Below, piece by piece: positions 1-64,000 of a DNA stretch of 64,000 nt; the stretch's first letter is position 1; each line of letters starts with the position of its first letter. The notes beneath the pieces were generated by a model that made no database searches, was not told the origin of the DNA, and saw only the letters and a program-made list of their open reading frames with translations. The stretch is from Geoalkalibacter subterraneus. Its GTDB lineage: Bacteria > Desulfobacterota > Desulfuromonadia > Desulfuromonadales > Geoalkalibacteraceae. A program made the position numbers and the translations under genes. Location: positions 3,245,001 through 3,309,000 of the forward strand of contig NZ_CP010311.1 in NCBI RefSeq assembly GCF_000827125.1. The letters run 5' to 3'.

Positions 1-135
1 TATCGCATGAATACCTGATTCAACGGCCTCTTTCACTTTTCCCTGCAAAATCCGAAACCGGTACTTTGGGACCCAAACGATGTGATACTGGCAGTGCCAT
101 ATCGAGTGTGATAACTTACGAAATCGGCTGCTCAC
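1..135 (-). CDS. tnpA: IS200/IS605-family transposase TnpA, N-terminal part (cut by window edge)
   Basis: Forty-five codons are readable from a GTG at 135 with an AGGAG ribosome site just upstream. The peptide contains WHCQYHIVWVPKYRFRILQ, the first conserved strand region of IS200-type Y1 transposases; the HUH motif and catalytic Tyr would lie outside the window. These enzymes mobilise single-stranded DNA by recognising subterminal hairpins, and a hairpin is present just upstream at 242-260. Completeness cannot be judged. Confidence 0.8.
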   Translation of the reverse strand, partial: MSSRFRKLSHSIWHCQYHIVWVPKYRFRILQGKVKEAVESGIHAI

Positions 136-241
136 TGTTTTCTCCTTTCTTTTCGATGTTGCGGCACAACTCGAAAGAAAGAATAACAGTGAGCGGCTTT
201 CAGCCATACCCATTCGGGACCGGCGTAGCCAGTCCACATCA

Positions 242-260
242 CCACACCCACAGGGTGTGG
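242..260. repeat. Subterminal hairpin of the IS200-type element
   Basis: A perfect 8-bp inverted repeat CCACACCC/GGGTGTGG with a 3-nt loop lies about 105 bp upstream of the TnpA start. Position and form fit the left-end hairpin that IS200/IS605 transposases bind. The exact cleavage site was not determined. Confidence 0.6.
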
Positions 261-307
261 GTTTCTACTTCAAACTAAAAGTAACATTATTGGGCACGTT
301 GTAGAAT

Positions 308-424
308 TCCCTGAATAACACTGGCCAGACAGTGGACCGAAGATTTGGACAACTTGTTTAATGCCTTAAAGGGTGAGCCTCATTCACCCCGTGAAGTAAA
401 CGAGTAAACAACGTCCCCTGGGTC
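308..424. repeat. Dispersed repeat block D, copy 1, ending in R1 motif
   Basis: This block recurs at 15697-15807 and in part at 7530-7604. It contains the hairpin GGGTGA/TCACCC and ends with the motif GTAAACGAGTAAACAACGTC (R1), found seven times in the first 17 kb. Read on the minus strand, part of it encodes VIQGILQRAQ, resembling VIQGILRRAQ near 6585-6640. The block may therefore carry the tail of an unidentified gene. The space between the IS200 end and the next gene holds nothing else recognisable. Confidence 0.6.
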
Positions 425-442
425 TTCCCCGGCTTTGTGTTA

Positions 443-1831
443 TCATTCCTGTTGTTCCTTGACATGGTAACCACCAGTTTTCGGCGCACCCACAAATTCA
501 ATCAAACCCGCGTCGCGCAGTTCCTTGATCCAGCGTTCAAGCGTCCTCTGCGCCAGGTTCAAAGAAACGGCAATGTCATTGGCTTTGGCCCCCGGGTTAC
601 GCCTGATATATTCAAGCACATCTCTTACTCCGCCACTTACTCCGCCACTTACTCCGCCACTTACTCCGCCACTTACTCCGCCACTTACTCCGCCACTTAC
701 TCCCTCAACCTGCCGAAAGGTAACCAAAACGCCGCCGCCAACCTCCTCAACATTAAAATCCAACTCAGGATATTCCCGCAATTCCTTACGGATACGGATA
801 AATCCACTTCCGTATTTCTCAATATTATTGGTGAGGTAGAAGGCTTCGGCGATCAGTTTGTTCCGGGTGCGTGACTGGTAGGAGTCGGTTTGCAGATCTT
901 CAATGGTCAAGCCACCATAGAGCGTACCCGGACTGAAGAGGGTGATTCGATCGTCAAAAATTTTGATTTGGATATCGGAAGAATTACCGTAATCGCGATG
1001 CACTACGGCATTCAGAAGCGCTTCGCGCAGGGCCGGAAGCGGATAGGCGAAACGTTCCTTGCGCTGAAGGCCGCCATCGAAGGAGAACGCCACGCTGATG
1101 TGCGAAACGATGAATTTCATCGCCTGCTCGACCGCCTCGAACAGAGTATCGGTGATCTGGCGGTCGTCAATGATCATGCTCGGCGTCTTAAAGCGACCAA
1201 TGTGGATATGGTGACGCAAAGGATTTTCAGCGAACAGCAGGAGGGCACCCCAGGTCGGCCGATTGTTCACGATAAATTTGAGCTTTTCCAGCGCCAGAAA
1301 CGGAGAGCTATCCAGCATGAAGCGACCGGATTGATTGACCTTTTCGATAAAGGATTCAATCTTGCCAAGGGAAAGTTCATCCAGGCAAGCCTTAGGCGCT
1401 TCGTGGGCATCCCAGGATAGCTGCAACGACTGCATGTACAGGTCGGTAATTTCTGAAAGAGACAGTTGATGATTGGACGAGGCGATGCGTTTGAAATATT
1501 TTCCCCGGGTATTGACCGGCTTGACCGGATACTCACCCACGGTAATCATCACAATCGCTTTCCCCTCAAGGTCAATGGCCTCCAAATCTGGAATCACCAT
1601 AGGGCTGGTCGCCGATTTGATCTGGCCCAGCCAATGGTTGAGCGTTTCCTTGCCCAGGGTTACACCACGCACCGCACCGTTATCCGCAACCCCGACAAAA
1701 ACGCTCCCACCTCGTGAATTGGCGAAGGCAACGACCGTTTCGATGGTTTCGCGATCAAAGGACGCCTTGAATTCAAGGGCTGTAGATTCACCCTTTTTCA
1801 GCAAAGCAGCAATATCTTCAAGCTTTTTCAT
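443..1831 (-). CDS. AlbA_2/Schlafen-AAA_4 domain ATP-binding protein with winged-helix C-terminus
   Basis: Predicted 462-aa cytoplasmic protein of the COG2865 type. The N-terminal AlbA_2 domain shows ALEFKASF and VVAFANSRGGSVFVGV (about residues 15-50). The middle has the HATPase_c_4-like block LREALLNAVVHRDY and GSGFIRIR. The C-terminus (about 400-460) looks like a helix-turn-helix (NDIAVSLNLAQRTLERWIKE). Between them lies a linker of six VSGG units encoded by a 12-bp tandem repeat. Members are usually annotated as putative regulators or 'RecG-like' proteins; the substrate is unknown. The ATG at 1831 is preferred over an upstream TTG, though no strong ribosome site is visible. A relative lies at 3148-4512. 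Confidence 0.8.
   Translation of the reverse strand: MKKLEDIAALLKKGESTALEFKASFDRETIETVVAFANSRGGSVFVGVADNGAVRGVTLGKETLNHWLGQIKSATSPMVIPDLEAIDLEGKAIVMITVGEYPVKPVNTRGKYFKRIASSNHQLSLSEITDLYMQSLQLSWDAHEAPKACLDELSLGKIESFIEKVNQSGRFMLDSSPFLALEKLKFIVNNRPTWGALLLFAENPLRHHIHIGRFKTPSMIIDDRQITDTLFEAVEQAMKFIVSHISVAFSFDGGLQRKERFAYPLPALREALLNAVVHRDYGNSSDIQIKIFDDRITLFSPGTLYGGLTIEDLQTDSYQSRTRNKLIAEAFYLTNNIEKYGSGFIRIRKELREYPELDFNVEEVGGGVLVTFRQVEGVSGGVSGGVSGGVSGGVSGGVSGGVRDVLEYIRRNPGAKANDIAVSLNLAQRTLERWIKELRDAGLIEFVGAPKTGGYHVKEQQE
624..707. repeat. 12-bp tandem repeat, six perfect units plus one degenerate
   Basis: CTTACTCCGCCA is repeated head-to-tail from 624 to 695, followed by an imperfect unit to 707. The period is a multiple of three, so unit loss or gain would change the VSGG linker length without shifting the frame. 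Confidence 0.92.
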
Positions 1832-1978
1832 CGGGAAGCTCGCCAATCACCAGCCAAAAATCGTTACGAAAAACCAATTTCCATCCGCCCTTCAATCCAA
1901 AATCCAAAATGCCCCGTCCGCTTTCTCTTTTCGCCTTTGCGGCTTTGCGTGACAACGTTTTTCCTGGCTCAGCCCTCA

Positions 1979-2218
1979 TCACCGCACCACAATTTGCTGA
2001 AAGACCAGACTCAGGAAAAAAGCCCAACTCACGCTGGTCAGAGTGCCGACCAGAAAATATTCGGCGAACGCCGTGCTGCCTTTTTCGCCTTTCATTTCCG
2101 GATGCCTGACAATCGATTTTGCCGCAAGCAGGAAACCGATCAGCTCAAATCGTCCGACCATCACGGCAACAAACACAAGGGCACGTTCGAGGATGCCGAT
2201 ATAACGCCCAGCCCTGGG
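1979..2218 (-). pseudogene. DUF3307 membrane protein, C-terminal remnant
   Basis: About 79 codons are open downstream of an in-frame TAG at 2219-2221. The peptide has GRYIGILERALVFVAVMVG, then GFLLAAKSIVRHPEM and EYFLVGTLTS, followed by a hydrophobic tail. This matches the last two membrane segments of DUF3307 proteins, which often adjoin satD. The N-terminal half is absent. Together with the broken satD upstream it marks a decayed satD-DUF3307 operon. Confidence 0.6.
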
Positions 2219-2299
2219 CTATGCCCGGACGATCCGAATCGTCCAAAAATATGCCGCCCCTCCCCACAGTGTCACCACTCAAAGGGTGACCCGACAAAG

Positions 2300-2348
2300 G
2301 TCACCGTCTAAAGGTTGACATGGCGAGTGTCAACCTTTAGACGGTGAC
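2300..2348. repeat. Perfect 21-bp inverted repeat (REP-like pair)
   Basis: Arms 2300-2320 and 2328-2348 are perfectly complementary around a 7-nt loop. Each arm (GTCAACCTTTAGACGGTGAC and its complement) resembles the RAYT-linked REP GTGTCAATCTTTAAGTGGGT. It overlaps the satD stop codon at 2330-2332. It may act as a paired REP or as a 3' structure; there is no U-tract typical of a terminator. Confidence 0.8.
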
Positions 2349-2786
2349 AAAGCTTTGATTATAAAGTCCATTCCACGGGAAAACTCATCCCAGTATGCGG
2401 CGCGCAGCCGCTTTTCAACACCCTGTTTCGTAATCCTTAATTCTTTCCCAATCGTTTCATATGTTTGATGTTGCAGGCGATATCGAATCGTCTCGCACTG
2501 AAGCGCAGTCCAGCGGGTCTCAATCGCCCTTGCCCACCGTCAGTTCGCCGATGCCGATGGCGGAACGAAAGGAAGGGGCGGGGCTGAGGCCGGAGGTACA
2601 CAGCAGAGTACGCATCAGAACGACAAATGCATAAGCATCCTGTGGCCTTTGCAAAACGAACTGGAATTCGTCCCCTTGCACGACACTGAAGCTAAGAGGC
2701 GCATAAACCGCCTCGGGCAAAATCTCTCCAGCGGCCGCGGCAGCCTCTTTCAGCGCCTGATCCAGTCGTTGCCTTTGGTCACGCAC
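2330..2786 (-). pseudogene. satD: satD-like gene, internally deleted and frameshifted
   Basis: The first part (2786 down to a TGA at 2520) has LSFSVVQGDEFQFVL and RSAIGIGELTVGKGD, typical of SatD N-terminal domains but lacking about the first 15 residues. In a shifted frame the C-terminal helix-turn-helix follows directly: TRWTALQCETIRYRLQHQ then ETIGKELRITKQGVEKRLR, ending at 2330. The usual ~70-residue middle is missing, so a deletion plus frameshift joined the two pieces. The neighbouring DUF3307 remnant supports the assignment. Not expected to be functional. Confidence 0.6.
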
Positions 2787-2915
2787 TTAAGGCGCTAAGG
2801 CGCCAAGACAGGCTTTAGTTGAACGCAGATAAACCCTGACAACCCCGGATAAAAACGAAAAATTTGTCTTTAAACCCTTGAATTCATGCTTTTCCCTCAG
2901 CGTTCATCCCATTCA

Positions 2916-3026
2916 TCAGCATTCAGAAAAATGCTTTGTGTTTCGAATAACCAGGTCGATCACCCTAATCCGTTCAACGGGAGAAGGTTTTTCCATTTCC
3001 TGAGCCAAATCCAACTTGGTGGGCAT
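2916..3026 (-). pseudogene. Possible addiction-module antidote fragment
   Basis: A 36-codon frame from an ATG preceded by AGGGG reads MPTKLDLAQEMEKPSPVERI then RVIDLVIRNTKHFSEC. It resembles the N-terminus of putative addiction-module components with an N-terminal 'LSPVERxxVID' helix, but is too short to be sure. The rest of 2787-3147 contains a 'GGCGCTAAGGCGCCAAG' type repeat and AT-rich sequence without other recognisable genes. Confidence 0.3.
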
Positions 3027-3147
3027 CCCCTGCTATACCTATACACCTTAACCTGGCCCCTCACTTGGGCAACGGAGTTGGTAATATCAGTCTGCTTCAC
3101 AAAAATCCTTTAAATTCTATTGTTCGGGGAGTGGGAAACCCTACTTC

Positions 3148-4512
3148 CTACTCCCCATGAAAAAACATTCGTCCCTTTGCCGTTAGAATATATTTCTGGT
3201 CGGCTGCACGGGGCTTTTCAGGGTTCGTCATTGCCACCAGCCCGGCTTCCAGCGCGGGCCGCAAATATTCACTCCTGAAATGTTCCCGGTGCTGCAAATG
3301 CAATATATTCTGCAGCTCACGACGAGTTCTAGGCCGATCCAGGACTTTCAAGAGACGTATGACTTGCTCGGTAACTTGCTCGGTAACTTGCTCGGTAACT
3401 TGCTCGGTGACTTGCTCGGTGACTTGCTCGGCAGCATGGCGTAACTCAACCTTGAAAAACTCGCCCATCTCTTCAACAGCAACAGCAAGACCTGGATAAT
3501 CCGCCAAGGCCTCTCTGATTCTCACAAAACCCGTGCCGTAGCGTTCGATGTCGCCAATCAGGTAGAACATTTCCGCCAGCAATCGGTTGCGCAAAGACGA
3601 GACATAATCATTCCGCTGCAGATCCTCGACACGCAAACGGCCGTACAGCTTGCCGGGATTGGAAATTGTAATTCGATCATCAAAAACCTTGATGATGATA
3701 TCCGACGGGCTCTTGTAATCACGGTGCACCACCGCGTTTAAAACCAGTTCGCGCAGCGCCTCCAGCGGATACTGCCAGCGTTCAATCCGTTCGCGACTTC
3801 CATTAAAGGAATAAGAAAGGTTGATATGTTTCTTGATAAAGGTCAGCGCCTCATCGACAGCGACAAACAACGGCGACTTGATAACGATGTCGTCGATGAT
3901 GGTCGCCTCTGATTTGAAACGGCCGATACGAATCGTGAAGTCAGGGTCGCCAAAGAGAAGGTTGCCGGCAATGGTGACTTTGCCGTCGCGGATGAGTTTA
4001 AGCTTAGCCAGGTTTGTAAACAAATCATCCTGGAGTGTCACCCGTCCTCGGCTGTTGACCCGCTCAAAAAAACGATTCAGCAAGGAAGGATCAAGGTCTG
4101 TCAAGGTTGCATGAGTGAGGCAAGCGTCATAGGAAACAGACAGTGACTGCTGCTGCAGATCCACGATCTCTTCCAGAGCCATGACGTGGTTGCTGTTATG
4201 CACCCTTCTGTAATAGCGATTTTTGTAGGAAACAGGCTTTATCGGGTATTCGCCAACCTCAAAAACAAGTACGGGCTTGCCTCCGCGCTTCTCGATCAGT
4301 ACTTTGGGGATCAACTGCGGGTAAGTGGCATTCTTGATTTCGTTGACATAGCGTTGAACGGTTTCCGGACCGATATCCACTCCACAGGGCTTTTCATCAT
4401 CCTCCATCCCGACAATGACCACACCACCATCGGTATTGGCGAATGCCACCAGCGACACGACAACCACTTTTCCGAAGCGCCGTTTGTATTCCGTTGTGAG
4501 GGACTCGGGCAT
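3148..4512 (-). CDS. AlbA_2/Schlafen-AAA_4 domain ATP-binding protein, second copy type
   Basis: 454-aa protein with the same layout as 443-1831: N-terminal AlbA_2 block (TTEYKRR, VAFANTDGGVVIVGM), central LRELVLNAVVHRDY and GTGFVRIREAL block, a linker of about six VTEQ units, and a C-terminal winged-helix-like region (RRELQNILHLQHREHF). The two proteins are clearly related but diverged, so this is not a recent duplication. The N-terminus starts close to the first conserved block, suggesting slight shortening. The presumed role is regulatory; ligand and target are unknown. A 177-bp piece of a near-identical gene lies at 17276-17452. Confidence 0.8.
   Translation of the reverse strand: MPESLTTEYKRRFGKVVVVSLVAFANTDGGVVIVGMEDDEKPCGVDIGPETVQRYVNEIKNATYPQLIPKVLIEKRGGKPVLVFEVGEYPIKPVSYKNRYYRRVHNSNHVMALEEIVDLQQQSLSVSYDACLTHATLTDLDPSLLNRFFERVNSRGRVTLQDDLFTNLAKLKLIRDGKVTIAGNLLFGDPDFTIRIGRFKSEATIIDDIVIKSPLFVAVDEALTFIKKHINLSYSFNGSRERIERWQYPLEALRELVLNAVVHRDYKSPSDIIIKVFDDRITISNPGKLYGRLRVEDLQRNDYVSSLRNRLLAEMFYLIGDIERYGTGFVRIREALADYPGLAVAVEEMGEFFKVELRHAAEQVTEQVTEQVTEQVTEQVTEQVIRLLKVLDRPRTRRELQNILHLQHREHFRSEYLRPALEAGLVAMTNPEKPRAADQKYILTAKGRMFFHGE
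3361..3432. repeat. 12-bp tandem repeat, six units, in the AlbA_2 linker
   Basis: Six units of (G/A)ACTTGCTCGGT/C run from 3361 to 3432 and encode the VTEQ repeats. They sit at the same domain boundary as the unrelated 12-bp array at 624-707. Confidence 0.92.
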
Positions 4513-4569
4513 AAATCAACCAAAAGTTGGCGAGAAAACATTGGTTTGAGCATCCGTTAGCCGGGAAAA

Positions 4570-5874
4570 CCTATCGCGGACTCAAAATATAGGATGTCGC
4601 ACAATGAAGCAAGTCCTTACAGGCTTTTCCGACGGATCAGGAGGCGCCAAGATTCAGCGCATCATACTACGGCGTGCATGGGCAACAACAAGTGACCGAT
4701 GGTGGGGGGAGAGCACGACGAAACGTTCCCGCGTAGGACACCACGAACAAACAGCTATGCAACGCGGCCGAACACAGATCGGGCTTGCCCGACACCACGC
4801 AGATACCGGCACTGTCGCTGCTCGGCCAGCGCGGTCAGATGTTGCGCAGTCCCCACGGCACTACCGAAACCGCTCAGAAATTGATCGGCGGTTGCGAAAA
4901 AGGTGTCAAAATCAATGTTCAGGCGCGAGAGGATGGCAGGAGTGGTTTCGGGGATAAAACCGCGCTTGGCGGGATGGACGGCGCGTCCGAGCGCATCGAC
5001 TAACTCCAGGTAGTCAGGCAAAGTAAAGGGAATGGCGCCGTCAACCTGGACCGACGGAGAAAAATCCAGCAACGGGGCCGGCTCAAGCTGGCGCAGTTCG
5101 CTTTCGGGACGGACGTGCTCTTGTCTGCGGCGCAGATCGGCGGCGGCTTTACGGACCTGCGCCGCAGGCGGCGTTCTTTTTTCCGCGGGGGAGGCCTCTT
5201 CTTCTGCCGTTTTAGGAAAAAGATCGGCAATGCGCCGGCGCACGGAGGTATGAGCGCTTTCTTCGGGCGTTTGCGCAAGTCCTGCGCGCACAGGGTTGAG
5301 ATCGACATACGCCATGGCGGTCAGCAAGGCTTGATCGTCAAGCAGCGCTTGACTTTTGAAGCGCCCCTCCCAAAACCGACCAGTCACCCCGTCTTCAGCA
5401 TTGGCCATGCGGGCAATGGTCTCATTGAGCACCCGCATAAACCAGGACAGGTCGTGAAGACGCTTGCGATAGGTCTCGGCCAGCGCAGCGATGTTTGACA
5501 ACTCTGTAGCGCTGAGGGTGTCGCGCTCAGTGCCCAAATATTTCTGAACCAGCCCAGGCCCGGAAAATATTCGAGTCCACCGCGCTAGAACCTCCTCATC
5601 GCCCCACCCCGCTGCGCGCTCGGCATCGATGCGCACAACAATATGGTAGTGATTGCTCATAACGGCGTAGGCCGCCACATCGATGGCGAAAATCGAGGAG
5701 AGTTCGCAAATGCGGCTCTCGATCCAGCCGCGGCGATGTTCAAAGTTCTTTCCAGAGGAATAATCTTCCCCACACAGGTACGCACGGCGCACACAACGCG
5801 AGACAACGTGGTACCACGGCGTGTCGGAGAGGCTCACAAGGTTTGATCGGGGCATTGTCATGAAAAGAACCCTA
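4570..5874. repeat. RAYT unit, copy 1
   Basis: This ~1.3-kb block, starting at CCTATCGCGGACTC and containing a complete transposase gene, is repeated at 7945-8002 joined to 14319-15572. Copy 1 is uninterrupted and gives the ancestral sequence of the insertion point (TTACAGGCTTTTCCGACGG) that is split in copy 2. Confidence 0.85.
4755..5861 (-). CDS. REP-associated tyrosine transposase (RAYT), copy 1
   Basis: Predicted 368-aa Y1-type (PF01797) single-strand endonuclease. The HUH motif is in VMSNHYHIVVRID; FWEGRFKSQALLDDQALL and YVDLNPVRAGL (probable catalytic Tyr) follow; the C-terminal ~130 residues are a charged extension. Members act on REP hairpins in trans and are usually domesticated single genes, though here two copies exist. 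The ATG at 5861 is preferred to a TTG at 5897, which lies in the REP leader. REP motifs lie immediately upstream (5887-5945) and elsewhere in the first 17 kb. The encoded protein matches copy 2 at 14453 apart from the leader. Confidence 0.88.
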   Translation of the reverse strand: MTMPRSNLVSLSDTPWYHVVSRCVRRAYLCGEDYSSGKNFEHRRGWIESRICELSSIFAIDVAAYAVMSNHYHIVVRIDAERAAGWGDEEVLARWTRIFSGPGLVQKYLGTERDTLSATELSNIAALAETYRKRLHDLSWFMRVLNETIARMANAEDGVTGRFWEGRFKSQALLDDQALLTAMAYVDLNPVRAGLAQTPEESAHTSVRRRIADLFPKTAEEEASPAEKRTPPAAQVRKAAADLRRRQEHVRPESELRQLEPAPLLDFSPSVQVDGAIPFTLPDYLELVDALGRAVHPAKRGFIPETTPAILSRLNIDFDTFFATADQFLSGFGSAVGTAQHLTALAEQRQCRYLRGVGQARSVFGRVA

Positions 5875-5886
5875 CTTGAGTTTAGG

Positions 5887-5945
5887 GGGAGTGTCAATCT
5901 TTAAGTGGGTGTCCTATAGATCTATAGGTGTCCTATAGATCTATA
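5887..5945. repeat. REP motif plus duplicated 19-bp unit
   Basis: GTGTCAATCTTTAAGTGGGT is followed by two tandem 19-bp units, GGTGTCCTATAGATCTATA (5908-5926 and 5927-5945), each with the palindrome TATAGATCTATA. It lies directly upstream of the RAYT gene and forms the breakpoint that truncates the neighbouring toxin gene. Confidence 0.8.
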
Positions 5946-5984
5946 AACAACCGAAAACACACCCCTACCCCCAAACCTCGTCAT
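5922..5984 (-). pseudogene. RelE/ParE-type toxin, truncated to 14 codons by REP sequence
   Basis: The frame begins MTRFGGRGVFSVVY, identical to the first 14 residues of the intact toxin at 16161-16457, then runs into REP sequence (RSIGHL) and stops. The remaining ~84 codons are gone, leaving the upstream antitoxin without a partner. Homology to the intact copy ends at 5944, exactly at the REP boundary. Confidence 0.8.
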
Positions 5985-6192
5985 GGCTCAGTGCTTCGCT
6001 GGGGTCGAAATCTTTTTCCCGCTCCGCAGCGAACTCTGCCAGCGCCCTGTCCTCACGCAGCTCGAGCGCTTCTTTCACCAGGTCGCGCATCAACATGGAC
6101 ATGGATACCCCTTCGTTTTCAGCCAGGTCATGAAGAGCGTTATAAACAGGTTTTTCCAAAACGACGTTGACTCTCGGATTTTTCGCGGGCAT
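5965..6192 (-). CDS. RHH-type antitoxin, orphan copy
   Basis: 75-aa protein (MPAKNPRVNVVLEKPVYNAL) with a short N-terminal beta strand and two helices typical of ribbon-helix-helix DNA-binding antitoxins, and an acidic C-terminal tail (EREKDFDPSEALSHDEVWG) that would wrap a RelE/ParE toxin. The ATG at 6192 has GGAGGT at proper spacing. The antitoxin of the pair at 16438-16665 lies in a duplicate of this block, and a diverged paralogue is at 56089. Its toxin is truncated at 5922-5984, so it can only act as repressor or as an antidote for the paralogous toxins. Confidence 0.8.
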   Translation of the reverse strand: MPAKNPRVNVVLEKPVYNALHDLAENEGVSMSMLMRDLVKEALELREDRALAEFAAEREKDFDPSEALSHDEVWG

Positions 6193-6474
6193 GTCGCACC
6201 TCCTTTTCACAAGTGTGTCACTAGTGCGGCATGAGGTCAATTGAAGATTGAAGGGGTGATCTCATCAGCCATTGCGAGTCCTTACTAGGCTGAAGGCTGA
6301 GGGCTGAAGGGAACCCCAGGTTCAAAATGTCTGCCCCCCATGGCGGCCACCAAACCCAAAGACGACACATGAAAATGCGAGTCGCACCTTTGACCTTCGC
6401 GCCCCTCGTCCCGAGTTTCGCGCCTCTCTGTCATCCCCCCGGAAAGTAAACGAGTAAACAACGTCCCCTGGGTC
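6143..6474. repeat. Repeat block B, copy 1 (antitoxin 5' end, leader and R1)
   Basis: The 332-bp segment recurs at 7611-7942 and, as part of a 531-bp match to 5944-6474, at 16417-16947. It covers the antitoxin start, its operator, a GC-rich stretch (CGCCCCTCGTCCCGAG) and an R1 motif at 6444-6474. The gene-free stretch 6193-6654 consists of this block, a partial REP at 6481-6505, and a short minus-strand frame ending in QSLDETLLTL that I cannot identify. Confidence 0.85.
6211..6226. promoter_or_regulatory. Putative antitoxin operator (CACTAGTG)
   Basis: The palindrome CACTAGTG (6219-6226) next to a CACTTGTG-like half (minus strand) lies 19-34 bp upstream of the antitoxin start. The same palindrome is kept upstream of the diverged paralogous module at 56032-56039, which supports an operator role for autorepression. 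Confidence 0.45.
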
Positions 6475-6654
6475 GGCCTTTAAGAATCTTTAAGTGGGTG
6501 TCCTATAGTGTCAAAAGAGTCTCATCCAGAGATTGACTGGCGCGGCCCTGCAAATGCGTTGAAAATGATTCCACAACATCCCAAAGGTAATATCGCTGGG
6601 CACGCCGGAGAATTCCTTGAATAACAATGGCCAGGCTGAGGGCCTCCTCGCAGT

Positions 6655-6948
6655 TTAATAACCCGCTTCTTTCTGATGCCTGAATGCCAGCACATAAACA
6701 ACATCTGCGAGGTTATCGTAACGATAGAGCGCAACATACCCGGAATCACCAAATTCGATGAGCAACTCGCGTAAATCGAGGTCATCACCGAGCGGGCGGC
6801 CGATTTCAGGCTGTGAGATCAGCAGATCAAAGCGCTCGCGTATGGCAAGGGCGGCATGCGTCACAGCTTCGGGTGATTTGTTCATCAAGAAGCGCCGACA
6901 CCGCTTTAATCCTCGGGCAGCACCCTCTGTGATAACTACTCGTGGCAA
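6655..6948 (-). CDS. parE: ParE-type toxin
   Basis: 97-aa RelE/ParE-superfamily protein: MPRVVITEGAARGLKRCRRF, then LLISQPEIGRPLGDDLDLRELLIEFGDSGYVALYRY and the C-terminal VVYVLAFRHQKEAGY, the classic 'FRHQKE' ending of ParE. ParE toxins inhibit gyrase or cleave mRNA depending on subfamily; which applies here is unknown. It overlaps the antitoxin gene by 13 bp, as expected for a two-gene operon. Confidence 0.85.
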   Translation of the reverse strand: MPRVVITEGAARGLKRCRRFLMNKSPEAVTHAALAIRERFDLLISQPEIGRPLGDDLDLRELLIEFGDSGYVALYRYDNLADVVYVLAFRHQKEAGY

Positions 6949-7208
6949 TCAGGCAGCTCCGTTTCGTCTTCCGATCCCCAACGGCCCAACCAATCGCGCA
7001 CCTCATCGCCGGTCAGGTGGCGACCGGTTTCCTGATAAGCACTCCAGGACGCATAAGCCTCCTGCTTAAAGCTCTCGCGCGCCTCTTCCCGCGCCACATA
7101 CTGCTCGATGGCCTCACGCATAATCCAGTGAGATGATCGGCGACGGCGCTGCGCAAGGGAACGTATCCGCGCCCTGAGGTCATCATCAATCTTTATAGAG
7201 GTCGCCAT
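6936..7208 (-). CDS. CopG/RHH antitoxin of ParE pair
   Basis: 90-aa protein beginning MATSIKIDDDLRARIRSLAQ, followed by SSHWIMREAIEQYVAREE, the beta-helix-helix form of CopG-type antitoxins; the C-terminal part would bind ParE. The ATG at 7208 with GGGAGAG upstream is chosen over a start 18 bp earlier. A palindrome 26 bp upstream is a likely autorepression operator. The first 18 codons are duplicated at 15884-15938. Confidence 0.85.
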   Translation of the reverse strand: MATSIKIDDDLRARIRSLAQRRRRSSHWIMREAIEQYVAREEARESFKQEAYASWSAYQETGRHLTGDEVRDWLGRWGSEDETELPDCHE

Positions 7209-7233
7209 GATTCTCTCCCTTATCAAGAAGTAA

Positions 7234-7250
7234 TACCTTTTGATAAGGTA
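7234..7250. promoter_or_regulatory. Putative operator of the CopG/ParE module
   Basis: TACCTT and AAGGTA form an inverted repeat with a 5-bp spacer (TACCTTTTGATAAGGTA) 26 bp upstream of the antitoxin start. Position and symmetry suit binding by the encoded RHH dimer. A duplicate lies at 15964-15980. Confidence 0.5.
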
Positions 7251-7311
7251 ACATTATCCTCGACTTGAGTCGATCGCTATTCTCAAATTGAAGCTCGCCC
7301 CCACATAGCTT

Positions 7312-7398
7312 TCAACTCTTCCCCTCCACCACCCTCCTCAACCCCTCATCCACACTCACCGGCCACCCCAGAACCTCGCGCGCCTTGGAAATATCCAC
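7312..7398 (-). pseudogene. NAD-dependent sugar epimerase/dehydratase, C-terminal remnant
   Basis: Twenty-eight codons read VDISKAREVLGWPVSVDEGL then RRVVEGKS and a stop. This matches the conserved C-terminal helix of extended SDR sugar epimerases (DxSKAxxxLGWxPxxxxxEGL). It is cut at its 5' side by an R1-like repeat. An identical remnant is at 16042-16128. It hints that a polysaccharide gene once flanked this site. Confidence 0.6.
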
Positions 7399-7427
7399 CG
7401 AGCAAACAACGTCCCTTGGATCTTCCA

Positions 7428-7524
7428 AGGTTTGATCGGGGCATTGTCATGAAAAGAACCCTACTTGAGTTTAAAGGGAGTGTCAATCTTTAAGTGGGTG
7501 TCCTTTAGAGTCGCATTTAGAGTC
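7428..7524. repeat. RAYT leader fragment with REP
   Basis: The sequence repeats the RAYT start region (GTTTGATCGGGGCATTGTCA ... AACCCTACTTGAG) followed by GTGTCAATCTTTAAGTGGGT and AGAGTCGCA repeats. It is a solo copy of the DNA just upstream of the RAYT gene, separated from the coding region. A similar piece is at 15809-15883. Confidence 0.7.
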
Positions 7525-7529
7525 GCAGA

Positions 7530-7604
7530 CAACCTGTTTAATGCCTTAAAGGGTGAGCCTCATTCACCCCGGGAAGTAAACGAGTAAACAACGTCCCCTG
7601 GGTC
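7530..7604. repeat. Repeat block D, partial copy 2, with R1
   Basis: Contains CCTGTTTAATGCCTTAAAGG, the GGGTGA/TCACCC hairpin and the R1 motif at 7574-7604, as in 308-424 and 15697-15807. Confidence 0.7.
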
Positions 7605-7610
7605 TTCCTG

Positions 7611-7942
7611 TAAACAGGTTTTTCCAAAACGACGTTGACTCTCGGATTTTTCGCGGGCATGTCGCACCTCCTTTTCACAAGTGTGTCACTAGTGCGGCAT
7701 GAGGTCAATTGAAGATTGAAGGGGTGATCTCATCAGCCATTGCGAGTCCTTACCAGGCTGAAGGCTGAGGGCTGAAGGGAACCCCAGGTTCAAAATGTCT
7801 GCCCCCCATGGCGGCCACCAAACCCAAAGACGACACATGAAAATGCGAGTCGCACCTTTGACCTTCGCGCCCCTCGTCCCGAGTTTCGCGCCTCTCTGTC
7901 ATCCCCCCGGAAAGTAAACGAGTAAACAACGTCCCCTGGGTC
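7611..7942. repeat. Repeat block B, copy 2 (carries only the first codons of the antitoxin)
   Basis: Matches 6143-6474. It carries about 16 codons of the RHH antitoxin (minus strand, 7611-7660) plus its ribosome site and operator, so a promoter may still fire into truncated DNA. It ends in R1 at 7912-7942. Together with block C, block D and the RAYT leader it fills 7209-7996, which holds no intact gene. Confidence 0.85.
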
Positions 7943-7996
7943 TTCCTATCGCGGACTCAAAATATAGGATGTCGCACAATGAAGCAAGTCCTTACA

Positions 7997-8006
7997 GGCT
8001 TTCTGG
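7997..8006. repeat. 10-bp target duplication, left copy
   Basis: GGCTTTCTGG here is repeated at 11865-11874 on the far side of the tandem IS pair. The first six bases come from the RAYT unit and the last four are the left tip of the IS4-like element, so the ISAs1-type insertion struck the junction of an already inserted element. Confidence 0.85.
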
Positions 8007-8021
8007 CAAGGCAAATTTGTT

Positions 8022-8849
8022 CTAATTGCATCCAGCAGCCGAGCGCCTGCTCCTTGTATTATCGGTCATTCGCAGGTAGTCGAAGACGGCGCGGGGGTTC
8101 ATGGCGAGCATCCTCATTTTCTGCGCAACGCTGCCGACGCTTTTTGATTTAATCAGACCGACCGCGAAGCGTCGGAGCCGGGTGATGTTTTCCGGCCCAT
8201 GGCCGGTGCGTATCCGGCTTCGGTCTTCGTCGTAATTCCAGTCAATGATGTAGTGGCAGCTGTTTTCTATGCACCAGTGGTTGCGATTAGTCTTGAGGAT
8301 GCGCTGGGCGTCGGCCTGCTGCGGTGTGTGGCTGGTGATTCCGTAAACGGTTTCGGTTGAGACTTTCCCGCTCTTTTTGTTGACCCTTTCGCGTTCGACC
8401 ATGAAAGCCTGACCGACGTGAGGAAAGTCGAGATAGTCGTTGAGCTCGGCGGTGACCCAGATCCTCCGCGTCTCGATCCGGCCATGGTCGGAGTCGACGG
8501 TGACAGCGTGAGGTTCTTGGCGGCCATGAAAATACAGGGTGAGGTCTTCGAGAAGCCGGGGCTGATTGCCTTTGACGGTGAAATGGTAATGGGCCTGCCT
8601 GTCTTCGACCAGGTAGCGGGCCAATCGGCGTTGCGTCAATAGGGCGTCGGCGCTGATGGTCTTGCCTTCGATGCTGATCGCCTCGAGCAAGGGGATGGCC
8701 ATTTTGATTTCGTTCGTTTGCTTGACCTCGTCGCTGCCATCGTCTATCGGCAGGAGGCCGACTTTTTTTGGGTGTGGCAGGTTTTGGTCTCGTGGCCGAT
8801 CGCGCTCATGATATGCGTCTTGCGGCCTTGCTCGTCGGTGGCGTTGCAC
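8022..8849 (-). CDS. ISAs1 transposase catalytic part (orfB, -1 frame), copy 1
   Basis: The functional part starts after the slippery run near 8762 (KKVGLLPIDDGSDEVKQTNE). The second catalytic Asp is in ISADALLTQRRLARYLVE; the third acidic residue is in HWCIENSCHYIIDWNYDEDR; the GHGPENITRLRRFAVGLIKS ending is typical of ISAs1. The stop codon lies at the edge of the left terminal repeat. On its own this frame lacks the first Asp and the DruA domain, so the expected active product is the orfA-orfB fusion of about 600 residues. Confidence 0.85.
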   Translation of the reverse strand: MQRHRRARPQDAYHERDRPRDQNLPHPKKVGLLPIDDGSDEVKQTNEIKMAIPLLEAISIEGKTISADALLTQRRLARYLVEDRQAHYHFTVKGNQPRLLEDLTLYFHGRQEPHAVTVDSDHGRIETRRIWVTAELNDYLDFPHVGQAFMVERERVNKKSGKVSTETVYGITSHTPQQADAQRILKTNRNHWCIENSCHYIIDWNYDEDRSRIRTGHGPENITRLRRFAVGLIKSKSVGSVAQKMRMLAMNPRAVFDYLRMTDNTRSRRSAAGCN

Positions 8850-9811
8850 ATGGTCTTGCCGTCAATGGCGAGGCTTTCATCCGCGCCTGCGTAAGCCTCG
8901 TTCCAACGTTGAAAGCTGCGGTCGAGATGATCCGGATCGACCCTGATGAGGATATCGCGGATGATGTATTCGCTCGGGACAAGGTACTGCCCTTGTTTTT
9001 TACGGCATCCGAAGCGCTCGCGCGCCTTGGGGCCAAGACTTTTGGCCCAATCGGAAATCGCCTTGTACCCGCGCATCCCGCAAAGCGTCGCCCCGGCGGC
9101 AATGGCCAAAACGGTGGACAGCCGGTGGCGTTTCCCTGCGGCGCGGCGCGGGTCGGGGATGTCGGTGAAAAACTCTGGCAAGGATCGCATTTGATTGGCT
9201 GTCAACAACATTTTCACGTCTCCTGGACAATAGGGCGCCCCAAGCAGGGGGCGGGACAAGAGCGATTGGGCATTGGACTGCAGCGCACGAACAAACACCA
9301 TCTTCGGGGACTGTGCGAGGTTGCTATAACCTTGACGGGTTCGGCGAAATCCCTTGGTCTGACCCAGGCATAGCCAATTGGCCGCCTTGTAAACCGTGCC
9401 TTGATAGCGCTGCGGATCGACAAAGGTCTCCATCAGCACAAGCGGATGGCCAAAGCGCTCCAGCCAGTCGCGCTGGATTCTTTGTTCGCACAGCGCCAAG
9501 ACGCGCGAGCCCAGATTGGGCAAATGCCACTGCGGCAGGATCAGAAAACGGCTATTGTTGGCAACCAGCTTCAAGCGGTCATATTGGCGCCGATGATCCC
9601 AGCCAATCCACTGGTCGCGAACGGCGCACTTCAAGGCCGCAGCGGAAAAGCTCAGCAAAGCGACCCACTGCTGGCGCAATATGGCAACGTACCAGAGGGT
9701 TTCGCCGATCTTGGGCAGATCTCCCAGATAATGATGCGCTTGCATTGTCTCCCGATATCGGTCCTCCTCGAGGGCTGAAACGGGTCGTACATGGATTTCT
9801 TTCAGATTCAC
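8744..9811 (-). CDS. DruA/DUF4338 domain joined to ISAs1 transposase N-terminus (orfA), copy 1
   Basis: 355 aa from a GTG at 9811. Residues ~20-200 match DUF4338, the domain of Druantia protein DruA: HYLGDLPKIGETLWYVAIL, LLSFSAAALKCAVRD, LKLVANNSRFLILP, LMETFVDPQRYQGTVYKAAN. Residues ~210-340 are the N-terminal region of ISAs1-family transposases (LPEFFTDIPDPRRAAGKRH) up to the first catalytic Asp in LAIDGKT (~317). The frame ends 12 residues later in QKKSASCR. The rest of the catalytic domain is in the -1 frame, reached at A_AAA_AAG (8768-8762). The reading frame extends to 9943 only because of the neighbouring copy. Confidence 0.85.
   Translation of the reverse strand: MNLKEIHVRPVSALEEDRYRETMQAHHYLGDLPKIGETLWYVAILRQQWVALLSFSAAALKCAVRDQWIGWDHRRQYDRLKLVANNSRFLILPQWHLPNLGSRVLALCEQRIQRDWLERFGHPLVLMETFVDPQRYQGTVYKAANWLCLGQTKGFRRTRQGYSNLAQSPKMVFVRALQSNAQSLLSRPLLGAPYCPGDVKMLLTANQMRSLPEFFTDIPDPRRAAGKRHRLSTVLAIAAGATLCGMRGYKAISDWAKSLGPKARERFGCRKKQGQYLVPSEYIIRDILIRVDPDHLDRSFQRWNEAYAGADESLAIDGKTMCNATDEQGRKTHIMSAIGHETKTCHTQKKSASCR
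8762..8768 (-). promoter_or_regulatory. Probable -1 ribosomal frameshift site A_AAA_AAG
   Basis: Read on the minus strand in the orfA frame, the codons are CAA AAA AAG, the canonical slippery heptamer. Slipping back one base gives AAA AAA GTC GGC, which is the orfB frame. A short stem TCGGC/GCCGA begins right after it. Both IS copies keep it. No ribosome site for independent orfB start was seen. Confidence 0.7.
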
Positions 9812-9955
9812 GACAGGGTCTCCAAGGGCAAAGGACGAACCCTTTATACCCCATCGGAGAACAAATGACCAGAACTTTATGCTGGGGCAAGGCTTAGAGC
9901 GTGTTCCCGGGAGGGAACAAATTCGCCCTGGCCCTGATTGCAAGGCAAATTTGTT

Positions 9956-10783
9956 CTAATTGCATCCAGCAGCCGAGCGCCTGCTCCTTGTATTATCGGT
10001 CATTCGCAGGTAGTCGAAGACGGCGCGGGGGTTCATGGCGAGCATCCTCATTTTCTGCGCAACGCTGCCGACGCTTTTTGATTTAATCAGACCGACCGCG
10101 AAGCGTCGGAGCCGGGTGATGTTTTCCGGCCCATGGCCGGTGCGTATCCGGCTTCGGTCTTCGTCGTAATTCCAGTCAATGATGTAGTGGCAGCTGTTTT
10201 CTATGCACCAGTGGTTGCGATTAGTCTTGAGGATGCGCTGGGCGTCGGCCTGCTGCGGTGTGTGGCTGGTGATTCCGTAAACGGTTTCGGTTGAGACTTT
10301 CCCGCTCTTTTTGTTGACCCTTTCGCGTTCGACCATGAAAGCCTGACCGACGTGAGGAAAGTCGAGATAGTCGTTGAGCTCGGCGGTGACCCAGATCCTC
10401 CGCGTCTCGATCCGGCCATGGTCGGAGTCGACGGTGACAGCGTGAGGTTCTTGGCGGCCATGAAAATACAGGGTGAGGTCTTCGAGAAGCCGGGGCTGAT
10501 TGCCTTTGACGGTGAAATGGTAATGGGCCTGCCTGTCTTCGACCAGGTAGCGGGCCAATCGGCGTTGCGTCAATAGGGCGTCGGCGCTGATGGTCTTGCC
10601 TTCGATGCTGATCGCCTCGAGCAAGGGGATGGCCATTTTGATTTCGTTCGTTTGCTTGACCTCGTCGCTGCCATCGTCTATCGGCAGGAGGCCGACTTTT
10701 TTTGGGTGTGGCAGGTTTTGGTCTCGTGGCCGATCGCGCTCATGATATGCGTCTTGCGGCCTTGCTCGTCGGTGGCGTTGCAC
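9956..10783 (-). CDS. ISAs1 transposase catalytic part (orfB, -1 frame), copy 2
   Basis: Same sequence as 8022-8849, including ISADALLTQRR and CIENSCHYIIDW catalytic blocks. It is expected to be made only as a -1 frameshift fusion with the orfA at 10678-11745. Confidence 0.85.
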   Translation of the reverse strand: MQRHRRARPQDAYHERDRPRDQNLPHPKKVGLLPIDDGSDEVKQTNEIKMAIPLLEAISIEGKTISADALLTQRRLARYLVEDRQAHYHFTVKGNQPRLLEDLTLYFHGRQEPHAVTVDSDHGRIETRRIWVTAELNDYLDFPHVGQAFMVERERVNKKSGKVSTETVYGITSHTPQQADAQRILKTNRNHWCIENSCHYIIDWNYDEDRSRIRTGHGPENITRLRRFAVGLIKSKSVGSVAQKMRMLAMNPRAVFDYLRMTDNTRSRRSAAGCN

Positions 10784-11745
10784 ATGGTCTTGCCGTCGAT
10801 GGCGAGGCTTTCATCCGCGCCTGCGTAAGCCTCGTTCCAACGTTGAAAGCTGCGGTCGAGATGATCCGGATCGACCCTGATGAGGATATCGCGGATGATG
10901 TATTCGCTCGGGACAAGGTACTGCCCTTGTTTTTTACGGCATCCGAAGCGCTCGCGCGCCTTGGGGCCAAGACTTTTGGCCCAATCGGAAATCGCCTTGT
11001 ACCCGCGCATCCCGCAAAGCGTCGCCCCGGCGGCAATGGCCAAAACGGTGGACAGCCGGTGGCGTTTCCCTGCGGCGCGGCGCGGGTCGGGGATGTCGGT
11101 GAAAAACTCTGGCAAGGATCGCATTTGATTGGCTGTCAACAACATTTTCACGTCTCCTGGACAATAGGGCGCCCCAAGCAGGGGGCGGGACAAGAGCGAT
11201 TGGGCATTGGACTGCAGCGCACGAACAAACACCATCTTCGGGGACTGTGCGAGGTTGCTATAACCTTGACGGGTTCGGCGAAATCCCTTGGTCTGACCCA
11301 GGCATAGCCAATTGGCCGCCTTGTAAACCGTGCCTTGATAGCGCTGCGGATCGACAAAGGTCTCCATCAGCACAAGCGGATGGCCAAAGCGCTCCAGCCA
11401 GTCGCGCTGGATTCTTTGTTCGCACAGCGCCAAGACGCGCGAGCCCAGATTGGGCAAATGCCACTGCGGCAGGATCAAAAAACGGCTATTGTTGGCAACC
11501 AGCTTCAAGCGGTCATATTGGCGCCGATGATCCCAGCCAATCCACTGGTCGCGAACGGCGCACTTCAAGGCCGCAGCGGAAAAGCTCAGCAAAGCGACCC
11601 ACTGCTGGCGCAATATGGCAACGTACCAGAGGGTTTCGCCGATCTTGGGCAGATCTCCCAGATAATGATGCGCTTGCATTGTCTCCCGATATCGGTCCTC
11701 CTCGAGGGCTGAAACGGGTCGTACATGGATTTCTTTCAGATTCAC
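10678..11745 (-). CDS. DruA/DUF4338 domain joined to ISAs1 transposase N-terminus (orfA), copy 2
   Basis: 355 aa, identical in protein sequence to copy 1. It begins at GTG 11745 (MNLKEIHVRPVSALEEDRYR). Here nothing extends the frame upstream, which supports this start for both copies. The DruA-like region, the first catalytic Asp (LAIDGKT) and the early stop after QKKSASCR are the same. The two base differences seen between the copies (8868 versus 10799 region; 9556 versus 11490 region) do not alter the layout. Confidence 0.85.
   Translation of the reverse strand: MNLKEIHVRPVSALEEDRYRETMQAHHYLGDLPKIGETLWYVAILRQQWVALLSFSAAALKCAVRDQWIGWDHRRQYDRLKLVANNSRFLILPQWHLPNLGSRVLALCEQRIQRDWLERFGHPLVLMETFVDPQRYQGTVYKAANWLCLGQTKGFRRTRQGYSNLAQSPKMVFVRALQSNAQSLLSRPLLGAPYCPGDVKMLLTANQMRSLPEFFTDIPDPRRAAGKRHRLSTVLAIAAGATLCGMRGYKAISDWAKSLGPKARERFGCRKKQGQYLVPSEYIIRDILIRVDPDHLDRSFQRWNEAYAGADESLAIDGKTMCNATDEQGRKTHIMSAIGHETKTCHTQKKSASCR
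10696..10702 (-). promoter_or_regulatory. Probable -1 ribosomal frameshift site, copy 2
   Basis: The same A_AAA_AAG heptamer as at 8762-8768, in the same phase relative to orfA, followed by the TCGGC/GCCGA stem. Confidence 0.7.
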
Positions 11746-11870
11746 GACAGGGTCTCCAAGGGCAAAGGACGAACCCTTTATACCCCATCGGAGAACAAAT
11801 GACCAGAACTTTATGCTGGGGCAAGGCTTAGAGCGTGTTCCCGGGAGGGAACAAATTCGCCCTGGGCTTT

Positions 11871-14318
11871 CTGGATATTCGACAAACCGAGTGAGCCGGA
11901 ACAGCCACGGCCCGAATCACACCATTTGACAGCGTTGTGTGGGCTTGAGCAGGGCACACCCCGGACAAAGTAGGGTTGTATCGATCCGGAATATCGGAGG
12001 GAGCTTGGAGGCGCCGGCTGGCCTGGCTTGCGAAATGCAACGGGCGGCGCCTTGCGGCTGTCTGCGTGGGGGCACTGAGACGATCGAGCCAAAAAGGGAA
12101 TGCAGGGATGGGGCGATGGAAGTGGGGTGGCTGGCGGATTGGGACTATTCCTTAATCGCCCCGTACTTGCGCAGGATATCCGTTGTGGTTATGCTCTCCG
12201 GCACTCCTCGCGGTCTGACCACCGTTCTGCCGCAGAGAATGACGAGCTCATAGACCTCGAAGATGGCATAGCGCCCCTCGTCGAAGACAATGACCTTGTT
12301 GCCGTTGTCTTGACGGACCTGCTGCCGGTACTTGCGGATGCCGGTTTGCTCCCCGGCGCGCTCTTTTTTGTCCTGCTGCTCCAGCCAGGTGCGAAACGCC
12401 GTGGAGAGCGCCATGGTGAGCAGGGTGAGGTAGACATGAGCCCGAAACGCCCTGGCGGTATTCTTTGCCGGCCGCTCGATGAACCATGCCTGCTTCGCCT
12501 CCCGGAACAGGGCGTTCTCCATCTCGCTTCTGCGGTCGTAGCGATCGTAGGCACAAAGCGGCTTGGCGACCGCAGCGTTGGTGAGAATCACCATGGTGTC
12601 GCAACCGGGGTTGTTTCGGCAGTAGGGATCATCCACGACCACCACCGCGTTGATCGGATTGGCCGAGAAGTTTGCGGCATGTTCGTGGGAGCCGCTGCCG
12701 TGCTCGCCATAGAAGCCGGCCGAGGTGAGTCCGTCGATCCCGACCGCCTCCCAGCGATCGACCACGCTGGTCTTGTTCTTGCCGTGCCCGACCGAGCGGG
12801 TCTTCTGCCGGCTCTGGCGGACCCCGTTTGCAGCGCAGGCCAGGGCATCGGCATAGACCGCCATGTTCTTCTTGGCCGGGACATAGAAGTGGATCCCCTG
12901 CTGGTGCAGCCACCACCAGAAGGCGCCATCGGTAAACCCCCGGTCAAAGGCCAGCGACGACAAGGTGGCCTGCCCGCCGAGATTGCTCAGAGCCTGGGCG
13001 ACCACCTCCCGGGCCAGGGTCACATCGGCGGTCTCGATGGTGGCAAAGCGCAGGGCCAGCGGCAAGCCGCTGACCGGCTCCCAGATCACCCAGATCTTGA
13101 ACCCGAAGACCCGTTCCAGCACCTTCTTGATGCGCCCCTTGCGCAGGCGCAGCGTCGGCGGCTTCTCCTTGGAGACCATGCCGCAGCCCTCACAGCGCTG
13201 AGTCGACTGGATTTCCGAAGCATCGAGTGTCGCATGCACGGTCTTGGGAAAGAACGAACGAGCGGCCAGCACCGCCACCACCGTGTTGAAGAGCCTCTCC
13301 AGCGCGGAAGCCGCAATCGCTTGGATGTAGGTGGCAATCGAATCGGCGCAGACCGGGCCACGGATCGGGCTGCCCGGCTCGCTCTGTCCGGAGCCGTCCG
13401 GGCTATCGGCAGCCTCCGGGGAGGTCTCGGCGGTGGGCTTTTTACGCCCCCGCAGGCTCGTCCCCTCCAGAATCTCCCGGCCGTTGAACCCCACCAGGCG
13501 CATCAATGCCTGCGAGTGCAGAACCACCGGTTCGATGTGCCAATAGAACGCCAGGCCCGCGACGATGCGCATCAGATAGATGAGGATGACCGCAGGAAAG
13601 CGGACGGTCGTCGGGCGGCTGGAGACTTTCGGGTCAAGCTCCAGCAGGCGAGGCATGACCCCGATCTCTTCGAGGAAATAGAAGAACTCGTCGAAGAAGC
13701 CGGCGTCACTGAGGTGATAAACCTCCGGCACGTCCTTACCCGCCGCCAGATCCAGGGCAATGCCGGCCTGGTCTTTGGCGGCGGTCTGAAAGGAGAGTCG
13801 ACGGGCGATATTTCTGGAAGCACGGTCGTGTAGGTTCATGGTTGGAACGCTAGCAGAAAATGGCGCGAAAAGCAAATCGGCAACATGCGTAAGTGGTTGT
13901 TTTTAAAAGATAAAACTGCTTCGAAATTCATGATCTGAGCGGTTTTTGGGCGAAACGCGCGAGGGGGATCGTGCGAGGCATCCAGGAGGGCCTACAGGGG
14001 AGCCCGGGGGTCGAGAAGGGCAATCCTGAAGGGCGCGGCGAAGAAGGCAAATTTTCGAAAAATGGCCCCTTCCCGGCCCGGTGTTGGATTTTTTTTTTGG
14101 ATTCTGGTTGTCCGCTTACTCAAACGTGGATTAGGCAGACCGGGATAAGGCGTCAGCCGCCCCAGGCATGCTACGAGGTTTGCTGCTGGGTCGGGTTGCC
14201 GGAAACGCTTCGCTTATTCCGGCCTAAATTCCTGGAGCCGTGTAAATAACCAGTTTGGATTTTGTGTGCCGCTCTGGTTGAGCCAGTCCAGGGGCGGGCG
14301 AGTTTATCGAATATCCAG
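11871..14318 (-). mobile_element. IS4-superfamily insertion sequence (2448 bp)
   Basis: Imperfect ~18-bp inverted ends: CTGGATATTCGACAAACC (left) and CTGGATATTCGATAAACT (right, complement). Comparison with the intact RAYT unit at 4570-5874 shows it inserted at AGGCTTT, duplicated at 7996-8002 and 14319-14325 (7 bp). The ISAs1 pair later separated the left duplication from the element. 11871-12144 and 13840-14318 are non-coding ends. A 7-bp duplication and the YREK signature suit the IS4 family; the exact subgroup is not settled. Confidence 0.85.
12145..13839 (-). CDS. IS4-superfamily DDE transposase
   Basis: 564 aa from ATG 13839 (MNLHDRASRNIARRLSFQ). A first Asp lies in VHATLDASEIQST, a second in SSLAFDRGFTDGAFWWWL, and the Y-(2)-R-(3)-E-(6)-K signature is in YDRRSEMENALFREAKQAWF followed by FRAHVYLTLLTMALSTAF. 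An in-frame TTG 36 bp earlier is possible but has no better ribosome site. The paired CxxC (QRCEGCGMV) after the first Asp is a further visible feature. No frameshift or stop is seen, so the element may be active. Confidence 0.88.
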   Translation of the reverse strand: MNLHDRASRNIARRLSFQTAAKDQAGIALDLAAGKDVPEVYHLSDAGFFDEFFYFLEEIGVMPRLLELDPKVSSRPTTVRFPAVILIYLMRIVAGLAFYWHIEPVVLHSQALMRLVGFNGREILEGTSLRGRKKPTAETSPEAADSPDGSGQSEPGSPIRGPVCADSIATYIQAIAASALERLFNTVVAVLAARSFFPKTVHATLDASEIQSTQRCEGCGMVSKEKPPTLRLRKGRIKKVLERVFGFKIWVIWEPVSGLPLALRFATIETADVTLAREVVAQALSNLGGQATLSSLAFDRGFTDGAFWWWLHQQGIHFYVPAKKNMAVYADALACAANGVRQSRQKTRSVGHGKNKTSVVDRWEAVGIDGLTSAGFYGEHGSGSHEHAANFSANPINAVVVVDDPYCRNNPGCDTMVILTNAAVAKPLCAYDRYDRRSEMENALFREAKQAWFIERPAKNTARAFRAHVYLTLLTMALSTAFRTWLEQQDKKERAGEQTGIRKYRQQVRQDNGNKVIVFDEGRYAIFEVYELVILCGRTVVRPRGVPESITTTDILRKYGAIKE

Positions 14319-14452
14319 AGGCTTTTCCGACGGATCAGGAGGCGCCAAGATTCAGCGCATCATACTACGGCGTGCATGGGCAACAACAAGTGACCGATGG
14401 TGGGGGGAGAGCACGACGAAACGTTCCCGCGTAGGACACCACGAACAAACAG

Positions 14453-15559
14453 CTATGCAACGCGGCCGAACACAGATCGGGCTTGCCCGACACCACGCAG
14501 ATACCGGCACTGTCGCTGCTCGGCCAGCGCGGTCAGATGTTGCGCAGTCCCCACGGCACTACCGAAACCGCTCAGAAATTGATCGGCGGTTGCGAAAAAG
14601 GTGTCAAAATCAATGTTCAGGCGCGAGAGGATGGCAGGAGTGGTTTCGGGGATAAAACCGCGCTTGGCGGGATGGACGGCGCGTCCGAGCGCATCGACTA
14701 ACTCCAGGTAGTCAGGCAAAGTAAAGGGAATGGCGCCGTCAACCTGGACCGACGGAGAAAAATCCAGCAACGGGGCCGGCTCAAGCTGGCGCAGTTCGCT
14801 TTCGGGACGGACGTGCTCTTGTCTGCGGCGCAGATCGGCGGCGGCTTTACGGACCTGCGCCGCAGGCGGCGTTCTTTTTTCCGCGGGGGAGGCCTCTTCT
14901 TCTGCCGTTTTAGGAAAAAGATCGGCAATGCGCCGGCGCACGGAGGTATGAGCGCTTTCTTCGGGCGTTTGCGCAAGTCCTGCGCGCACAGGGTTGAGAT
15001 CGACATACGCCATGGCGGTCAGCAAGGCTTGATCGTCAAGCAGCGCTTGACTTTTGAAGCGCCCCTCCCAAAACCGACCAGTCACCCCGTCTTCAGCATT
15101 GGCCATGCGGGCAATGGTCTCATTGAGCACCCGCATAAACCAGGACAGGTCGTGAAGACGCTTGCGATAGGTCTCGGCCAGCGCAGCGATGTTTGACAAC
15201 TCTGTAGCGCTGAGGGTGTCGCGCTCAGTGCCCAAATATTTCTGAACCAGCCCAGGCCCGGAAAATATTCGAGTCCACCGCGCTAGAACCTCCTCATCGC
15301 CCCACCCCGCTGCGCGCTCGGCATCGATGCGCACAACAATATGGTAGTGATTGCTCATAACGGCGTAGGCCGCCACATCGATGGCGAAAATCGAGGAGAG
15401 TTCGCAAATGCGGCTCTCGATCCAGCCGCGGCGATGTTCAAAGTTCTTTCCAGAGGAATAATCTTCCCCACACAGGTACGCACGGCGCACACAACGCGAG
15501 ACAACGTGGTACCACGGCGTGTCGGAGAGGCTCACAAGGTTTGATCGGGGCATTGTCAT
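14453..15559 (-). CDS. REP-associated tyrosine transposase (RAYT), copy 2
   Basis: Protein identical to the 4755-5861 gene through the coding region from MTMPRSNLVSLSDTPWYHVV onward, including the HUH motif (NHYHIVVRID) and YVDLNPVRAGL. The upstream leader differs from copy 1 by loss of about 9 bp next to the REP. The gene itself is intact; only the DNA downstream of it was split by insertion sequences. Near identity indicates recent duplication of the whole unit, unusual for RAYT genes, which are normally single and vertically inherited. Confidence 0.88.
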   Translation of the reverse strand: MTMPRSNLVSLSDTPWYHVVSRCVRRAYLCGEDYSSGKNFEHRRGWIESRICELSSIFAIDVAAYAVMSNHYHIVVRIDAERAAGWGDEEVLARWTRIFSGPGLVQKYLGTERDTLSATELSNIAALAETYRKRLHDLSWFMRVLNETIARMANAEDGVTGRFWEGRFKSQALLDDQALLTAMAYVDLNPVRAGLAQTPEESAHTSVRRRIADLFPKTAEEEASPAEKRTPPAAQVRKAAADLRRRQEHVRPESELRQLEPAPLLDFSPSVQVDGAIPFTLPDYLELVDALGRAVHPAKRGFIPETTPAILSRLNIDFDTFFATADQFLSGFGSAVGTAQHLTALAEQRQCRYLRGVGQARSVFGRVA

Positions 15560-15573
15560 GAAAAGAACCCTAC

Positions 15574-15693
15574 TTGGGAGTGTCAATCTTTAAGTGGGTG
15601 TCCTATAGAGTCGCATAGGGGGAGTGTCAATCTTTAAGTGGGTGTCATTTAGAGTCGCCATTAAAATCTTTAAGTGGGTGTCCTATAGATCCG
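15574..15693. repeat. Cluster of three REP motifs
   Basis: GTGTCAATCTTTAAGTGGGT occurs twice and a shortened form (AATCTTTAAGTGGGTGTCC) once, in direct orientation, spaced by AGAGTCGC-type linkers. It is the densest REP cluster in the window and sits directly upstream of RAYT copy 2. Confidence 0.85.
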
Positions 15694-15696
15694 CTG

Positions 15697-15807
15697 AATA
15701 ACACTGGCCAGACAGTGGACCGAAGATTTGGACAACCTGTTTAATGCCTTAAAGGGTGAGCCTCATTCACCCCGGGAAGTAAACGAGTAAACAACGTCCC
15801 CAGGGTC
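15697..15807. repeat. Repeat block D, copy 3, with R1
   Basis: CTGAATAACACTGGCCAGAC through the GGGTGA/TCACCC hairpin to R1 (15777-15807), nearly the same as 308-424. Confidence 0.75.
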
Positions 15808-15808
15808 T

Positions 15809-15883
15809 TCGTTGTCATGAAAAGAACCCTACTTGAGTTTAGGGGGAGTGTCAATCTTTAAGTGGGTGTCCTTTCAATCTTTA
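15809..15883. repeat. RAYT leader fragment with REP, second solo copy
   Basis: CGTTGTCATGAAAAGAACCC, then the REP motif, ending abruptly in TTTCAATCTTTA at the start of block C. It carries the RAYT start codon context without the gene. Confidence 0.7.
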
Positions 15884-16155
15884 CAAGGGAACGTATCCGC
15901 GCCCTGAGGTCATCATCAATCTTTATAGAGGTCGCCATGATTCTCTCCCTTATCAAGAAGTAATACCTTTTGATAAGGTAACATTATCCTCGACTTGAGT
16001 CGATCGCTATTCTCAAATTGAAGCTCGCCCCCACATAGCTTTCAACTCTTCCCCTCCACCACCCTCCTCAACCCCTCATCCACACTCACCGGCCACCCCA
16101 GAACCTCGCGCGCCTTGGAAATATCCACCGAGCAAACAACGTCCCTTGGATCTTC
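15884..16155. repeat. Repeat block C, copy 2 (antitoxin 5' fragment and epimerase remnant)
   Basis: Duplicate of 7154-7425. It contains the first 18 codons of the CopG antitoxin (15884-15938, minus strand), its operator (15964-15980) and the epimerase C-terminal remnant (16042-16128). No toxin is present, so it is a dead module with an intact promoter region. With the REP and D blocks it accounts for 15560-16160. Confidence 0.85.
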
Positions 16156-16160
16156 TCTAA

Positions 16161-16457
16161 TCACTGGCGCTTTTCCATCAAAGGATAGACTTCCTTGCGG
16201 TGGCAGATGCCGAGGATAAGAATTTCGTCTCCCTCAACTTTGAACACGATCCGGTAATCCCCAACCCTGAGCTCCCAGTAGCCCCTAAGGGTTTTTCGCA
16301 GGGGTTCGCCATACTCCTGTGGAGCCACCATGAGGCGGGCCTCAACAGCCTTCCTTATGCGCTGGCGTATATCACCATTCAGCTTGGGAATATCGCGGGC
16401 CTTCACCTGGGGGTGGTAAACAACCGAAAACACACCCCTACCCCCAAACCTCGTCAT
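16161..16457 (-). CDS. RelE/ParE-type toxin, intact
   Basis: 98-aa RelE-superfamily protein: FSVVYHPQVKARDIPKLNGD, then RIRKAVEARLMVAPQEYGEP, GYWELRVGDYRIVFKV and ILGICHRKEVYPLMEKR. The strand-rich C-terminal half with YRIVFKV and HRKEVY is typical of RelE-type mRNA interferases. It overlaps its antitoxin by 20 bp. Paralogues are a 14-codon remnant at 5922-5984 and an intact diverged copy at 56297-56593. Confidence 0.88.
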   Translation of the reverse strand: MTRFGGRGVFSVVYHPQVKARDIPKLNGDIRQRIRKAVEARLMVAPQEYGEPLRKTLRGYWELRVGDYRIVFKVEGDEILILGICHRKEVYPLMEKRQ

Positions 16458-16947
16458 GGCTCAGTGCTTCGCTGGGGTCGAAATCTTTTTCCCGCTCCGC
16501 AGCGAACTCTGCCAGCGCCCTGTCCTCACGCAGCTCGAGCGCTTCTTTCACCAGGTCGCGCATCAACATGGACATGGATACCCCTTCGTTTTCAGCCAGG
16601 TCATGAAGAGCGTTATAAACAGGTTTTTCCAAAACGACGTTGACTCTCGGATTTTTCGCGGGCATGTCGCACCTCCTTTTCACAAGTGTGTCACTAGTGC
16701 GGCATGAGGTCAATTGAAGATTGAAGGGGTGATCTCATCAGCCATTGCGAGTCCTTACCAGGCTGAAGGCTGAGGGCTGAAGGGAACCCCAGGTTCAAAA
16801 TGTCTGCCCCCCATGGCGGCCACCAAACCCAAAGACGACACATGAAAATGCGAGTCGCACCTTTGACCTTCGCGCCCCTCGTCCCGAGTTTCGCGCCTCT
16901 CTGTCATCCCCCCGGAAAGTAAACGAGTAAACAACGTCCCCTGGGTC
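16417..16947. repeat. Repeat block B, copy 3
   Basis: 531 bp matching 5944-6474, ending in R1 at 16917-16947. A further R1 copy follows at 16956-16986. Together these fill the non-coding stretch 16666-16984. Confidence 0.85.
16438..16665 (-). CDS. RHH-type antitoxin of the RelE pair
   Basis: 75 aa from ATG 16665 behind GGAGGT. It is the same protein as the orphan at 5965-6192 (MPAKNPRVNVVLEKPVYNAL ... EALSHDEVWG). The CACTAGTG palindrome lies upstream. Here the partner toxin is complete, so this is the working member of the recent duplicate pair. Its protein could also neutralise or repress the other copies in the window. Confidence 0.88.
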   Translation of the reverse strand: MPAKNPRVNVVLEKPVYNALHDLAENEGVSMSMLMRDLVKEALELREDRALAEFAAEREKDFDPSEALSHDEVWG

Positions 16948-16984
16948 GTCCCGGAAAGTAAACGAGTAAACAACGTCCCCGGGG

Positions 16985-17269
16985 TCTGACAAATTTATGG
17001 ATGACTGGTGCAAGCGAACCATGCGCTCGCGGATCGATCCGATGAAGAAGGTCGCCCGGATGCTGCGCTCTCACCGGGGCCTGATTCTCAACTATTTCCG
17101 GGCCAAAGAGCAGATTGCCTTGGGTGCCGTGGAGGGTCTCAACAACAAGGCGAAAGTGACCACGAAAAAAGCCTACGGTTTCAAAAGCTTTGAAGTCATA
17201 AAACTTGCGCTATATCATACACTTGGTGACCTGCCTGAACCTGTGGTCACCCATAGATTCTGCGGGTGA
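16985..17269 (+). pseudogene. ISL3-family transposase, C-terminal fragment
   Basis: About 94 codons ending FMDDWCKRTMRSRIDPMKKV, NYFRAKEQIALGAVEGLNNK, KAYGFKSFEVIKLALYHTLG. This is the conserved end of ISL3 transposases, with the catalytic Glu in VEGLNNK. The 5' portion is missing and the fragment abuts an R1 repeat on the left and an AlbA_2 fragment on the right. Confidence 0.85.
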
Positions 17270-17275
17270 ACCAAT

Positions 17276-17452
17276 AAACGATTCAGCAAGGAAGGATCAA
17301 GGTCTGCCAAGGTTGTATGAGAGAGGCAATCGTCATAGGAAACAGACAGTGACTGCTGCTGCAGATCCACGATCTCTTCCAGAGCCATGACGTGGTTGCT
17401 GTTATGCACCCTTCTATAATAGCGATTTTTGTATCAAACAGGCTTTACCGGG
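17276..17452 (-). pseudogene. AlbA_2-protein gene, internal fragment
   Basis: 177 bp nearly identical to 4070-4246 inside the AlbA_2 gene, encoding VHNSNHVMALEEIVDLQQQS and SLSVSYDDCLSHTTLADLDP. It lacks start, ATPase part and stop. It overlaps the last bases of the glycosyltransferase gene, marking the edge of the accessory mosaic against the polysaccharide cluster. Confidence 0.85.
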
Positions 17453-18671
17453 ACATCACCTTTTCTAGAAAGCGTTCAGCCAGAATTCTATAGTCGCGGT
17501 TTTCAAGGATCCATCTATGTCCTTTTTGCCCCATCGATTCTCGTTCATCAACCGATAGCTCCTTCATCTTTTTTATGCACTTGCACAAACTTTCTGGATC
17601 TTCGGCGTTACAATTGTAGCCAGCACCGCTCTCGCTGACTATTTCACCTGGAGCCTCAATAGCCGATATCACGGTCTTACCAGCCAGCAAATAATCATTT
17701 ATTTTTGTTGGACTTACACCAAAACGAAAGAGAGGTTGTTTTTGTAAGCCGACATATGCCACATCTAACAAATCAAGAAACCCCTGAACTTGTTCCTTAG
17801 CTACAGAATCAAAAAAAAGAACCTGTTCTTTTAAATCTTTCTTATCTACATACATCTGTAAGTTCTTTTTTTCTGCCCCATCTCCAAGCAAAGCAACACA
17901 AATATCTGAATCTGCACATTGCTCAAGAGCTTTTACCAAAGTATGTAGTGAATTGGCTAAACCTATACGACCACAGTAACCTACTATAAACTTACCGTCT
18001 TTTTTCTTAGCTTCCAGGATACGTTTAATTTTACCATCCAAGTCAATTTTTGTTTTTGCTTCACCTAAATCCACACCATTAGGGATAAAAACGAACTTAT
18101 CTGGCGCCATGCCATGTTGCAACATATAAGATTTTGCTCCGGGAAGAACACTGACAATTTTATCAGAATGACGGTATGCGTAATCTTCAGAGAATTGCAT
18201 CATCCTAATAAATGGATTCCTAGCAGATGTCCCACCTAGCTCAATAAGTGTTAATGGCCAAAGATCACGAATTTCAAAGACCAGTCTGGCCGAGCTTTTT
18301 TTTGCCAAAGATTGAGAAGGAAAAATGCTGAAGGGATGGTGGCTGGAAGAAATAACAAGATCTAACTTTCCAAGCTTCTTACGTAAAAAAGGGGAATATG
18401 AGGCAATGGTAAAAGCGATAATATTAAGCACACGGCCTACGCGGCCAGCAGCGTTATACCTAGGAACCTTAAGCCATATATAACGGATTCCATCAATTCT
18501 TTCTTCACTTATTTGGCTATCCGGTTGTTGAAATCGCGTGTGAGCATAAGAGGCCGCAACAACCGTTACTTGGTGGCCCAACCGCACCCATTCGCGAGCC
18601 AGGTAATAATGACCGTAGACCATGCCGTGACGGGGCGATCCGGCAAAGTGCGCAATAAATACAATATTCAT
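17445..18671 (-). CDS. Family 4 glycosyltransferase (WbuB-like)
   Basis: 408 aa from ATG 18671 with AGGA upstream; an earlier in-frame start at 18716 has no clear site. N-terminal Rossmann domain MNIVFIAHFAGSPRHGMVYG, a SSSHHPFSIFPSQ loop, and the C-terminal GT-B half with FIPNGVDL, VGYCGRIGLANSL and a 'FRFGVSPTKINDYLLAGKTV' donor-site block, resembling WbuB-type enzymes. Expected to add a sugar to the lipid-linked O-unit at the inner face of the inner membrane. It is the last gene of the minus-strand O-antigen operon. Confidence 0.82.
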   Translation of the reverse strand: MNIVFIAHFAGSPRHGMVYGHYYLAREWVRLGHQVTVVAASYAHTRFQQPDSQISEERIDGIRYIWLKVPRYNAAGRVGRVLNIIAFTIASYSPFLRKKLGKLDLVISSSHHPFSIFPSQSLAKKSSARLVFEIRDLWPLTLIELGGTSARNPFIRMMQFSEDYAYRHSDKIVSVLPGAKSYMLQHGMAPDKFVFIPNGVDLGEAKTKIDLDGKIKRILEAKKKDGKFIVGYCGRIGLANSLHTLVKALEQCADSDICVALLGDGAEKKNLQMYVDKKDLKEQVLFFDSVAKEQVQGFLDLLDVAYVGLQKQPLFRFGVSPTKINDYLLAGKTVISAIEAPGEIVSESGAGYNCNAEDPESLCKCIKKMKELSVDERESMGQKGHRWILENRDYRILAERFLEKVMSR

Positions 18672-18731
18672 CAAATTCCTACTTGAAAGTTCATAATATG
18701 ATCGAAAAGAAACCATAGATGAAAAGAATTA

Positions 18732-19796
18732 TTACGAAAAAGCAAGCACTTCAACAATCTTATCAGCCGCTTTACCGCCCCCATAGAGTTCTTGGGTGTC
18801 CTGCACCTCACGGCCAAAGTTGGTTTTTACAGCCTCGATTATTTTTCGACTATCCGCCCCAACCAATTGGTTTGCGCCAATCGCCACCAATTCAACCCAT
18901 TCGGTTTGATCACGCATGGTGACGCAGGGCTTTCCGAAGAAAAAGGCCTCTTTTTGAACCCCACCACTATCGGTGAGTACCAATTGGCAATGGTCCAGCA
19001 ACCAGACCATTTCAAAATATCCGACAGGATCGATCAAATGCGCCTTCAGTTCCAGACCATGTTGAGCAATGAGTTTACGGGTACGTGGGTGCAGCGGCAA
19101 AACCACCGGCACCAGAGTCCCGTGAATCTGATTCAACGCAGCCACAATGGCAGCCAGGCGCTCGGGGTAGTCGGTGTTTTCGGCACGGTGAAGAGTAGCC
19201 AGAACAAATCTTTCGGGCAAATCCCCCGCAGGCGGTTCGGCCTTTTCTGTAAATAGCAGTGCTGAGTCCTGCATCACATCGCCCACCTGCAATACCTGAA
19301 CGGGTTTGTTGGCAAAGCCTTCATTGTTCAGGTTCTGTACCGCGGCATCTGTTGGGCAGAAAAGCAGATCGCTGACCTGATCGGTGAGGATACGGTTGAT
19401 CTCTTCAGGCATTTGCATGTTAAAGCTGCGTAGCCCCGCCTCGACGTGGGCAACAGGGACATGCAGCTTGGCCGCTGCCAGTGCTCCGGCCAGGGTTGAG
19501 TTGGTATCACCGTATACCAGCACTCGATCCGGCTTGTGCGCCAGCAAGGCCTTTTCAATCTCTTTCAGCATACGGCCGGTCATTTCACCGTGCCTGCCAC
19601 CGTGAATATCCAGTTGGAAATCAGGGCGTGGAATATTCAACTGATTAAAGAAAATATCCGACATATTGGCATCAAAATGCTGGCCGGTGTGTAGCAGAAT
19701 TTCTTCTAAACCATCGGTTTGCTGGATAGCCCGAGACACCACGCTGGCCTTGATAAACTGCGGCCGCGCTCCGATGACGGTTAGTATTTTTTTCAC
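18732..19796 (-). CDS. wbpI: UDP-N-acetylglucosamine 2-epimerase family enzyme (WbpI/WecB type)
   Basis: 354 aa, full length for the non-hydrolysing C2-epimerase family. Motifs: TVIGARPQFIKASVVSRAI, HTGQHFDANMSDIFF, LVYGDTNSTLAGALAAAKLH, HVEAGLRSFNMQMPEEINR, TDSGGVQKEAFFFGKPCVTM. The HFDANMSDIFF and GLRSFNMQMPEE forms are closer to WbpI (acts on UDP-GlcNAc(3NAc)A) than to E. coli WecB. That fits the operon, which also has WbpB, WbpD and WbpE types. Product would be UDP-ManNAc(3NAc)A. WecB activity on UDP-GlcNAc is the alternative. Confidence 0.78.
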   Translation of the reverse strand: MKKILTVIGARPQFIKASVVSRAIQQTDGLEEILLHTGQHFDANMSDIFFNQLNIPRPDFQLDIHGGRHGEMTGRMLKEIEKALLAHKPDRVLVYGDTNSTLAGALAAAKLHVPVAHVEAGLRSFNMQMPEEINRILTDQVSDLLFCPTDAAVQNLNNEGFANKPVQVLQVGDVMQDSALLFTEKAEPPAGDLPERFVLATLHRAENTDYPERLAAIVAALNQIHGTLVPVVLPLHPRTRKLIAQHGLELKAHLIDPVGYFEMVWLLDHCQLVLTDSGGVQKEAFFFGKPCVTMRDQTEWVELVAIGANQLVGADSRKIIEAVKTNFGREVQDTQELYGGGKAADKIVEVLAFS

Positions 19797-19801
19797 TATC
19801 C

Positions 19802-20911
19802 CTATCCCTTCAAAATTTGTTGGTAAAAATCCAAAAGTTTTTTCTCTTCAGCCTGCCAGTTGTATTTGTCTTCTATCGCGCGTCGGCCATTTTCTCCCAT
19901 TTTCCGCGCTTCTTCTGGGTGCATTACCAGATAATCAATGGCCTCGGCTATAGATTTGGCATCAAGGGGGTCAACCAACAACCCACATTGATTACCTTCG
20001 ATAATCTGACGCCATAAAGGAAAATCAGAAGCAATGACAGGAATTCCTGCACTCATGTACTCAAACATTTTATTAGGCTGAGCATCGAGGTGATTTGGCA
20101 ATGGATGAAAAGTGACAACCCCGGCAACCGAACGCGATAAAACATCTCGCACACCGGCACGATTGACAAAACCATGGGCTTTTACCCTTTTCCAGCCAGG
20201 AGAATTTTTGACAGCATCCTCAGTGGTGGGGTTACCAAACTGACCACAAAGGTTCAGGGTGAAATCTGATTGCACCAACCCCATGGCATCGACCACCTCA
20301 TGTATTCCTCGAATCTTTGCAATTCCTCCGACATAACACACTTCCGGTTGCTTATCGTCCCAAGAGGTCTGGCTCTCAAGTTCAGGCAACAGAGGAAAGT
20401 TGTTGATATCAACGGTTACAGGATTTATAGGCAAAAACTTGTCACGAATAAATGGTGTCGCGGCAATAATGCCATCCAGCTTGCGAGAGGTCCACTTTTC
20501 ATATATGGCATAAATCTTTGAAATGATTTTAAGAGCTGTTTTATTCAGGTAGTGCTTACTCAACAGTTGCCGCGGAACATCCTCGTGCGAATCGAAGATC
20601 ACCTTTTTACCTGCGTGTTTCAGTTTTATACCTATGGGAATCAACTCAGGGTCGTGCAAATGATAAAGATCGGCATTAAGCTCCAATGCTTTTTTATAGA
20701 CACGCGCAGGTGCATTGCGGATACGATCCAGTCGACCCTTAGAGGCGCCAACATCATAAAAATGCACGCCATCACATGCTTCATCACCATTACCATCGGC
20801 TACCACCAAGGAAACGGTAAAACCTTGGTCAGCCAGCGACGTGCACTCTTTCAAAAAAATACGCGTGTCATAGCGGCTGTGAACAGAAGTTAGGTGAACA
20901 ATATGGATCAT
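19802..20911 (-). CDS. Family 4 glycosyltransferase
   Basis: 369 aa. MIHIVHLTSVHSRYDTRIFL is the usual start of this GT4 subgroup; LYHLHDPELIPIGIKLKHAG and VIFDSHEDVP follow. The C-terminal half has VCYVGGIAKIRGIHEVVDAM and LDAQPNKMFEYMSAGIPVIA (donor-nucleotide site). Cytoplasmic or membrane-associated; substrate not predictable. Five bp separate it from the epimerase and it overlaps the next upstream gene by 4 bp, so translation is probably coupled. Confidence 0.85.
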   Translation of the reverse strand: MIHIVHLTSVHSRYDTRIFLKECTSLADQGFTVSLVVADGNGDEACDGVHFYDVGASKGRLDRIRNAPARVYKKALELNADLYHLHDPELIPIGIKLKHAGKKVIFDSHEDVPRQLLSKHYLNKTALKIISKIYAIYEKWTSRKLDGIIAATPFIRDKFLPINPVTVDINNFPLLPELESQTSWDDKQPEVCYVGGIAKIRGIHEVVDAMGLVQSDFTLNLCGQFGNPTTEDAVKNSPGWKRVKAHGFVNRAGVRDVLSRSVAGVVTFHPLPNHLDAQPNKMFEYMSAGIPVIASDFPLWRQIIEGNQCGLLVDPLDAKSIAEAIDYLVMHPEEARKMGENGRRAIEDKYNWQAEEKKLLDFYQQILKG

Positions 20912-21837
20912 CGTTGCGCTCTATTTTTTAAACGGAAATAGGCTTTCCCTGCAAAGGCAAACAGGCGTGTCCAAAGGTTCCCAAGGCCTTTCTCCCAAGC
21001 GTTGATAGTCTTTTCAATTTCAGGATCATTTACCCGCGCATTCAGCCACTTTAGCTGAGTTATTTGTAAGTTGTGATAGGAAGGCGTACAGAAATTGAGA
21101 CCCTTTGCTTTTATCCTATCTTCATATAACGACCACCGTCCATGACACCAAATATCTATGTTTGTACAAACAGACAAAGATAGTTGGCGAAACAGGTCTT
21201 TATGTCGTTTGCTCTCAGTTATCTCAGCATACTCACCTAACCCAATTAAGGCATATAGAAATCCATTCAGCACATGAGTTGGATTTCTGGAGGGATACTC
21301 TTCTACGAAGAGTGAACCATCAGGCAGAAGAGACTGCACACCACCAGATCCAATACGAACAAAGAGAGGCTCCAATGAGAGCTTTGCATGTTTTAGATAC
21401 TTTTCATCCCCTGTAATTTTATATGCTCTGATAAGGACACTAGCCGCCTCACCTTGCGCCATACTGGATATCCAAGGCGCTTTCAGATCAGACCAATCAA
21501 AGTGATACTCATAACGGGCATCCTCTATACCTAAAAACCAATCTGCGCATTTTAGGAAAATTTCGAAGCAGCTATCATAATTGTACAATGCATAACAATT
21601 AAAGTTGGCCAACGCGTAGGCTGCGATTCGGGTTGGATTATATTGCTTACCTACAGATTGATATAAACGATATGGCACACCATCTTTATCCTGAGGATGG
21701 TAATAAAAGCTTTCATCTTCTAATGTAAATCCCAAATCCAACGGATAAGGATAACCATTTCCAATACTAAGTTGAGAAAAGTCGTTTGTTGAAAAAAGAT
21801 ATTTCAATATATCTTTATATACTTTTGTGTAGAGCAC
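20908..21837 (-). CDS. D-glucuronyl C5-epimerase C-terminal domain protein
   Basis: 309 aa. The region EEYPSRNPTHVLNGFLYALI with preceding ISSMAQGEAASVLIRAYKIT and later FCTPSYHNLQITQLKWL matches the C5-epim_C domain (PF06662) of heparosan/heparan glucuronyl C5-epimerases, an alpha/alpha-barrel. Bacterial proteins made only of this domain occur in polysaccharide clusters. It could invert C5 of a uronic acid in the repeat unit, which fits a cluster making 2,3-diacetamido uronic acids. No signal peptide is visible, so action before export is likely. It overlaps both neighbours (4 and 23 bp). Confidence 0.75.
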   Translation of the reverse strand: MLYTKVYKDILKYLFSTNDFSQLSIGNGYPYPLDLGFTLEDESFYYHPQDKDGVPYRLYQSVGKQYNPTRIAAYALANFNCYALYNYDSCFEIFLKCADWFLGIEDARYEYHFDWSDLKAPWISSMAQGEAASVLIRAYKITGDEKYLKHAKLSLEPLFVRIGSGGVQSLLPDGSLFVEEYPSRNPTHVLNGFLYALIGLGEYAEITESKRHKDLFRQLSLSVCTNIDIWCHGRWSLYEDRIKAKGLNFCTPSYHNLQITQLKWLNARVNDPEIEKTINAWEKGLGNLWTRLFAFAGKAYFRLKNRAQR

Positions 21838-22948
21838 TATAGATTCCTTTTAAAACTTTCTCCTGCTCTTCCCAGCAATATTTTTTTCGGGCGGCGAAAA
21901 CATTCTGCTGAATGGCTGTGTAATTTTGTTTTAGAGAGGCCTCAACGGCTTTCCTAAAGCCTTCCACTGTGTTTTCTTGCGCAACAATGCCCACGCCCTC
22001 TGTTTCTACCAAACGCTTCATCTCAAACAGATTGGAGGTTAATACAGGCAAACCTGCCATCAAATATTCAAATATCTTATTAGGCGAACAATAACGATGA
22101 TTTAGGCAAGTATCTTCATAAAACAAAATCCCATAATCAGCCGAACTAGTATAATTCAAGAGCACATCAGGGCTAACTGCAGGATAGAAAAAAATAGTAT
22201 TGTGCTGTTCTGTTTTTTTTTGAATTAGGTTTTCAAGCGGTCCATAGCCCATGCACACTAATACGTTTTTATCCGATTCAAAACCTGAAAAGGATTCCAG
22301 CAACAGTTCAATGCCACGGCCACCTTTTAGACCACCTTGATATAAAAATATCACCTGGTCCGACCGGATACCTAAAGTATCTCTAAAAATATTATTTTTT
22401 GGCTGTTCATAATAAGCGGGACAATTCAATACCAACCCCGGCTTAAATATTTTATAAAGTTTGACATACTCATTAGCAATAGAATTGCTTACTGTGGTGA
22501 TTTTTGCTGTGAAAGGAATAAAAAGGCGCTCCATCACTTTTTTTACAAATTTTTCAAAGCCGCTAAGGCCATCCATTTCAGTTTCATACTCATGACAGTC
22601 ATAGACAATTTTTACATTTTTGTTCAAGATTTTTATCAGAACACCAATAGGTAGTGCATTAAGGTCATTGCAATGGACGATATCAACATTCCTATATCTC
22701 CATACTGCTCGAAACACGAATTCAACATATTTTAAAATCTGAATTGGCCTCCACTTGGGCCAAGGGCGCGAAATCAACTTAAGGCGGTGGGTTTTAACAC
22801 CTTGAATAGAATCATGCTCTGACAGCCCAATATTATGCATTGCGACTACAGTAGGGTCATATCCAAAATGTAAAAGAGATTTGGATATCTTCAGGACTCG
22901 ACTGTCATTGGTGAAGTCATTCAAAACAACGTTAGCAATTTTTTTCAT
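21815..22948 (-). CDS. Family 4 glycosyltransferase
   Basis: 377 aa. N-terminal domain MKKIANVVLNDFTNDSRVLK and VHCNDLNALPIGVLIKILN, VYDCHEYETEMDGLSG; C-terminal domain with FLYQGGLKGGRGIELLLESF and RYCSPNKIFEYLMAGLPVLT. The D-x-H-E-x(E) and 'PNKIFEYLMAGLPV' blocks are typical of GT4 enzymes. Overlaps wzy upstream by 4 bp and the C5-epimerase gene downstream by 23 bp. Sugar specificity unknown. Confidence 0.85.
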   Translation of the reverse strand: MKKIANVVLNDFTNDSRVLKISKSLLHFGYDPTVVAMHNIGLSEHDSIQGVKTHRLKLISRPWPKWRPIQILKYVEFVFRAVWRYRNVDIVHCNDLNALPIGVLIKILNKNVKIVYDCHEYETEMDGLSGFEKFVKKVMERLFIPFTAKITTVSNSIANEYVKLYKIFKPGLVLNCPAYYEQPKNNIFRDTLGIRSDQVIFLYQGGLKGGRGIELLLESFSGFESDKNVLVCMGYGPLENLIQKKTEQHNTIFFYPAVSPDVLLNYTSSADYGILFYEDTCLNHRYCSPNKIFEYLMAGLPVLTSNLFEMKRLVETEGVGIVAQENTVEGFRKAVEASLKQNYTAIQQNVFAARKKYCWEEQEKVLKGIYSALHKSI

Positions 22949-24279
22949 TTACTAAATCCAAAAGGCTTAGATATAAAACCAAAGGTAAACCAAAGAACAG
23001 CCCAAGAGACACCTGTTGCCAGATTTGCAAAAAAAAGAATGTATAAGAAGATAAAGATCGAATAAAGCGCAATCATGCTTGACTGATAACCATATAAACA
23101 CCCACCACTAACCCGACTACTTTCATGGCATAACTGCATCAGGACACTGGCGAACAGGGCTAATACAATTGTCAATCCAACCAAACCCAAGTTCGCCATT
23201 ACATAGGGAAAGAAGCTATGCAGGGTGCGGCCAGAATCACCAGTTGTGAGGTAGGCCACGTTGATATTCCCTAGAAAAGGCGAATAACTCATCTGATTCG
23301 CGCCGGTTTCTAACAAAATTTCTATACGGCTGAGCAAGGAAGTGTTGCTGCCCGAACCGAAACCCAATAAACGCAAACTGGTAAGATCAAAGCCTGTTGC
23401 CCTAATGATAAGCACCAAGTGCGCAACAAAAAGGGCGAGCGCCACAACAGGCATTAGAGTGAGCTGCTTAACCAAGCGCTTCGACCAAGGTAGTGCTAAC
23501 CTTTGCTTAAGATAGTTAAGCCAGATTGTCTTTTTGGGCAATATAAGGTTCATCACCAATGTGATGAGATACACACCCAGAATCACCGCTGTCGCGCTAT
23601 TTGAGCCAAAGAGCTGGGATGAGACCAAAGCCATGAATGTTGATAAGGTGTAAACCCCAAGCCAAAAAAAGCAACTGGCAATGCGAACAACCTGCCCAAT
23701 GCGCTTCAAAACCAGTTGAAGGTAAATAAAAGAGAAGATGATGCACAATATGGATAAAAAATTACCAGATCTTTGGTAGGAACCATCCACATCCAGCAGA
23801 TAGAAGAGGTGCGGGTGCAAGCGTTGTGAAAAATTATAAAGTACCCACACCATCAAAGAGGCAAAAAGCATTATCACAAACTTGACAGCAAATAGTCTGT
23901 TACTGGGGGTCAAAATACTCTGGTAGCTCAAACCTAAAAAAGCACCTAATAGGTAAAACAGTAGCATACCACCGGTTGTTGCTATGGTGATTTGCTTTAG
24001 GTACTCCATATCACCCAGATCAATGATAATTCGGATCGCTACCCAAACTATCAACAGCAGGAACAGCATCAAGTGAAATCGAATATAGAGTTTTTTCTTT
24101 AGCCATATACACAAAAAAAGCAAGCTGGACAACCCGACATAAGCAGCCAACAAAGGCAAAGCGGTTCCAATTTCGCCCACATTGACAATATTAACATTCA
24201 GATAAACAAACAAGGCGAGTAATTGGAAACTTGCAAGCAGCAAAAGCGGTTTTGGGTATTTAATCCTTCCAATCTGCAC
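22945..24279 (-). CDS. wzy: O-antigen polymerase (Wzy-like)
   Basis: 444 aa with about 12 hydrophobic segments and no soluble domain. A large loop (about residues 300-340: LTSLRLLGFGSGSNTSLLSR ... TTGDSGRTLHSFFPYVMANL) lies between late membrane segments, as in O-antigen ligase/polymerase (Wzy_C-like) proteins. The position beside Wzx and the glycosyltransferases favours the polymerase over the WaaL ligase. Sequence conservation in this family is low, so the call rests on topology and context. Confidence 0.75.
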   Translation of the reverse strand: MQIGRIKYPKPLLLLASFQLLALFVYLNVNIVNVGEIGTALPLLAAYVGLSSLLFLCIWLKKKLYIRFHLMLFLLLIVWVAIRIIIDLGDMEYLKQITIATTGGMLLFYLLGAFLGLSYQSILTPSNRLFAVKFVIMLFASLMVWVLYNFSQRLHPHLFYLLDVDGSYQRSGNFLSILCIIFSFIYLQLVLKRIGQVVRIASCFFWLGVYTLSTFMALVSSQLFGSNSATAVILGVYLITLVMNLILPKKTIWLNYLKQRLALPWSKRLVKQLTLMPVVALALFVAHLVLIIRATGFDLTSLRLLGFGSGSNTSLLSRIEILLETGANQMSYSPFLGNINVAYLTTGDSGRTLHSFFPYVMANLGLVGLTIVLALFASVLMQLCHESSRVSGGCLYGYQSSMIALYSIFIFLYILFFANLATGVSWAVLWFTFGFISKPFGFSK

Positions 24280-24472
24280 GGTTCATTCATCCAATTTACG
24301 GCTCGTCAGCAGAATCTGTGTTGACGATCAGGTTTCAGAAACTTGCCAAGTTCGTGACATAAGTCATTTTCCATGGATTTTTATATAGTCTCAGTCAGCT
24401 TATCAGAGTGGCTAAACCCGGCACACTCCTTTTTCAGGCAAGATACAGCCTGTTATAGCGTTTTCAACTTTT

Positions 24473-25927
24473 TTACGAATGACCGATATAAAATTCCCTA
24501 AATCTTGGGATATAAAACACCAGCAACAACAAAATCGACACCACTAACGCAGGATAAAGCCCCCAATAGGAGAAAGACAGTACAGCAGATATTAAAGCAA
24601 CCCCTACTTTAATTACTTCGGTTAAAATAACTAAAGAAAAAGATTTAAATTTAGCCCCAGATAAAAAAATAATACTATAACAATAAGAAATGTAGCAGAA
24701 CGCACTAACAAGCGAAAAAGCTATTAATGTCCCCATAAAATCCAAATAGATGTAGCCTAGAAATACTACGGATAGTCTCACTAAGAACATACTGACTTGA
24801 AAAAAAAATCCAAGCCTTTCTTTTTCAAGAACAAAGTAAACGACACTTAGTGGTGAACTAATAAACTGGAAAAGAATCCAGGGTGTCATCCATCGCGCAA
24901 TATCACCAGCCAATCGCCAGTCAGTGCCAAATACCAATCCAAATATTTCTGGAGCCAATAACATAAAAGCAGCGGCAGCTGGCAGTGAAACCTTTAGAAG
25001 ACCCTCGGCAGCCTTCTCTACCTGAGTAGAAAAACCACCGCTTTGTTTTGCTTTTGCTAAATCAGAGAAATACACCTGTCCGATTGCACCACCTAAAACT
25101 GTCATGGGCAACCTAAGAATACGACTTGCCAAAGCATAAAGCCCTGCAGCACCTGCACTAAACAAGGCAGCAAACATGAGGGGCGGGAGCTGTGTACCTG
25201 CAGCATTAAACAACCCCGACCAAGTAGAAAATAGCGGGAACTGTTTATAGCGTTTGGCTGCTAGCCAGACGCCACCCCAAGACCAAGTGTTAAATTCTTG
25301 ATGTTTTATAGCTGACCTGGCTAGTCGTAGGCTACCCATCCCCTGCCCACCTGCTTGACCAAACAGCAGTGCAAGACCACCCAGCTTATAACCGAAAAGC
25401 TGAACAGCCAAGGTTGCCAAGGTTTGGCTGATGCGAGTCCTGGCGATATCGCCGAAGGCTTTCGTGCGCACTGCCCAGTAGTTGAAGACCTTGTAAATGC
25501 CGGACAACAACACGCCGATAGGCAGTAGCCAAACAAATTGTGCCAGCTTAGGCGTATCCAGCGCATGAGCTATTTGTTGACCAGCAAGCAACACCATCAA
25601 CACGGAAATACCTGTCATCAGCAGCACAACCAACAAGCTGAGTACAAGCACATTAGCGGCTTCAGTGTTACTTTCAGGCAGGGGAATCGCTAGCTCATAA
25701 CGTAAACTGGCAATAACAGCAAACAGTGCCAACAAACCGGAATAAACGGCCAGTAAACCAAAGTCTTCCGGGGTATAAAGACGCGTCAGCAGTGGCGAAG
25801 CTAGCACCATAAGTGCTTGGGCACCTGTGGTTCCTCCCACCAACACACTCACCGAACGCGCAAATTTATTTTTTGGCAGGAGCCTTCTGACGCCCTCTCT
25901 AGCTCTAGCTATCAAGCACTGCCACAC
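24473..25927 (-). CDS. wzx: O-antigen flippase (Wzx-like, polysaccharide biosynthesis protein)
   Basis: 484 aa with about 12-14 membrane segments. The N-terminus SVSVLVGGTTGAQALMVLAS, PLLTRLYTPEDFGLLAVYSG matches the MOP/PST flippase start. Predicted to move the undecaprenyl-linked repeat unit to the periplasm. The gene overlaps the aminotransferase by 23 bp; an internal start after the overlap is possible. The 193 bp before wzy contain no recognisable gene. Confidence 0.87.
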   Translation of the reverse strand: MWQCLIARAREGVRRLLPKNKFARSVSVLVGGTTGAQALMVLASPLLTRLYTPEDFGLLAVYSGLLALFAVIASLRYELAIPLPESNTEAANVLVLSLLVVLLMTGISVLMVLLAGQQIAHALDTPKLAQFVWLLPIGVLLSGIYKVFNYWAVRTKAFGDIARTRISQTLATLAVQLFGYKLGGLALLFGQAGGQGMGSLRLARSAIKHQEFNTWSWGGVWLAAKRYKQFPLFSTWSGLFNAAGTQLPPLMFAALFSAGAAGLYALASRILRLPMTVLGGAIGQVYFSDLAKAKQSGGFSTQVEKAAEGLLKVSLPAAAAFMLLAPEIFGLVFGTDWRLAGDIARWMTPWILFQFISSPLSVVYFVLEKERLGFFFQVSMFLVRLSVVFLGYIYLDFMGTLIAFSLVSAFCYISYCYSIIFLSGAKFKSFSLVILTEVIKVGVALISAVLSFSYWGLYPALVVSILLLLVFYIPRFREFYIGHS

Positions 25928-27056
25928 TTACAGCCTCTACAACCTTCACCTGGTCCCCTTCCTCAACGTACGGCCCCATGGGCAAGCTCACAATCCGTTG
26001 CGCCACATTTTCCGCCACAGGAAAATTCCCCGCCTTGTACCCCAAGCCCGCATAAGCCGTCTGCAAGTGGAGAGGTTTCGGATAATAAACCGCCGTCGGC
26101 ACGCCAGCTTTCGCCAGGTGCTTCTGCAGATTGTCACGCTTTTCTTTGCTCGCCGTCAGAACTGAATACTGCGCCCAGGCGCTAGTGTGATCGTCAGGGA
26201 TAAAAGGAGCTAAGACCCGTTGATTGTTAATCGTTGATCGTTGATCGATTAAATCGGCAAGCAGTTGTTTGTATGTGGCAGCTGCTTTTTGGCGTGCTCC
26301 AATTTCATCTGGGAAAATGTCGAGCTTAGGGAGTAAAATAGCGGCTTGGAGGGTGTCAAGGCGGCCGTTGATGCCGATGCGGACGTTGTCGTATTTGTCA
26401 CCCCCCTTGCCGTGGATGCGGATGGAGCGCAGGGTTTCGGCCAGGGTATCATCGCTGGTAAATACCGCGCCACCGTCGCCATAGCATCCGAGCGGCTTGG
26501 CCGGGAAAAAGCTGGTGCAGGCGAGGGTGCTGAGGTTGCAGCTTTTGCGGCCTTTGTAGGTTGCACCGAAGGATTGGGCAGCGTCTTCGATCACTGTGAT
26601 CGGGTGAGGAGCAACGGCCTCGGCAATTGCATCCATATCTGCGGGCAAGCCAAACAAACTCACCGGGATGATGGCGCGAGTATTTTCGGTGATGACAGCC
26701 GCAATTTTGCTGGGGTCAATGTTGAATGTACGCGGGTCGATATCGACAAAGACCGGGGTCGCGCCCACCAAGGATATCACCTCGCCGGTGGCGACAAAAG
26801 TGAAGGGACTTGTGATCACTTCATCTCCGGGGCCGATGCCCAGGGACATTAATGCCATCAGCAAGGCGTCGGTTCCGCTGGCGCAACTAATGCAATGTTT
26901 TGCACCGGTGAAAGAAGCAAGCTTCTCTTCCAGTTCAAAAACCTCCGGCCCCATGATGTACTGTCCGTGGTCCAGCACCCGCTTGATTGCAGCGTCGATC
27001 TGTGGACGGATACGATCCTGTTGCGTTTTGAGGTCAACAAAAGGAATGTCTGTCAT
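25905..27056 (-). CDS. wbpE: DegT/DnrJ/EryC1 aminotransferase (WbpE type)
   Basis: 383 aa, PLP-dependent. MTDIPFVDLKTQQDRIRPQI, CASGTDALLMALMSLGIGPG, EDAAQSFGATYKGRKSCNLS and the Lys block SFFPAKPLGCYGDGGAVFTS identify the family; WbpE makes UDP-GlcNAc3NA from the 3-keto sugar made by WbpB. An insertion of about 11 residues (IDQRSTINNQR), encoded by an ATCAACGATCAACG-like repeat at 26219-26252, sits before the conserved SAWAQYSV segment. It begins inside the last 4 bp of the acetyltransferase gene (ATGA overlap). Confidence 0.87.
   Translation of the reverse strand: MTDIPFVDLKTQQDRIRPQIDAAIKRVLDHGQYIMGPEVFELEEKLASFTGAKHCISCASGTDALLMALMSLGIGPGDEVITSPFTFVATGEVISLVGATPVFVDIDPRTFNIDPSKIAAVITENTRAIIPVSLFGLPADMDAIAEAVAPHPITVIEDAAQSFGATYKGRKSCNLSTLACTSFFPAKPLGCYGDGGAVFTSDDTLAETLRSIRIHGKGGDKYDNVRIGINGRLDTLQAAILLPKLDIFPDEIGARQKAAATYKQLLADLIDQRSTINNQRVLAPFIPDDHTSAWAQYSVLTASKEKRDNLQKHLAKAGVPTAVYYPKPLHLQTAYAGLGYKAGNFPVAENVAQRIVSLPMGPYVEEGDQVKVVEAVSVAVLDS
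26219..26252. repeat. In-frame short-repeat insertion within wbpE
   Basis: GTTAATCGTTGATCGTTGAT-type sequence encodes DQRSTINNQR on the minus strand. It is unlike the surrounding gene and resembles in style the in-frame repeats at 46153-46187 and 49151-49182. Confidence 0.55.
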
Positions 27057-27721
27057 TTTTTGTCCTTCTTATATTCACTGTAGGAACTTTGGCCAACTGA
27101 CAGATCTTGCGGCAACGGCTCATCCTCAGCAACATCCAGGCAACGCAGCCGACCTTGCAGTTCCTGGTAGCGCAGACCGCTTTCCGGGCAAACCATGACG
27201 CCATTCTGATTGGAACCTTTCAGGACGTGCCCATGGCGGCTCATCCAGCCCTTTTGCTTTGCCGGAACGCCCAGCATAAGGGCATAGTCGGGAACATCGG
27301 CATGAACCACGGCACCCGCGCCAATAAAGGCGTAACGGCCGACAGTTATACCGCAAACGATCGTAGCGTTTGCGCCGATGGAGCATCCACGCCTCAGCAG
27401 GGTTTTTTCGTACAGAGAACGGCGAAGGACCTGCGAGCGCGGGTTGGTGACATTGGTCAAAACGCAGGAGGGGCCGAGAAAAACATCGTCCTCGATCTCC
27501 ACTCCTTCATAGATGGAGATGTTGTTCTGAACTTTGACATTATTACCGATCCTTACCCGCGGCCCCACCATGCAGTTCTGCCCAAAAGAGCAGCCATCGC
27601 CAATTTCACATTCCGGGAGCACATGACAAAAATGCCAGATTTTGGTATTGGCGCCGATAGACACATTATCATCAATGTAAGAGGATTCGTGAACGAAAGC
27701 GCTCTGTGCTATTTTTTTCAT
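27053..27721 (-). CDS. wbpD: Left-handed beta-helix N-acetyltransferase (WbpD type)
   Basis: 222 aa. Hexapeptide repeats dominate residues ~15-150 (SIGANTKIWHFCHV, EIGDGCSFGQNCMVG, RIGNNVKVQNNISI, EDDVFLGPSCVLTNV), with VCGITVGRYAFIGAGAVVHA. WbpD acetylates the 3-amino group of UDP-GlcNAc3NA-uronate. A tail of ~65 residues with CPESGLRYQELQGRLRCLD follows the helix, a common extension in WbpD-like enzymes. Overlaps both neighbours by 4 bp, so it is in tight translational coupling with wbpB and wbpE. Confidence 0.87.
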   Translation of the reverse strand: MKKIAQSAFVHESSYIDDNVSIGANTKIWHFCHVLPECEIGDGCSFGQNCMVGPRVRIGNNVKVQNNISIYEGVEIEDDVFLGPSCVLTNVTNPRSQVLRRSLYEKTLLRRGCSIGANATIVCGITVGRYAFIGAGAVVHADVPDYALMLGVPAKQKGWMSRHGHVLKGSNQNGVMVCPESGLRYQELQGRLRCLDVAEDEPLPQDLSVGQSSYSEYKKDKK

Positions 27722-28686
27722 TTTTCGACCTTTCGGCAGAACGGATGGTAATCACCAGTCGGTCCTACAGGTTCAAAATGACGAAAGTCATGCACTATCT
27801 GGATACAATCGCGCACTTCTTCCATACCAAACCCGTTTCCGGCAAGGATCTCTTCGTAACTGCGGGTATGCAGATCAGTAAACCCGCCGGAAAATTCAAA
27901 GTCATCTCCATCAACGGTAATAGAGCGGAAGGTGGTCTGTCCGTTGGCCGTTGCAATCTCCGGAAGATACTCAGCACTTACACTTAAAAACCACCGCACG
28001 CGGGCATGTTCAAGCTCAAGGTAGCCTGCAGCCACGTCGGGGTTGCGGATATGGCAGACATTTTTCTGCACGGGGCCAAAGACATAAGCGAGCATATCGA
28101 AGAAATGAACACCGATATTGGTGGCAACGCCACCTGATTTGTGCTCATCCCCTTTCCAACTGATATGGTACCAGCGTCCTCTTGAAGTAAGGTATGTGAG
28201 ATCGACATCGAAAATTTTGCCGGGGTTGGTCTTCAACTGGTCTTCCACAGACTTCTTCAGGGCAATAATGCTGGGATGAAGCCGCAACTGCAGGATAGTA
28301 TTAACTTTCCGGCCGCTTTCCTGCTCGATCTCCTGCAGGGCATCGATATTCCAGGGGTTCAGCACCAAAGGCTTTTCACAGATTGCGTCGGCATGCGTTC
28401 GCAGAGCGAAGCGAATATGCGCATCGTGCAGGTAATTGGGCGAGCAGATGCTGACATAGCTGACCTCTTTGCCGGCATTTTCCCTGCGCAACTTTTCAAC
28501 ATGACGATCGAAGCGCTCAAACTCTATAAAAAAGTTGGCTTGCGGGAAGAATGAATCCATGATCCCAACAGAATCACTCTTATCAACTGCAGCGACCAGA
28601 TTATGACCGGTATCCTTGATCGCTTTCATGTGGCGAGGGGCAATATAGCCGCCGGCCCCTATCATGGCGAAGTTTTTTTGACTCAT
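27718..28686 (-). CDS. wbpB: UDP-GlcNAc-uronate 3-dehydrogenase (WbpB type, Gfo/Idh/MocA family)
   Basis: 322 aa. N-terminal Rossmann fold FAMIGAGGYIAPRHMKAIKD; the conserved CEKPLVLNPWNIDALQEIE; LQLRLHPSIIALK and GGVATNIGVHFFDMLAYVFG (His of the active site). WbpB oxidises C3 of UDP-GlcNAcA for transamination by WbpE. It is the first gene of the minus-strand operon; GGAG lies 9 bp before the ATG. WbpA (UDP-GlcNAc 6-dehydrogenase), needed before it, is not in the window. Confidence 0.87.
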   Translation of the reverse strand: MSQKNFAMIGAGGYIAPRHMKAIKDTGHNLVAAVDKSDSVGIMDSFFPQANFFIEFERFDRHVEKLRRENAGKEVSYVSICSPNYLHDAHIRFALRTHADAICEKPLVLNPWNIDALQEIEQESGRKVNTILQLRLHPSIIALKKSVEDQLKTNPGKIFDVDLTYLTSRGRWYHISWKGDEHKSGGVATNIGVHFFDMLAYVFGPVQKNVCHIRNPDVAAGYLELEHARVRWFLSVSAEYLPEIATANGQTTFRSITVDGDDFEFSGGFTDLHTRSYEEILAGNGFGMEEVRDCIQIVHDFRHFEPVGPTGDYHPFCRKVEK

Positions 28687-28742
28687 TCAACAATACTCCA
28701 AAAAGTTCGGCAAAGATCAGGGAGGTTGTTTGCTCGTGTGTT

Positions 28743-28773
28743 ATTATACGACGCTAACACGCCAATTCTTCAA
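28743..28773 (-). promoter_or_regulatory. Possible promoter of the O-antigen operon
   Basis: On the minus strand a perfect TATAAT (28748-28743) lies about 57 bp upstream of wbpB, with TTGAAG 19 bp further upstream. The -10 is strong but the spacer is long, so this is tentative. Confidence 0.35.
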
Positions 28774-28984
28774 CACTATTAACGAAACCAACATTTTATG
28801 TAATTCAACCAATTTTGTCTATCGGGAAATCTTAAACCCTCGGGACGCGGGACGAGGGATGAGGGACGCGGAAACCTTAAAACCCTGGGGCGCGGTGCGC
28901 GGGATTCGGGTCGCGAGGATCTTAAAGTTTTTGACTTTCTCGCCCCTCGTCCCGCGTTCCGCGTTCCGCGTCCCTTCGCCTCAA
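28774..28984. repeat. Dispersed repeats: block E and GGGACGCGGGACGAGG hairpin
   Basis: Starts with AACGAAACCAACATTTTATG ... CTATCGGGAAATCTTAAACC, a block also seen at 33350-33420 and 38065-38130. Then GGGACGCGGGACGAGGGATG is mirrored ~100 bp later by CTCGTCCCGCGTTCCGCGTC, an imperfect long hairpin. Related sequence occurs at 33421-33505, 39236-39302, 40549-40590 and 40999-41120. Confidence 0.75.
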
Positions 28985-29267
28985 AATCCTGGTGAACGCA
29001 GATAAAGGCGGATTTACGCAGATGAGAACATTAAAACCAAATCTCAGGATAACACCTCAAAACCATGAAGTTTTTTTGGATACACCGTGCATTTTTATCA
29101 GTTTTATGCCTTTGACCTCATCTGCGTGCATCCGCTCTTATCTGCGTTCAAAAAAATGACCTTAAAGATCTTGAAAATCCTGGTGAACGCGGATAAAGGC
29201 GGATTTACGCAGATGAGAACCTTTCAAGCATGACACGCATTAAACATGGCCTCAATCAACCAAACAA
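28985..29267. repeat. Repeat block G, copy 1
   Basis: GGTGAACGCAGATAAAGGCG is repeated at both ends around a ~200-bp core, with the complement (ATCTGCGTGCATCCGCTCTT) inside. The block recurs at 31981-32263 and in part at 34622-34711, each time directly at the 3' end of a HEPN gene or HEPN remnant. Confidence 0.8.
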
Positions 29268-29437
29268 TCAGGGCTTTTCCAGAAAACAACTGATTTTATC
29301 ATAAATTGCTTTTACAGCTTGCCGATACCGCGCGATGTCGCTCGGCAAAGGCCGGCCATGAGGCAACAGGCCGAAGTCCGAGGGGTAGCGGGCTTCAAGG
29401 TAAACCGTACTCAATTCGCCAAGAACGTCCTCATCAC
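29268..29437 (-). pseudogene. HEPN-domain gene, C-terminal remnant 1
   Basis: The last ~56 codons (DEDVLGELSTVYLEARYPSD ... KAIYDKISCFLEKP) are nearly the same as the intact HEPN gene at 34712-35107. Upstream the sequence switches to an unrelated repeat, so the HEPN catalytic region is missing. Confidence 0.85.
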
Positions 29438-29449
29438 GGCCTTGCGGGG

Positions 29450-29580
29450 TCGGACCAAGCCAACCGTCTGTTTCTACTACACAATAAACCAAAAAAGACC
29501 GCCATTTCGGCCTTAAAGGCCCCATTTCCCCATCAAAATCAAGACCATCTCTCGCCCGTTCGCTGCGCTCTCTCCAGAGA
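29450..29580. repeat. Repeat block H, copy 1
   Basis: ~130 bp containing GGGTCGGACCAAGCCAACCG, GCCATTTCGGCCTTAAAGGC and a CTCTCGCCCGTTCGCTGCGC end. Related copies at 31850-31960, 32893-33020, 34463-34590 and 35505-35700, all between TA cassettes. Confidence 0.75.
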
Positions 29581-29639
29581 GCAAAGCCGCTGAAGGAAAT
29601 CCAATCCCAAGGTCGTGCAAACAATACAGGGAATTATCA

Positions 29640-30048
29640 TTATGCGTTCAGCCGCTCGGGTAGCAAATCTGTAACAAGATGGTAGATTTCCTGCGCTGCA
29701 GAAAAAGCCTCCTGGTACTCCTCCAATTCTGGCTCAATATAATCACCCGGATAACGAAAGGCGACAGCTAATGGGGTCAGGATTCGTCCTGCCTGACGAC
29801 AGGCAAGAAACCCCGTCTCGATTTCAGCGGCCTGGGATATCAGCACATCCAGATCGTGAGTTTTTTCAAAACGAATATCGTGAAAGACGAGAAATCCCTT
29901 GATGGCTTTCTCGCCCGCCTGCTGGCAATGATAAGCAGCGGTGTCCAGCAAAGGTGCAGGACCCTGCGCCAATTGCCGCGCTGAAAGGAGGTCCCTTTTG
30001 GCCTTAATGAGCCAGCCCTTTGTGAGATCGTCCTTAATGGCGTTCATA
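29640..30048 (-). CDS. HEPN-domain protein of a HEPN-MNT module
   Basis: 135-136 aa from ATG 30048. LTKGWLIKAKRDLLSARQLA, then TAAYHCQQAGEKAIKGFLVF and FEKTHDLDVLISQA are the HEPN (PF05168) helices; R-x4-H is present in IRFEKTHDL. HEPN proteins of this type are candidate RNases controlled by an adjacent minimal nucleotidyltransferase. It begins inside the upstream MNT gene (15-bp overlap). The track of earlier in-frame codons up to 30119 is inside the MNT gene and is not used. Confidence 0.85.
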
Positions 30049-30360
30049 GAGAATTCGGCCTTCTTCCAACACCTGGCTTTCGAGGGAAGCGCGCACAGTG
30101 CGAAACCTCTCCACTTCACGGCGCGTTTTTACTAGAACATCTTTGGAAACCCCCATACCCTCAAGACAGGCCAAAGCACGGCGCATCCTCGCCAAGGGCC
30201 TCTCCTTACTGTCGGGAACGACAACGAATAAATCTATATCACTGTCTTCGGTAGGTGCCCCCCAGGCTTGAGAACCGAAAAGGATCACTTGGTCGGGGTT
30301 GAATTCCGCAACCAGCCGGCTGGTCATTTCTTTAAGCAGTTCTTCGTTGGCGTTTTTCAT
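30034..30360 (-). CDS. Minimal nucleotidyltransferase (MNT) of a HEPN-MNT module
   Basis: 108 aa from ATG 30360. The pol-beta core is QVILFGSQAWGAPTEDSDID, which is GS-x10-DxD, followed by LFVVVPDSKERPLARMRRAL and KDVLVKTRREVERF with the third acidic position in the second strand region. MNT partners neutralise HEPN toxins, in characterised HepT-MntA by (poly)AMPylation. An ATG four codons upstream lies in the R-type repeat and is not favoured. Confidence 0.85.
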   Translation of the reverse strand: MKNANEELLKEMTSRLVAEFNPDQVILFGSQAWGAPTEDSDIDLFVVVPDSKERPLARMRRALACLEGMGVSKDVLVKTRREVERFRTVRASLESQVLEEGRILYERH

Positions 30361-30365
30361 AAGTG

Positions 30366-30418
30366 GACCCATTGGGGACGTTGGGGACGACAGCAGGGAC
30401 GTTGTTTACTCGTCAACC
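30366..30418. repeat. R2 repeat (GGGACGTTGTTTACTCGTCA) at TA boundary
   Basis: GACCCATTGGGGACG followed by GGGACGTTGTTTACTCGTCA at 30396-30418. The inverse of the R1 type seen in the first 17 kb. Other R2 copies: 30883-30905, 31402-31433, 33097-33119, 33273-33294, 37989-38010. Confidence 0.8.
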
Positions 30419-30451
30419 AAAGCGCCCGTCACTCGAATGAAGTCGACATCA

Positions 30452-30621
30452 TCATAGGGGCCGCCGATAGATATCTTTTCGATGGCCTACCCGAATCACT
30501 TCGACAACAAGGACATCTTTCACGATGTTGTAAACGCAATAATTCTGGCAACAGCTTCCTTTGGCGGCTTTCGTAGCTCTTTCTGCGCCGACTGTTTCCA
30601 GACGATTTTATATGAGGCCAT
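30452..30621 (-). pseudogene. RelE-type toxin, internally deleted
   Basis: Starts MASYKIVWKQSAQKELRKPP then KEAVARIIAFTTS, a RelE N-terminus. In another frame it ends YNIVKDVLVVEVIRVGHRKD then IYRRPL, the RelE C-terminus. About 35 codons between are missing. The start overlaps the end of the broken antitoxin gene. Confidence 0.75.
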
Positions 30622-30809
30622 CTTTTTTCAGCTCTTCAACCACCTTTTCATGGGACACCGTCGGCTCCTTGCGCCTGTCAGCAACAGCTGCCAAGTCTTC
30701 GATGTCCTCAAGCAGTGCCTGAAAATCTACCAGCGGCAGGATGACAGAAAACCCGCTCCCCGGCTTCGTTGGTCACATATTGAGCATGCAGCTCTTTCAG
30801 GTCAACCAT
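30608..30809 (-). pseudogene. Phd-like antitoxin with single-base frameshift
   Basis: From ATG 30809 behind GAGAGGTGAG: MVDLKELHAQYVTNEAGERV, then after a +1 shift at a TTTT run SVILPLVDFQALLEDIEDLA and PTVSHEKVVEELKKDGLI. This is the layout of prevent-host-death type antitoxins with a RelE partner. Both genes of the module are broken. Confidence 0.7.
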
Positions 30810-30928
30810 CGACTCACCTCTCACGGATTGTTATCAGAAACAAATGTGCTCAGCCTTCTTTTTTTTCAACGGAAAATCACCAGGGGCGCTGTTTACTTGT
30901 CAACCAGGTCAGCGATTGCGTTATGGAA

Positions 30929-31183
30929 CTATCTTCTATAGATATGCCGTCTATGCCCTACGCGCAAGACGACAATGTCTTCACCCTCGATGTCAAAAAT
31001 AACCCGATAATCACCCACCCTGAACCGATAGGTTCCGAGCTCAGCATTGGTTAACGGCTTGGCATGCCCCAAAGGATCAGCTTCGAACCGCAAAAGGGCT
31101 TTGCCAATGCGGGTTTTTACCTGCGGCTCAAGTTTTTGAATATCCTTAAAAGCTCGGTGGGTGTAAACAAGCCGGTAGCTCAC
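30929..31183 (-). CDS. relE: RelE/ParE-type toxin
   Basis: 84 aa: MSYRLVYTHRAFKDIQKLEP, GKALLRFEADPLGHAKPLTN, ELGTYRFRVGDYRVIFDIEG and VVLRVGHRRHIYRR. The YRFRVGDYRVIFDI and GHRRHIY blocks are the conserved RelE core and C-terminal basic catalytic region. Overlaps the antitoxin by 4 bp. Flanked by R2 repeats on both sides (30883-30905 and 31402-31433), which frame the cassette exactly. Confidence 0.88.
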   Translation of the reverse strand: MSYRLVYTHRAFKDIQKLEPQVKTRIGKALLRFEADPLGHAKPLTNAELGTYRFRVGDYRVIFDIEGEDIVVLRVGHRRHIYRR

Positions 31184-31380
31184 GACCCGAAAACATCATT
31201 GTGACTTGCGACCTTACCTGCCTTGTATTCAGCCCTGGCTTCCCGAATATTGGTTAGATATTCCGGGCAGGTGGCAGCAAGCAGATCTTCAATGAATTCT
31301 TCCCGATCCTGCTTTTTCATTTTTTTAACCGCGTCGATAATTTCCTGTCGGTCAACTTCCATCTTCAAGGCCGTAGACAT
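31180..31380 (-). CDS. RelB-like antitoxin
   Basis: 66 aa from ATG 31380 (MSTALKMEVDRQEIIDAVKK) with AAGGAG at good spacing; earlier codons up to 31431 lie in the R2 repeat. The protein is helical and highly charged (MKKQDREEFIEDLLAATCPE, EYKAGKVASHNDVFGS), ending in a short acidic tail. No clear DNA-binding domain is visible, so repression may come from the N-terminal helices. Identity as antitoxin rests on pairing with RelE. Confidence 0.78.
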   Translation of the reverse strand: MSTALKMEVDRQEIIDAVKKMKKQDREEFIEDLLAATCPEYLTNIREARAEYKAGKVASHNDVFGS

Positions 31381-31464
31381 TAACGACTCCTTCCTTTGTG
31401 GGACCCATTGGGGACGTTGTTTACTTGTCAACCAGATTATCTTCCAGCCACCAACGCGTATCAG

Positions 31465-31815
31465 TCACTCCCCGCCTTCCTTCTCCCTCACCCGCCACCC
31501 TTTCCGATGCGCCTCGGTGTCGCGGCGGTGGGCGGCGAGGTCAGCGGCGACTGCAGTAACTCTCTGATCGATCTTGCCTATGTCCACCTTCAACTCAGAT
31601 CGTGTTTCTTCCAGCTTTTCTGCCAGCATCTGCTGCCCTTCGACCACCAAGTTGAGTTTATGCTGGAAATCTTCGCGCTGAACGCCTATCTGGTGTCGGA
31701 ACTCCTCGACAATCTCGCTGCGGAGTTGCGTCAGTTCCTGGCCGAGCTCAGCCCGGAAACGGCCCATCATGCCGCCCATCATTTCTTCGATTCGTCGAAA
31801 CTCTCTTTCTTCCAT
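31465..31815 (-). CDS. Uncharacterised coiled-coil protein, C-terminal HRxDTEAHRKGWRVRE motif (1)
   Basis: 116 aa from ATG 31815 behind GGAGG. MEEREFRRIEEMMGGMMGRF is followed by heptad-like helices (VEEFRHQIGVQREDFQHKLN, QQMLAEKLEETRSELKVDIG) and ends AADLAAHRRDTEAHRKGWRV REKEGGE. No signal peptide or membrane segment. It shares the tail with 32516-32839. I do not recognise a characterised family. Its position between TA cassettes, bounded by R2 and block H repeats, suggests it is itself a mobile cassette. Confidence 0.65.
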   Translation of the reverse strand: MEEREFRRIEEMMGGMMGRFRAELGQELTQLRSEIVEEFRHQIGVQREDFQHKLNLVVEGQQMLAEKLEETRSELKVDIGKIDQRVTAVAADLAAHRRDTEAHRKGWRVREKEGGE

Positions 31816-31849
31816 GTCGCCTCCCCCCTCCTGAAGCCCCTGACCCTTG

Positions 31850-31960
31850 GGGTCGGACCAAGCCAACCGTCTGTTTATACAATTCAATAAACCAAAAAAC
31901 CCTAACATTTCGGCCTTAAAAGCCCCATTTCCCCATCAAAATCAAGACGCTCTCAAGACG
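31850..31960. repeat. Repeat block H, copy 2
   Basis: GGGGTCGGACCAAGCCAACC ... ATTTCGGCCTTAAAAGCCCC, ending in CAAGACGCAAAGAACGCGGA. Matches 29450-29580 with scattered differences. Confidence 0.75.
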
Positions 31961-31980
31961 CAAAGAACGCGGAGAAAAAC

Positions 31981-32263
31981 TTTTTGGTGAACGCAGATAA
32001 AGGCGGATTTACGCAGATGAAAACATTTAAACCAAATCTCAGGATAACACCTCAAAACCCTGAAACTTTAGCTGGGTACACGTTGCGAATTTATCGGTTT
32101 TATGCCTTTGACCTTATCTGCGTGCATCCGCTCTTATCTGCGTTCAAAAAAATGACCTTAAAGGTCTTTAAAATCCTGGTGAACGCGGATAAAGGCGGAT
32201 TTACGCAGATGAGAACCTTTCAAGCATGACACGCATTAAACATGTCGTCAATCGACCAAACAA
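31981..32263. repeat. Repeat block G, copy 2
   Basis: Matches 28985-29267 over its full length, again ending at a HEPN remnant. With block H it fills the non-coding stretch from 31816 to the remnant. Confidence 0.8.
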
Positions 32264-32426
32264 TCAGGGCTTTTCCAGAAAACAACTGATTTTATCGTAG
32301 ATTGCTTTTACGGCTTGCCGATACCGCGCGATATCGCTCGGCAAAGGCCAGCCATGAGGCAACAGGCCGAAGTCCGAGGGGTAGCGCGGGCTTCAAGGTA
32401 AACCGTACTCAATTCGCCAAGAACGT
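32264..32426 (-). pseudogene. HEPN-domain gene, C-terminal remnant 2
   Basis: Same C-terminal HEPN segment as 29268-29437, but with a 2-bp insertion (GTAGCGCGGGC for GTAGCGGGC) that breaks the frame. From 32427 to 32515 no gene is seen. Confidence 0.8.
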
Positions 32427-32515
32427 AAGAGCCCAAGGGGACGGTCTTGACTAATTGACTTAACGCAACAATTCGACGGTGGCACTGCTTACCTGCGAGA
32501 GCATCAACATATCAG

Positions 32516-32839
32516 TCACTCCCCTCCGTCCTCACGCACCCGCCACCCCTTCCGGTGCGCTTCGGTGTCAGCCCGGTGCTCGGTGAGATCAGCGGCGATT
32601 TGGTCGACCTTCTTTTCCAACCCGCCGATCCGCAGATCAAGCCGCGCCTCGACCACTGTCAGCCGGTGGTCAATTCCGTCCATGCGCTCATCCAGACGGG
32701 TCTCCAGGCGATCCATTTTCTGGGACAACATCTGTTGTCCTTCGCCCAGCAAGTCAAGCTTGTCTCCCAGAGATTCCTCCAGCGTGCCGATCCGCTGCGC
32801 CAGCAACTCATCGATCCGCCTCAACAATACTTCAGACAT
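32516..32839 (-). CDS. Uncharacterised coiled-coil protein, C-terminal HRxDTEAHRKGWRVRE motif (2)
   Basis: 107 aa from ATG 32839 (GGAGG six bases before it). MSEVLLRRIDELLAQRIGTL, then a long helix with leucine and charged heptads (QMLSQKMDRLETRLDERMDG, HRLTVVEARLDLRIGGLEKK) and the tail DLTEHRADTEAHRKGWRVRE DGGE. The tail matches the 31465-31815 protein while the N-terminal parts differ. Possibly a trimeric or tetrameric coiled coil. Function unknown. Confidence 0.65.
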   Translation of the reverse strand: MSEVLLRRIDELLAQRIGTLEESLGDKLDLLGEGQQMLSQKMDRLETRLDERMDGIDHRLTVVEARLDLRIGGLEKKVDQIAADLTEHRADTEAHRKGWRVREDGGE

Positions 32840-32889
32840 TTTCACCCTCCGCTTCGTTCGTCATTACAATTCGCCTAGAATTATTCGAC

Positions 32890-33119
32890 AAGGGATCAGG
32901 CCAAGCGAACCAACGGTTTTACATTACAATCAACCGGCAAAGACCGCTATTTCGGCCTTATAAGCCCCATTTCAACATCAAAACCAAGACTGTCTCACGC
33001 CCGCTCGCTGTGCTCTCTCAAGACGCAAAGAACGCGGAGAAAACCTTTTGTTGAACGCAGATAAAAGCGGATGGAAGAAACCATAGAGAAACCATAGGGA
33101 CGTTGTTTACTCGTCAACC
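32890..33119. repeat. Block H copy 3 and R2 repeat
   Basis: 32893-33020 is a diverged block H (CTATTTCGGCCTTATAAGCC), followed by CAAGACGCAAAGAACGCGGA, half of block G (TTGAACGCAGATAAAAGCGG) and R2 at 33097-33119. It covers the gene-free 32840-33150. Confidence 0.7.
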
Positions 33120-33152
33120 AAAGCACCCGTCACTCGAATGAAGTCGACATTG

Positions 33153-33264
33153 TTATAGGGACCGCCGATAGATATCTTTTCGATGGCCTACCCGAATCAC
33201 TTCGACAACAAGGGCATCTTTCACGATGTTGTAAACGCAATAATTCTGGCAACAGCTTCCTTTG
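33153..33264 (-). pseudogene. RelE-type toxin remnant, second copy
   Basis: Near-identical to 30452-30560, including the same internal deletion junction (AAGGAAGCTGTTGCCAGAAT), and ending EVIRVGHRKDIYRRSL. It was therefore duplicated after the gene had already decayed. No antitoxin is attached. Confidence 0.75.
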
Positions 33265-33272
33265 GATGGACA

Positions 33273-33600
33273 GGGACGCTGTTTATTTGTTGACGCATTT
33301 CCAGTGATCCAACCTTGAAAACTTTTTCCATGCGACGGAAACACCAATACTTCAGCCCCATTAACAAAACATCCATTCTATGTGATCCAACCAATTCTGT
33401 CTATCGGGAAATCTTAAACCCTCGGGACGCGGGACGAGGGATGCGGGACGCGAAGACCTTAAAGACTTTGACTTTCTCGTTCCTCGTCCCGCGTACCGCG
33501 TCCCTTCGCCTCAAAATCCTGGTGAACGCAGATAAAGGCGGATTTGCGCAGATGGAAACATTACAATCAAAACAAAGGCGAACCAATAAAGTGGATGCGG
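33273..33600. repeat. R2, block E, GGGACGCGGGACGAGG hairpin and block G fragment
   Basis: R2 at 33273-33294 runs into block E (ATTTCCAGTGATCCAACC ... ATTCTGTCTATCGGGAAATC), then the GGGACGCGGGACGAGGGATG / CTCGTCCCGCGTACCGCGTC hairpin, then GGTGAACGCAGATAAAGGCG. The same order is seen at 37989-38200. No gene between 33265 and 33673. Confidence 0.75.
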
Positions 33601-33673
33601 GCAGCTGTCAATGTCTGACTCTCTTTTCGCGACAGCTTCTGAGCCGCAAATGAAATTGGACGGTCACCAGGCA

Positions 33674-34000
33674 TCAGTTCCCGCGGCAAAATAAATCGAC
33701 TCCAACCCGGTCGATATGTTCTTTGAATGCCGCGTCCTGCAAAAAGTGATACCCGACAAGATCCACAAAATAGGGCAATGTACTGTCATCCAGAGCGCTT
33801 TTAATGCGACGGATGACGTCTTCGCTCTTCAACCTGTCCATAATCGCCAGATCGATATCGCTGCCGGCGGCAAATGTTCCTTTGGCACGGCTTCCAAAAA
33901 CGACAACCGTTTTGACCTCTGGATATTGGTCAAAAATTTCTCGCAGCGTCTGCATATCCCTTGCGGTGAGGCCAAACCGGTTTTTATCAGGCAAACTCAT
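33674..34000 (-). CDS. MNT nucleotidyltransferase of a HI0073/HI0074-type pair
   Basis: 108 aa. TVVVFGSRAKGTFAAGSDID is the GS-x10-DxD core and LAIMDRLKSEDVIRRIKSAL with STLPYFVDLVGYHFL follows. The HI0073-type enzyme partners the helical substrate-binding protein encoded immediately upstream (4-bp ATGA overlap). Thought to act as TA-like pair or nucleotidyl transfer complex. Cytoplasmic. Confidence 0.85.
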   Translation of the reverse strand: MSLPDKNRFGLTARDMQTLREIFDQYPEVKTVVVFGSRAKGTFAAGSDIDLAIMDRLKSEDVIRRIKSALDDSTLPYFVDLVGYHFLQDAAFKEHIDRVGVDLFCRGN

Positions 34001-34404
34001 CGTAAGCTCTCGTCCTTTAAAAACTGGTACAGCTTTTTCAGGGCAACAAATGTTTGTTCACGCAGAATCTTTTCTGACCGTTCAAATTTTTCACCACTGT
34101 AATCGTGGGACAGTTCGTTTCTTATCTCAAGGCCGTCAATCAGCTCCTGGGCGTAAGAGATGTATTCTCCCTGCTGGGCCATGCGCAGGGTATCTTTGGG
34201 GGACGGTTTAAAAACAAAACCTTTTTCCTGTAAAAAGTCTTTTAATACCTTCCAGGCTAGATCAAGGGTAAACTCAAAGCGCTGGATCAGACCATTACGC
34301 TCCAGCTCATTCAAATTTTCCTGATTGATGGCTTCTTCAAGACGCAGATAGGCTTTCTCATAATTTGCGAACCTCTGTTGCCAACGAATATCTTTTTCGT
34401 CCAT
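33997..34404 (-). CDS. Nucleotidyltransferase substrate-binding protein (HI0074 type)
   Basis: 135 aa from ATG 34404 with AGAGG upstream. RWQQRFANYEKAYLRLEEAI, NELERNGLIQRFEFTLDLAW KVLKDFLQEKG and IRNELSHDYSGEKFE are the conserved helices of the NTase_sub_bind family, related in fold to HEPN. The R-N-E-L-S-H-D-Y segment is a HEPN-like RxxxxHxY. First gene of the two-gene operon with 33674-34000. Confidence 0.87.
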   Translation of the reverse strand: MDEKDIRWQQRFANYEKAYLRLEEAINQENLNELERNGLIQRFEFTLDLAWKVLKDFLQEKGFVFKPSPKDTLRMAQQGEYISYAQELIDGLEIRNELSHDYSGEKFERSEKILREQTFVALKKLYQFLKDESLR

Positions 34405-34462
34405 CACATTGTCCTCTTGAACATCCAGTTTTTGCATCGCTTCCGATAAGGGAGACTCATGC

Positions 34463-34711
34463 TTTTAGGACACATTCAACTGACTGTTTCACAGTAAAGA
34501 TAACCGAAAATCCCCGCCATTTTGACTGTAAAAGTTCCATTTCACTGGCAAGATCAAGTCGGTCTCACGCTCTTATCCGCTCTTATCTGCGTTCAAGAAA
34601 ATAATTTTTAAGATCTTAAAATCCTGGTGAACGCAGATAAAGGCGGATTCTCGCTGATGAGAATCTTTCAAACATGACACGCATTAAACATGTCCTCAAT
34701 CGACCAAATAA
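34463..34711. repeat. Block H copy 4 and partial block G copy 3
   Basis: GGACACATTCAACTGACTGT and CCATTTTGACTGTAAAAG (diverged H), then GCTCTTATCTGCGTTCAAG and GGTGAACGCAGATAAAGGCG to 34711, where the intact HEPN gene ends. This fills 34405-34711. Confidence 0.7.
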
Positions 34712-35107
34712 TCAGGGCTTTTCCAGAAAACAACTGATTTTATCGTAAATTGCTTTGACGGCTTGCCGATACCGCGCGATGTCGCTCGGCAAAGGCCGGC
34801 CATGAGGCAACAGGCCTAAATCCGAGGGGTAGCGGGCTTCAAGGTAAACCGTACTCAATTCGCCAAGAACGTCCTCATCACATTCGACCGCAACGCAACC
34901 CTGAACCAACTCGTTTAAGCGGACAAGGTCATGGGTGCGTGGCACTTTTTGCCCGTGTGCTTCCAATACCGCCTTAAGACTTTTTTCGGCACATTGCTGG
35001 GCATGGAAAGCAGCGATACTGGTCAAGTCGTCATCATCGGCGAGCTTTTCGACAGCGAGCAAATCTTCACGGGCCTTGGCCAACCATTCGTGCGCAGCGG
35101 CATTCAT
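34712..35107 (-). CDS. HEPN-domain protein of a HEPN-MNT module
   Basis: 131 aa: HEWLAKAREDLLAVEKLADD, AAFHAQQCAEKSLKAVLEAH, VPRTHDLVRLNELVQ and LSTVYLEARYPSDLGLLPHG, complete PF05168 HEPN architecture. Its C-terminal ~56 codons exist as remnants at 29268 and 32264, so this may be the source copy. It overlaps the upstream MNT by 4 bp. Confidence 0.87.
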   Translation of the reverse strand: MNAAAHEWLAKAREDLLAVEKLADDDDLTSIAAFHAQQCAEKSLKAVLEAHGQKVPRTHDLVRLNELVQGCVAVECDEDVLGELSTVYLEARYPSDLGLLPHGRPLPSDIARYRQAVKAIYDKISCFLEKP

Positions 35108-35439
35108 AGTAGCTCTTGCCCTCCCTCTCTAAGTTCTCGACTGAACGAGCTGTTAATCTCAATAAATTTTTGCCACTCCTTTTTGCTGTAAACCAAAAGA
35201 TCCAGCGGCACGTCCCGATTTATATCAGCCACGCACTTTCGTACTTTTGATACGTTTTGCATCCTTTCGGCAAATGTGGTGGGCAACGTCTCATCATCAA
35301 GCACGACAACCAGATCGATATCACTGTCGGCATCAGGTGTCCCCCAAGCGTGGGACCCAAAAAGGATAACCTTATGAGGCCGTAATTGTCTTAGTCGGTT
35401 TTTTAAACGATCAATTATTTCTTCATGCTCAGGGTTCAT
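35104..35439 (-). CDS. MNT nucleotidyltransferase of a HEPN-MNT module
   Basis: 111 aa from ATG 35439 with GGAGGT at proper spacing. KVILFGSHAWGTPDADSDID gives GS-x10-DxD; LVVVLDDETLPTTFAERMQN and DVPLDLLVYSKKEWQKF supply the third acidic strand. Paralogous to 36954-37295 and 30034-30360. First gene of the pair. Confidence 0.87.
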   Translation of the reverse strand: MNPEHEEIIDRLKNRLRQLRPHKVILFGSHAWGTPDADSDIDLVVVLDDETLPTTFAERMQNVSKVRKCVADINRDVPLDLLVYSKKEWQKFIEINSSFSRELREGGQELL

Positions 35440-35489
35440 CTGAACCTCCATCATGGTGAACACAGATGAAAACCATTAATTCTAATCAT

Positions 35490-35765
35490 CGCCCTTCTCG
35501 CAGGGTCGGACCAAGACAACTGCTCGTTTCCAGGACACATTCACCCTTCTCGCAGGGTCGGACCAAGACAACTGCTCGTTTCCAGGACACATTCACCCCG
35601 AAGGCACCCTCGATTTTGCCTTAAAAGCCCCCTTTGACCAGCAAGATCAAAGCCACCTCACGCCCGGTCGCTACGCTCTCTCAAGCCGCAAAGAACGCGA
35701 AGACCTTAAAGACTTTGACTTTCTCGTCCCGCGTCCCTCCGCCTAAAAATCCAGGTGAACGCTGC
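35490..35765. repeat. Block H copy 5 with duplicated start, plus other repeats
   Basis: AGGGTCGGACCAAGACAACT ... CAGGACACATTCACCC occurs twice in tandem (35501 on and 35555 on), followed by the rest of H, a CAAGCCGCAAAGAACGCGA piece and a short GTCCCGCGTCCCTCCGCC tract. No gene in 35440-35820. Confidence 0.75.
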
Positions 35766-35820
35766 CAAAGGCAGATTTATGCGGATGAAAACCCAATCGG
35801 CCCCTTGTGAAAAGCTCTTT

Positions 35821-36162
35821 TCATAAGTTTTTTTCTATAGCCTGGATAGCTTCGTAGAGCGTTGGCAAATCCTCCTGGACGACATTCCACACTATTTCTA
35901 AATCGACCCCGAAATATTCGTGGATGAGGAGGTTTCGAAAATCTTTGATGTCTTGCCATGCAATATGCGGGTAAGCCTTCTTGATCGAATCACCTAGTTT
36001 GCCGACAGCTTCGCCGATGATCTGGAATTCCCGAATAACAGCCGAGTGCCGCATGCGATCATTTTTAAAGGCATCGTAAGTGACGCCCTGCGTGTATGAA
36101 AGGATGGCTTCGGCAGCCTCTTTCATGTCGCGAAGGTATAATGACTCGGTGCGCTTAGACAT
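35821..36162 (-). CDS. hepT: HepT-type HEPN toxin (DUF86)
   Basis: 113 aa from ATG 36162 (MSKRTESLYLRDMKEAAEAI). FQIIGEAVGKLGDSIKKAYP and DFRNLLIHEYFGVDLEIVW contain the R-x4-H-x-Y RNase motif (RNLLIHEY). In characterised HepT-MntA pairs the Tyr of this motif is (poly)AMPylated by the antitoxin. Overlaps mntA by 8 bp. Length and motifs are complete. Confidence 0.9.
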   Translation of the reverse strand: MSKRTESLYLRDMKEAAEAILSYTQGVTYDAFKNDRMRHSAVIREFQIIGEAVGKLGDSIKKAYPHIAWQDIKDFRNLLIHEYFGVDLEIVWNVVQEDLPTLYEAIQAIEKNL

Positions 36163-36457
36163 AAACAATCTCTTTTTCAACGAGCTTTCTCGCCTCAGAT
36201 TTTAACGCACTCTCGATCCCCAAATCGACCTTCCTGCCTAGTTCGTTTTCCAGGTGCCGCTTAAACGCCAAGAAGTTATGCAGATTTTTTTTCTCGGGCT
36301 CCATTTCGATCGCAATGTCGATATCGCTTCCTTCGGTCTGCTCGTTTCGGGCGTAACTTCCAAATATACCTATTTTATAAACTCCGTATTTTTCGTGAAA
36401 ATCCTGTTTGTGAAGCTTGAAAAACGCAAGAATTTGATCTTCGTTTTTAACTGGCAT
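36155..36457 (-). CDS. mntA: MntA-type nucleotidyltransferase antitoxin
   Basis: 100 aa. KIGIFGSYARNEQTEGSDID has GS-x10-DxD; IAIEMEPEKKNLHNFLAFKR and LGRKVDLGIESALKSEA follow, with the third catalytic Asp in VDLG. Expected to AMPylate the HepT tyrosine. Upstream operon partner of hepT. The 117 bp between this pair and the next contain no recognisable repeat. Confidence 0.9.
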   Translation of the reverse strand: MPVKNEDQILAFFKLHKQDFHEKYGVYKIGIFGSYARNEQTEGSDIDIAIEMEPEKKNLHNFLAFKRHLENELGRKVDLGIESALKSEARKLVEKEIVYV

Positions 36458-36574
36458 GGGATCTCTCCTTTTCCCATGAGAGCGCTGATTATATTCCCAA
36501 AATCTGATTTTGACTTGCCCCTCAAAACCTTTATATTCTCGTAATAAGTCTTTTTCTGGTTCACGCTTTTGGCC

Positions 36575-36970
36575 CTATCTGCGCTCGAGAAGAGTGCGCA
36601 CGCCCTCATAAACGGACTTTGCATAATCGGAAAACTTTTCGGCATCTGCCAAAGAGGGGCGGCCGCTCGGCAGCAGCCCCAACTCACCGGGATACCGAGC
36701 TTCAATATAAAGGGAGTCCAGGGTTTTCAGCAACGCAAGATCCATTTCCTGGCCTAGCACGTCTTCTATTCCGCCATATAATGTGATTAGATTGTGAATT
36801 TTTCGAGATTCAATCCCATGTTCTTCATACACTGCCTTAAAAACCTTCTCAATGCACTGCTGGGCATGAAAAGCAGTGATATGGGATAGGTGGGCTTCGC
36901 CGAGAATCTTTTCGATAACATCAAGATCGTCTTTGGCGGCTCGCAGCCATTCTTCAGTGAGCTTTTTCAT
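36575..36970 (-). CDS. HEPN-domain protein of a HEPN-MNT module
   Basis: 131 aa from ATG 36970. EEWLRAAKDDLDVIEKILGE, AFHAQQCIEKVFKAVYEEHG, SRKIHNLITLYGGIEDV and LDSLYIEARYPGELGLLPSG, the same arrangement as 34712-35107 but diverged. R-x2-H (SRKIHN) is in the usual active region. Begins within the upstream MNT gene (17-bp overlap). Confidence 0.87.
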   Translation of the reverse strand: MKKLTEEWLRAAKDDLDVIEKILGEAHLSHITAFHAQQCIEKVFKAVYEEHGIESRKIHNLITLYGGIEDVLGQEMDLALLKTLDSLYIEARYPGELGLLPSGRPSLADAEKFSDYAKSVYEGVRTLLERR

Positions 36971-37295
36971 ACAAAACTTTTCCTTCGGAAGTAATTTTCC
37001 TGGAAAACATGCTTTGCATCTCGACGAATTTCCGGTGCATGGCTTTGGTATGAACAATCAGGTCAACCGGAATCTTTTTTTCAATGTCGATGATCGTGTT
37101 GGCGACTCGAAGATAAATGGCATTTTTCTCGGCAAAATTCGCTGGCAGGTAATCATCTTCCGTGACAACCAGCAAATCGATATCGCTTTCCGGGCCTGGA
37201 TTCCCATACGCATGCGACCCAAACAGAATAATTTTATAGGGGTCAGCGTTCTTAAGCTTTTCGACCAATTGTTTTTTTAGAGCGTCAGTCAGCAT
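36954..37295 (-). CDS. MNT nucleotidyltransferase of a HEPN-MNT module
   Basis: 113 aa from ATG 37295 with GGAGGG upstream. KIILFGSHAYGNPGPESDID (GS-x10-DxD), LLVVTEDDYLPANFAEKNAI and KIPVDLIVHTKAMHRKF. Closest in the window to 35104-35439. First gene of the pair; 37296-37480 upstream contains a 'CTTTGCGCCTTGGCGGCTT' repeat. Confidence 0.87.
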   Translation of the reverse strand: MLTDALKKQLVEKLKNADPYKIILFGSHAYGNPGPESDIDLLVVTEDDYLPANFAEKNAIYLRVANTIIDIEKKIPVDLIVHTKAMHRKFVEMQSMFSRKITSEGKVLYEKAH

Positions 37296-37480
37296 CACTC
37301 TACCCTCCCAAACCAAGGGACGCGGAAATCTTTAAGGTTCTGACCCATCCCCTGAATCCCTTTTATCTCTGCAGAATATGCTTCTCTTTGCGCCTTGGCG
37401 GCTTTGCGTGAGGGCGTTTTCAAAAGCTGTCTCTCGCCCGGTCGCTGCGGTCTCTCAATCAGCCAAAAGATAACAGAGAG

Positions 37481-37780
37481 TTATTCGTCACAGCCGGTAT
37501 CCAGCAACCTTTTGCCATGAACAACGGCAACAATGGTCACCACCGTCTCTTCGACCTGATAAATAATCCGGTAGTTGAATGCGAAAACTTCACGAAAAGC
37601 GAAATCCCTCATTTCAGGGACAACACGCCCCGTCATGGGAAACTGTACCAGATTCCTGGTCGCAGCGACGATCCTGGCGACAACGGTTCGCGCATAAAAA
37701 GGAGAGTCCTGCTCTATATATTCAGCAATCCCCTCCACGTCGGACAACGCCTGCGGGGACCATACTATTCGGTGAGCCAC
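37481..37780 (-). CDS. parE: ParE-type toxin
   Basis: 99 aa: MAHRIVWSPQALSDVEGIAE YIEQDSPFYARTVVARIVAA, GRVVPEMRDFAFREVFAFNY RIIYQVEETVVTIVAVVHGK. The EYIEQDSP helix and GRVVPE...REV...YRIIY core are the standard ParE pattern. Overlaps the antitoxin by 16 bp. Confidence 0.9.
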   Translation of the reverse strand: MAHRIVWSPQALSDVEGIAEYIEQDSPFYARTVVARIVAATRNLVQFPMTGRVVPEMRDFAFREVFAFNYRIIYQVEETVVTIVAVVHGKRLLDTGCDE

Positions 37781-37953
37781 TTTTTCAAGCGGAGCTCCGC
37801 CTCCTCTTGGGAATAGGTTCCTTCTTCTTCGGCTACCCTCAGGCTATGTTTGATTTTTTCTAAAACATAAAGATGGTACTGAACATCTTCCAGCGAACAA
37901 TTTTCGGGAAGCCGGTTGAGAAGGTCTCTGACCTCGTCTTTGGCGGTGTTCAT
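37765..37953 (-). CDS. Antitoxin of the ParE pair
   Basis: 62 aa, helical and charged: MNTAKDEVRDLLNRLPENCS LEDVQYHLYVLEKIKHSLRV AEEEGTYSQEEAELRLKKWL. The LLNRLPENCSLEDVQYHLYV segment is common in small antitoxins linked to ParE. No obvious DNA-binding domain. An R2 repeat lies 36 bp upstream. Confidence 0.8.
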   Translation of the reverse strand: MNTAKDEVRDLLNRLPENCSLEDVQYHLYVLEKIKHSLRVAEEEGTYSQEEAELRLKKWLTE

Positions 37954-37988
37954 TGTCGGTTATCCTTTCACAAATGAGAGGATGAACA

Positions 37989-38200
37989 GGGACGCTGTTT
38001 ACTTGTTGACACATTTCCAGCAATCAAACTCCAAAAACTTTTTCCATGCACTGAAACATCAATTCTTCAGCCCCATTAACAAAACAACCATTTTATGTGA
38101 TCCAACCAATTCTGTCTATCGGGGAAATTTTAAAACCCGGGGACGCGAAGACCTTAAAGACCTTGACTTTCTCGTTCCTCGTTCCGCGTCCCACGTTCCT
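37989..38200. repeat. R2, block E and GGGACGCG tract
   Basis: GGGACGCTGTTTACTTGTTGAC, then CATTTCCAGCAATC ... ATTCTGTCTATCGGGG and GGGGACGCGAAGACC / CGTTCCTCGTTCCGCGTCCC. Same order as 33273-33505. It marks the right border of the TA island. Confidence 0.75.
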
Positions 38201-38208
38201 CACCTTCC

Positions 38209-39219
38209 CTATATCTTATAATACCCCCGATACCATTCCACAAACCGCTCAACCCCTTCATCAATCGGCGTCGCGGGCTTGAAGCCGACATCCTGCACCA
38301 GGTCTTCTACATCGGCGTAGGTGGCGGGGACGTCTCCGGGTTGAATCGGCAGGAGGTTTTTCTGCGCTTTTTTGCCCAGGGCTTGTTCCAGGGTTTCGAT
38401 GAGGTGCATCAGCTCGACCGGGCTGTTGTTGCCGATGTTGTAGTTGCGGTAGGGGGCGGCGCTGGTGCCGGGATCGGGGGTGTCGCTCGACCAGTCCGGG
38501 TTTGGGGTCGCGGTGTTGTCCGTCACGCGGACGACGCCTTCGACGATGTCGTCGATGTAGGTGAAGTCGCGCCGCATTTTACCGTAGTTGAAGACGTCGA
38601 TGGGGCGATCTTCAAGGATGGCCTTGGTAAACAGGAACAGCGCCATGTCGGGGCGCCCCCAGGGGCCGTAGACGGTGAAGAAACGCAGCCCCGTGGTCGG
38701 CAGCCGGTAGAGGTGACTGTAGGTGTGCGCCATCAGCTCGTTGGCTTTTTTGGTAGCGGCGTAAAGCGAGACGGGATGGTCGACGTTGTGGTGAATGGAA
38801 AAGGGCATGCGCGTGTTGGCGCCGTAAACCGAGGAGGAGGAGGCGAACACCAGGTGCTGCACATCGTTGTGGCGGCAACCTTCGAGAATGTTCATAAAAC
38901 CCACCAGGTTGCTGTCGACGTAGGCGTGGGGATTCTCCAGGGAGTAGCGCACCCCCGCCTGGGCGGCGAGGTTGACCACCTTGTCGAAACGCTCTGCGAC
39001 AAAAAGCTTTTCCATGCCGGCGCGGTCTTCCAGGCTCATCTGCACAAAGCGAAAACCGGGCTGGCCGTCAAGCTGCGCGAGACGGGCCTGCTTGAGACTG
39101 ACCTCGTAGTAATCGTTGAGGTTGTCGAGGCCGACGACCTGGTCGCCGCGGGCGAGGAGGCGGTTGGTAAGGTGGAATCCGATAAAGCCGGCAGCACCGG
39201 TGACGAGAATTTTGGACAT
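38209..39219 (-). CDS. UDP-glucuronate 4-epimerase-like NAD-dependent epimerase
   Basis: 336 aa extended SDR. GXXGXXG in [40 protein letters not shown] (typical of GlcA 4-epimerases), [20 protein letters not shown], and the catalytic [24 protein letters not shown] and [12 protein letters not shown] complete the family pattern. Would interconvert UDP-GlcA and UDP-GalA for polysaccharide synthesis. It stands alone between the TA island and wzz. Confidence 0.87.
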
Positions 39220-39235
39220 TTGGGGGCTCCTTAGG

Positions 39236-39302
39236 AGATGGGACGCGGAACGCGAAAATCTTAAAGCTTTTGACCTTCTCGTTCCTCGTCCCGCGTCCCG
39301 CG
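39236..39302. repeat. GGGACGCGGAAC hairpin repeat
   Basis: GGGACGCGGAACGCGAAAAT is mirrored by CTCGTTCCTCGTCCCGCGTC. Similar copies at 40549-40590 and 40999-41120 separate the next three genes, giving one between each pair. Confidence 0.7.
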
Positions 39303-39313
39303 TCCCTTTTTTT

Positions 39314-40537
39314 TCAAGACCTCAACCTCAAATTCGCCTTAATCTGCTCCCAGCGCTGCCGGTCTTCTCCCTCGAGATTGCGACCGAATTCGCGCATGAA
39401 GGCGACGAGCACGGAGAGGAAACCGACCGCAAAGGTGGCGAGGAGGACCATGAGGGCACGCTTGGGCTTGCTTTTGCGGTCGGGGGGAAAGGCTTCGTCA
39501 AGAACCTGAAAACGTGACGTATTTTTGGCCTCTTCGATCTTGGCCACTTCCAGCTGCCTGGTGAGCAGCTCGTAGAGCGTCTCCTGAACTTTGAAGTCGC
39601 GCATCAGACGGACATACTGCAGGCCTAGCTCGGGGACTTCGGAGGTGGAGATAAAGATATCTTCCGGCACGCGCTGGCCCTCGGGGGATTCCTCCAGGCG
39701 GCGGATCTGCTCCTTGAGCTGGGCAATACTTTCGCGCAGGGACTTGACCTGGGGGTTCTGTTCGGTCTGGTAGGAGAGCGCAACGCCGAGTTCCACTTCG
39801 CGGCTGGCGAGCTGCCCCCTCAGGCGGGAGATGGCTTCGATGATGGTCTGGACCTGCTCGTCGATCTTGATCGCCTTGTTTTCCTGCTGGAAATTCTTCA
39901 GGCGCTCTTCCGCGGTGATCAGGTCGGTTTCGACGACCGCAAGGCGCCCCTCAAGAAATTGGCGTTCACGCCCGGCGCTGTCGAGGTTAAGGCGCACATT
40001 GAGGGCCTTGAGCTCTTCCACGTAGGCGTTGGCCATATCGGAGGCCAGCCTCGGATCCTCATCATCGACGCTGATAGTGAGAATCCCGTCGGTCTTGCCA
40101 ACGTTGAACTGGGCCTTGTCATTGAGGTTTTTATAGGCATCGGACCGGGTTTCCCACTCGAACCGCTCCATCAGGTCGAAGCGTTCGATAATGCGGTCGG
40201 CAATGGCGCGGCTCTGCAACATGCCGACATAAAGTTCCCCGGAACCGCCCCCGGCACTGATCCCGGCCATGGCCGCCAGCCCGCCCATATTGCCGAGCAT
40301 GGAACTCAGCCCGCTGCTTTCTTTCTGCGGCGGCAGCAGCCGCGCGTTGGCGGTAAAGATGTTGGGCAGCGTCAGCGTGTAAATGCAGGCCAGGATAAAA
40401 GTCACGGCACAGGAACCGATAATCAGCCATTTATTCCTGACCAGCACCAGCAGCAGGTCGAGGAGGTTGATTTCGTCGTCTGGTTCGGGTGGGGCCAGGT
40501 CAGGGGTACTCTTAAAGTTTTTTTGATCTTCGGTCAT
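39314..40537 (-). CDS. wzz: Wzz-type polysaccharide chain-length regulator
   Basis: 407 aa. Two membrane segments bracket a periplasmic coiled-coil domain: near residue 35-60 ([20 protein letters not shown]) and near 370-390 ([20 protein letters not shown]). The Wzz region [20 protein letters not shown] and long helices ([40 protein letters not shown]) are clear, and [14 protein letters not shown] is the conserved Pro/Lys segment before the last helix. A glycine-rich [17 protein letters not shown] tract follows the first part. Inner membrane. Confidence 0.87.
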
Positions 40538-40627
40538 GATGTTCTCGTGAGGGACGCGGGACGAGGGACGAGGAACGCGGAGGTCAAGGGCGTTAAGCGC
40601 TTGGTGCCTCGGGTTTCTCCCTTCGCA

Positions 40628-40981
40628 TCACGGATTTCTGTTCTTTTTCGCTCGGATTAAGCCACCGAGCATAGAGGATATGGCCTCTGTTTCACTAATC
40701 CATTTTTTTCCCGTTTCTTTTTCAATGTAGGCGATATCCATGCCGATATAAATCTGAGTTCGTAACTCTCCGCATGAACCTTTTGAGTAAAGAAGAAATT
40801 TTACACACTCCGCCCGCGAAACTCGCTCCATGCCTTCGGCAATATTGGAGGGGATCGACAATCCGGATCGAGTAATCTGATCTTTGAAACCGTAGTCCTT
40901 CAGGCCGCTCAATTCTTTGTAAATATCAGCACTCAAACGGGCAGACCTTTTCCAAACTTCCAGATCCTCGAACCGCAACAA
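40628..40981 (-). CDS. Four-helix bundle protein (S23/23S intervening-sequence family)
   Basis: 117 aa from TTG 40981 with GGAG upstream. FEDLEVWKRSARLSADIYKE, FKDQITRSGLSIPSNIAEGM ERVSRAECVKFLLYSKGSCG ELRTQI are the hallmark of S23/IVP proteins, small bundles of unknown function often next to sugar biosynthesis genes or in 23S rRNA intervening sequences. Lies between wzz and wza, separated from both by GGGACGCGG repeats. Confidence 0.87.
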   Translation of the reverse strand: MLRFEDLEVWKRSARLSADIYKELSGLKDYGFKDQITRSGLSIPSNIAEGMERVSRAECVKFLLYSKGSCGELRTQIYIGMDIAYIEKETGKKWISETEAISSMLGGLIRAKKNRNP

Positions 40982-40998
40982 TCACTCCATTTGAAATC

Positions 40999-41120
40999 AG
41001 GGACGAGGAACGCGGGACGCGAAAATCTTAAAGATTTTGACTTCCGCGTTCCTCGTTCCGCGTCACGCGTCACCGGGTTTAAGGTTTTCGCGTCCCTCGT
41101 CCCGCGTCCCGCATCCCGGC
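40999..41120. repeat. GGGACGAGGAACGCGG hairpin repeats
   Basis: GGGACGAGGAACGCGGGACG, its mirror CGTTCCTCGTTCCGCGTCAC, and a third unit CGTCCCTCGTCCCGCGTCCC. The most elaborate example of this family in the window. Confidence 0.75.
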
Positions 41121-41122
41121 CT

Positions 41123-43924
41123 CTAAAATGACGCCACCGCGGCGGCGCCGAGGGCCATCTGGTAGATGATCTGGGTCAGGTCTTTGACTTCGCGCATGAT
41201 ATCGGTGCGCTCGTACTTTTCGGGGACCAGGATGGTGTCTCCGGGGTAGATCTGGGTGTTGTTGAAACCGCCGAGTACCCAGCGGAAGTTTTCGCGGTCC
41301 CAGCCGAGGCCGGCGCCGGCCTGCTGCTTGCTGTAGACGGTGCCGTCGGCACGCACGATGTACATTTCATCGCTGTCGGCGTTTTTCCTCGTGCCGCCGA
41401 CCTTGTTCATGTAATAGGACACGGTCTTGCCGGGTGCGAATGCCAGGGTGGTCTGGTTGTAGACCTGGCCGAGCACGCTGACGGTTTTGGGATTGGCCGG
41501 GATGATGAGTGTATCGCCGTCTTTCAGCTCGATGTCGGCAGCACTGCCGCGCAGGGTGTCGAGGGGCGCGAGGTTGACCACCATGCGGCCGGTCACAGGC
41601 AGGTTCTTGAGCTTCTCTACCATCTGCTGGCGGGCGTTAAGCAGCGTCTCCGCCGACTTGATCTCTTCTGCGCTGAGCGCTCCGCTGGCGATATCGGAGG
41701 AGGCACGCAGGATCTCCTGCTCCTGCTCCAGGATGAGGGCATCGAAACGCTCGCGCTGGGTCTCGCGTACCTCTTCGCGGGTGAAGGTGGCGCCACGCAG
41801 ATAAGCGCCCTCGGTAAATCCGCCGGCCCGCTCGATCAGAGAGGCGAGAGTTTCACCCTTGGCAATGGGGTATTGCCCCGGGAAACGGACTTCCCCCTGC
41901 AGTTCGACCACCGGCTTTTCGGCAAATTCCGGAATGCTGCGCACAAACAGGTGGTCATCGGGATGCAGCAACAGGTTGTGCTTGGGATCGCCTTCAAGGG
42001 CCGCCTGCAGGTTGATGGTCTGTCGGCTGGAGCGCATCCCTTCGGGAGCCGGTTCGAAGCGGGTCAGCTCCGCTTCCTGGAGGAAAGCGCCGCGGGCGAC
42101 GTTGCCGCCTTCGATGACCAGGTCACGCACCCGCATCTCGTCAAAATAGCGGAAGGTGCCGGCCTCGCGCACCGCACCGGAGATTCTGACCGAGGCGGTA
42201 TCTTCCATCTCCTCGCGGGAGAAAATCCGCACTTCGTCGTGGGCGCGCAGCTCGATGTTATCCTGCGGGTCGCCGGCCAGTGCACGGGCCAGGTTGACCG
42301 TCATCTTTTCAGGGGTGTACAGCGGCGGCGTCAGGCGCAGGATTTCAGCCGCCCCGGGATAATAATAGGGGAGCAGATTGTCATAGCGCACCAGCAGCTC
42401 GGACAGGCGCATCCCCTCGTGCAGCTGATAAAAGCCTGGGCGGGCGACAAACCCTTCAAGCCTCACGTAGCGGTTTTTCGCGGGAGAGATGGAATGGACC
42501 TGCACCAGGTCGCGATCCTGCATGGCGAACTCGAAGGGATCGATGTCGAGCCCGGTGGTATCAAGGTCAAGATCAATAACCTTGCGCCCCTGATGAGCAA
42601 GAACGCGCTCGATCTGGATTTTTTTGAGGTAGGCGGTGGACTGCAGACCGCCTGCCATCTGGAGCAGGTGGCGCAGCGTTTCGCCTTCCCTGAGTTCGTA
42701 AATGGCGGGGCGGCGCACATCTCCGGCGATACCGACCTGCGCGGACGCGATCGGCACATGAATAGTGTCGCCGGAACGAAGGCGCAGATCCTGCTTGCGA
42801 TCGCCCGCCATGAAGAAATCGTAGAAATCAACATGGGCCATTGTCTGCCCCCCCCTCACCAGCTGCACGTCGCGCAGGCTGCCGTTGCGGCTGGGGCCGC
42901 CGGCCTGTGTCAGGGCATTGAGAATGGTGGACATGGAACTGACCGTGTAAGTTCCCGGATTTTCAACTTCCCCGACCAGGAAAACCTGGATGGAGCGCAG
43001 GCTGCCCATGGTGACGTTGATTTCAAAGTTACTGAAATATTTCGCCACCTGCCGCCGCAATGTTTCGCGCGCTTCGGCAAAGGTCTGCCCCCACAGGTTG
43101 ACGGCACCGACGCGCGGCAGAGTCAGGCTGCCGCTGCGGTCAACAGTCACCTCGTAGTGCCCCTCAACGCCCCCCCACAAGTCGATGACCAGAGTGTCGC
43201 CGGGGCCGACTACGTAATCGGGACCGACCGGCGCCATGGGGTCAGGCAGAAAGGCAGCGTCATCCGTTTGGAAAAAATCGAAGCCGAACTGCTTTAGATC
43301 GCGATCAATGTCGCCGCCCTTGAGATCACGCGGCATCCAGGAAGAACGGCGCTGGTCCGTAAGTTCGAGAATCCGGCGACGCTCTTCCGCGTCGAGGGAT
43401 TCAAGATAAAGCTGCTGGCGTCTTTCATCGAGCAGGTCGAACATCATGACTTTGTCGCGCAACGGCCATTCCGGCTCGCCTTCCTCTTTCGTCATCAGTT
43501 CAGCAAATATCTCTTTTCTACGCTGCTCTTCCTCCTGCTCCAAAGGGTCGGTGAGCGGTGTCGGGCGAGGCCCGCCGATGCGTCCTAAAGCTTCACCCAA
43601 AGGAACCGGTCCGCGTTGGAAAAGGGTCTCAACACGCGAGGGCTCCCGTTCTTTCCGCTCCTCCACTTGCGCCGGCGTCCGTGCATCCCGCGACGCTTCA
43701 GATGCGGCACCCCGCCGAGAGCTCTCGTCGCGTTGGTTTTCTCCGTTCACAGAATCTCGCCCAGCGGACGGCAATAGGGAACGAGTGTCGCGAGGAGCTT
43801 CTCTGGAGGCGTCAATCCGCCTCTGAAGGTCATCCCGATCAGCGGCTGCTGCCAGGGAAGGCGAAAAAAAACAGAACAGAAGGACCGCCAGGGTCAAAGG
43901 GAGAAAAAATTTCCGGGTGCTCAT
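41123..43924 (-). CDS. Wza-like polysaccharide export protein with multiple SLBB domains
   Basis: 933 aa from ATG 43924; earlier codons to 44140 are inside wzi. Signal peptide MSTRKFFLPLTLAVLLFCFF SPSLAAAA, then a charged region to ~210. Poly_export motif VVGPGDTLVIDLWGGVEGHY (~240), followed by at least five SLBB repeats (e.g. VFLVGEVENPGTYTVSSMST, VGIAGDVRRPAIYELREGET, VRLEGFVARPGFYQLHEGMR, VELQGEVRFPGQYPIAKGET, VSVLGQVYNQTTLAF). C-terminal hydrophobic tail. Longer than E. coli Wza (~380 aa). Overlaps the wzi start by 4 bp. Confidence 0.88.
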   Translation of the reverse strand: MSTRKFFLPLTLAVLLFCFFSPSLAAAADRDDLQRRIDASREAPRDTRSLLPSAGRDSVNGENQRDESSRRGAASEASRDARTPAQVEERKEREPSRVETLFQRGPVPLGEALGRIGGPRPTPLTDPLEQEEEQRRKEIFAELMTKEEGEPEWPLRDKVMMFDLLDERRQQLYLESLDAEERRRILELTDQRRSSWMPRDLKGGDIDRDLKQFGFDFFQTDDAAFLPDPMAPVGPDYVVGPGDTLVIDLWGGVEGHYEVTVDRSGSLTLPRVGAVNLWGQTFAEARETLRRQVAKYFSNFEINVTMGSLRSIQVFLVGEVENPGTYTVSSMSTILNALTQAGGPSRNGSLRDVQLVRGGQTMAHVDFYDFFMAGDRKQDLRLRSGDTIHVPIASAQVGIAGDVRRPAIYELREGETLRHLLQMAGGLQSTAYLKKIQIERVLAHQGRKVIDLDLDTTGLDIDPFEFAMQDRDLVQVHSISPAKNRYVRLEGFVARPGFYQLHEGMRLSELLVRYDNLLPYYYPGAAEILRLTPPLYTPEKMTVNLARALAGDPQDNIELRAHDEVRIFSREEMEDTASVRISGAVREAGTFRYFDEMRVRDLVIEGGNVARGAFLQEAELTRFEPAPEGMRSSRQTINLQAALEGDPKHNLLLHPDDHLFVRSIPEFAEKPVVELQGEVRFPGQYPIAKGETLASLIERAGGFTEGAYLRGATFTREEVRETQRERFDALILEQEQEILRASSDIASGALSAEEIKSAETLLNARQQMVEKLKNLPVTGRMVVNLAPLDTLRGSAADIELKDGDTLIIPANPKTVSVLGQVYNQTTLAFAPGKTVSYYMNKVGGTRKNADSDEMYIVRADGTVYSKQQAGAGLGWDRENFRWVLGGFNNTQIYPGDTILVPEKYERTDIMREVKDLTQIIYQMALGAAAVASF

Positions 43925-45441
43925 AAGCTCAAATCCACAGTCAGAAATGCCAGATGAAAGGTCTCGTCGCGTCCGGCGACAAACTCGAAGTTTTCTACGA
44001 AATCCACGGCATAGCGCCCACTGATGCGCAGCAGGCGGGAGGGCTGCCAGGCGATCTCCAACGCGGGCTGAAGGTGTTTTTCCCAAACGGGCTGATCGGC
44101 CCCGCGACGCTGGTAGTCCAGCTCGAGGCCCAGGGTCCACCCTTTGGGGAAATAAATGGATAATTCTGAGAAGAGGTCGGTGGCGCCGCCGCCCACATGG
44201 TGCCCCATGACGCGCTCGTCATAAGTATATCCCGAGCGATAAACAGAGTGGCGGTACCAGACGGAGTTCCGCCCTCTTTTTACCGTCAGGTCGGCGTATT
44301 CCAGTCGCAGGCTGGCACGCCCGCTGGGCTCAATCCGGGGCAGATACAGGCCGAGAAGCCAGGCTTTCTGGCTGATAAACCCGCCGGCCTCATCCTCGCC
44401 GCCCAGCTCGCCGTAGATCTCGGCGTTATAGGCAAAGGGCAGCAGAATCCGGCCGTCGAGGGCGGCGACGGAGTTGCTCGAATCCTCCTCGCCCTCGAGG
44501 TTTTTGCCGCCAAGGATGGTGATAAATTCGTCCAGGTCGATGCTGGGGCGCCCTTTGCCGCCGAACATGACGGTGCGCGAAGCGCCCAGCTCCACCCACG
44601 GCAACGGGCGGAAGTTAACCCGAGCACCGCCGAAATAAGGATCGGAGACGGTCCGGTTGTCATCAAGGCGGCTCCAGAAAACATCAAACCGAAAAGGCCC
44701 CAGGTACTTGAAAACCCACGGAAGCAGGGTCGGCGAAGGGTTGGTGATGCGCAGCATATCCTGCGGCTTGGCGTTGTTGGTCAACACCAGCGAACCATGG
44801 CGCCCCTGTCCCCACCACAGGGATTGACGGCCCACCGAAATCTCCAGCGGCCCCAGGGCCAGGGCGGCCTTACCTTCCAGCAGGCGCGAAGAGGTGCCCT
44901 CGTTGTCAAACTCAAACAACGGGCTGGCGGACAGCAGAAAACGGCTCCCTAAACGGGCCTCGCTGGCAAAGGAAACCAATCCGGCGCCATCCTCTTCCTG
45001 AGTGAGCCCGTCCCGATTGTAATCCAGGGCGAACTGGCGCGCATCGGAGCGAGGAAGAAAGGATGGATCACCGCTGCGATATCCCCCCTGAAGCCTCATG
45101 GAACGCAGCGGCTTTAAATAACTGCCGGTTGCAATATCCCCGGAGAGTTCCCGCAGCTCCGTGTCGAACTCGCGCCGCAATACATCCAGCAACTCCCGAG
45201 CAACCGGCGTGGCGGCAGTACGTTCGGAATTCTCCGCAGAACGAACCAGGCGGGCCGCCGCCAGGCGGGTGTAAGGGCGACTGCCTTGAAGGGAGGTCTC
45301 TATGTGACCGAGCCCTTCAAGCTTGTCGAGGGCGGGATAGATCCAGCTATCCAGGGGGATATTTGCAGAGGCCGTGGCAGCATGAACGGAGCCGGCGCAG
45401 AAAACCAAGGCAACCGTCAGCAGACATAAAACTTTTTTCAC
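43921..45441 (-). CDS. wzi: Wzi-family capsule assembly outer-membrane protein
   Basis: 506 aa from GTG 45441 with a signal peptide (MKKVLCLLTVALVFCAGSVH A). N-terminal helical region (PALDKLEGLGHIETSLQGSR PYTRLAAARLV), then a beta-barrel with alternating aromatic and polar residues and LEISVGRQSLWWGQGRHGSL VLTNNAKPQD, the characteristic Wzi segment. Predicted outer-membrane barrel that anchors capsule/exopolysaccharide. First gene of a minus-strand pair with the SLBB gene. Confidence 0.87.
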   Translation of the reverse strand: MKKVLCLLTVALVFCAGSVHAATASANIPLDSWIYPALDKLEGLGHIETSLQGSRPYTRLAAARLVRSAENSERTAATPVARELLDVLRREFDTELRELSGDIATGSYLKPLRSMRLQGGYRSGDPSFLPRSDARQFALDYNRDGLTQEEDGAGLVSFASEARLGSRFLLSASPLFEFDNEGTSSRLLEGKAALALGPLEISVGRQSLWWGQGRHGSLVLTNNAKPQDMLRITNPSPTLLPWVFKYLGPFRFDVFWSRLDDNRTVSDPYFGGARVNFRPLPWVELGASRTVMFGGKGRPSIDLDEFITILGGKNLEGEEDSSNSVAALDGRILLPFAYNAEIYGELGGEDEAGGFISQKAWLLGLYLPRIEPSGRASLRLEYADLTVKRGRNSVWYRHSVYRSGYTYDERVMGHHVGGGATDLFSELSIYFPKGWTLGLELDYQRRGADQPVWEKHLQPALEIAWQPSRLLRISGRYAVDFVENFEFVAGRDETFHLAFLTVDLSL

Positions 45442-45634
45442 AACAAATAACCTTGCAGGATTTGGTGGTTCGTGGCAAGAAGGCGGAATGGAGTCACATT
45501 AAACAAACATAAAGTCTTTCTCAGAAGAGAAATAAGCTAGCAGACACTACAGTTCGTGTCAACGTCATTTTGCTTCGCAAATCCGGCGATTTTTTGCAGG
45601 AGATGCCGGAACTTACGCAAGGAGAAGATCTACC

Positions 45635-47056
45635 GTGCACCCTGCTTTCACACTCCACCATCACGGCGCCCGCGACGGGGTGACCGGATCCTGCCATGAG
45701 CTGCGCCTGGACGGTGGCGCGGGCATCCTGATCGACTGTGGCCTTTTTCAGGGCCGAGATGAGCGGGAACGGGGCGACGAGCGGCCGGAGATCGATTTTG
45801 AGATTGGGCATCTCAAGACGCTGGTGGTCACCCATGTGCATATCGATCATGTGGGGCGAATTCCTCACCTGTTGGCGGCGGGGTTCGACGGCCCGATCCT
45901 GTGCAGTGAGCCGTCGGCGGTGCTGCTGCCGCTGGTGCTGGAGGATGCGGTCAAGATCGGCTTTACCCGCGACCGGCGCCTGGTGGAGAAGTTCATCGCC
46001 CACATCAAAAAGCGCATCGTCGCCCTGCCCTACGGTCAATGGCACCCGATTGAGACCGGCACGGATGCGCCGAAACTTGCGATCAAACTGAACCCGGCCG
46101 GCCACATTCTCGGCTCGGCCTACGTCACCTGTCGCATCCAACCGGGGCTTTCCACCACAAACAACGGACAGCGGACAAAGGACAACCGCTACATCATCTT
46201 TTCCGGCGATCTGGGCGCCCCCTACACGCCGCTGCTGCCGACGCCGAAAGCGCCGTACCGGGCCGACCTGCTGGTTCTGGAGACCACCTACGGCGACCGG
46301 GTGCACGAGGGACGCAGGGAACGCCGCCAGCGCTTGCGGGAGGTGGTGGAGCGGGCGCTGGCGGATCGCGGGGTGATCCTGGTGCCGGCGTTCAGCATCG
46401 GCCGTACCCAGGAACTCCTATACGAGCTGGAGGAGATCATCCATCGCAACCGTGCGCGTTTTGCGGCCAAGGGGCTGCCGTGGGAGGAATTGGAGATCAT
46501 CGTTGATTCTCCGTTGGCGTCCCGCTTTACCGAGGCCTACCGCGAGCTGCGCCCGTTCTGGGATGCGGAGGCGCGCGCCAGGGTGCGGGAGGGGCGTCAT
46601 CCGCTGGCCTTCGAGCAGCTGACCACCGTAGACAGCCATTCGGATCATATGCACACGGTGAACTATCTGAAAAAACACCTGCGCCCCTGTATCGTCATTG
46701 CAGCCAGCGGTATGTGTGCCGGTGGGCGCATCGTCAATTACCTGAAAGCGCTGCTGGAGGAAGAGACTACCGATGTGCTGTTCGTCGGCTATCAGGCGGC
46801 GGGGACGCCGGGGCGCGACATCCAGAAATACGGCCCACGCAGCGGCTACGTGGTGCTGGACGGGCGCCGCTACGACATCCGCGCGCAGGTTCACACGCTG
46901 AGCGGCTACTCGGCCCACGCCGACCGCAAGGATCTCGTCAATTTCGTGCGCCGTATGCGCCACAGACCGCAGAAGGTGCGGCTGGTGCATGGCGAGGCAG
47001 AGGCGAAGGCGGCGCTGGCACGGGAGCTGGAGGCGTTGGGCGTCGATGTGGATTAA
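45635..47056 (+). CDS. Metallo-beta-lactamase/beta-CASP RNase (CPSF-like)
   Basis: 473 aa from GTG 45635 with AAGGAG. Zn-binding THVHIDHVGRIP (HxHxDH), NPAGHILGSAY, FSGDLGAP, then ETTYGDR, and the C-terminal beta-CASP/RMMBL blocks (VPAFSIGRTQELLYELEEII, IVIAASGMCAGGRIVNYLKA, HTLSGYSAHADRKDLVNFV). Expected to cut RNA. A ~15-residue insertion LSTTNNGQRTKDN (46153-46187) lies between AYVTCRIQ and RYIIFSGDLG, a position that is usually a short loop. Divergent to wzi. Confidence 0.88.
   Translation: MHPAFTLHHHGARDGVTGSCHELRLDGGAGILIDCGLFQGRDERERGDERPEIDFEIGHLKTLVVTHVHIDHVGRIPHLLAAGFDGPILCSEPSAVLLPLVLEDAVKIGFTRDRRLVEKFIAHIKKRIVALPYGQWHPIETGTDAPKLAIKLNPAGHILGSAYVTCRIQPGLSTTNNGQRTKDNRYIIFSGDLGAPYTPLLPTPKAPYRADLLVLETTYGDRVHEGRRERRQRLREVVERALADRGVILVPAFSIGRTQELLYELEEIIHRNRARFAAKGLPWEELEIIVDSPLASRFTEAYRELRPFWDAEARARVREGRHPLAFEQLTTVDSHSDHMHTVNYLKKHLRPCIVIAASGMCAGGRIVNYLKALLEEETTDVLFVGYQAAGTPGRDIQKYGPRSGYVVLDGRRYDIRAQVHTLSGYSAHADRKDLVNFVRRMRHRPQKVRLVHGEAEAKAALARELEALGVDVD
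46153..46187. repeat. In-frame AACGGACA repeat inside the beta-CASP gene
   Basis: ACAAACAACGGACAGCGGAC and AAAGGACAACC form a short degenerate tandem repeat encoding NNGQRTKDN. It is the same type as 49151-49182 in manC. Confidence 0.7.
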
Positions 47057-47077
47057 AAGCTGGCGGTAAAAACCGCC

Positions 47078-47112
47078 CCCCCTCCCAACCTCCCCCCGCT
47101 GGGGGGAGGAGA
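47078..47112. repeat. CCCCCTCCCAACCTCCCCCC repeat
   Basis: Pyrimidine-rich tract followed by its complement (GCTGGGGGGAGGAG). Repeated with variants at 47657-47795, 48447-48535 and 51505-51620, at each junction around the TA modules and manBC. Confidence 0.7.
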
Positions 47113-47191
47113 AAGCATTTCCCACATTGACCGGCCACATCTCACTCTTTATAATGTCAGAAAAAGTCAACGACATTCAAGGAGAGTTTCC

Positions 47192-47413
47192 ATGTCTCAA
47201 ATCACTGCCCGCCTCCCCGATGAAACGGTTTCTGCACTTGACCGCGCGGCGAAGAGTCTGCACCGCACTCGCGCCGACATCATCCGTCACGCCATCGAAG
47301 CGTACCTGGAGGACTTCGATGACCTGAGCCTGGCTGTGGAACGCTTGCGCGACCCCTGCGACGAAACCGTGAACTGGCAAGAGGCACGCCGTGCACTACT
47401 CGCTGACGATTAA
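47192..47413 (+). CDS. CopG/RHH-type antitoxin
   Basis: 73 aa: MSQITARLPDETVSALDRAA KSLHRTRADIIRHAIEAYLE DFDDLSLAVERLRDPCDETV, a clear ribbon-helix-helix start with the strand TARLPDE and helices, then an acidic extension. AAGGAG precedes the ATG. Pairs with the RelE gene overlapping its end by 23 bp. Confidence 0.87.
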   Translation: MSQITARLPDETVSALDRAAKSLHRTRADIIRHAIEAYLEDFDDLSLAVERLRDPCDETVNWQEARRALLADD

Positions 47414-47645
47414 GAGAAGTGCCCTCAAAGAAATGCAGGCACTGCCCAAGGCGGATCGCACCCGACTCGTGGCAGCGATCGACGCACTGGCTGAAAATCC
47501 TCACATCGGCAAACTGCTCAAAGGAAATCTTTCCGGTCTGCGGCGCCTTCGCGTGGGGGCATATCGGGTGGTGTACGAAATCAACGAGGATCAGGTCAGA
47601 ATTCTCGTGCTGCGCGTGGCTCATCGCAAAGAAGTTTACCGATAG
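47391..47645 (+). CDS. relE: RelE-type toxin
   Basis: 84 aa from GTG 47391: MHYSLTIKRSALKEMQALPK, LAENPHIGKLLKGNLSGLRR LRVGAYRVVYEINEDQVRIL VLRVAHRKEVYR. The LRRLRVGAYRVVYEI and HRKEVYR pieces are RelE hallmarks. Overlap with the antitoxin suggests coupled translation. Confidence 0.88.
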   Translation: MHYSLTIKRSALKEMQALPKADRTRLVAAIDALAENPHIGKLLKGNLSGLRRLRVGAYRVVYEINEDQVRILVLRVAHRKEVYR

Positions 47646-47656
47646 AGGAGGACCTT

Positions 47657-47795
47657 CCCCCCTCCCAACCTCCCCCCGCTGGGGGGAGGAGCAGATCCTT
47701 CCCCCTCTCCCAGCGGGAGAGGGTTGGGGTGAGGGAGTCGAAGGGAGAGGGTTGGGGTGAGGGAGTCCAAGGGAGAGGGTTGGGGTGAGGGAGCG
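47657..47795. repeat. AGCGGGAGAGGGTTGGGGTG repeat cluster
   Basis: One CCCCTCCCAACCTCCCCCCG unit, then three units of GAGAGGGTTGGGGTGAGGGA spaced by ~22 bp, in direct orientation. The GGGAGAGGGTTGGGGTGAGG motif also occurs at 48495-48530. Confidence 0.75.
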
Positions 47796-47800
47796 AGGAG

Positions 47801-48148
47801 CTAAGTTAAATGACTCTGGAGAAGCTTGCGCAGCACTGAAGAAATCCGCCCCCGATCGGCGCCCACAAGTGCCCCGGCTTTTCTCAGGACAAGTTTCTCA
47901 TCCAGAGTAAAGAGCTTCATCCTGACGATGGAGGGAGCCGGCAGGCCGGCTGCATCCAGATCCTCGATTTCAACATCGAGAGGCCAGTCGGAATTTCTGG
48001 CGCTGGTAATCATTGCCATGACCGCCTGGCCGACCGGCCGGTTAAATATCGCGGCATCAGATAGAATCAGCGCCGGACGCCGTTTTGTGGTCGCACGGTC
48101 GGTAAAAGGAAAAGGCACGACCACGACATCGAATGCCTCATAGATCAT
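47801..48148 (-). CDS. PemK/MazF-family toxin
   Basis: 115 aa from ATG 48148. MIYEAFDVVVVPFPFTDRAT TKRRPALILSD is the MazF/PemK beta-barrel start (VPFPFTD...KRRPALIL), followed by AVMAMITSARNSDWPLDVEI and PSIVRMKLFTLDEKLVLRKA. Expected mRNA interferase. Overlaps the upstream antitoxin by 11 bp and is oriented opposite to the flanking genes. Confidence 0.87.
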   Translation of the reverse strand: MIYEAFDVVVVPFPFTDRATTKRRPALILSDAAIFNRPVGQAVMAMITSARNSDWPLDVEIEDLDAAGLPAPSIVRMKLFTLDEKLVLRKAGALVGADRGRISSVLRKLLQSHLT

Positions 48149-48368
48149 GATAGGCCTCTTCATCCGCGGAGGATTCCCATTCGGTCAGCGTGCCTTCCAG
48201 CGCCTGAGTAAAGGCCAGATCAACGGGGCGGGCCTTGCGCAGGGTGATGTGATCGTTTTCAATGTCGAAAGCGATGGCATCACCGGCGTCCAGTTGCAGA
48301 GCACGACGGACGGGTTCGGGAATGGTCGCCTGGTATTTTGAGGTTAGCTTGCTGGTCGATGTCTGCAT
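48138..48368 (-). CDS. AbrB/SpoVT-type antitoxin
   Basis: 76 aa from ATG 48368 with GGAGG. TSKYQATIPEPVRRALQLDA GDAIAFDIENDHITLRKARP is the swapped-hairpin AbrB fold (SKYQATIPEPVR...L...GD.I.F). The C-terminal tail (TLTEWESSADEEAYHDL) is acidic. First gene of the pair; binds DNA as a dimer in characterised relatives. Confidence 0.88.
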   Translation of the reverse strand: MQTSTSKLTSKYQATIPEPVRRALQLDAGDAIAFDIENDHITLRKARPVDLAFTQALEGTLTEWESSADEEAYHDL

Positions 48369-48446
48369 TGTTGAACCTCCATAGAAGAAGGTGCGTTCCA
48401 AGGAACACACAGGTCATACTACCATTACCTCGGCCGTTGGGCAAAC

Positions 48447-48535
48447 CTCCCCCCTCCCAACCTCCCCCCGCTGGGAGGAGGAGCAAACCTTTCCCCCTCT
48501 CCCAGCGGGAGAGGGTTGGGGTGAGGGAGCGCAAG
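48447..48535. repeat. CCCCTCCCAACC / GGGAGAGGGTTGGGGTG repeat pair
   Basis: Same two motifs as 47657-47795, lying between the AbrB-MazF module and manC. Confidence 0.7.
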
Positions 48536-48678
48536 TGAGAGGCGCGGAGTGAGGGAAAATACCGACTTATGCGTTGAAGATTACTCATTTTGCCGCTACT
48601 ATTGAGTGGTTTCGCCGAATCCGGCCCTTCGCCCACAAAGAATCCACCATCTGCTCTGACTCATATCGAGGTTTTTTC

Positions 48679-50100
48679 ATGATTGTCCCCGTCATCCTGT
48701 CCGGCGGAGCCGGAACCCGTCTATGGCCCCTGTCACGCGAACTTTATCCTAAACAACTGCTGCCGCTGGTGGGCGATCACACGATGCTGCAGGAAACGGT
48801 TCTGCGCCTTGACGGGCTGGCTGATCTGACGGCACCGCTGGTGGTATGCAACGAGGCCCACCGCTTCATGGTGGCGGAGCAGCTGCGCCAGGCCGGACAC
48901 CCCGCCTCCACCATTATTCTGGAGCCGGTAGGGCGCAACACCGCACCGGCTGCCGCTGTCGCGGCCCTGCGCGCCATGGCTGAAGGCGATGACCCGCTGC
49001 TGCTGGTGCTGCCGGCCGACCATGTGATCGAGCGGCCGGAGGCGCTGCGGCAGGCGGTCAGCCTTGGGGTCTCGGCGGCGGAGGAAGGGCGGCTGTTGAC
49101 TTTCGGCATCGTGCCGACCGCGCCGGAGACGGGGTATGGGTATATCAGGGCAAACAACGAACAACGGACGGCGGACAACGGCCAGGTCTTCCCCGTCGCC
49201 CAGTTCGTCGAAAAACCCGACCGGGCCACCGCGGAACAATACCTGGCCGCTGGCGACTACTACTGGAACAGCGGCATGTTTCTATTCAAAGCGTCGAGCT
49301 TTCTGCGCGAATTGGTAAAATTCGCGCCGGAGATGATCGCGTGCTGTCGGGAAGCGCTGGATAAGGCGCAGATCGATCTCGATTTCACCCGACTCGATGC
49401 CGAGGCCTTTGCGGCTTGTCCGAGCAATTCCATCGACTATGCGGTGATGGAGAAGACGGCCGATGCAGCGGTCATTCCCCTCGATGCCGGTTGGAATGAC
49501 GTGGGCTCCTGGTCGGCGTTGTGGGATGTGGGCCGCCAGGACGAGAACGGCAATGTCACCAAGGGCGATGTTTTGACAGAGAATAGCCACAACTGCTACC
49601 TGCACGCCGAACAGCGCCTGGTGGCGGCGGTGGGGCTGGAGAATCACGTTGTGGTCGAAACCGCAGATGCGGTGCTGGTCGCCCCGCGCGACCGGGTGCA
49701 GGACGTCAAGGCGATCGTGCAGCAGCTCAAAGCGCGCGGCCGCGATGAAGCACTGCTGCACCGCCGCGTCAACCGCCCCTGGGGCGCCTACGAGGGGCTG
49801 GTGAGCGATGCGCGCTTCCAGGTCAAGCGCATTACCGTCGCACCGGAAGCGAGTCTGTCGCTGCAGCTGCACCACCACCGCGCCGAACACTGGATCGTGG
49901 TCAAGGGCACGGCACGTGTAACCCGCGGCGAGGAGACCTTCCTGCTGTCGGAGAATGAATCGACCTACATCCCGCTGGGAGTCCATCACCGCCTGGAAAA
50001 TCCGGGCAAGATCCCGCTGGAGATGATCGAGGTGCAGAGCGGGAGCTATCTGGGCGAGGATGATATTGTGCGATTTGAGGATCATTACGGACGAGGATAA
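48679..50100 (+). CDS. manC: Mannose-1-phosphate guanylyltransferase / mannose-6-phosphate isomerase
   Basis: 473 aa from ATG 48679. [20 protein letters not shown] is the nucleotidyltransferase signature; [19 protein letters not shown] and [16 protein letters not shown] follow; the C-terminal cupin ([22 protein letters not shown] ... [20 protein letters not shown]) is the type II PMI domain. Makes GDP-mannose. An insertion [10 protein letters not shown] (49151-49182) lies between YGYIRA and [12 protein letters not shown], where relatives usually have a short loop. Upstream in-frame codons back to 48574 are not supported. Confidence 0.9.
49151..49182. repeat. In-frame AACGGACA repeat inside manC
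   Basis: CAAACAACGAACAACGGACG and GCGGACAACGG encode [10 protein letters not shown]. Matches in type the insertion at 46153-46187 (NNGQRTKDN). Confidence 0.7.
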
Positions 50101-50113
50101 AAGGGTTTCCACA

Positions 50114-51466
50114 ATGAATTTGACTTGCTTTAAAGCCTACGACATCCGCGGACGCCTGCCGGATGAGTTGAATGAGGAGATTGCCTGGCGGATTGGGCGG
50201 GCTTATGCTGAATTTCTGCGGCCGCAGAAGGTGGTGGTCGGGCGTGATGTGCGGCATTCGAGTGCGGGGTTGAGCGAGGCTCTTTGCCGGGGGTTGACCG
50301 AGGGCGGAGCGGATGTGCACGACATCGGCCTGTGCGGGACCGAGGAAGTCTATTTTGCGACGTTTCATGGCGAGATGGATGGCGGCATTATGGTGACCGC
50401 CAGCCACAACCCCATGGACTACAATGGCCTGAAGCTGGTGCGGGAGGGGGCGCGGCCCATCAGCGGCGACAGCGGCCTGAACGATATCCGCAGATTGGCG
50501 GAAGAGGCTGATTTTAAGGCTCCGGAAAAAACGGGCACGGTGCATGAGTACGACGTGAAAGGCTCTTATATCCGTCATCTGCTCGGATATATCGATTTGC
50601 CGACGCTCAGGCCGGTGAAGGTGGTGGTCAATGCGGGCAACGGCTGCGCCGGCCCGGTTCTCGACCTGCTGGAGGCGCAGCTGCCCTTCGAGATAATCAA
50701 GGTGCACCACCAGCCCGACGGCAGCTTCCCCCACGGCATCCCCAACCCGCTGCTGCCGGAGAATCGTGCCGCGACGGCGGAGGCGGTGCGTACCCATGGC
50801 GCCATTGTCGGTCTGGCGTGGGACGGCGATTTCGACCGCTGCTTCTTCTTCGATGAAAACGGCGACTTCGTCGAGGGCTACTATATCGTCGGCCTGCTGG
50901 CGGCCAACATCCTGCAGAAAGTTCCTGGCGCCCGCATCATTCACGACCCGCGCCTGACCTGGAATACGATCGAGGTGGTGCGCGAGGCGGGTGGCGAGCC
51001 GGTCATGAGCAAGACAGGCCACGCTTTCATCAAGGAGCGCATGCGCAAAGAGGACGCGGTGTACGGCGGCGAGATGAGCGCCCATCACTATTTCCGTCAT
51101 TTCGCCTACTGCGACAGCGGCATGATCCCCTGGCTGCTGGTGCTGGAACTGATGTGCCGCGAGCAGAAGACGTTGTCGCAGCTGGTCGGCGAGCGCATGG
51201 CGCGTTTCCCGGCGAGCGGCGAGATCAACCGCACCGTGCAGGATCCGGCGGCGGTTATAGCTGCTGTGGAAAAAACCTACGCGGACGAGGCCCTGGAGAT
51301 CGACCACACCGACGGTCTGGCAATGGAATTCGATCAGTGGCGCTTCAACCTGCGCATGTCCAACACGGAGCCGGTACTGCGTCTGAACGTGGAAAGCCGC
51401 GGCGATGAAAAGCTGATGCGGGAGAAGACGGAGGCGCTGCTGGCGATGGTGAGTGGGGAGAAGTAG
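50114..51466 (+). CDS. manB: Phosphomannomutase/phosphoglucomutase
   Basis: 450 aa from ATG 50114, 13 bp after man[21 protein letters not shown], the phosphoserine loop [20 protein letters not shown], the metal site [16 protein letters not shown], sugar-binding [28 protein letters not shown] and the phosphate site [14 protein letters not shown] are all intact. Converts Man-6-P and Man-1-P, supplying ManC. The two form an operon. Confidence 0.9.
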
Positions 51467-51504
51467 AGAAGCGCTCGCTGGTTACCGCTGTGCTGCGTTC
51501 CGCT

Positions 51505-51620
51505 CCCCCTCCCAACCTCCCCCCGCTGGGGGGAGGAGCTAAGAAACAAACCGCTCCCTGCCGAAAGGGGGAGGAGTTATAAGTGTCCCCTCTCCCAGCG
51601 GGAGGGTCAGGGTGGGGGAG
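51505..51620. repeat. CCCCTCCCAACCTCCCCCCG and GGGAGGGTCAGGGTGGGGG repeats
   Basis: Variants of the families at 47078 and 47657, directly downstream of manB. Confidence 0.65.
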
Positions 51621-51652
51621 GATCGTTTTTCCCCGTTCAAGGAGATCTGCAA

Positions 51653-51958
51653 ATGGCATCACGCGATGAACTTGTAAAAGAACTGGCGGAGGATGTACAG
51701 CGGCGCTTCCGTGCCAGCGTCCCGCTCGACCAGGCACCGTCCGGCGAGCTCAACAGCTACTTGGCCGAGCGGGTCGGGGCGATGATTGAAAAGCTGCCCG
51801 ACCCCTATCAGACCCTGATTGCCGACTGGGAAGGAGAGGCGCATCAGCTCGACCTGGCCTGGTGGGAGAGCGAACCGACCCCGCGCCAGATCGTTCTCGG
51901 CCTGGCTGCCGCCATCCTTGAGCGCGAGACGCGCGAGTATCTTGACCTGCCTCGTTAG
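51653..51958 (+). CDS. Conserved-looking hypothetical protein
   Basis: 101 aa with AAGGAG six bases from the ATG. MASRDELVKELAEDVQRRFR ASVPLDQAPSGELNSYLAER, then LPDPYQTLIADWEGEAHQLD and a C-terminal helix (QIVLGLAAAILERETREYLD). Rich in acidic and aromatic residues, soluble, no recognised domain. It stands between two repeat hairpins and is codon-biased like its neighbours, so probably a real gene. Confidence 0.6.
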   Translation: MASRDELVKELAEDVQRRFRASVPLDQAPSGELNSYLAERVGAMIEKLPDPYQTLIADWEGEAHQLDLAWWESEPTPRQIVLGLAAAILERETREYLDLPR

Positions 51959-51961
51959 ACC

Positions 51962-52040
51962 CGTGAAGGGTGAGGTGTTAGGAGTGAGGAGGTAAAACCC
52001 TTTCTTTTCGCGCCTCACTCCTTACCCCTCACTCCTCACG
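51962..52040. repeat. Imperfect 28-bp inverted repeat (GTGAGGAGTGAGG type)
   Basis: Left arm CGTGAAGGGTGAGGTGTTAG (51962 on) pairs with right arm ending ACCCCTCACTCCTCACG (52040), with a ~23-nt loop. A half of the same family is at 61462-61496. It could work as a terminator for the upstream gene, but there is no U-tract. Confidence 0.7.
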
Positions 52041-52141
52041 CCCCTTCTATCACTACCCCTTTAAATTCACGACAAGCTGGTATACTAAGCTAATGAGGGT
52101 GCTGAATCGGCCCTCGTTGACACCAGAAAGGGGGTTTATTG

Positions 52142-52657
52142 ATGAACAAGAATATCGGCAAATTCGGCATCGGCGGTAAACGCAAGCGTACTCCCACCAG
52201 CGAAGATCCCTATATGCCTGCAGAGGGACACAAGGAACCGGCTATCTGCGAGAGCTGCCAGGCACTCTATCGCAACAAGCGCTGGTATCTTGACCCCGCT
52301 GAAGCGAAAAAGGCTTTGAGCGACAGCAGTGTGAATCGCGTGACCTGCCCCGCCTGCCGCAAGATCGCAGAGCACTATCCCGAGGGGATTGTCACTCTGA
52401 GCGGCAGCTACCTCTGGAACCATGAGGAGGAGATCCGCAACATTCTGCGCAACGAAGAAAGCAAAGCGGTCTCAAAAAATCCCCTGGAGCGCATTATGCG
52501 CATGGAACGGGAGGGGGATGATCTGGTGATCGAGACCACGGAGGAAAAACTGGCCGAGCACTTGGGGCGCGCCCTGCACAGCGCGCATCAGGGTGAGCTT
52601 TCGGTGGACTGGACCGAAGACCACAATATCTGCCGGGTGCAGTGGCGGCGGGGCTGA
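52142..52657 (+). CDS. BCAM0308-like zinc-ribbon protein
   Basis: 171 aa from ATG 52142 (the in-frame TTG one codon earlier is less likely). Two Cys pairs, CESCQALYRNKRWYLD and VTCPACRKIAEHYPEGIVTL, form a probable zinc ribbon, followed by SGSYLWNHEEEIRNILRNEE and NPLERIMRMEREGDDLVIET TEEKLAEHLGRALHSAHQGE. This is the pattern of BCAM0308-family proteins, whose function is unknown. It lies 12 bp upstream of archease and so may act in the same RNA-repair process. Confidence 0.72.
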   Translation: MNKNIGKFGIGGKRKRTPTSEDPYMPAEGHKEPAICESCQALYRNKRWYLDPAEAKKALSDSSVNRVTCPACRKIAEHYPEGIVTLSGSYLWNHEEEIRNILRNEESKAVSKNPLERIMRMEREGDDLVIETTEEKLAEHLGRALHSAHQGELSVDWTEDHNICRVQWRRG

Positions 52658-52669
52658 ACCGGCCCGATC

Positions 52670-53083
52670 GTGAATCGTCACCGACAGATTGAACACACCG
52701 CTGACCTCGGCCTGGAGATCTGGGGCGATTCCCGCAGCGAACTTTTTGCCCAGGCCGCCTGTGCGCTGCGCGAGGTAATCGTTGCCGAGGCGCCGGTGAA
52801 CCCTCGCGAGACACAGGAGATCGAAGTCAGCGGCTCCGATGATGCCGAGCTGCTGGTGGCCTGGCTGTCGGAGCTGCTGTTTCTGTTCGAGTGCCGGGGA
52901 TTTCTGCCGTCCGAGTGCAAACTGGAGTTCGGCGAAAATTGCCTGCGCGCACAGGTCAAAGGCGAACCGTTCGACCCGCAGCGCCACCCGCTGGAGCGTG
53001 AAATCAAGGCGATCACGCATCATCAGGTGCTGGTGGAGGAGAAGGACGGGCAGTGGCATGCGCGGGTTTATGTCGATATATAA
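52670..53083 (+). CDS. Archease
   Basis: 137 aa from GTG 52670. YRQIEHTADLGLEIWGDSRS-like start (HRQIEHTADLGLEI), SELFAQAACALREVI, SEVSGSDDAELLVAWLSELL FLFE and the basic-acidic LEREIKAITHHQVLVEE, with the metal-binding Asp/His positions typical of archease. It activates and increases turnover of RtcB. The rtcB gene is 170 bp downstream, with a long hairpin repeat in between. Confidence 0.88.
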   Translation: MNRHRQIEHTADLGLEIWGDSRSELFAQAACALREVIVAEAPVNPRETQEIEVSGSDDAELLVAWLSELLFLFECRGFLPSECKLEFGENCLRAQVKGEPFDPQRHPLEREIKAITHHQVLVEEKDGQWHARVYVDI

Positions 53084-53101
53084 TTCAAAAATCCAAAAAG
53101 A

Positions 53102-53236
53102 TTGAACCACGGAGAGCACAGAGGTCACAGAGGAAAGTCTGAGAAAAAAATCTTTCTTTTCTGATTTTAGTTCTTCTGTGTTTTTACCCTAATCTCTTTT
53201 GTTTTCTCCGTGTGCTCTGTGCTCTCTGTGGTTCAA
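53102..53236. repeat. ACCACGGAGAGCACAGAGG long hairpin repeat
   Basis: TTGAACCACGGAGAGCACAG at the left and CTGTGCTCTCTGTGGTTCAA at the right are inverted, with ~65 bp between. Related copies at 55842-55954 and 56819-56930. Confidence 0.8.
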
Positions 53237-53253
53237 AAAAAAGGTTTTCCTCC

Positions 53254-54699
53254 ATGCCCATCAAGCTCCAACAGATCGACCCCTGCCGCTGGCGCATCCC
53301 TCGTGAGGGGAAGATGCGTGTCGAGGGGCTGGTGTTTGCCGATCGGGCCATGATCGAGGTGCTGCAGAAAGAGCAGGCGCTGGAGCAGGTGCGCAATGTG
53401 GCGACGCTACCGGGCATTGTCGGCCGCTCCATCGCTATGCCCGATATCCACTGGGGCTACGGCTTCCCCATCGGCGGGGTGGCGGCGTTTGATCCGGAGG
53501 ATGGCGGCGTGGTGTCTCCGGGAGGGGTCGGCTACGATATCAACTGCGGGGTCCGACTGCTGCGCAGCGAGCTGGAAGCGGAGGAGATCCGACCTCACCT
53601 CAAGGAGCTGGCTGATGCCCTGTTCCGCAATGTGCCCTCCGGGGTCGGCTCTCATCGCCGCGACTTGAGCCTGGCACCGCATGAAACACGCAAGGTGTTG
53701 GAGCAGGGTGCGGCCTGGGCGGTGAAAAACGGTTTCGGTTCGGCGCAGGATCTCGATCACATCGAGGAGCGCGGCACCATCGCCGGCGCCGACCCGGAGG
53801 TTGTTTCCGAGCGTGCGCTGGAGCGCGGACGCAACCAGCTCGGTACGCTGGGCTCCGGCAATCATTTTCTTGAAGTGCAGCGGGTCGACGAGGTGCTTGA
53901 TTCCGAGGCTGCAAACGCTCTGGGGCTTTTCCAGGACCAGGTGACGGTCTCCATCCACACGGGCAGCCGTGGGCTGGGCTACCAGGTGTGCGACGATCAT
54001 CTCAAGATGATGCTGCGCGCGGCGGCCAAATACGGCATCGAGCTGCCGGACCGCCAGCTGTGCTGCGCGCCGCTGGAGAGCCCCGAAGGGCGGCAATACC
54101 TGGCGGCAATGGCCGGCGCGGCCAACTTTGCCTTTGCCAACCGCCAGCTCATCACGCACTGGGTGCGTGAAACCTTCGAGCAGGTGCTGCGCACCGGGCC
54201 GTCACAGCTGCGCATGAGCCTGATCTACGATGTGTGCCACAACATCGCCAAGTGGGAAACGCATCAGGTTGAGGGCCGGGCGCGGCGATTGTGCGTGCAT
54301 CGCAAGGGGGCTACGCGGGCCTTTCCGCCGGGACACCCCGAGACGCCGGAACTCTACCGCGAGGTGGGCCAGCCGGTGCTGATCCCCGGCGATATGGGGC
54401 GCTGCTCCTACGTGCTGGTGGGCACTGAAGATGCGTTCAACGAGACGTTCGGCTCGACCTGCCATGGGGCTGGGCGGGTGCTGTCACGCCACGCCGCCAG
54501 GAAACTGGCCCGCAGACGCGACATCCCGGCCGATCTGGCTGCAAAGGGGATCCTGATCCGCGCGGCCGGGCGCGCCACCATGGCGGAGGAAATCTCCGAG
54601 GCGTACAAGGATGTCTCGGAGGTGGTGGAAGTGGTGCGTCGCGCCGGGATCGGCCGCATTGTGGCGCGGCTGGTGCCGATGGCGGTGGTGAAGGGGTGA
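53254..54699 (+). CDS. rtcB: RNA-splicing ligase RtcB
   Basis: 481 aa from ATG 53254. Motifs: LPGIVGRSIAMPDIHWGYGF, GGVGYDINCGVRLLRSE (Mn-binding), LGSGNHFLEVQ, SIHTGSRGLGYQV, DVCHNIAKWETHQV and the guanylylated His in VHRKGATRAFPPGH, then FGSTCHGAGRVLSRHAARK. All metal and GMP-linked residues appear present. Joins 2',3'-cyclic phosphate or 3'-phosphate RNA to 5'-OH ends. Forms an operon with archease and the BCAM0308-like gene. Confidence 0.92.
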   Translation: MPIKLQQIDPCRWRIPREGKMRVEGLVFADRAMIEVLQKEQALEQVRNVATLPGIVGRSIAMPDIHWGYGFPIGGVAAFDPEDGGVVSPGGVGYDINCGVRLLRSELEAEEIRPHLKELADALFRNVPSGVGSHRRDLSLAPHETRKVLEQGAAWAVKNGFGSAQDLDHIEERGTIAGADPEVVSERALERGRNQLGTLGSGNHFLEVQRVDEVLDSEAANALGLFQDQVTVSIHTGSRGLGYQVCDDHLKMMLRAAAKYGIELPDRQLCCAPLESPEGRQYLAAMAGAANFAFANRQLITHWVRETFEQVLRTGPSQLRMSLIYDVCHNIAKWETHQVEGRARRLCVHRKGATRAFPPGHPETPELYREVGQPVLIPGDMGRCSYVLVGTEDAFNETFGSTCHGAGRVLSRHAARKLARRRDIPADLAAKGILIRAAGRATMAEEISEAYKDVSEVVEVVRRAGIGRIVARLVPMAVVKG

Positions 54700-54728
54700 G
54701 GAATTGTTGGGGACGCCTGAAGCCGGGC

Positions 54729-54828
54729 GGTGAGGAGGGCCTGCGCCAAGGGACGCTTTAACCCATCCCTGGGTGCTTGACTGCCGCCGTCCTGGCGGCA
54801 GACACCCTTGGCGCAGGCCCTCCTCACC
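54729..54828. repeat. Perfect 24-bp inverted repeat with nested hairpin
   Basis: GGTGAGGAGGGCCTGCGCCA at the left (54729-54752) is exactly complementary to the right arm (54805-54828). The 52-bp loop contains a second hairpin CTGCCGCC/GGCGGCAG. It lies between rtcB and the next gene and could be a terminator-like structure or a small transposable palindrome. Confidence 0.85.
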
Positions 54829-54911
54829 ACCCTTTATTTGAATTGTTTTGTGGGTTTCTGATTTTTCGGTCTGAGTAGGTTCTTATTTTAATTTTTGGCA
54901 AGGAGCGTGCG

Positions 54912-55814
54912 ATGAATGTTTTTTTAACGGGAGCTACGGGATTTGTCGGCAAGAGAATGCTGCATCGTCTGCTGCAGGACGGCCATGTGGTGCGCTGTCT
55001 GGTGCGCTCGGGGTCGGAGAAGAAGCTGCCCGTTGAGAAAAACGTCGAAGCGCGCCTTGGCGATGCGACCGATCCTGCGACTCTGGAAGGGATCATGGAA
55101 GGCTGCGATGCCGTCATCCATCTTGTCGGGATCATCCGTGAATTTCCCTCGCGCGGCGTCACTTTCGAAAAGCTGCACGTGGAAGCGGCCCGCAACATGG
55201 TCAATGCGGCCAAAGCCCAGGGGATCAAGCGCTACATCCAGATGAGCGCCAACGGCACCCGCCCCGACGCTCATACCGACTACCATAAAACCAAATGGCG
55301 CGCAGAAGAGACGGTGCGTCAATCCGGTCTCAACTGGACGATTTTCCGCCCTTCAATGATCTTCGGACCCGAGGATGAATTCATCAATGAGCTGGCGTCG
55401 ATCATGCGCAAAACACCGGTGGTGCCCGTTTTCGGCGACGGAAACTACCGTCTGGCGCCGGTGGCGGTGGAGGATGTTGCCGAGTGTTTCTGCCAGGCAT
55501 TGCAGAAAGAGGAAACTATCGGCCAGACGTATGCTGTCTGCGGCCCGCAGGATTACAGCTACGACGAGCTTCTTGACGAAATCGGCCAGGCGCTGGACAA
55601 AAAATCGGTGCGAAAACTGCACCAGCCTTTATGCCTGATCAAGCCGGTGATTGCCCTGATGGAGAACTTCTCCGCCTTCCCCATCACCACCACCCAGCTC
55701 AACATGCTGGTCGAAGGCAATGTCTGCGATGCCGAAGAGATGAAAAAGGTGCGGGAGGTCTTTGAATACACGCCTAAAGAGCTGCCGGGGGGGATCCGGG
55801 AGTATCTGCGATAG
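54912..55814 (+). CDS. NDUFA9-like NAD(P)-binding protein
   Basis: 300 aa. MNVFLTGATGFVGKRMLHRL (Rossmann GxxGxxG), VIHLVGIIREFPSRGVTFEK LHVEAARNMVNAAKAQG, MSANGTRPDAHTDYHKTKWR AEE (YxxxK), FRPSMIFGPEDEFINELASI and the conserved VFGDGNYRLAPVAVEDVAEC. These are typical of the complex I NDUFA9 subunit-like family of atypical SDRs. Exact substrate is unknown. Its last codons, IREYLR-stop, are duplicated at 56768. Confidence 0.85.
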   Translation: MNVFLTGATGFVGKRMLHRLLQDGHVVRCLVRSGSEKKLPVEKNVEARLGDATDPATLEGIMEGCDAVIHLVGIIREFPSRGVTFEKLHVEAARNMVNAAKAQGIKRYIQMSANGTRPDAHTDYHKTKWRAEETVRQSGLNWTIFRPSMIFGPEDEFINELASIMRKTPVVPVFGDGNYRLAPVAVEDVAECFCQALQKEETIGQTYAVCGPQDYSYDELLDEIGQALDKKSVRKLHQPLCLIKPVIALMENFSAFPITTTQLNMLVEGNVCDAEEMKKVREVFEYTPKELPGGIREYLR

Positions 55815-55841
55815 TCTTTGGGCGTTTCGAAACCAAGGATC

Positions 55842-55954
55842 TGAACCACAGAGGACACAGAGAGCACAGAGGAAAACACGAGAGCAGGGTTTAAAACCAA
55901 AAAAGATGGGTTCTCAGATTTTTCTCTGTGCTCTCCGCGATCTCTGTGGTTCAA
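55842..55954. repeat. ACCACAGAGGACACAGAG long hairpin, copy 1
   Basis: TGAACCACAGAGGACACAGA at the left and GCGATCTCTGTGGTTCAA at the right pair over ~25 bp with a ~60-bp loop. Together with the gene 3' end it is duplicated at 56768-56930. Confidence 0.8.
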
Positions 55955-56017
55955 GCTTTGAACTTTACTTTTAAGAAGACGGCCCCAGGAAGGCTTTTCC
56001 AGGTCTGCCGGCATTCA

Positions 56018-56046
56018 TTGACACAGTGACACACTAGTGGCACACT
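56018..56046 (+). promoter_or_regulatory. Promoter/operator region of RHH-RelE module
   Basis: TTGACA (56018-56023) is a good -35, with CACTAGTG (56032-56039) in the spacer. The same palindrome stands upstream of the paralogous module at 6219-6226. Overlap would let the antitoxin block RNA polymerase. The -10 is weak. Confidence 0.45.
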
Positions 56047-56088
56047 GACGGTATGCCAAAAGATAATCTTTCACAAAAAGGTGCTGAC

Positions 56089-56316
56089 ATGCCTGCTAAA
56101 AATCCAAGAGTCAATGTTGTCCTGGAACAACCTGTTTACAATACCCTCCATGATCTTGCTGAAACTCAGGGTGTTTCCATGTCCATGCTGATGCGTGACC
56201 TTGTCAAAGAGGCTCTTGAGCTGCATGAAGATCGTGCATTGACGGTATTTGCTACAGAACGGGAAAAAGATTTCCAATCCTTCGAAGCCTTAAGTCATGA
56301 CGAGACATGGGGCTGA
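56089..56316 (+). CDS. RHH-type antitoxin, diverged paralogue
   Basis: 75 aa from ATG 56089 (MPAKNPRVNVVLEQPVYNTL HDLAETQGVSMSMLMRDLVK EALELHEDRALTVFATE). About 80-85% like the copies at 5965 and 16438. Start chosen by AAAGGTG upstream and by the family's conserved MPAKNPRV; an earlier ATG (56053) is possible. Pairs with the overlapping toxin gene. Confidence 0.88.
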   Translation: MPAKNPRVNVVLEQPVYNTLHDLAETQGVSMSMLMRDLVKEALELHEDRALTVFATEREKDFQSFEALSHDETWG

Positions 56317-56593
56317 AGTGACTTTCACGGTTATCTACCATCCCGAAGTTAAAAACCGCGACATCCCAAAGCTTAACGGGGATATCCGTTTGCGCATCAG
56401 AAAAGCCATCGAATCCCGGCTTATGGTCGCGCCGCAGGAATATGGCGAGCCTCTGCGCAAAACCTTGAAAGGCTATTGGAAACTCAGGATCGGAGACTAC
56501 CGGGTTGTTTTCCGGGTCGATCATCATCAGATTCTTGTCCTTGGGATCTGCCACCGGAAAGAAATCTACCCCTTGATGGAAAAACGCCAGTAA
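56297..56593 (+). CDS. RelE/ParE-type toxin, diverged paralogue
   Basis: 98 aa: MTRHGAEVTFTVIYHPEVKN RDIPKLNGDIRLRIRKAIES, RLMVAPQEYGEPLRKTLKGY WKLRIGDYRVVFRV and LGICHRKEIYPLMEKRQ. Closely related to 16161-16457. Overlaps the antitoxin by 20 bp. Intact, so probably a functional second module. Confidence 0.88.
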   Translation: MTRHGAEVTFTVIYHPEVKNRDIPKLNGDIRLRIRKAIESRLMVAPQEYGEPLRKTLKGYWKLRIGDYRVVFRVDHHQILVLGICHRKEIYPLMEKRQ

Positions 56594-56599
56594 ATAAAA

Positions 56600-56753
56600 T
56601 TGATGGCGTCGCAAAAAGTCCGTCCTACGGCGTTACGGCGTTTTTTCAGGACCTCGACATACCTGATGTATGCCTTCGCCCCTGAAAAACCACCAGGCCT
56701 TGTAGGACGAAATTTTTGCTTAGCCATCCTCTGGTTTTTTGCGAGTGCGTCAA
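56600..56753. repeat. MITE-like palindromic element (154 bp)
   Basis: Imperfect ends TTGATGGCGTCGCAAAAA and (complement) TTGACGCACTCGCAAAAA, plus an inner pair GTCCTAC/GTAGGAC. No coding capacity. It lies directly after the RelE toxin gene, inside the duplicated-flank cassette. Confidence 0.65.
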
Positions 56754-56767
56754 AATTCACTTGCGAG

Positions 56768-56930
56768 GGGATACGGGAGTATCTGCGATAGTCTTTGGTT
56801 GTTTCGATACCAAGGATCTGAACCACAGAGGACACAGAGAGCACAGAGGAAACCACGAGATTAAGGTTTAAAACCAAAAAGATGGGTTCTCAGATTTTTC
56901 TCCGTGTTCTCCGTGATCTCTGTGGTTCCA
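56768..56930. repeat. Direct duplicate of the NDUFA9-like gene end with ACCACAGAG hairpin
   Basis: ATACGGGAGTATCTGCGATAG (IREYLR-stop) and the following hairpin repeat 55793-55955. The RelE module and MITE lie between the two copies. The gene-free interval 56594-57048 consists of the MITE, this duplicate and a short leader for the helicase. Confidence 0.85.
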
Positions 56931-57048
56931 AGATTCTGTGTTCAATGTTTGTGTAGTTCAAAATCCGAAGTGTTTGAAATCCACCCCCATCCGCGCGATA
57001 ATGGCTTCCTTTCATTGAGACCCGGGATCGGGTGACGAGGAGCCTGTT

Positions 57049-59586
57049 TTGATCGAGACTTTTCTGGCGGCGCAGGCCTGCGCGCTGATGCGCGAGGCCA
57101 TTGCCGAAGCGCGCGGCAACGAGGTTTTTTTTCTCGGCCACACCGACGCCGAACGGCGCGTGGTGTCGGTGGAGGTGCTGGCGCGCGGCAGCCAGGATGC
57201 GGTGCCGGCCATCATGCAGTTGTGCACCCATGGTGACGTGGTGCTGCACAACCACCCCTCCGGCGTGCTGCAGCCGTCCAATGCCGACATCGAAGTCGCC
57301 TCCCGCCTTGGCGCCCTCGGAGTCGGCTTTTATATTGTCGACAACCCGGTGAGCGACCTCTACCGGGTGGTGGAGGCGTTTGCGCCGCGGGAGCGGCATC
57401 AGCTCGACCCCGCACGCATTGCGGAGATTCTGGCCGAGGGCGGCCAGGTGGCGCAGCGCCTGCCCGGCTGGGAAGAACGCCCGGAGCAGCTGCGCATGGC
57501 CTTTGCGGTGAGCGAGGCGTTCAACCTCAATCAGCTGGCGGTGATCGAAGCGGGCACCGGCACCGGCAAGAGCCTGGCCTACCTGGTTCCGGCCGCGCTG
57601 TGGGCGGTGCGCAACGAAGAGCGGGTGGTGATCTCCACCAACACCATCAACCTGCAGGAGCAGCTGATCCGCAAGGATATCCCCTTTCTGCAGCGCTCGA
57701 CCGATCTTGAGTTCCACGCCGTGCTGGTCAAGGGACGCGGCAACTACCTGTGCCTGCGGCGCAGCGAAACGGCTCACACTGAACCGGGCCTGTTCGATGC
57801 CGAGCACCTCGGTGAGCTGCGCGCCATCCTCGACTGGGCCGAACATACACGCGACGGCTCGCGCGAGGATCTGCCCTTTATCCCGAAAGAATCACTTTGG
57901 GAGGAGGTGCGCTGCGAAATTGATCAGTGCGCCCGGGTGCGCTGCCCTCATTACAGCCGCTGCTTTTTTCATCGCGCGCGGCGCGCGGCGGCGGCTGCCG
58001 ACCTGCTGGTGGTCAACCACGCCCTGCTTTTAAGCGATCTGGCCCTGCGCCAGCAGACCGACAATTACACCGCCGCGGCGGTGCTGCCCCCCTTCGACCG
58101 CATCATCCTCGACGAAGCTCATCACCTGGAGGATGTGGCGACGCGCTTTTTCTCCTCCCAGGTCACCCGCTTTACCTTCTCGCGCCTGATGGGCCGCCTG
58201 CGCCACCCGCGCAAGGCGGAGCGGGGCCTGCTGCCGCGCTTCATGTCCCAGCTTTCCAAGGAGCTGCCTGACAGCGAAGATGAACTCTACCGCACCCTGC
58301 ATGAACAGGTCGATGCACTGACGGTGGCACGCCAGACACTGCTCGATCAGGCGGTGGAGACGCTGGAGGAAGCGGGCGAAGCGCTGGTTCAGTCCGCCGC
58401 CGGCAGAAACGAGGGGGGCGAGCTGAAGCTGCGGTTGATCCCCTCGTTTACCGGAGGCCGCCTGTGGGCGCAGTTCCAACCCCGGCTGCGGGCGCTGGCC
58501 AATGAAAGTGCGCTCTTTGCCAAACAGCTGCGGGCGCTGCTCAAGACCTGCAACGCGCTGCCGGAGAAAACAGCCGACAAGATGCTCTCCACCCTGGTGG
58601 AGCTGCGCGGCTGTGCGGCGCGCTGCGAAGGAATCAGCGCCGATCTCGACCTGTTTATCGCGGCCGATGCCGGGCTATGTTCCTGGTTCGAAGTGGCACG
58701 GCGGCGTGTCGGCCGGGGAGAGATGCTGGTCACCCGTTTATGCACCGCGCCGCTGGAAGTGGCTGAAAATCTCGACGAAGCTGTATATCAGCGGTTCCGC
58801 ACGGTGGTGATGACCAGCGCCACGCTGGCTGTGGGCGAATCCTTTGCCTATCTGCGCGAACGGGTCGGGCTGGATCGTGCCGAGAAGGAGCGGCTGCGCG
58901 AATTGCAGCTTCCCGCGCCCTTTGACTACCGCGAACAGGCGCTGGTGGCGGTGCCCACCGATCTGCCGGAGCCGGGGCGCCCGGGCTTTGCCGAGCAGGC
59001 GCGGGATCTGATCGAGCGCTGCATCCTGGCGGCCGGCGGGCGCACCTTCGTGCTGTTCACCGCCTATGGCCTGCTGCGACGGCTGCACGGTGAACTTGCG
59101 CCGGTGCTCGGGGCGCGCGGCTATCACTGCCTGCGCCAGGGTGAGGCCAATCGCCATCGCCTGCTGAAGCAATTCGCCGACGAGGATTCAAGTGTGCTGT
59201 TCGCCACCGATTCCTTCTGGGAGGGGGTGGATGTGCCGGGGCGCTCCCTGGAACAGGTGATCATCACCCGCCTGCCCTTTCGCGTACCGACCGAACCGGT
59301 GCTTGAAGCGCGCGCCGAAGCAATCGCCCAGCGCGGGGGAGATCCCTTTATGAGCTATACCGTGCCGCAGGCGGTCATCAAGTTCAAGCAGGGGTTCGGC
59401 CGTTTGATCCGCCATCGCGATGATCGCGGCGTGGTGCTGATCCTGGACAGCCGGGTGGTGAAAAAGGGCTATGGACGCGCGTTCCTGCGCTCGCTGCCGG
59501 ATGTTCCTGTGACCGCAGCAGGGTCGGCTGAAGTGCAGGAGGCAATCGCCCGATTCTTTGCCGCACACCCTGCCGAGGCAGGATAA
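57049..59586 (+). CDS. JAMM/MPN-DinG-type helicase fusion
   Basis: 845 aa from TTG 57049 with GAGGAG upstream. Residues ~1-110 form a JAB/RadC-like MPN domain with the metal motif VVLHNHPSGVLQPSNADIEV (HxHPSG-x7-D). Residues ~130-845 are an XPD/DinG-type SF2 helicase: Walker A EAGTGTGKSLAYLVPA, a four-Cys iron-sulfur type segment (CEIDQCARVRCPHYSRC), LDEAHHLED, MTSATLAVGESF, FATDSFWEGVDVPG and QGFGRLIRHRDDRG. Probable DNA-repair helicase linked to a metalloprotease-like domain. The JAMM glutamate was not identified. Confidence 0.87.
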   Translation: MIETFLAAQACALMREAIAEARGNEVFFLGHTDAERRVVSVEVLARGSQDAVPAIMQLCTHGDVVLHNHPSGVLQPSNADIEVASRLGALGVGFYIVDNPVSDLYRVVEAFAPRERHQLDPARIAEILAEGGQVAQRLPGWEERPEQLRMAFAVSEAFNLNQLAVIEAGTGTGKSLAYLVPAALWAVRNEERVVISTNTINLQEQLIRKDIPFLQRSTDLEFHAVLVKGRGNYLCLRRSETAHTEPGLFDAEHLGELRAILDWAEHTRDGSREDLPFIPKESLWEEVRCEIDQCARVRCPHYSRCFFHRARRAAAAADLLVVNHALLLSDLALRQQTDNYTAAAVLPPFDRIILDEAHHLEDVATRFFSSQVTRFTFSRLMGRLRHPRKAERGLLPRFMSQLSKELPDSEDELYRTLHEQVDALTVARQTLLDQAVETLEEAGEALVQSAAGRNEGGELKLRLIPSFTGGRLWAQFQPRLRALANESALFAKQLRALLKTCNALPEKTADKMLSTLVELRGCAARCEGISADLDLFIAADAGLCSWFEVARRRVGRGEMLVTRLCTAPLEVAENLDEAVYQRFRTVVMTSATLAVGESFAYLRERVGLDRAEKERLRELQLPAPFDYREQALVAVPTDLPEPGRPGFAEQARDLIERCILAAGGRTFVLFTAYGLLRRLHGELAPVLGARGYHCLRQGEANRHRLLKQFADEDSSVLFATDSFWEGVDVPGRSLEQVIITRLPFRVPTEPVLEARAEAIAQRGGDPFMSYTVPQAVIKFKQGFGRLIRHRDDRGVVLILDSRVVKKGYGRAFLRSLPDVPVTAAGSAEVQEAIARFFAAHPAEAG

Positions 59587-59590
59587 CCCC

Positions 59591-60094
59591 ATGAAAGCCG
59601 CATCGCGGACGCCAGAGTCCCGCCGCTGGAACCGGCGCATCCTGCTGCGCTACACTCTCCTCCAACTGCCGGCATTGGCTCTGCTGATTGCAGTTCTGTG
59701 GCTGCTGGCCACCTGGTTCGACCTGCCGCGCTTGTGGCTGGGGCTGGTGGCAATCATCTGGATCATCAAAGACATTGTCCTGTTTCCCCTGGTATGGCGC
59801 GCCTACGATCCTGAACCACACCCGCGGGGCAACACGTTGGTTGGCAGCACCGGGATAGTGGTTCGGGAGCTGACCCCGGTAGGCGTTGTCGATATCCATG
59901 GCGAACTGTGGCGTGCCCGGGCCGTGGACACAGACCGATTGGGGGAAGGCGCCAGGGTTCGTGTCGCGGCGATGCACGGACTGCTCCTGGAGGTCGTTTC
60001 GGAGCCACCATCTGTCCAGAAAGGCCCCAGTCATACCATTGCGCCGAACGAGAAAACGGGCATTCCACACCACTCCCGCCTGATTCTTAAATGA
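59591..60094 (+). CDS. NfeD-like membrane protein
   Basis: 167 aa from ATG 59591. Two membrane helices (residues ~20-75: LLQLPALALLIAVLWLLATW, LWLGLVAIIWIIKDIVLFPL) and a C-terminal OB-fold NfeD domain (LVGSTGIVVRELTPVGVVDI HGELWRARAVD). Family proteins associate with membrane proteases or stomatins; no partner gene is adjacent. Four bp after the helicase stop. Confidence 0.82.
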   Translation: MKAASRTPESRRWNRRILLRYTLLQLPALALLIAVLWLLATWFDLPRLWLGLVAIIWIIKDIVLFPLVWRAYDPEPHPRGNTLVGSTGIVVRELTPVGVVDIHGELWRARAVDTDRLGEGARVRVAAMHGLLLEVVSEPPSVQKGPSHTIAPNEKTGIPHHSRLILK

Positions 60095-60180
60095 TAACCA
60101 CTATTTGATTGACGAATAAGCCTCATTTAATTACCTTGAAGGTTAGTCGTCATTCTCAATCCTAATATGAGGAGCCGGGT

Positions 60181-60543
60181 GTGAGCCAAGAGCAATTCCC
60201 AGAGAAAAGAGCCCAGAAACGCAGAAACACACTCTATTATCTGGAGGTCTTCAACCTCGAGACTGCCGAGTTGCTCGGCCGCCTGGTCGATATCACCACC
60301 GAGGGGATGATGCTTCTATGTGAAAAGCCCCTCACTCCCAACACCACTTATGCCTGCCGCATGCGCCTGCCCTCCGAAATCCTGGGCCGCACCAACATCA
60401 TCTGCGATGCCACCTGCGTCTGGCAGCGCCGGGCTGCCAACAATGACTTTTACGAGGCCGGCTTCAAATCGCTGATCGCCGATCCGGGCGACATCGACGC
60501 CATCGAGATGCTGATTCAGCATTTTGCGTTCAAGGATCTCTAA
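60181..60543 (+). CDS. PilZ-domain protein
   Basis: 120 aa from GTG 60181 (AGGAG upstream). KRAQKRRNTLYYLEVFNLET carries RxxxR and LVDITTEGMMLL the (D/N)xSxxG-like motif with Thr for Ser, so c-di-GMP binding is plausible but not certain. Single soluble domain. Likely an independent unit. Confidence 0.82.
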   Translation: MSQEQFPEKRAQKRRNTLYYLEVFNLETAELLGRLVDITTEGMMLLCEKPLTPNTTYACRMRLPSEILGRTNIICDATCVWQRRAANNDFYEAGFKSLIADPGDIDAIEMLIQHFAFKDL

Positions 60544-60707
60544 TTTCTGAGCCGGACAAACCGCAGAAATCTGCTACCCTTTACCCTTGTCTGAATTGCT
60601 CGATTCAGGCAAAGTCCCCGGAATTCATTCTCGTTCAGATGCAGCTGGCCAGCATGGGAACTACGATTCCGCGAGACGAATAGATACAATCAGATTTTGT
60701 GGTGACC

Positions 60708-61424
60708 ATGAACTCAGCAGAGACCTCAAACACCTCGTTTTTTCAGCGACACCGCACTCTGATCGATCACGTGGCCCCTTTCGCGGCCTGGTTGATCCTG
60801 ATGGAAGCCCTGCCCCGCACCGCCGGGGGCTATGCCCTGCGCACTCTTGTCTGTGCCGGGCTTTTTTTGTGGCTGCGCCCCTGGCGGCACTATGATGCAT
60901 TTCAACTGCGCCATCTTCCGCCGGCGCTGCTGACAGGGATCGTCGTATGGGCCGTGTGGATTCTGCCTGAACTCTCTTTCTGGCGTGAGTGGCCGGGCTG
61001 GATCGAATTTTACAACCGCTGGGGCATTCTGCCGCCCTGGGAGACTTACCGCGCACCTGCGGCAAGTTTTTATGCCCCCGAGGCAGCCGGCTGGTCGTTG
61101 ACGCTGGTGCGTCTGGCGGGTTCGGCGCTGGTGATCGCGGTGATCGAGGAGTATTTCTGGCGCGGCTTTCTGTACCGCTGGCTGATGGAGCGCGACTTTT
61201 CCCAGGTGGCGCTGGATCGCTTTGCTCTGGGCGCTTTTGCCCTGACGGCACTGCTGTTCGGCTTGGAACACAACCGCTGGCTGGTGGGGATCATCGCCGG
61301 CCTCGCGTATGGAGCGCTGGTACTGCGCACCCGCGATCTGCATGCCGCCGTCGTCGCTCATGTGGTGACCAATCTGCTGCTGGGGCTGTATGTCCTGTCT
61401 GCCGGGGCCTATGGGTTCTGGTAG
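60708..61424 (+). CDS. CAAX-type intramembrane protease, PEP-CTERM-associated (CPBP family)
   Basis: 238 aa with 6-8 membrane helices. EE motif ALVIAVIEEYFWRGFLYRWL, then LTALLFGLEHNRWLVGIIAG and AHVVTNLLLG, the CPBP (Abi) motifs with Glu-Glu and His residues. It resembles the pepcterm_CAAX group found in genomes with exosortase/PEP-CTERM, of which no exosortase is in this window. ATG 60708 preferred over GTG 60699; no clear ribosome site. Confidence 0.75.
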   Translation: MNSAETSNTSFFQRHRTLIDHVAPFAAWLILMEALPRTAGGYALRTLVCAGLFLWLRPWRHYDAFQLRHLPPALLTGIVVWAVWILPELSFWREWPGWIEFYNRWGILPPWETYRAPAASFYAPEAAGWSLTLVRLAGSALVIAVIEEYFWRGFLYRWLMERDFSQVALDRFALGAFALTALLFGLEHNRWLVGIIAGLAYGALVLRTRDLHAAVVAHVVTNLLLGLYVLSAGAYGFW

Positions 61425-61653
61425 GTTTCCTTCTCCTTTTCAGCGTCGGGGAGCCACTTTTTCTCCTCACTCTTTACACCTCACTCCTCACGGATTCAGA
61501 TTAAAATAGTCTCGACTGCTTGACAGCCTGATCGCGGTGCGTATAATTATGACCGCTTTGGTTATATTTATATCTCTGTCGATCACTGGAAATTTCCCAC
61601 ATCGGGGATACAATCTGATTGGCGACTTTTATCGGAAAAGGAAGGCTTTGCCC

Positions 61654-61872
61654 ATGCTGAAAAAAATCTGCCTTTTCTACTACGACGGCTTTCGTTCCAT
61701 GCGCCTGGGGCGCACTCTATGGAAGCTGCTTGCGATCAAGCTGCTGATCATGTTCGGCGTGCTCAAGTTGTTTTTCTTTCCCAACTTTCTCAATACGGAA
61801 TTCGAAACCGATGCGCAGCGCGCCGACCATGTCCTGTCCAACCTGACACAGGCGCCATCGTCACAACCTTGA
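61654..61872 (+). CDS. DUF4492 small membrane protein
   Basis: 72 aa from ATG 61654 (AAGGAAGG upstream). MLKKICLFYYDGFRSMRLGR TLWKLLAIKLLIMFGVLKLF FFPNFLNTEF is the full DUF4492 pattern: amphipathic start, one membrane helix (~25-45). These genes usually precede cydAB, as here (41 bp gap to cydA), and are presumed small accessory proteins of the bd oxidase. Confidence 0.85.
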   Translation: MLKKICLFYYDGFRSMRLGRTLWKLLAIKLLIMFGVLKLFFFPNFLNTEFETDAQRADHVLSNLTQAPSSQP

Positions 61873-61926
61873 ACCCGGAGCAGCCTCCCAGAGGCGCTCC
61901 CCCAACCTACTGCCATGGAGGTCATC

Positions 61927-63462
61927 GTGCTCGAGAGCATTGACTGGAGTCAGGTCAACTGGTCGCGCGGCCAGTTCGCCCTGACCGCCATGTATCACTG
62001 GATTTTTGTGCCCCTGACATTGGGGCTGTCGTTTCTGCTGGCTTTTTTCGAGTCGATCTATGTCAAGACCGGCGATGAACGCTGGAAGGCGCTGACCAAG
62101 TTCTGGATGAAGCTCTTCGCCATCAATTTTGCGATTGGTGTGGCGACCGGCCTGATTCTGGAATTCCAGTTCGGCACCAACTGGTCAAACTATTCGTGGA
62201 TGGTCGGGGATATCTTCGGGGCGCCGCTGGCGATCGAGGGAATCTTCGCCTTTTTCCTCGAAGCCACCTTCTTTGCCGTCATGTTCTTCGGCTGGGACCG
62301 GGTTTCAAAAAAATTCCACCTGTTTTCCACCTGGATGGTGGCAATCGGTGCCAATCTTTCGGCGCTGTGGATCCTGGTGGCCAACGGCTGGATGCAGAAC
62401 CCGGTGGGAATGGTGTTCAATCCGGATACGGCACGCTTTGAAATGGAGAATTTCTGGGCGGTGCTCGGCTCACCTTCAGCGCTGAGCCGCTTTACCCACG
62501 CCACCTCTTCCGGTTTTGTGCTGGCGGCGTTGTTCGTGGTGGCGGTCTCCTGCTGGTTCCTGCTGCGTGACCGTCATAAGCTGCTGGCCAAGCGCAGCAT
62601 TGTGGTGGCTTGCGTGTTCGGCTTCATCTCCTCGGTCTACCTGGCCGGGTCAGGGGACGAGTCGGGGCACATCGTCGCCCAGGCGCAGCCCATGAAGCTG
62701 GCGGCCATCGAAGGGCTCTATGACGGCGAGGTCGGCAGCGGCCTCAACGTCTTCGGCATCCTGCGTGGCGACAAGCAACTTGATGACGATCAATCGCCCC
62801 ACTACTTCGCGCTGGAAATCCCCTACGCCCTGTCATTTCTTGCCAACCGCGACATCAACAGCTTCGTGCCCGGGCTGCGGGACCTGGTGCGCGGCAACGA
62901 AGAGCACGGCATCATTAGTGTCGAGCAGAAAATGCAGAACGGGCGCCAGGCGGTGAGTGCTCTTGCAGCCTATAAAGCAGCGCGCAAGAACGGCGACGAG
63001 GGTGCGGCTCAGACGGCATTGCGCGACTTCCGCGCCCACGAACAGCACCTGGGCTACGGCTATCTCACCCATCCCGAGCAGGCCGTTCCGCCGGTTGCAC
63101 TCAACTTCTACAGCTTCCGCATCATGGTGGCGCTGGGGTTTTTCTTCCCGCTGCTGTTTGCGGTGCTGTTCTACTACACCCTCAAGAGCCGCCTGGCCCA
63201 TACCCCCTGGCTTCTCTGGCTGGGCGTTTTCTCTCTCTTTCTTGGATATCTGGCCTCGCAGACCGGCTGGATCGTCGCCGAGGTGGGGCGCCAGCCCTGG
63301 GCGATTCAGGGGATGCTGCCGGTCGGGGTCGCCACATCGAACCTGACCACCGGCGCGGTGCAGACCACGTTCTGGATGTTTGCGGTACTGTTCACCATTC
63401 TGCTCATCGCTGAAATTCGCATCATGACCCGGCAGATCAGCCTGGGCCCGGAGGAGGAATGA
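61927..63462 (+). CDS. cydA: Cytochrome bd ubiquinol oxidase subunit I
   Basis: 511 aa from GTG 61927, which has GGAGG at 5 bp; the ATG at 61915 lies on top of that site. Haem-ligand regions are seen: ALTAMYHWIFVPLTLGLSFL (His ligand of b595 type), SRFTHATSSGFVL and GSGDESGHIVAQAQPMKLAA (GxGDxSG...QPxK), plus a long periplasmic Q-loop with HGIISVEQKMQNG. About nine membrane helices. Microaerobic terminal oxidase using quinol. Overlaps no gene; cydB starts 2 bp later. Confidence 0.92.
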   Translation: MLESIDWSQVNWSRGQFALTAMYHWIFVPLTLGLSFLLAFFESIYVKTGDERWKALTKFWMKLFAINFAIGVATGLILEFQFGTNWSNYSWMVGDIFGAPLAIEGIFAFFLEATFFAVMFFGWDRVSKKFHLFSTWMVAIGANLSALWILVANGWMQNPVGMVFNPDTARFEMENFWAVLGSPSALSRFTHATSSGFVLAALFVVAVSCWFLLRDRHKLLAKRSIVVACVFGFISSVYLAGSGDESGHIVAQAQPMKLAAIEGLYDGEVGSGLNVFGILRGDKQLDDDQSPHYFALEIPYALSFLANRDINSFVPGLRDLVRGNEEHGIISVEQKMQNGRQAVSALAAYKAARKNGDEGAAQTALRDFRAHEQHLGYGYLTHPEQAVPPVALNFYSFRIMVALGFFFPLLFAVLFYYTLKSRLAHTPWLLWLGVFSLFLGYLASQTGWIVAEVGRQPWAIQGMLPVGVATSNLTTGAVQTTFWMFAVLFTILLIAEIRIMTRQISLGPEEE

Positions 63463-63463
63463 C

Positions 63464-64000
63464 ATGATAGGCAATCTTGACCATGCAACCCTGCAGCACC
63501 TCTGGTGGCTGATTGTCTCTGTAGTGGGGGCACTGTTTGTTTTCCTGACTTTCGTTCAGGGAGGGCAGACGCTGCTGCTCACCACCGCGCATGATGATGT
63601 GGAGAAGAAGCTGATAGTCAACTCCCTGGGGCGTAAGTGGGAGCTGACGTTTACCACCCTGGTTCTTTTCGGTGGCGCATTGTTTGCGGCCTTTCCCCTG
63701 TTCTATGCCACCAGCTTTGGCGGCGCCTACTGGGTGTGGATGCTGATTCTTGCCACCTTCGTGCTGCAGGCCGTAAGCTATGAATTCCGCACCAAGCCTG
63801 GCAATCTGCTGGGAGCGCGTACCTACGAAGCCTTCATGTTTATCAATGGTAGCGTCGGGCTGCTGCTGGTGGGAGCGGCCCTCGGCACTTTTTTTACCGG
63901 CGCCAGCTTCACACTCGATGATTACAACCGGGTGACCTGGCTGCATTCGCTGCGCGGACTTGAGGCGGCCTTCTCTCTGTTCAACCTGAGCATGGGACTG
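63464..64000 (+). CDS. cydB: Cytochrome bd ubiquinol oxidase subunit II, partial at window edge
   Basis: At least 179 codons from ATG 63464, with GAGGAGGAATGAC just before it inside the end of cydA. MIGNLDHATLQHLWWLIVSV VGALFVFLTFVQGGQTLLL, LGRKWELTFTTLVLFGGALF AAFPLFYATSF and ASFTLDDYNRVTWLHSLRGL are typical of CydB. Still open at base 64000. Confidence 0.9.
   Translation, partial: MIGNLDHATLQHLWWLIVSVVGALFVFLTFVQGGQTLLLTTAHDDVEKKLIVNSLGRKWELTFTTLVLFGGALFAAFPLFYATSFGGAYWVWMLILATFVLQAVSYEFRTKPGNLLGARTYEAFMFINGSVGLLLVGAALGTFFTGASFTLDDYNRVTWLHSLRGLEAAFSLFNLSMGL

Follow-up and report, generated by a model that had tools for sequence, protein, structure and literature searches.

An ISAs1-family insertion sequence of Geoalkalibacter subterraneus with an N-terminal DruA domain and a transposase gene very probably expressed by programmed -1 frameshifting

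The window analysed here is the whole 64,000-nucleotide stretch of the Geoalkalibacter subterraneus chromosome from 3,245,001 to 3,309,000 (NZ_CP010311.1, forward strand), and all positions below are those of the window unless stated otherwise. At 8007-9930 it carries a complete ISAs1-family insertion sequence of 1,924 bp with imperfect terminal inverted repeats of 16 bp, followed by a second copy of the same element in tandem. The features are as follows.

7997-8006 and 11865-11874, no strand: left and right target-site duplication GGCTTTCTGG, 10 bp, flanking the tandem pair
8007-9930, minus strand: ISAs1-family insertion sequence, copy 1, exact ends from comparing 10 genomic copies
8007-8022, plus strand: terminal inverted repeat CAAGGCAAATTTGTTC, at the end opposite the transposase start (genomic copy comparison)
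9915-9930, minus strand: terminal inverted repeat CAGGGCGAATTTGTTC, read from outside, on the transposase start side (genomic copy comparison)
8744-9811, minus strand: ORF A, frame 0, 355 aa, with a GTG start at 9811, GGAG upstream and a TAG stop at 8744-8746 (ORF and copy analysis)
9248-9811, minus strand: predicted GNAT/Mom-like domain, residues ~1-188 (structure prediction and structural comparison)
9347-9781, minus strand: match to Pfam DruA (DUF4338), 88.2 bits
8903-9175, minus strand: DDE_Tnp_1_assoc domain (Pfam, 72.9 bits)
8762-8768, minus strand: slippery heptamer A_AAA_AAG of copy 1, conserved in 54 of 57 relatives
8712-8761, minus strand: strong hairpin directly 3' of the copy-1 heptamer, -16.3 kcal/mol in 50 nt, not shared by relatives (folding)
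8022-8762, minus strand: ORF B, -1 frame, the remaining DDE domain with D389 and E516 of the joined 596-aa protein (profile split and joined match)
9931-9940, no strand: spacer GCCCTGATTG, 10 bp, between the tandem copies (genomic copy comparison)
9941-11864, minus strand: copy 2, with ORF A at 10678-11745, heptamer at 10696-10702 and ORF B at 9956-10696 (copy comparison)

Copy 2 differs from copy 1 at two positions, both synonymous. The complete genome (strain Red1; assembly of 3,717,645 bases, chromosome of 3,475,523 bases) contains ten near-identical copies at eight sites, seven of which show target duplications of 9-10 bp. A second dimer (G000:C1:685814-689672) has the same 10-bp spacer within other flanking duplications, and the recurrence of this spacer at two sites indicates that the dimer has transposed as one composite unit. 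Among the ten copies there are six variable sites; five of these are synonymous in the joined reading, as are all three differences in the -1 frame downstream of the shift. The best explanation is an active element, and copies carrying the heptamer have moved recently. A promoter scan around the gene start found none. Direct repeats of 60-300 bp are scattered in large number over 28700-41100 and 4000-17500 (families D1, D2 and D7 among them).

ISAs1 elements are described as having terminal inverted repeats, target duplications of 8-10 bp and, usually, a single transposase ORF. The present element agrees with the family in its match to profile NF033564, in inverted repeats starting with CAGGG/CAAGG and in its 9-10 bp target duplications, but it differs in its N-terminal DruA/Mom-like domain and in a coding region of two overlapping frames that need a -1 shift to be joined, whereas the DruA-less ISAs1-type matches that were met are mostly single open frames of ~370-430 aa. 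The two-frame layout thus marks a variant subgroup of ISAs1 and does not exclude the element from the family. Frame 0 encodes the DruA domain and the start of the transposase, with a stop shortly past a run of A residues, and the -1 frame supplies the remaining 246 aa. A preliminary description, made from the letters alone, had proposed DruA/DUF4338 signatures fused to an ISAs1 DDE transposase whose catalytic domain is completed only by slipping at A_AAA_AAG, and these points have held: the peptides it quoted lie in the minus-strand frame, and ORF A matches Pfam DruA (PF14236, formerly DUF4338) far above the cut-off of 27 bits. The NCBIfam ISAs1 profile (NF033564) breaks exactly at the shift: frame 0 alone covers its positions 1-116 (48 bits) and the -1 frame alone its positions 119-313 (146 bits), while the joined protein scores 195.4 bits over the whole length (cut-off 70). 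The putative catalytic residues D317, D389 and E516 were invariant in the first four relatives compared, and we take them, by position and family knowledge, to be the DDE triad.

The A run reads C-AAAAAAA-G, phased CAA AAA AAG, in each of the ten genomic copies, the two of the window among them. A scan of genome contigs yielded 80 relatives, and 57 non-redundant sequences including that of the window, most of which share 56-83% identity with the window protein. Their hosts comprise Desulfobacterota, beta- and gammaproteobacteria, Nitrospirota, Acidobacteriota and others, although many are metagenome bins and some host labels may be wrong. In 54 of the 57, A_AAA_AAG stands in phase and is followed by the -1 frame, a count of sequences that share ancestry and not of independent events; the exceptions are two sequences with A8 and a single open frame (L072, L084) and one decayed copy with A6. 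Two further relatives that appeared to be in frame proved to be alignment effects: L093 shifts normally, and in L073 the heptamer is intact and a separate indel lies upstream. Constraint extends to the nucleotide level: the two slip codons, AAA and AAG, never vary across 52 usable sequences (52/52 each), while a near-invariant Lys codon nearby, used for comparison, is AAG in 31 and AAA in 17. Immediately before the slip codons, 50 of the 52 have the Gln codon CAA, and the other two have CCA or CGA with the heptamer whole. The frame-0 stop lies 0 or 5 codons past the site in 52 of the 57. The five-codon stop is created by a -1-frame Val codon; GTA encodes this Val in 39 of 45 cases, compared with 19 of the 297 Val codons downstream (Fisher p 1.5e-30, to be read as descriptive since the sequences share kinship), and sequences without this stop tend to carry the immediate one (p 0.002). 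Given the constraint on heptamer and codons together with the conserved stops, both the slip and early termination look selected. Further genomes hold more copies with the same arrangement of heptamer and break. Simple folding of the 57 relatives gave no conserved downstream hairpin or other stimulator; the foldings differ and are mostly near random. Structures of this kind often accompany programmed -1 sites but are not required there.

We regard programmed -1 ribosomal frameshifting at A_AAA_AAG as very probably the way in which this transposase is made, judging from the sequence comparisons. The preliminary description had set a programmed shift against a mutation, and the relatives, in keeping the run and the break, decide for the former. 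The mutational account would make the element a pseudogene with a simple one-base indel, spread in trans by an intact copy. One extra A does restore a single frame, as in the two relatives with A8 that read through, but the complete host genome, in which ten copies moved, contains no in-frame copy able to help in trans, and the same break in 54 of 57 relatives, the codon-level constraint at the site and the retained frame-0 stops make this reading extremely improbable. Sequencing error is also unlikely to have caused the break, since the Red1 genome is a long-read assembly with short-read correction (PMC4357744); mutation and sequencing error were therefore both rejected on the grounds of conservation and a polished genome. 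Transcriptional slippage on the A run is the other way in which the joined protein could arise. Poly-A runs serve both mechanisms, some transposase families use the transcriptional one (PMC3711429, PMC5009743), and seven A residues could allow a certain amount of it. However, breaks at the heptamer site among the relatives are only of the -1 type and never +1, which by the criterion of PMC3711429 favours ribosomal slippage; the heptamer is also held in codon phase, and two relatives with just six A still keep the pattern X_XXY_YYZ. Transcriptional slippage is accordingly judged quite unlikely.

For ribosomal frameshifting, we infer a slip on the ribosome at an efficiency that would leave most ribosomes to stop within a few codons, giving a 355-aa protein with the Mom-like GNAT domain, DDE_Tnp_1_assoc and, of the catalytic residues, the first Asp alone. 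The slipping minority would produce the 596-aa DruA-DDE transposase with D317, D389 and E516. The predicted junction of the joined protein reads QKK|VGLLPID, and the short one would end in SASCR. The short product, which would be abundant and would have neither D389 nor E516, is likely to bind or modify DNA and may regulate transposition as an inhibitor, by analogy with IS1 and IS3; the rare long product would be the active transposase, carrying the same DruA domain. In IS1 and IS3 elements, A_AAA_AAG and A_AAA_AAA together account for 72% of the heptamers (PMC4066793). With the OrfA/OrfAB arrangement of those families the present element shares the heptamer class, a short upstream product and a transframe full transposase (PMC5009743, PMC4066793), but the transposase families are unrelated, the upstream product here includes a GNAT-like domain, and a conserved stimulatory structure was not found. 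A review names IS1, IS3, IS5 and IS630 as frameshifting families and ISAs1 is absent there (PMC5009743); a search of the searchable papers at the level of titles and search hits found no link between ISAs1 and programmed frameshifting, and the small unnamed DDE_Tnp_1 clusters of the -1 type in PMC3711429 could include the DruA-ISAs1 group. ISAs1 appears to join these four families, with an unusually broad conservation at the nucleotide level.

The N-terminal domain belongs to a family that one survey terms a GNAT domain (PMC10853773). ORF A, searched as a sequence against solved structures, gave no match. An AlphaFold model based on 45 native sequences (mean pLDDT 78, unreliable after residue 310) predicts a GNAT-like N-terminal domain, and its top structural match is the phage Mu protein Mom (8bv8; Foldseek E 4e-8). 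Alignment with VIA-align gave Z 15.4 and 3.4 A over 169 residues for Mom, the next GNAT protein reaching Z 13.0. The signals from sequence are weak: a profile-only hhalign comparison of the DruA domain with Mom gave a probability of 7.9% (E 0.0044), Pfam Mom scored 16.5 bits against ORF A, under its cut-off, and PHROGs gave a weak Mom-like match. For this reason the link to Mom rests mainly on predicted structure and a short motif. This motif, N..S(R) ... F(V/A)D ... G.VY.A.N(W/F)...G, is common to both, and the profile alignment pairs N-x-x-S-R, F-V/A-D and G-x-V-Y-x-A-x-N. S102 aligns with the Ser that is replaced in the inactive Mom mutant 8bv8, and a Ser of this type occurs in all transposase-linked and solo DruAs of the tree set. 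Conservation is high at S102 (43/45), D132 (44/45), Y141 (45/45) and N145 (45/45). A Mom-like fold is therefore probable on the predicted model, and homology to Mom is likely. Mom, which modifies adenine, matches the DruA domain in predicted fold and also carries the motif, with the Ser that, when mutated, leaves Mom inactive, but identity is 16% and Mom stands alone, whereas the DruA domain is fused to a transposase. Phage proteins of ~230 aa on viral contigs (L153-L168) are related to DruA and match weakly to PHROG 1384, 'Mom-like DNA modification protein'.

The preliminary description had offered a DNA-binding role shared between the transposon domain and the defence protein. The analysis gave no indication of such a role, and a predicted GNAT fold closest to Mom suggests a domain that modifies bases, or formerly did so, rather than one that plainly binds DNA. 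A base-modifying role is put forward tentatively, with somewhat less than even expectation: the domain may modify bases in or close to the transposon, much as Mom modifies phage DNA. That the domain is a mere DNA-binding or end-recognition module, any enzyme activity having been lost, is conceivable to a fair extent, if short of an even chance, because DruA is positioned as DNA-binding domains commonly are, either N-terminal to transposases or encoded ahead of them, in five kinds of transposases, and no enzyme activity of it is known; against such a module stand the predicted fold, which best matches a DNA-modifying enzyme, and the conservation of S102, D132, Y141 and N145. PacBio base-modification data have been deposited for Geoalkalibacter subterraneus strain Red1 (SRX808316, PMC4357744).

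DruA is not confined to ISAs1. The same genome has a Tn5/IS4-like transposase with DruA at its N-terminus, both in one open frame of 812 aa (L026:2416-4851), and fusions also occur with transposases matching DDE_5, which we read as IS701-type. Ahead of IS66 transposases it forms a separate first gene, a layout seen in 8 of the 10 neighbours that were scanned. A 301-aa solo DruA gene precedes an unclassified DDE transposase of the DDE_Tnp_1_assoc type in a 2,775-bp element (L028:2970-5744) with perfect 17-bp terminal inverted repeats and seven copies in its own genome, three of them in tandem in L027. At half of 30 short solo DruA loci a simple search found a co-oriented transposase, and the DruA part comes first in nearly all DruA-transposase arrangements. 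A search of titles and search hits in the searchable papers found no literature linking DUF4338 to transposons. DruA/DUF4338 looks like a general transposon accessory. A broader proposal, which we consider possible but doubtful, is that this Mom-like GNAT family serves at least five kinds of DDE transposons by modifying bases of the transposon, donor or target, either in transposition or for protection of the element, and that in the present ISAs1 subgroup the programmed frameshift fixes the ratio of this domain to the transposase. The presence of a Mom-like domain on several unrelated transposases raises the question of base modification in bacterial transposition.

The relation to the Druantia defence protein of the same name is distant. 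A set of five Druantia proteins matching PADLOC DruA1 strongly forms one clade (support 99/95) with long branches in an unrooted tree, outside all transposase-linked DruAs and adjoining a phage group. These proteins have Gly in place of the Mom-type Ser and are without the ETFVD/GxxYxAxNW motif. In turn, a PADLOC scan of the window proteins, DruA models included, gave no match, to ORF A or otherwise, and the two groups have Pfam PF14236 in common. The preliminary description had suggested that the defence protein descends from transposons. The shared Pfam family and the far greater number of transposon-linked members in the genomes sampled speak for such descent, but the tree is unrooted, the Druantia proteins lie beside the phage group as a separate long-branch clade and are not nested among transposase-linked DruAs, and key motif residues differ; we consider it unlikely. 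Of that description, then, the fusion and the programmed shift stand, and the evolutionary inference does not. Many proteins with the Pfam name 'DruA' are parts of transposons, and the label can mislead surveys of defence systems.

A second DruA-ISAs1 subgroup, about 40% identical, is represented by copies in Thiodictyon (L060) and in the genome G102 (L066). It lacks the slip-site insert; a +1-type break occurs instead near residue 430, in a T/C run at a homologous place. This break falls at a TTTCCCCC-type run (L060:3760-3800, on a Thiodictyon syntrophicum plasmid, and L066:1975-2000), and at least nine identical Thiodictyon copies all have it. It is possibly a second recoding site, a lead drawn from two lineages only. 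In a search of plasmids the DruA part was matched only in this subgroup, in Thiodictyon. One genome, Candidatus Accumulibacter ACC003 (G398), contains 125 DruA/ISAs1-related matches, among them dozens of solo DruA copies with a frame of 286 aa and ~20 or more frameshifted ISAs1 copies.
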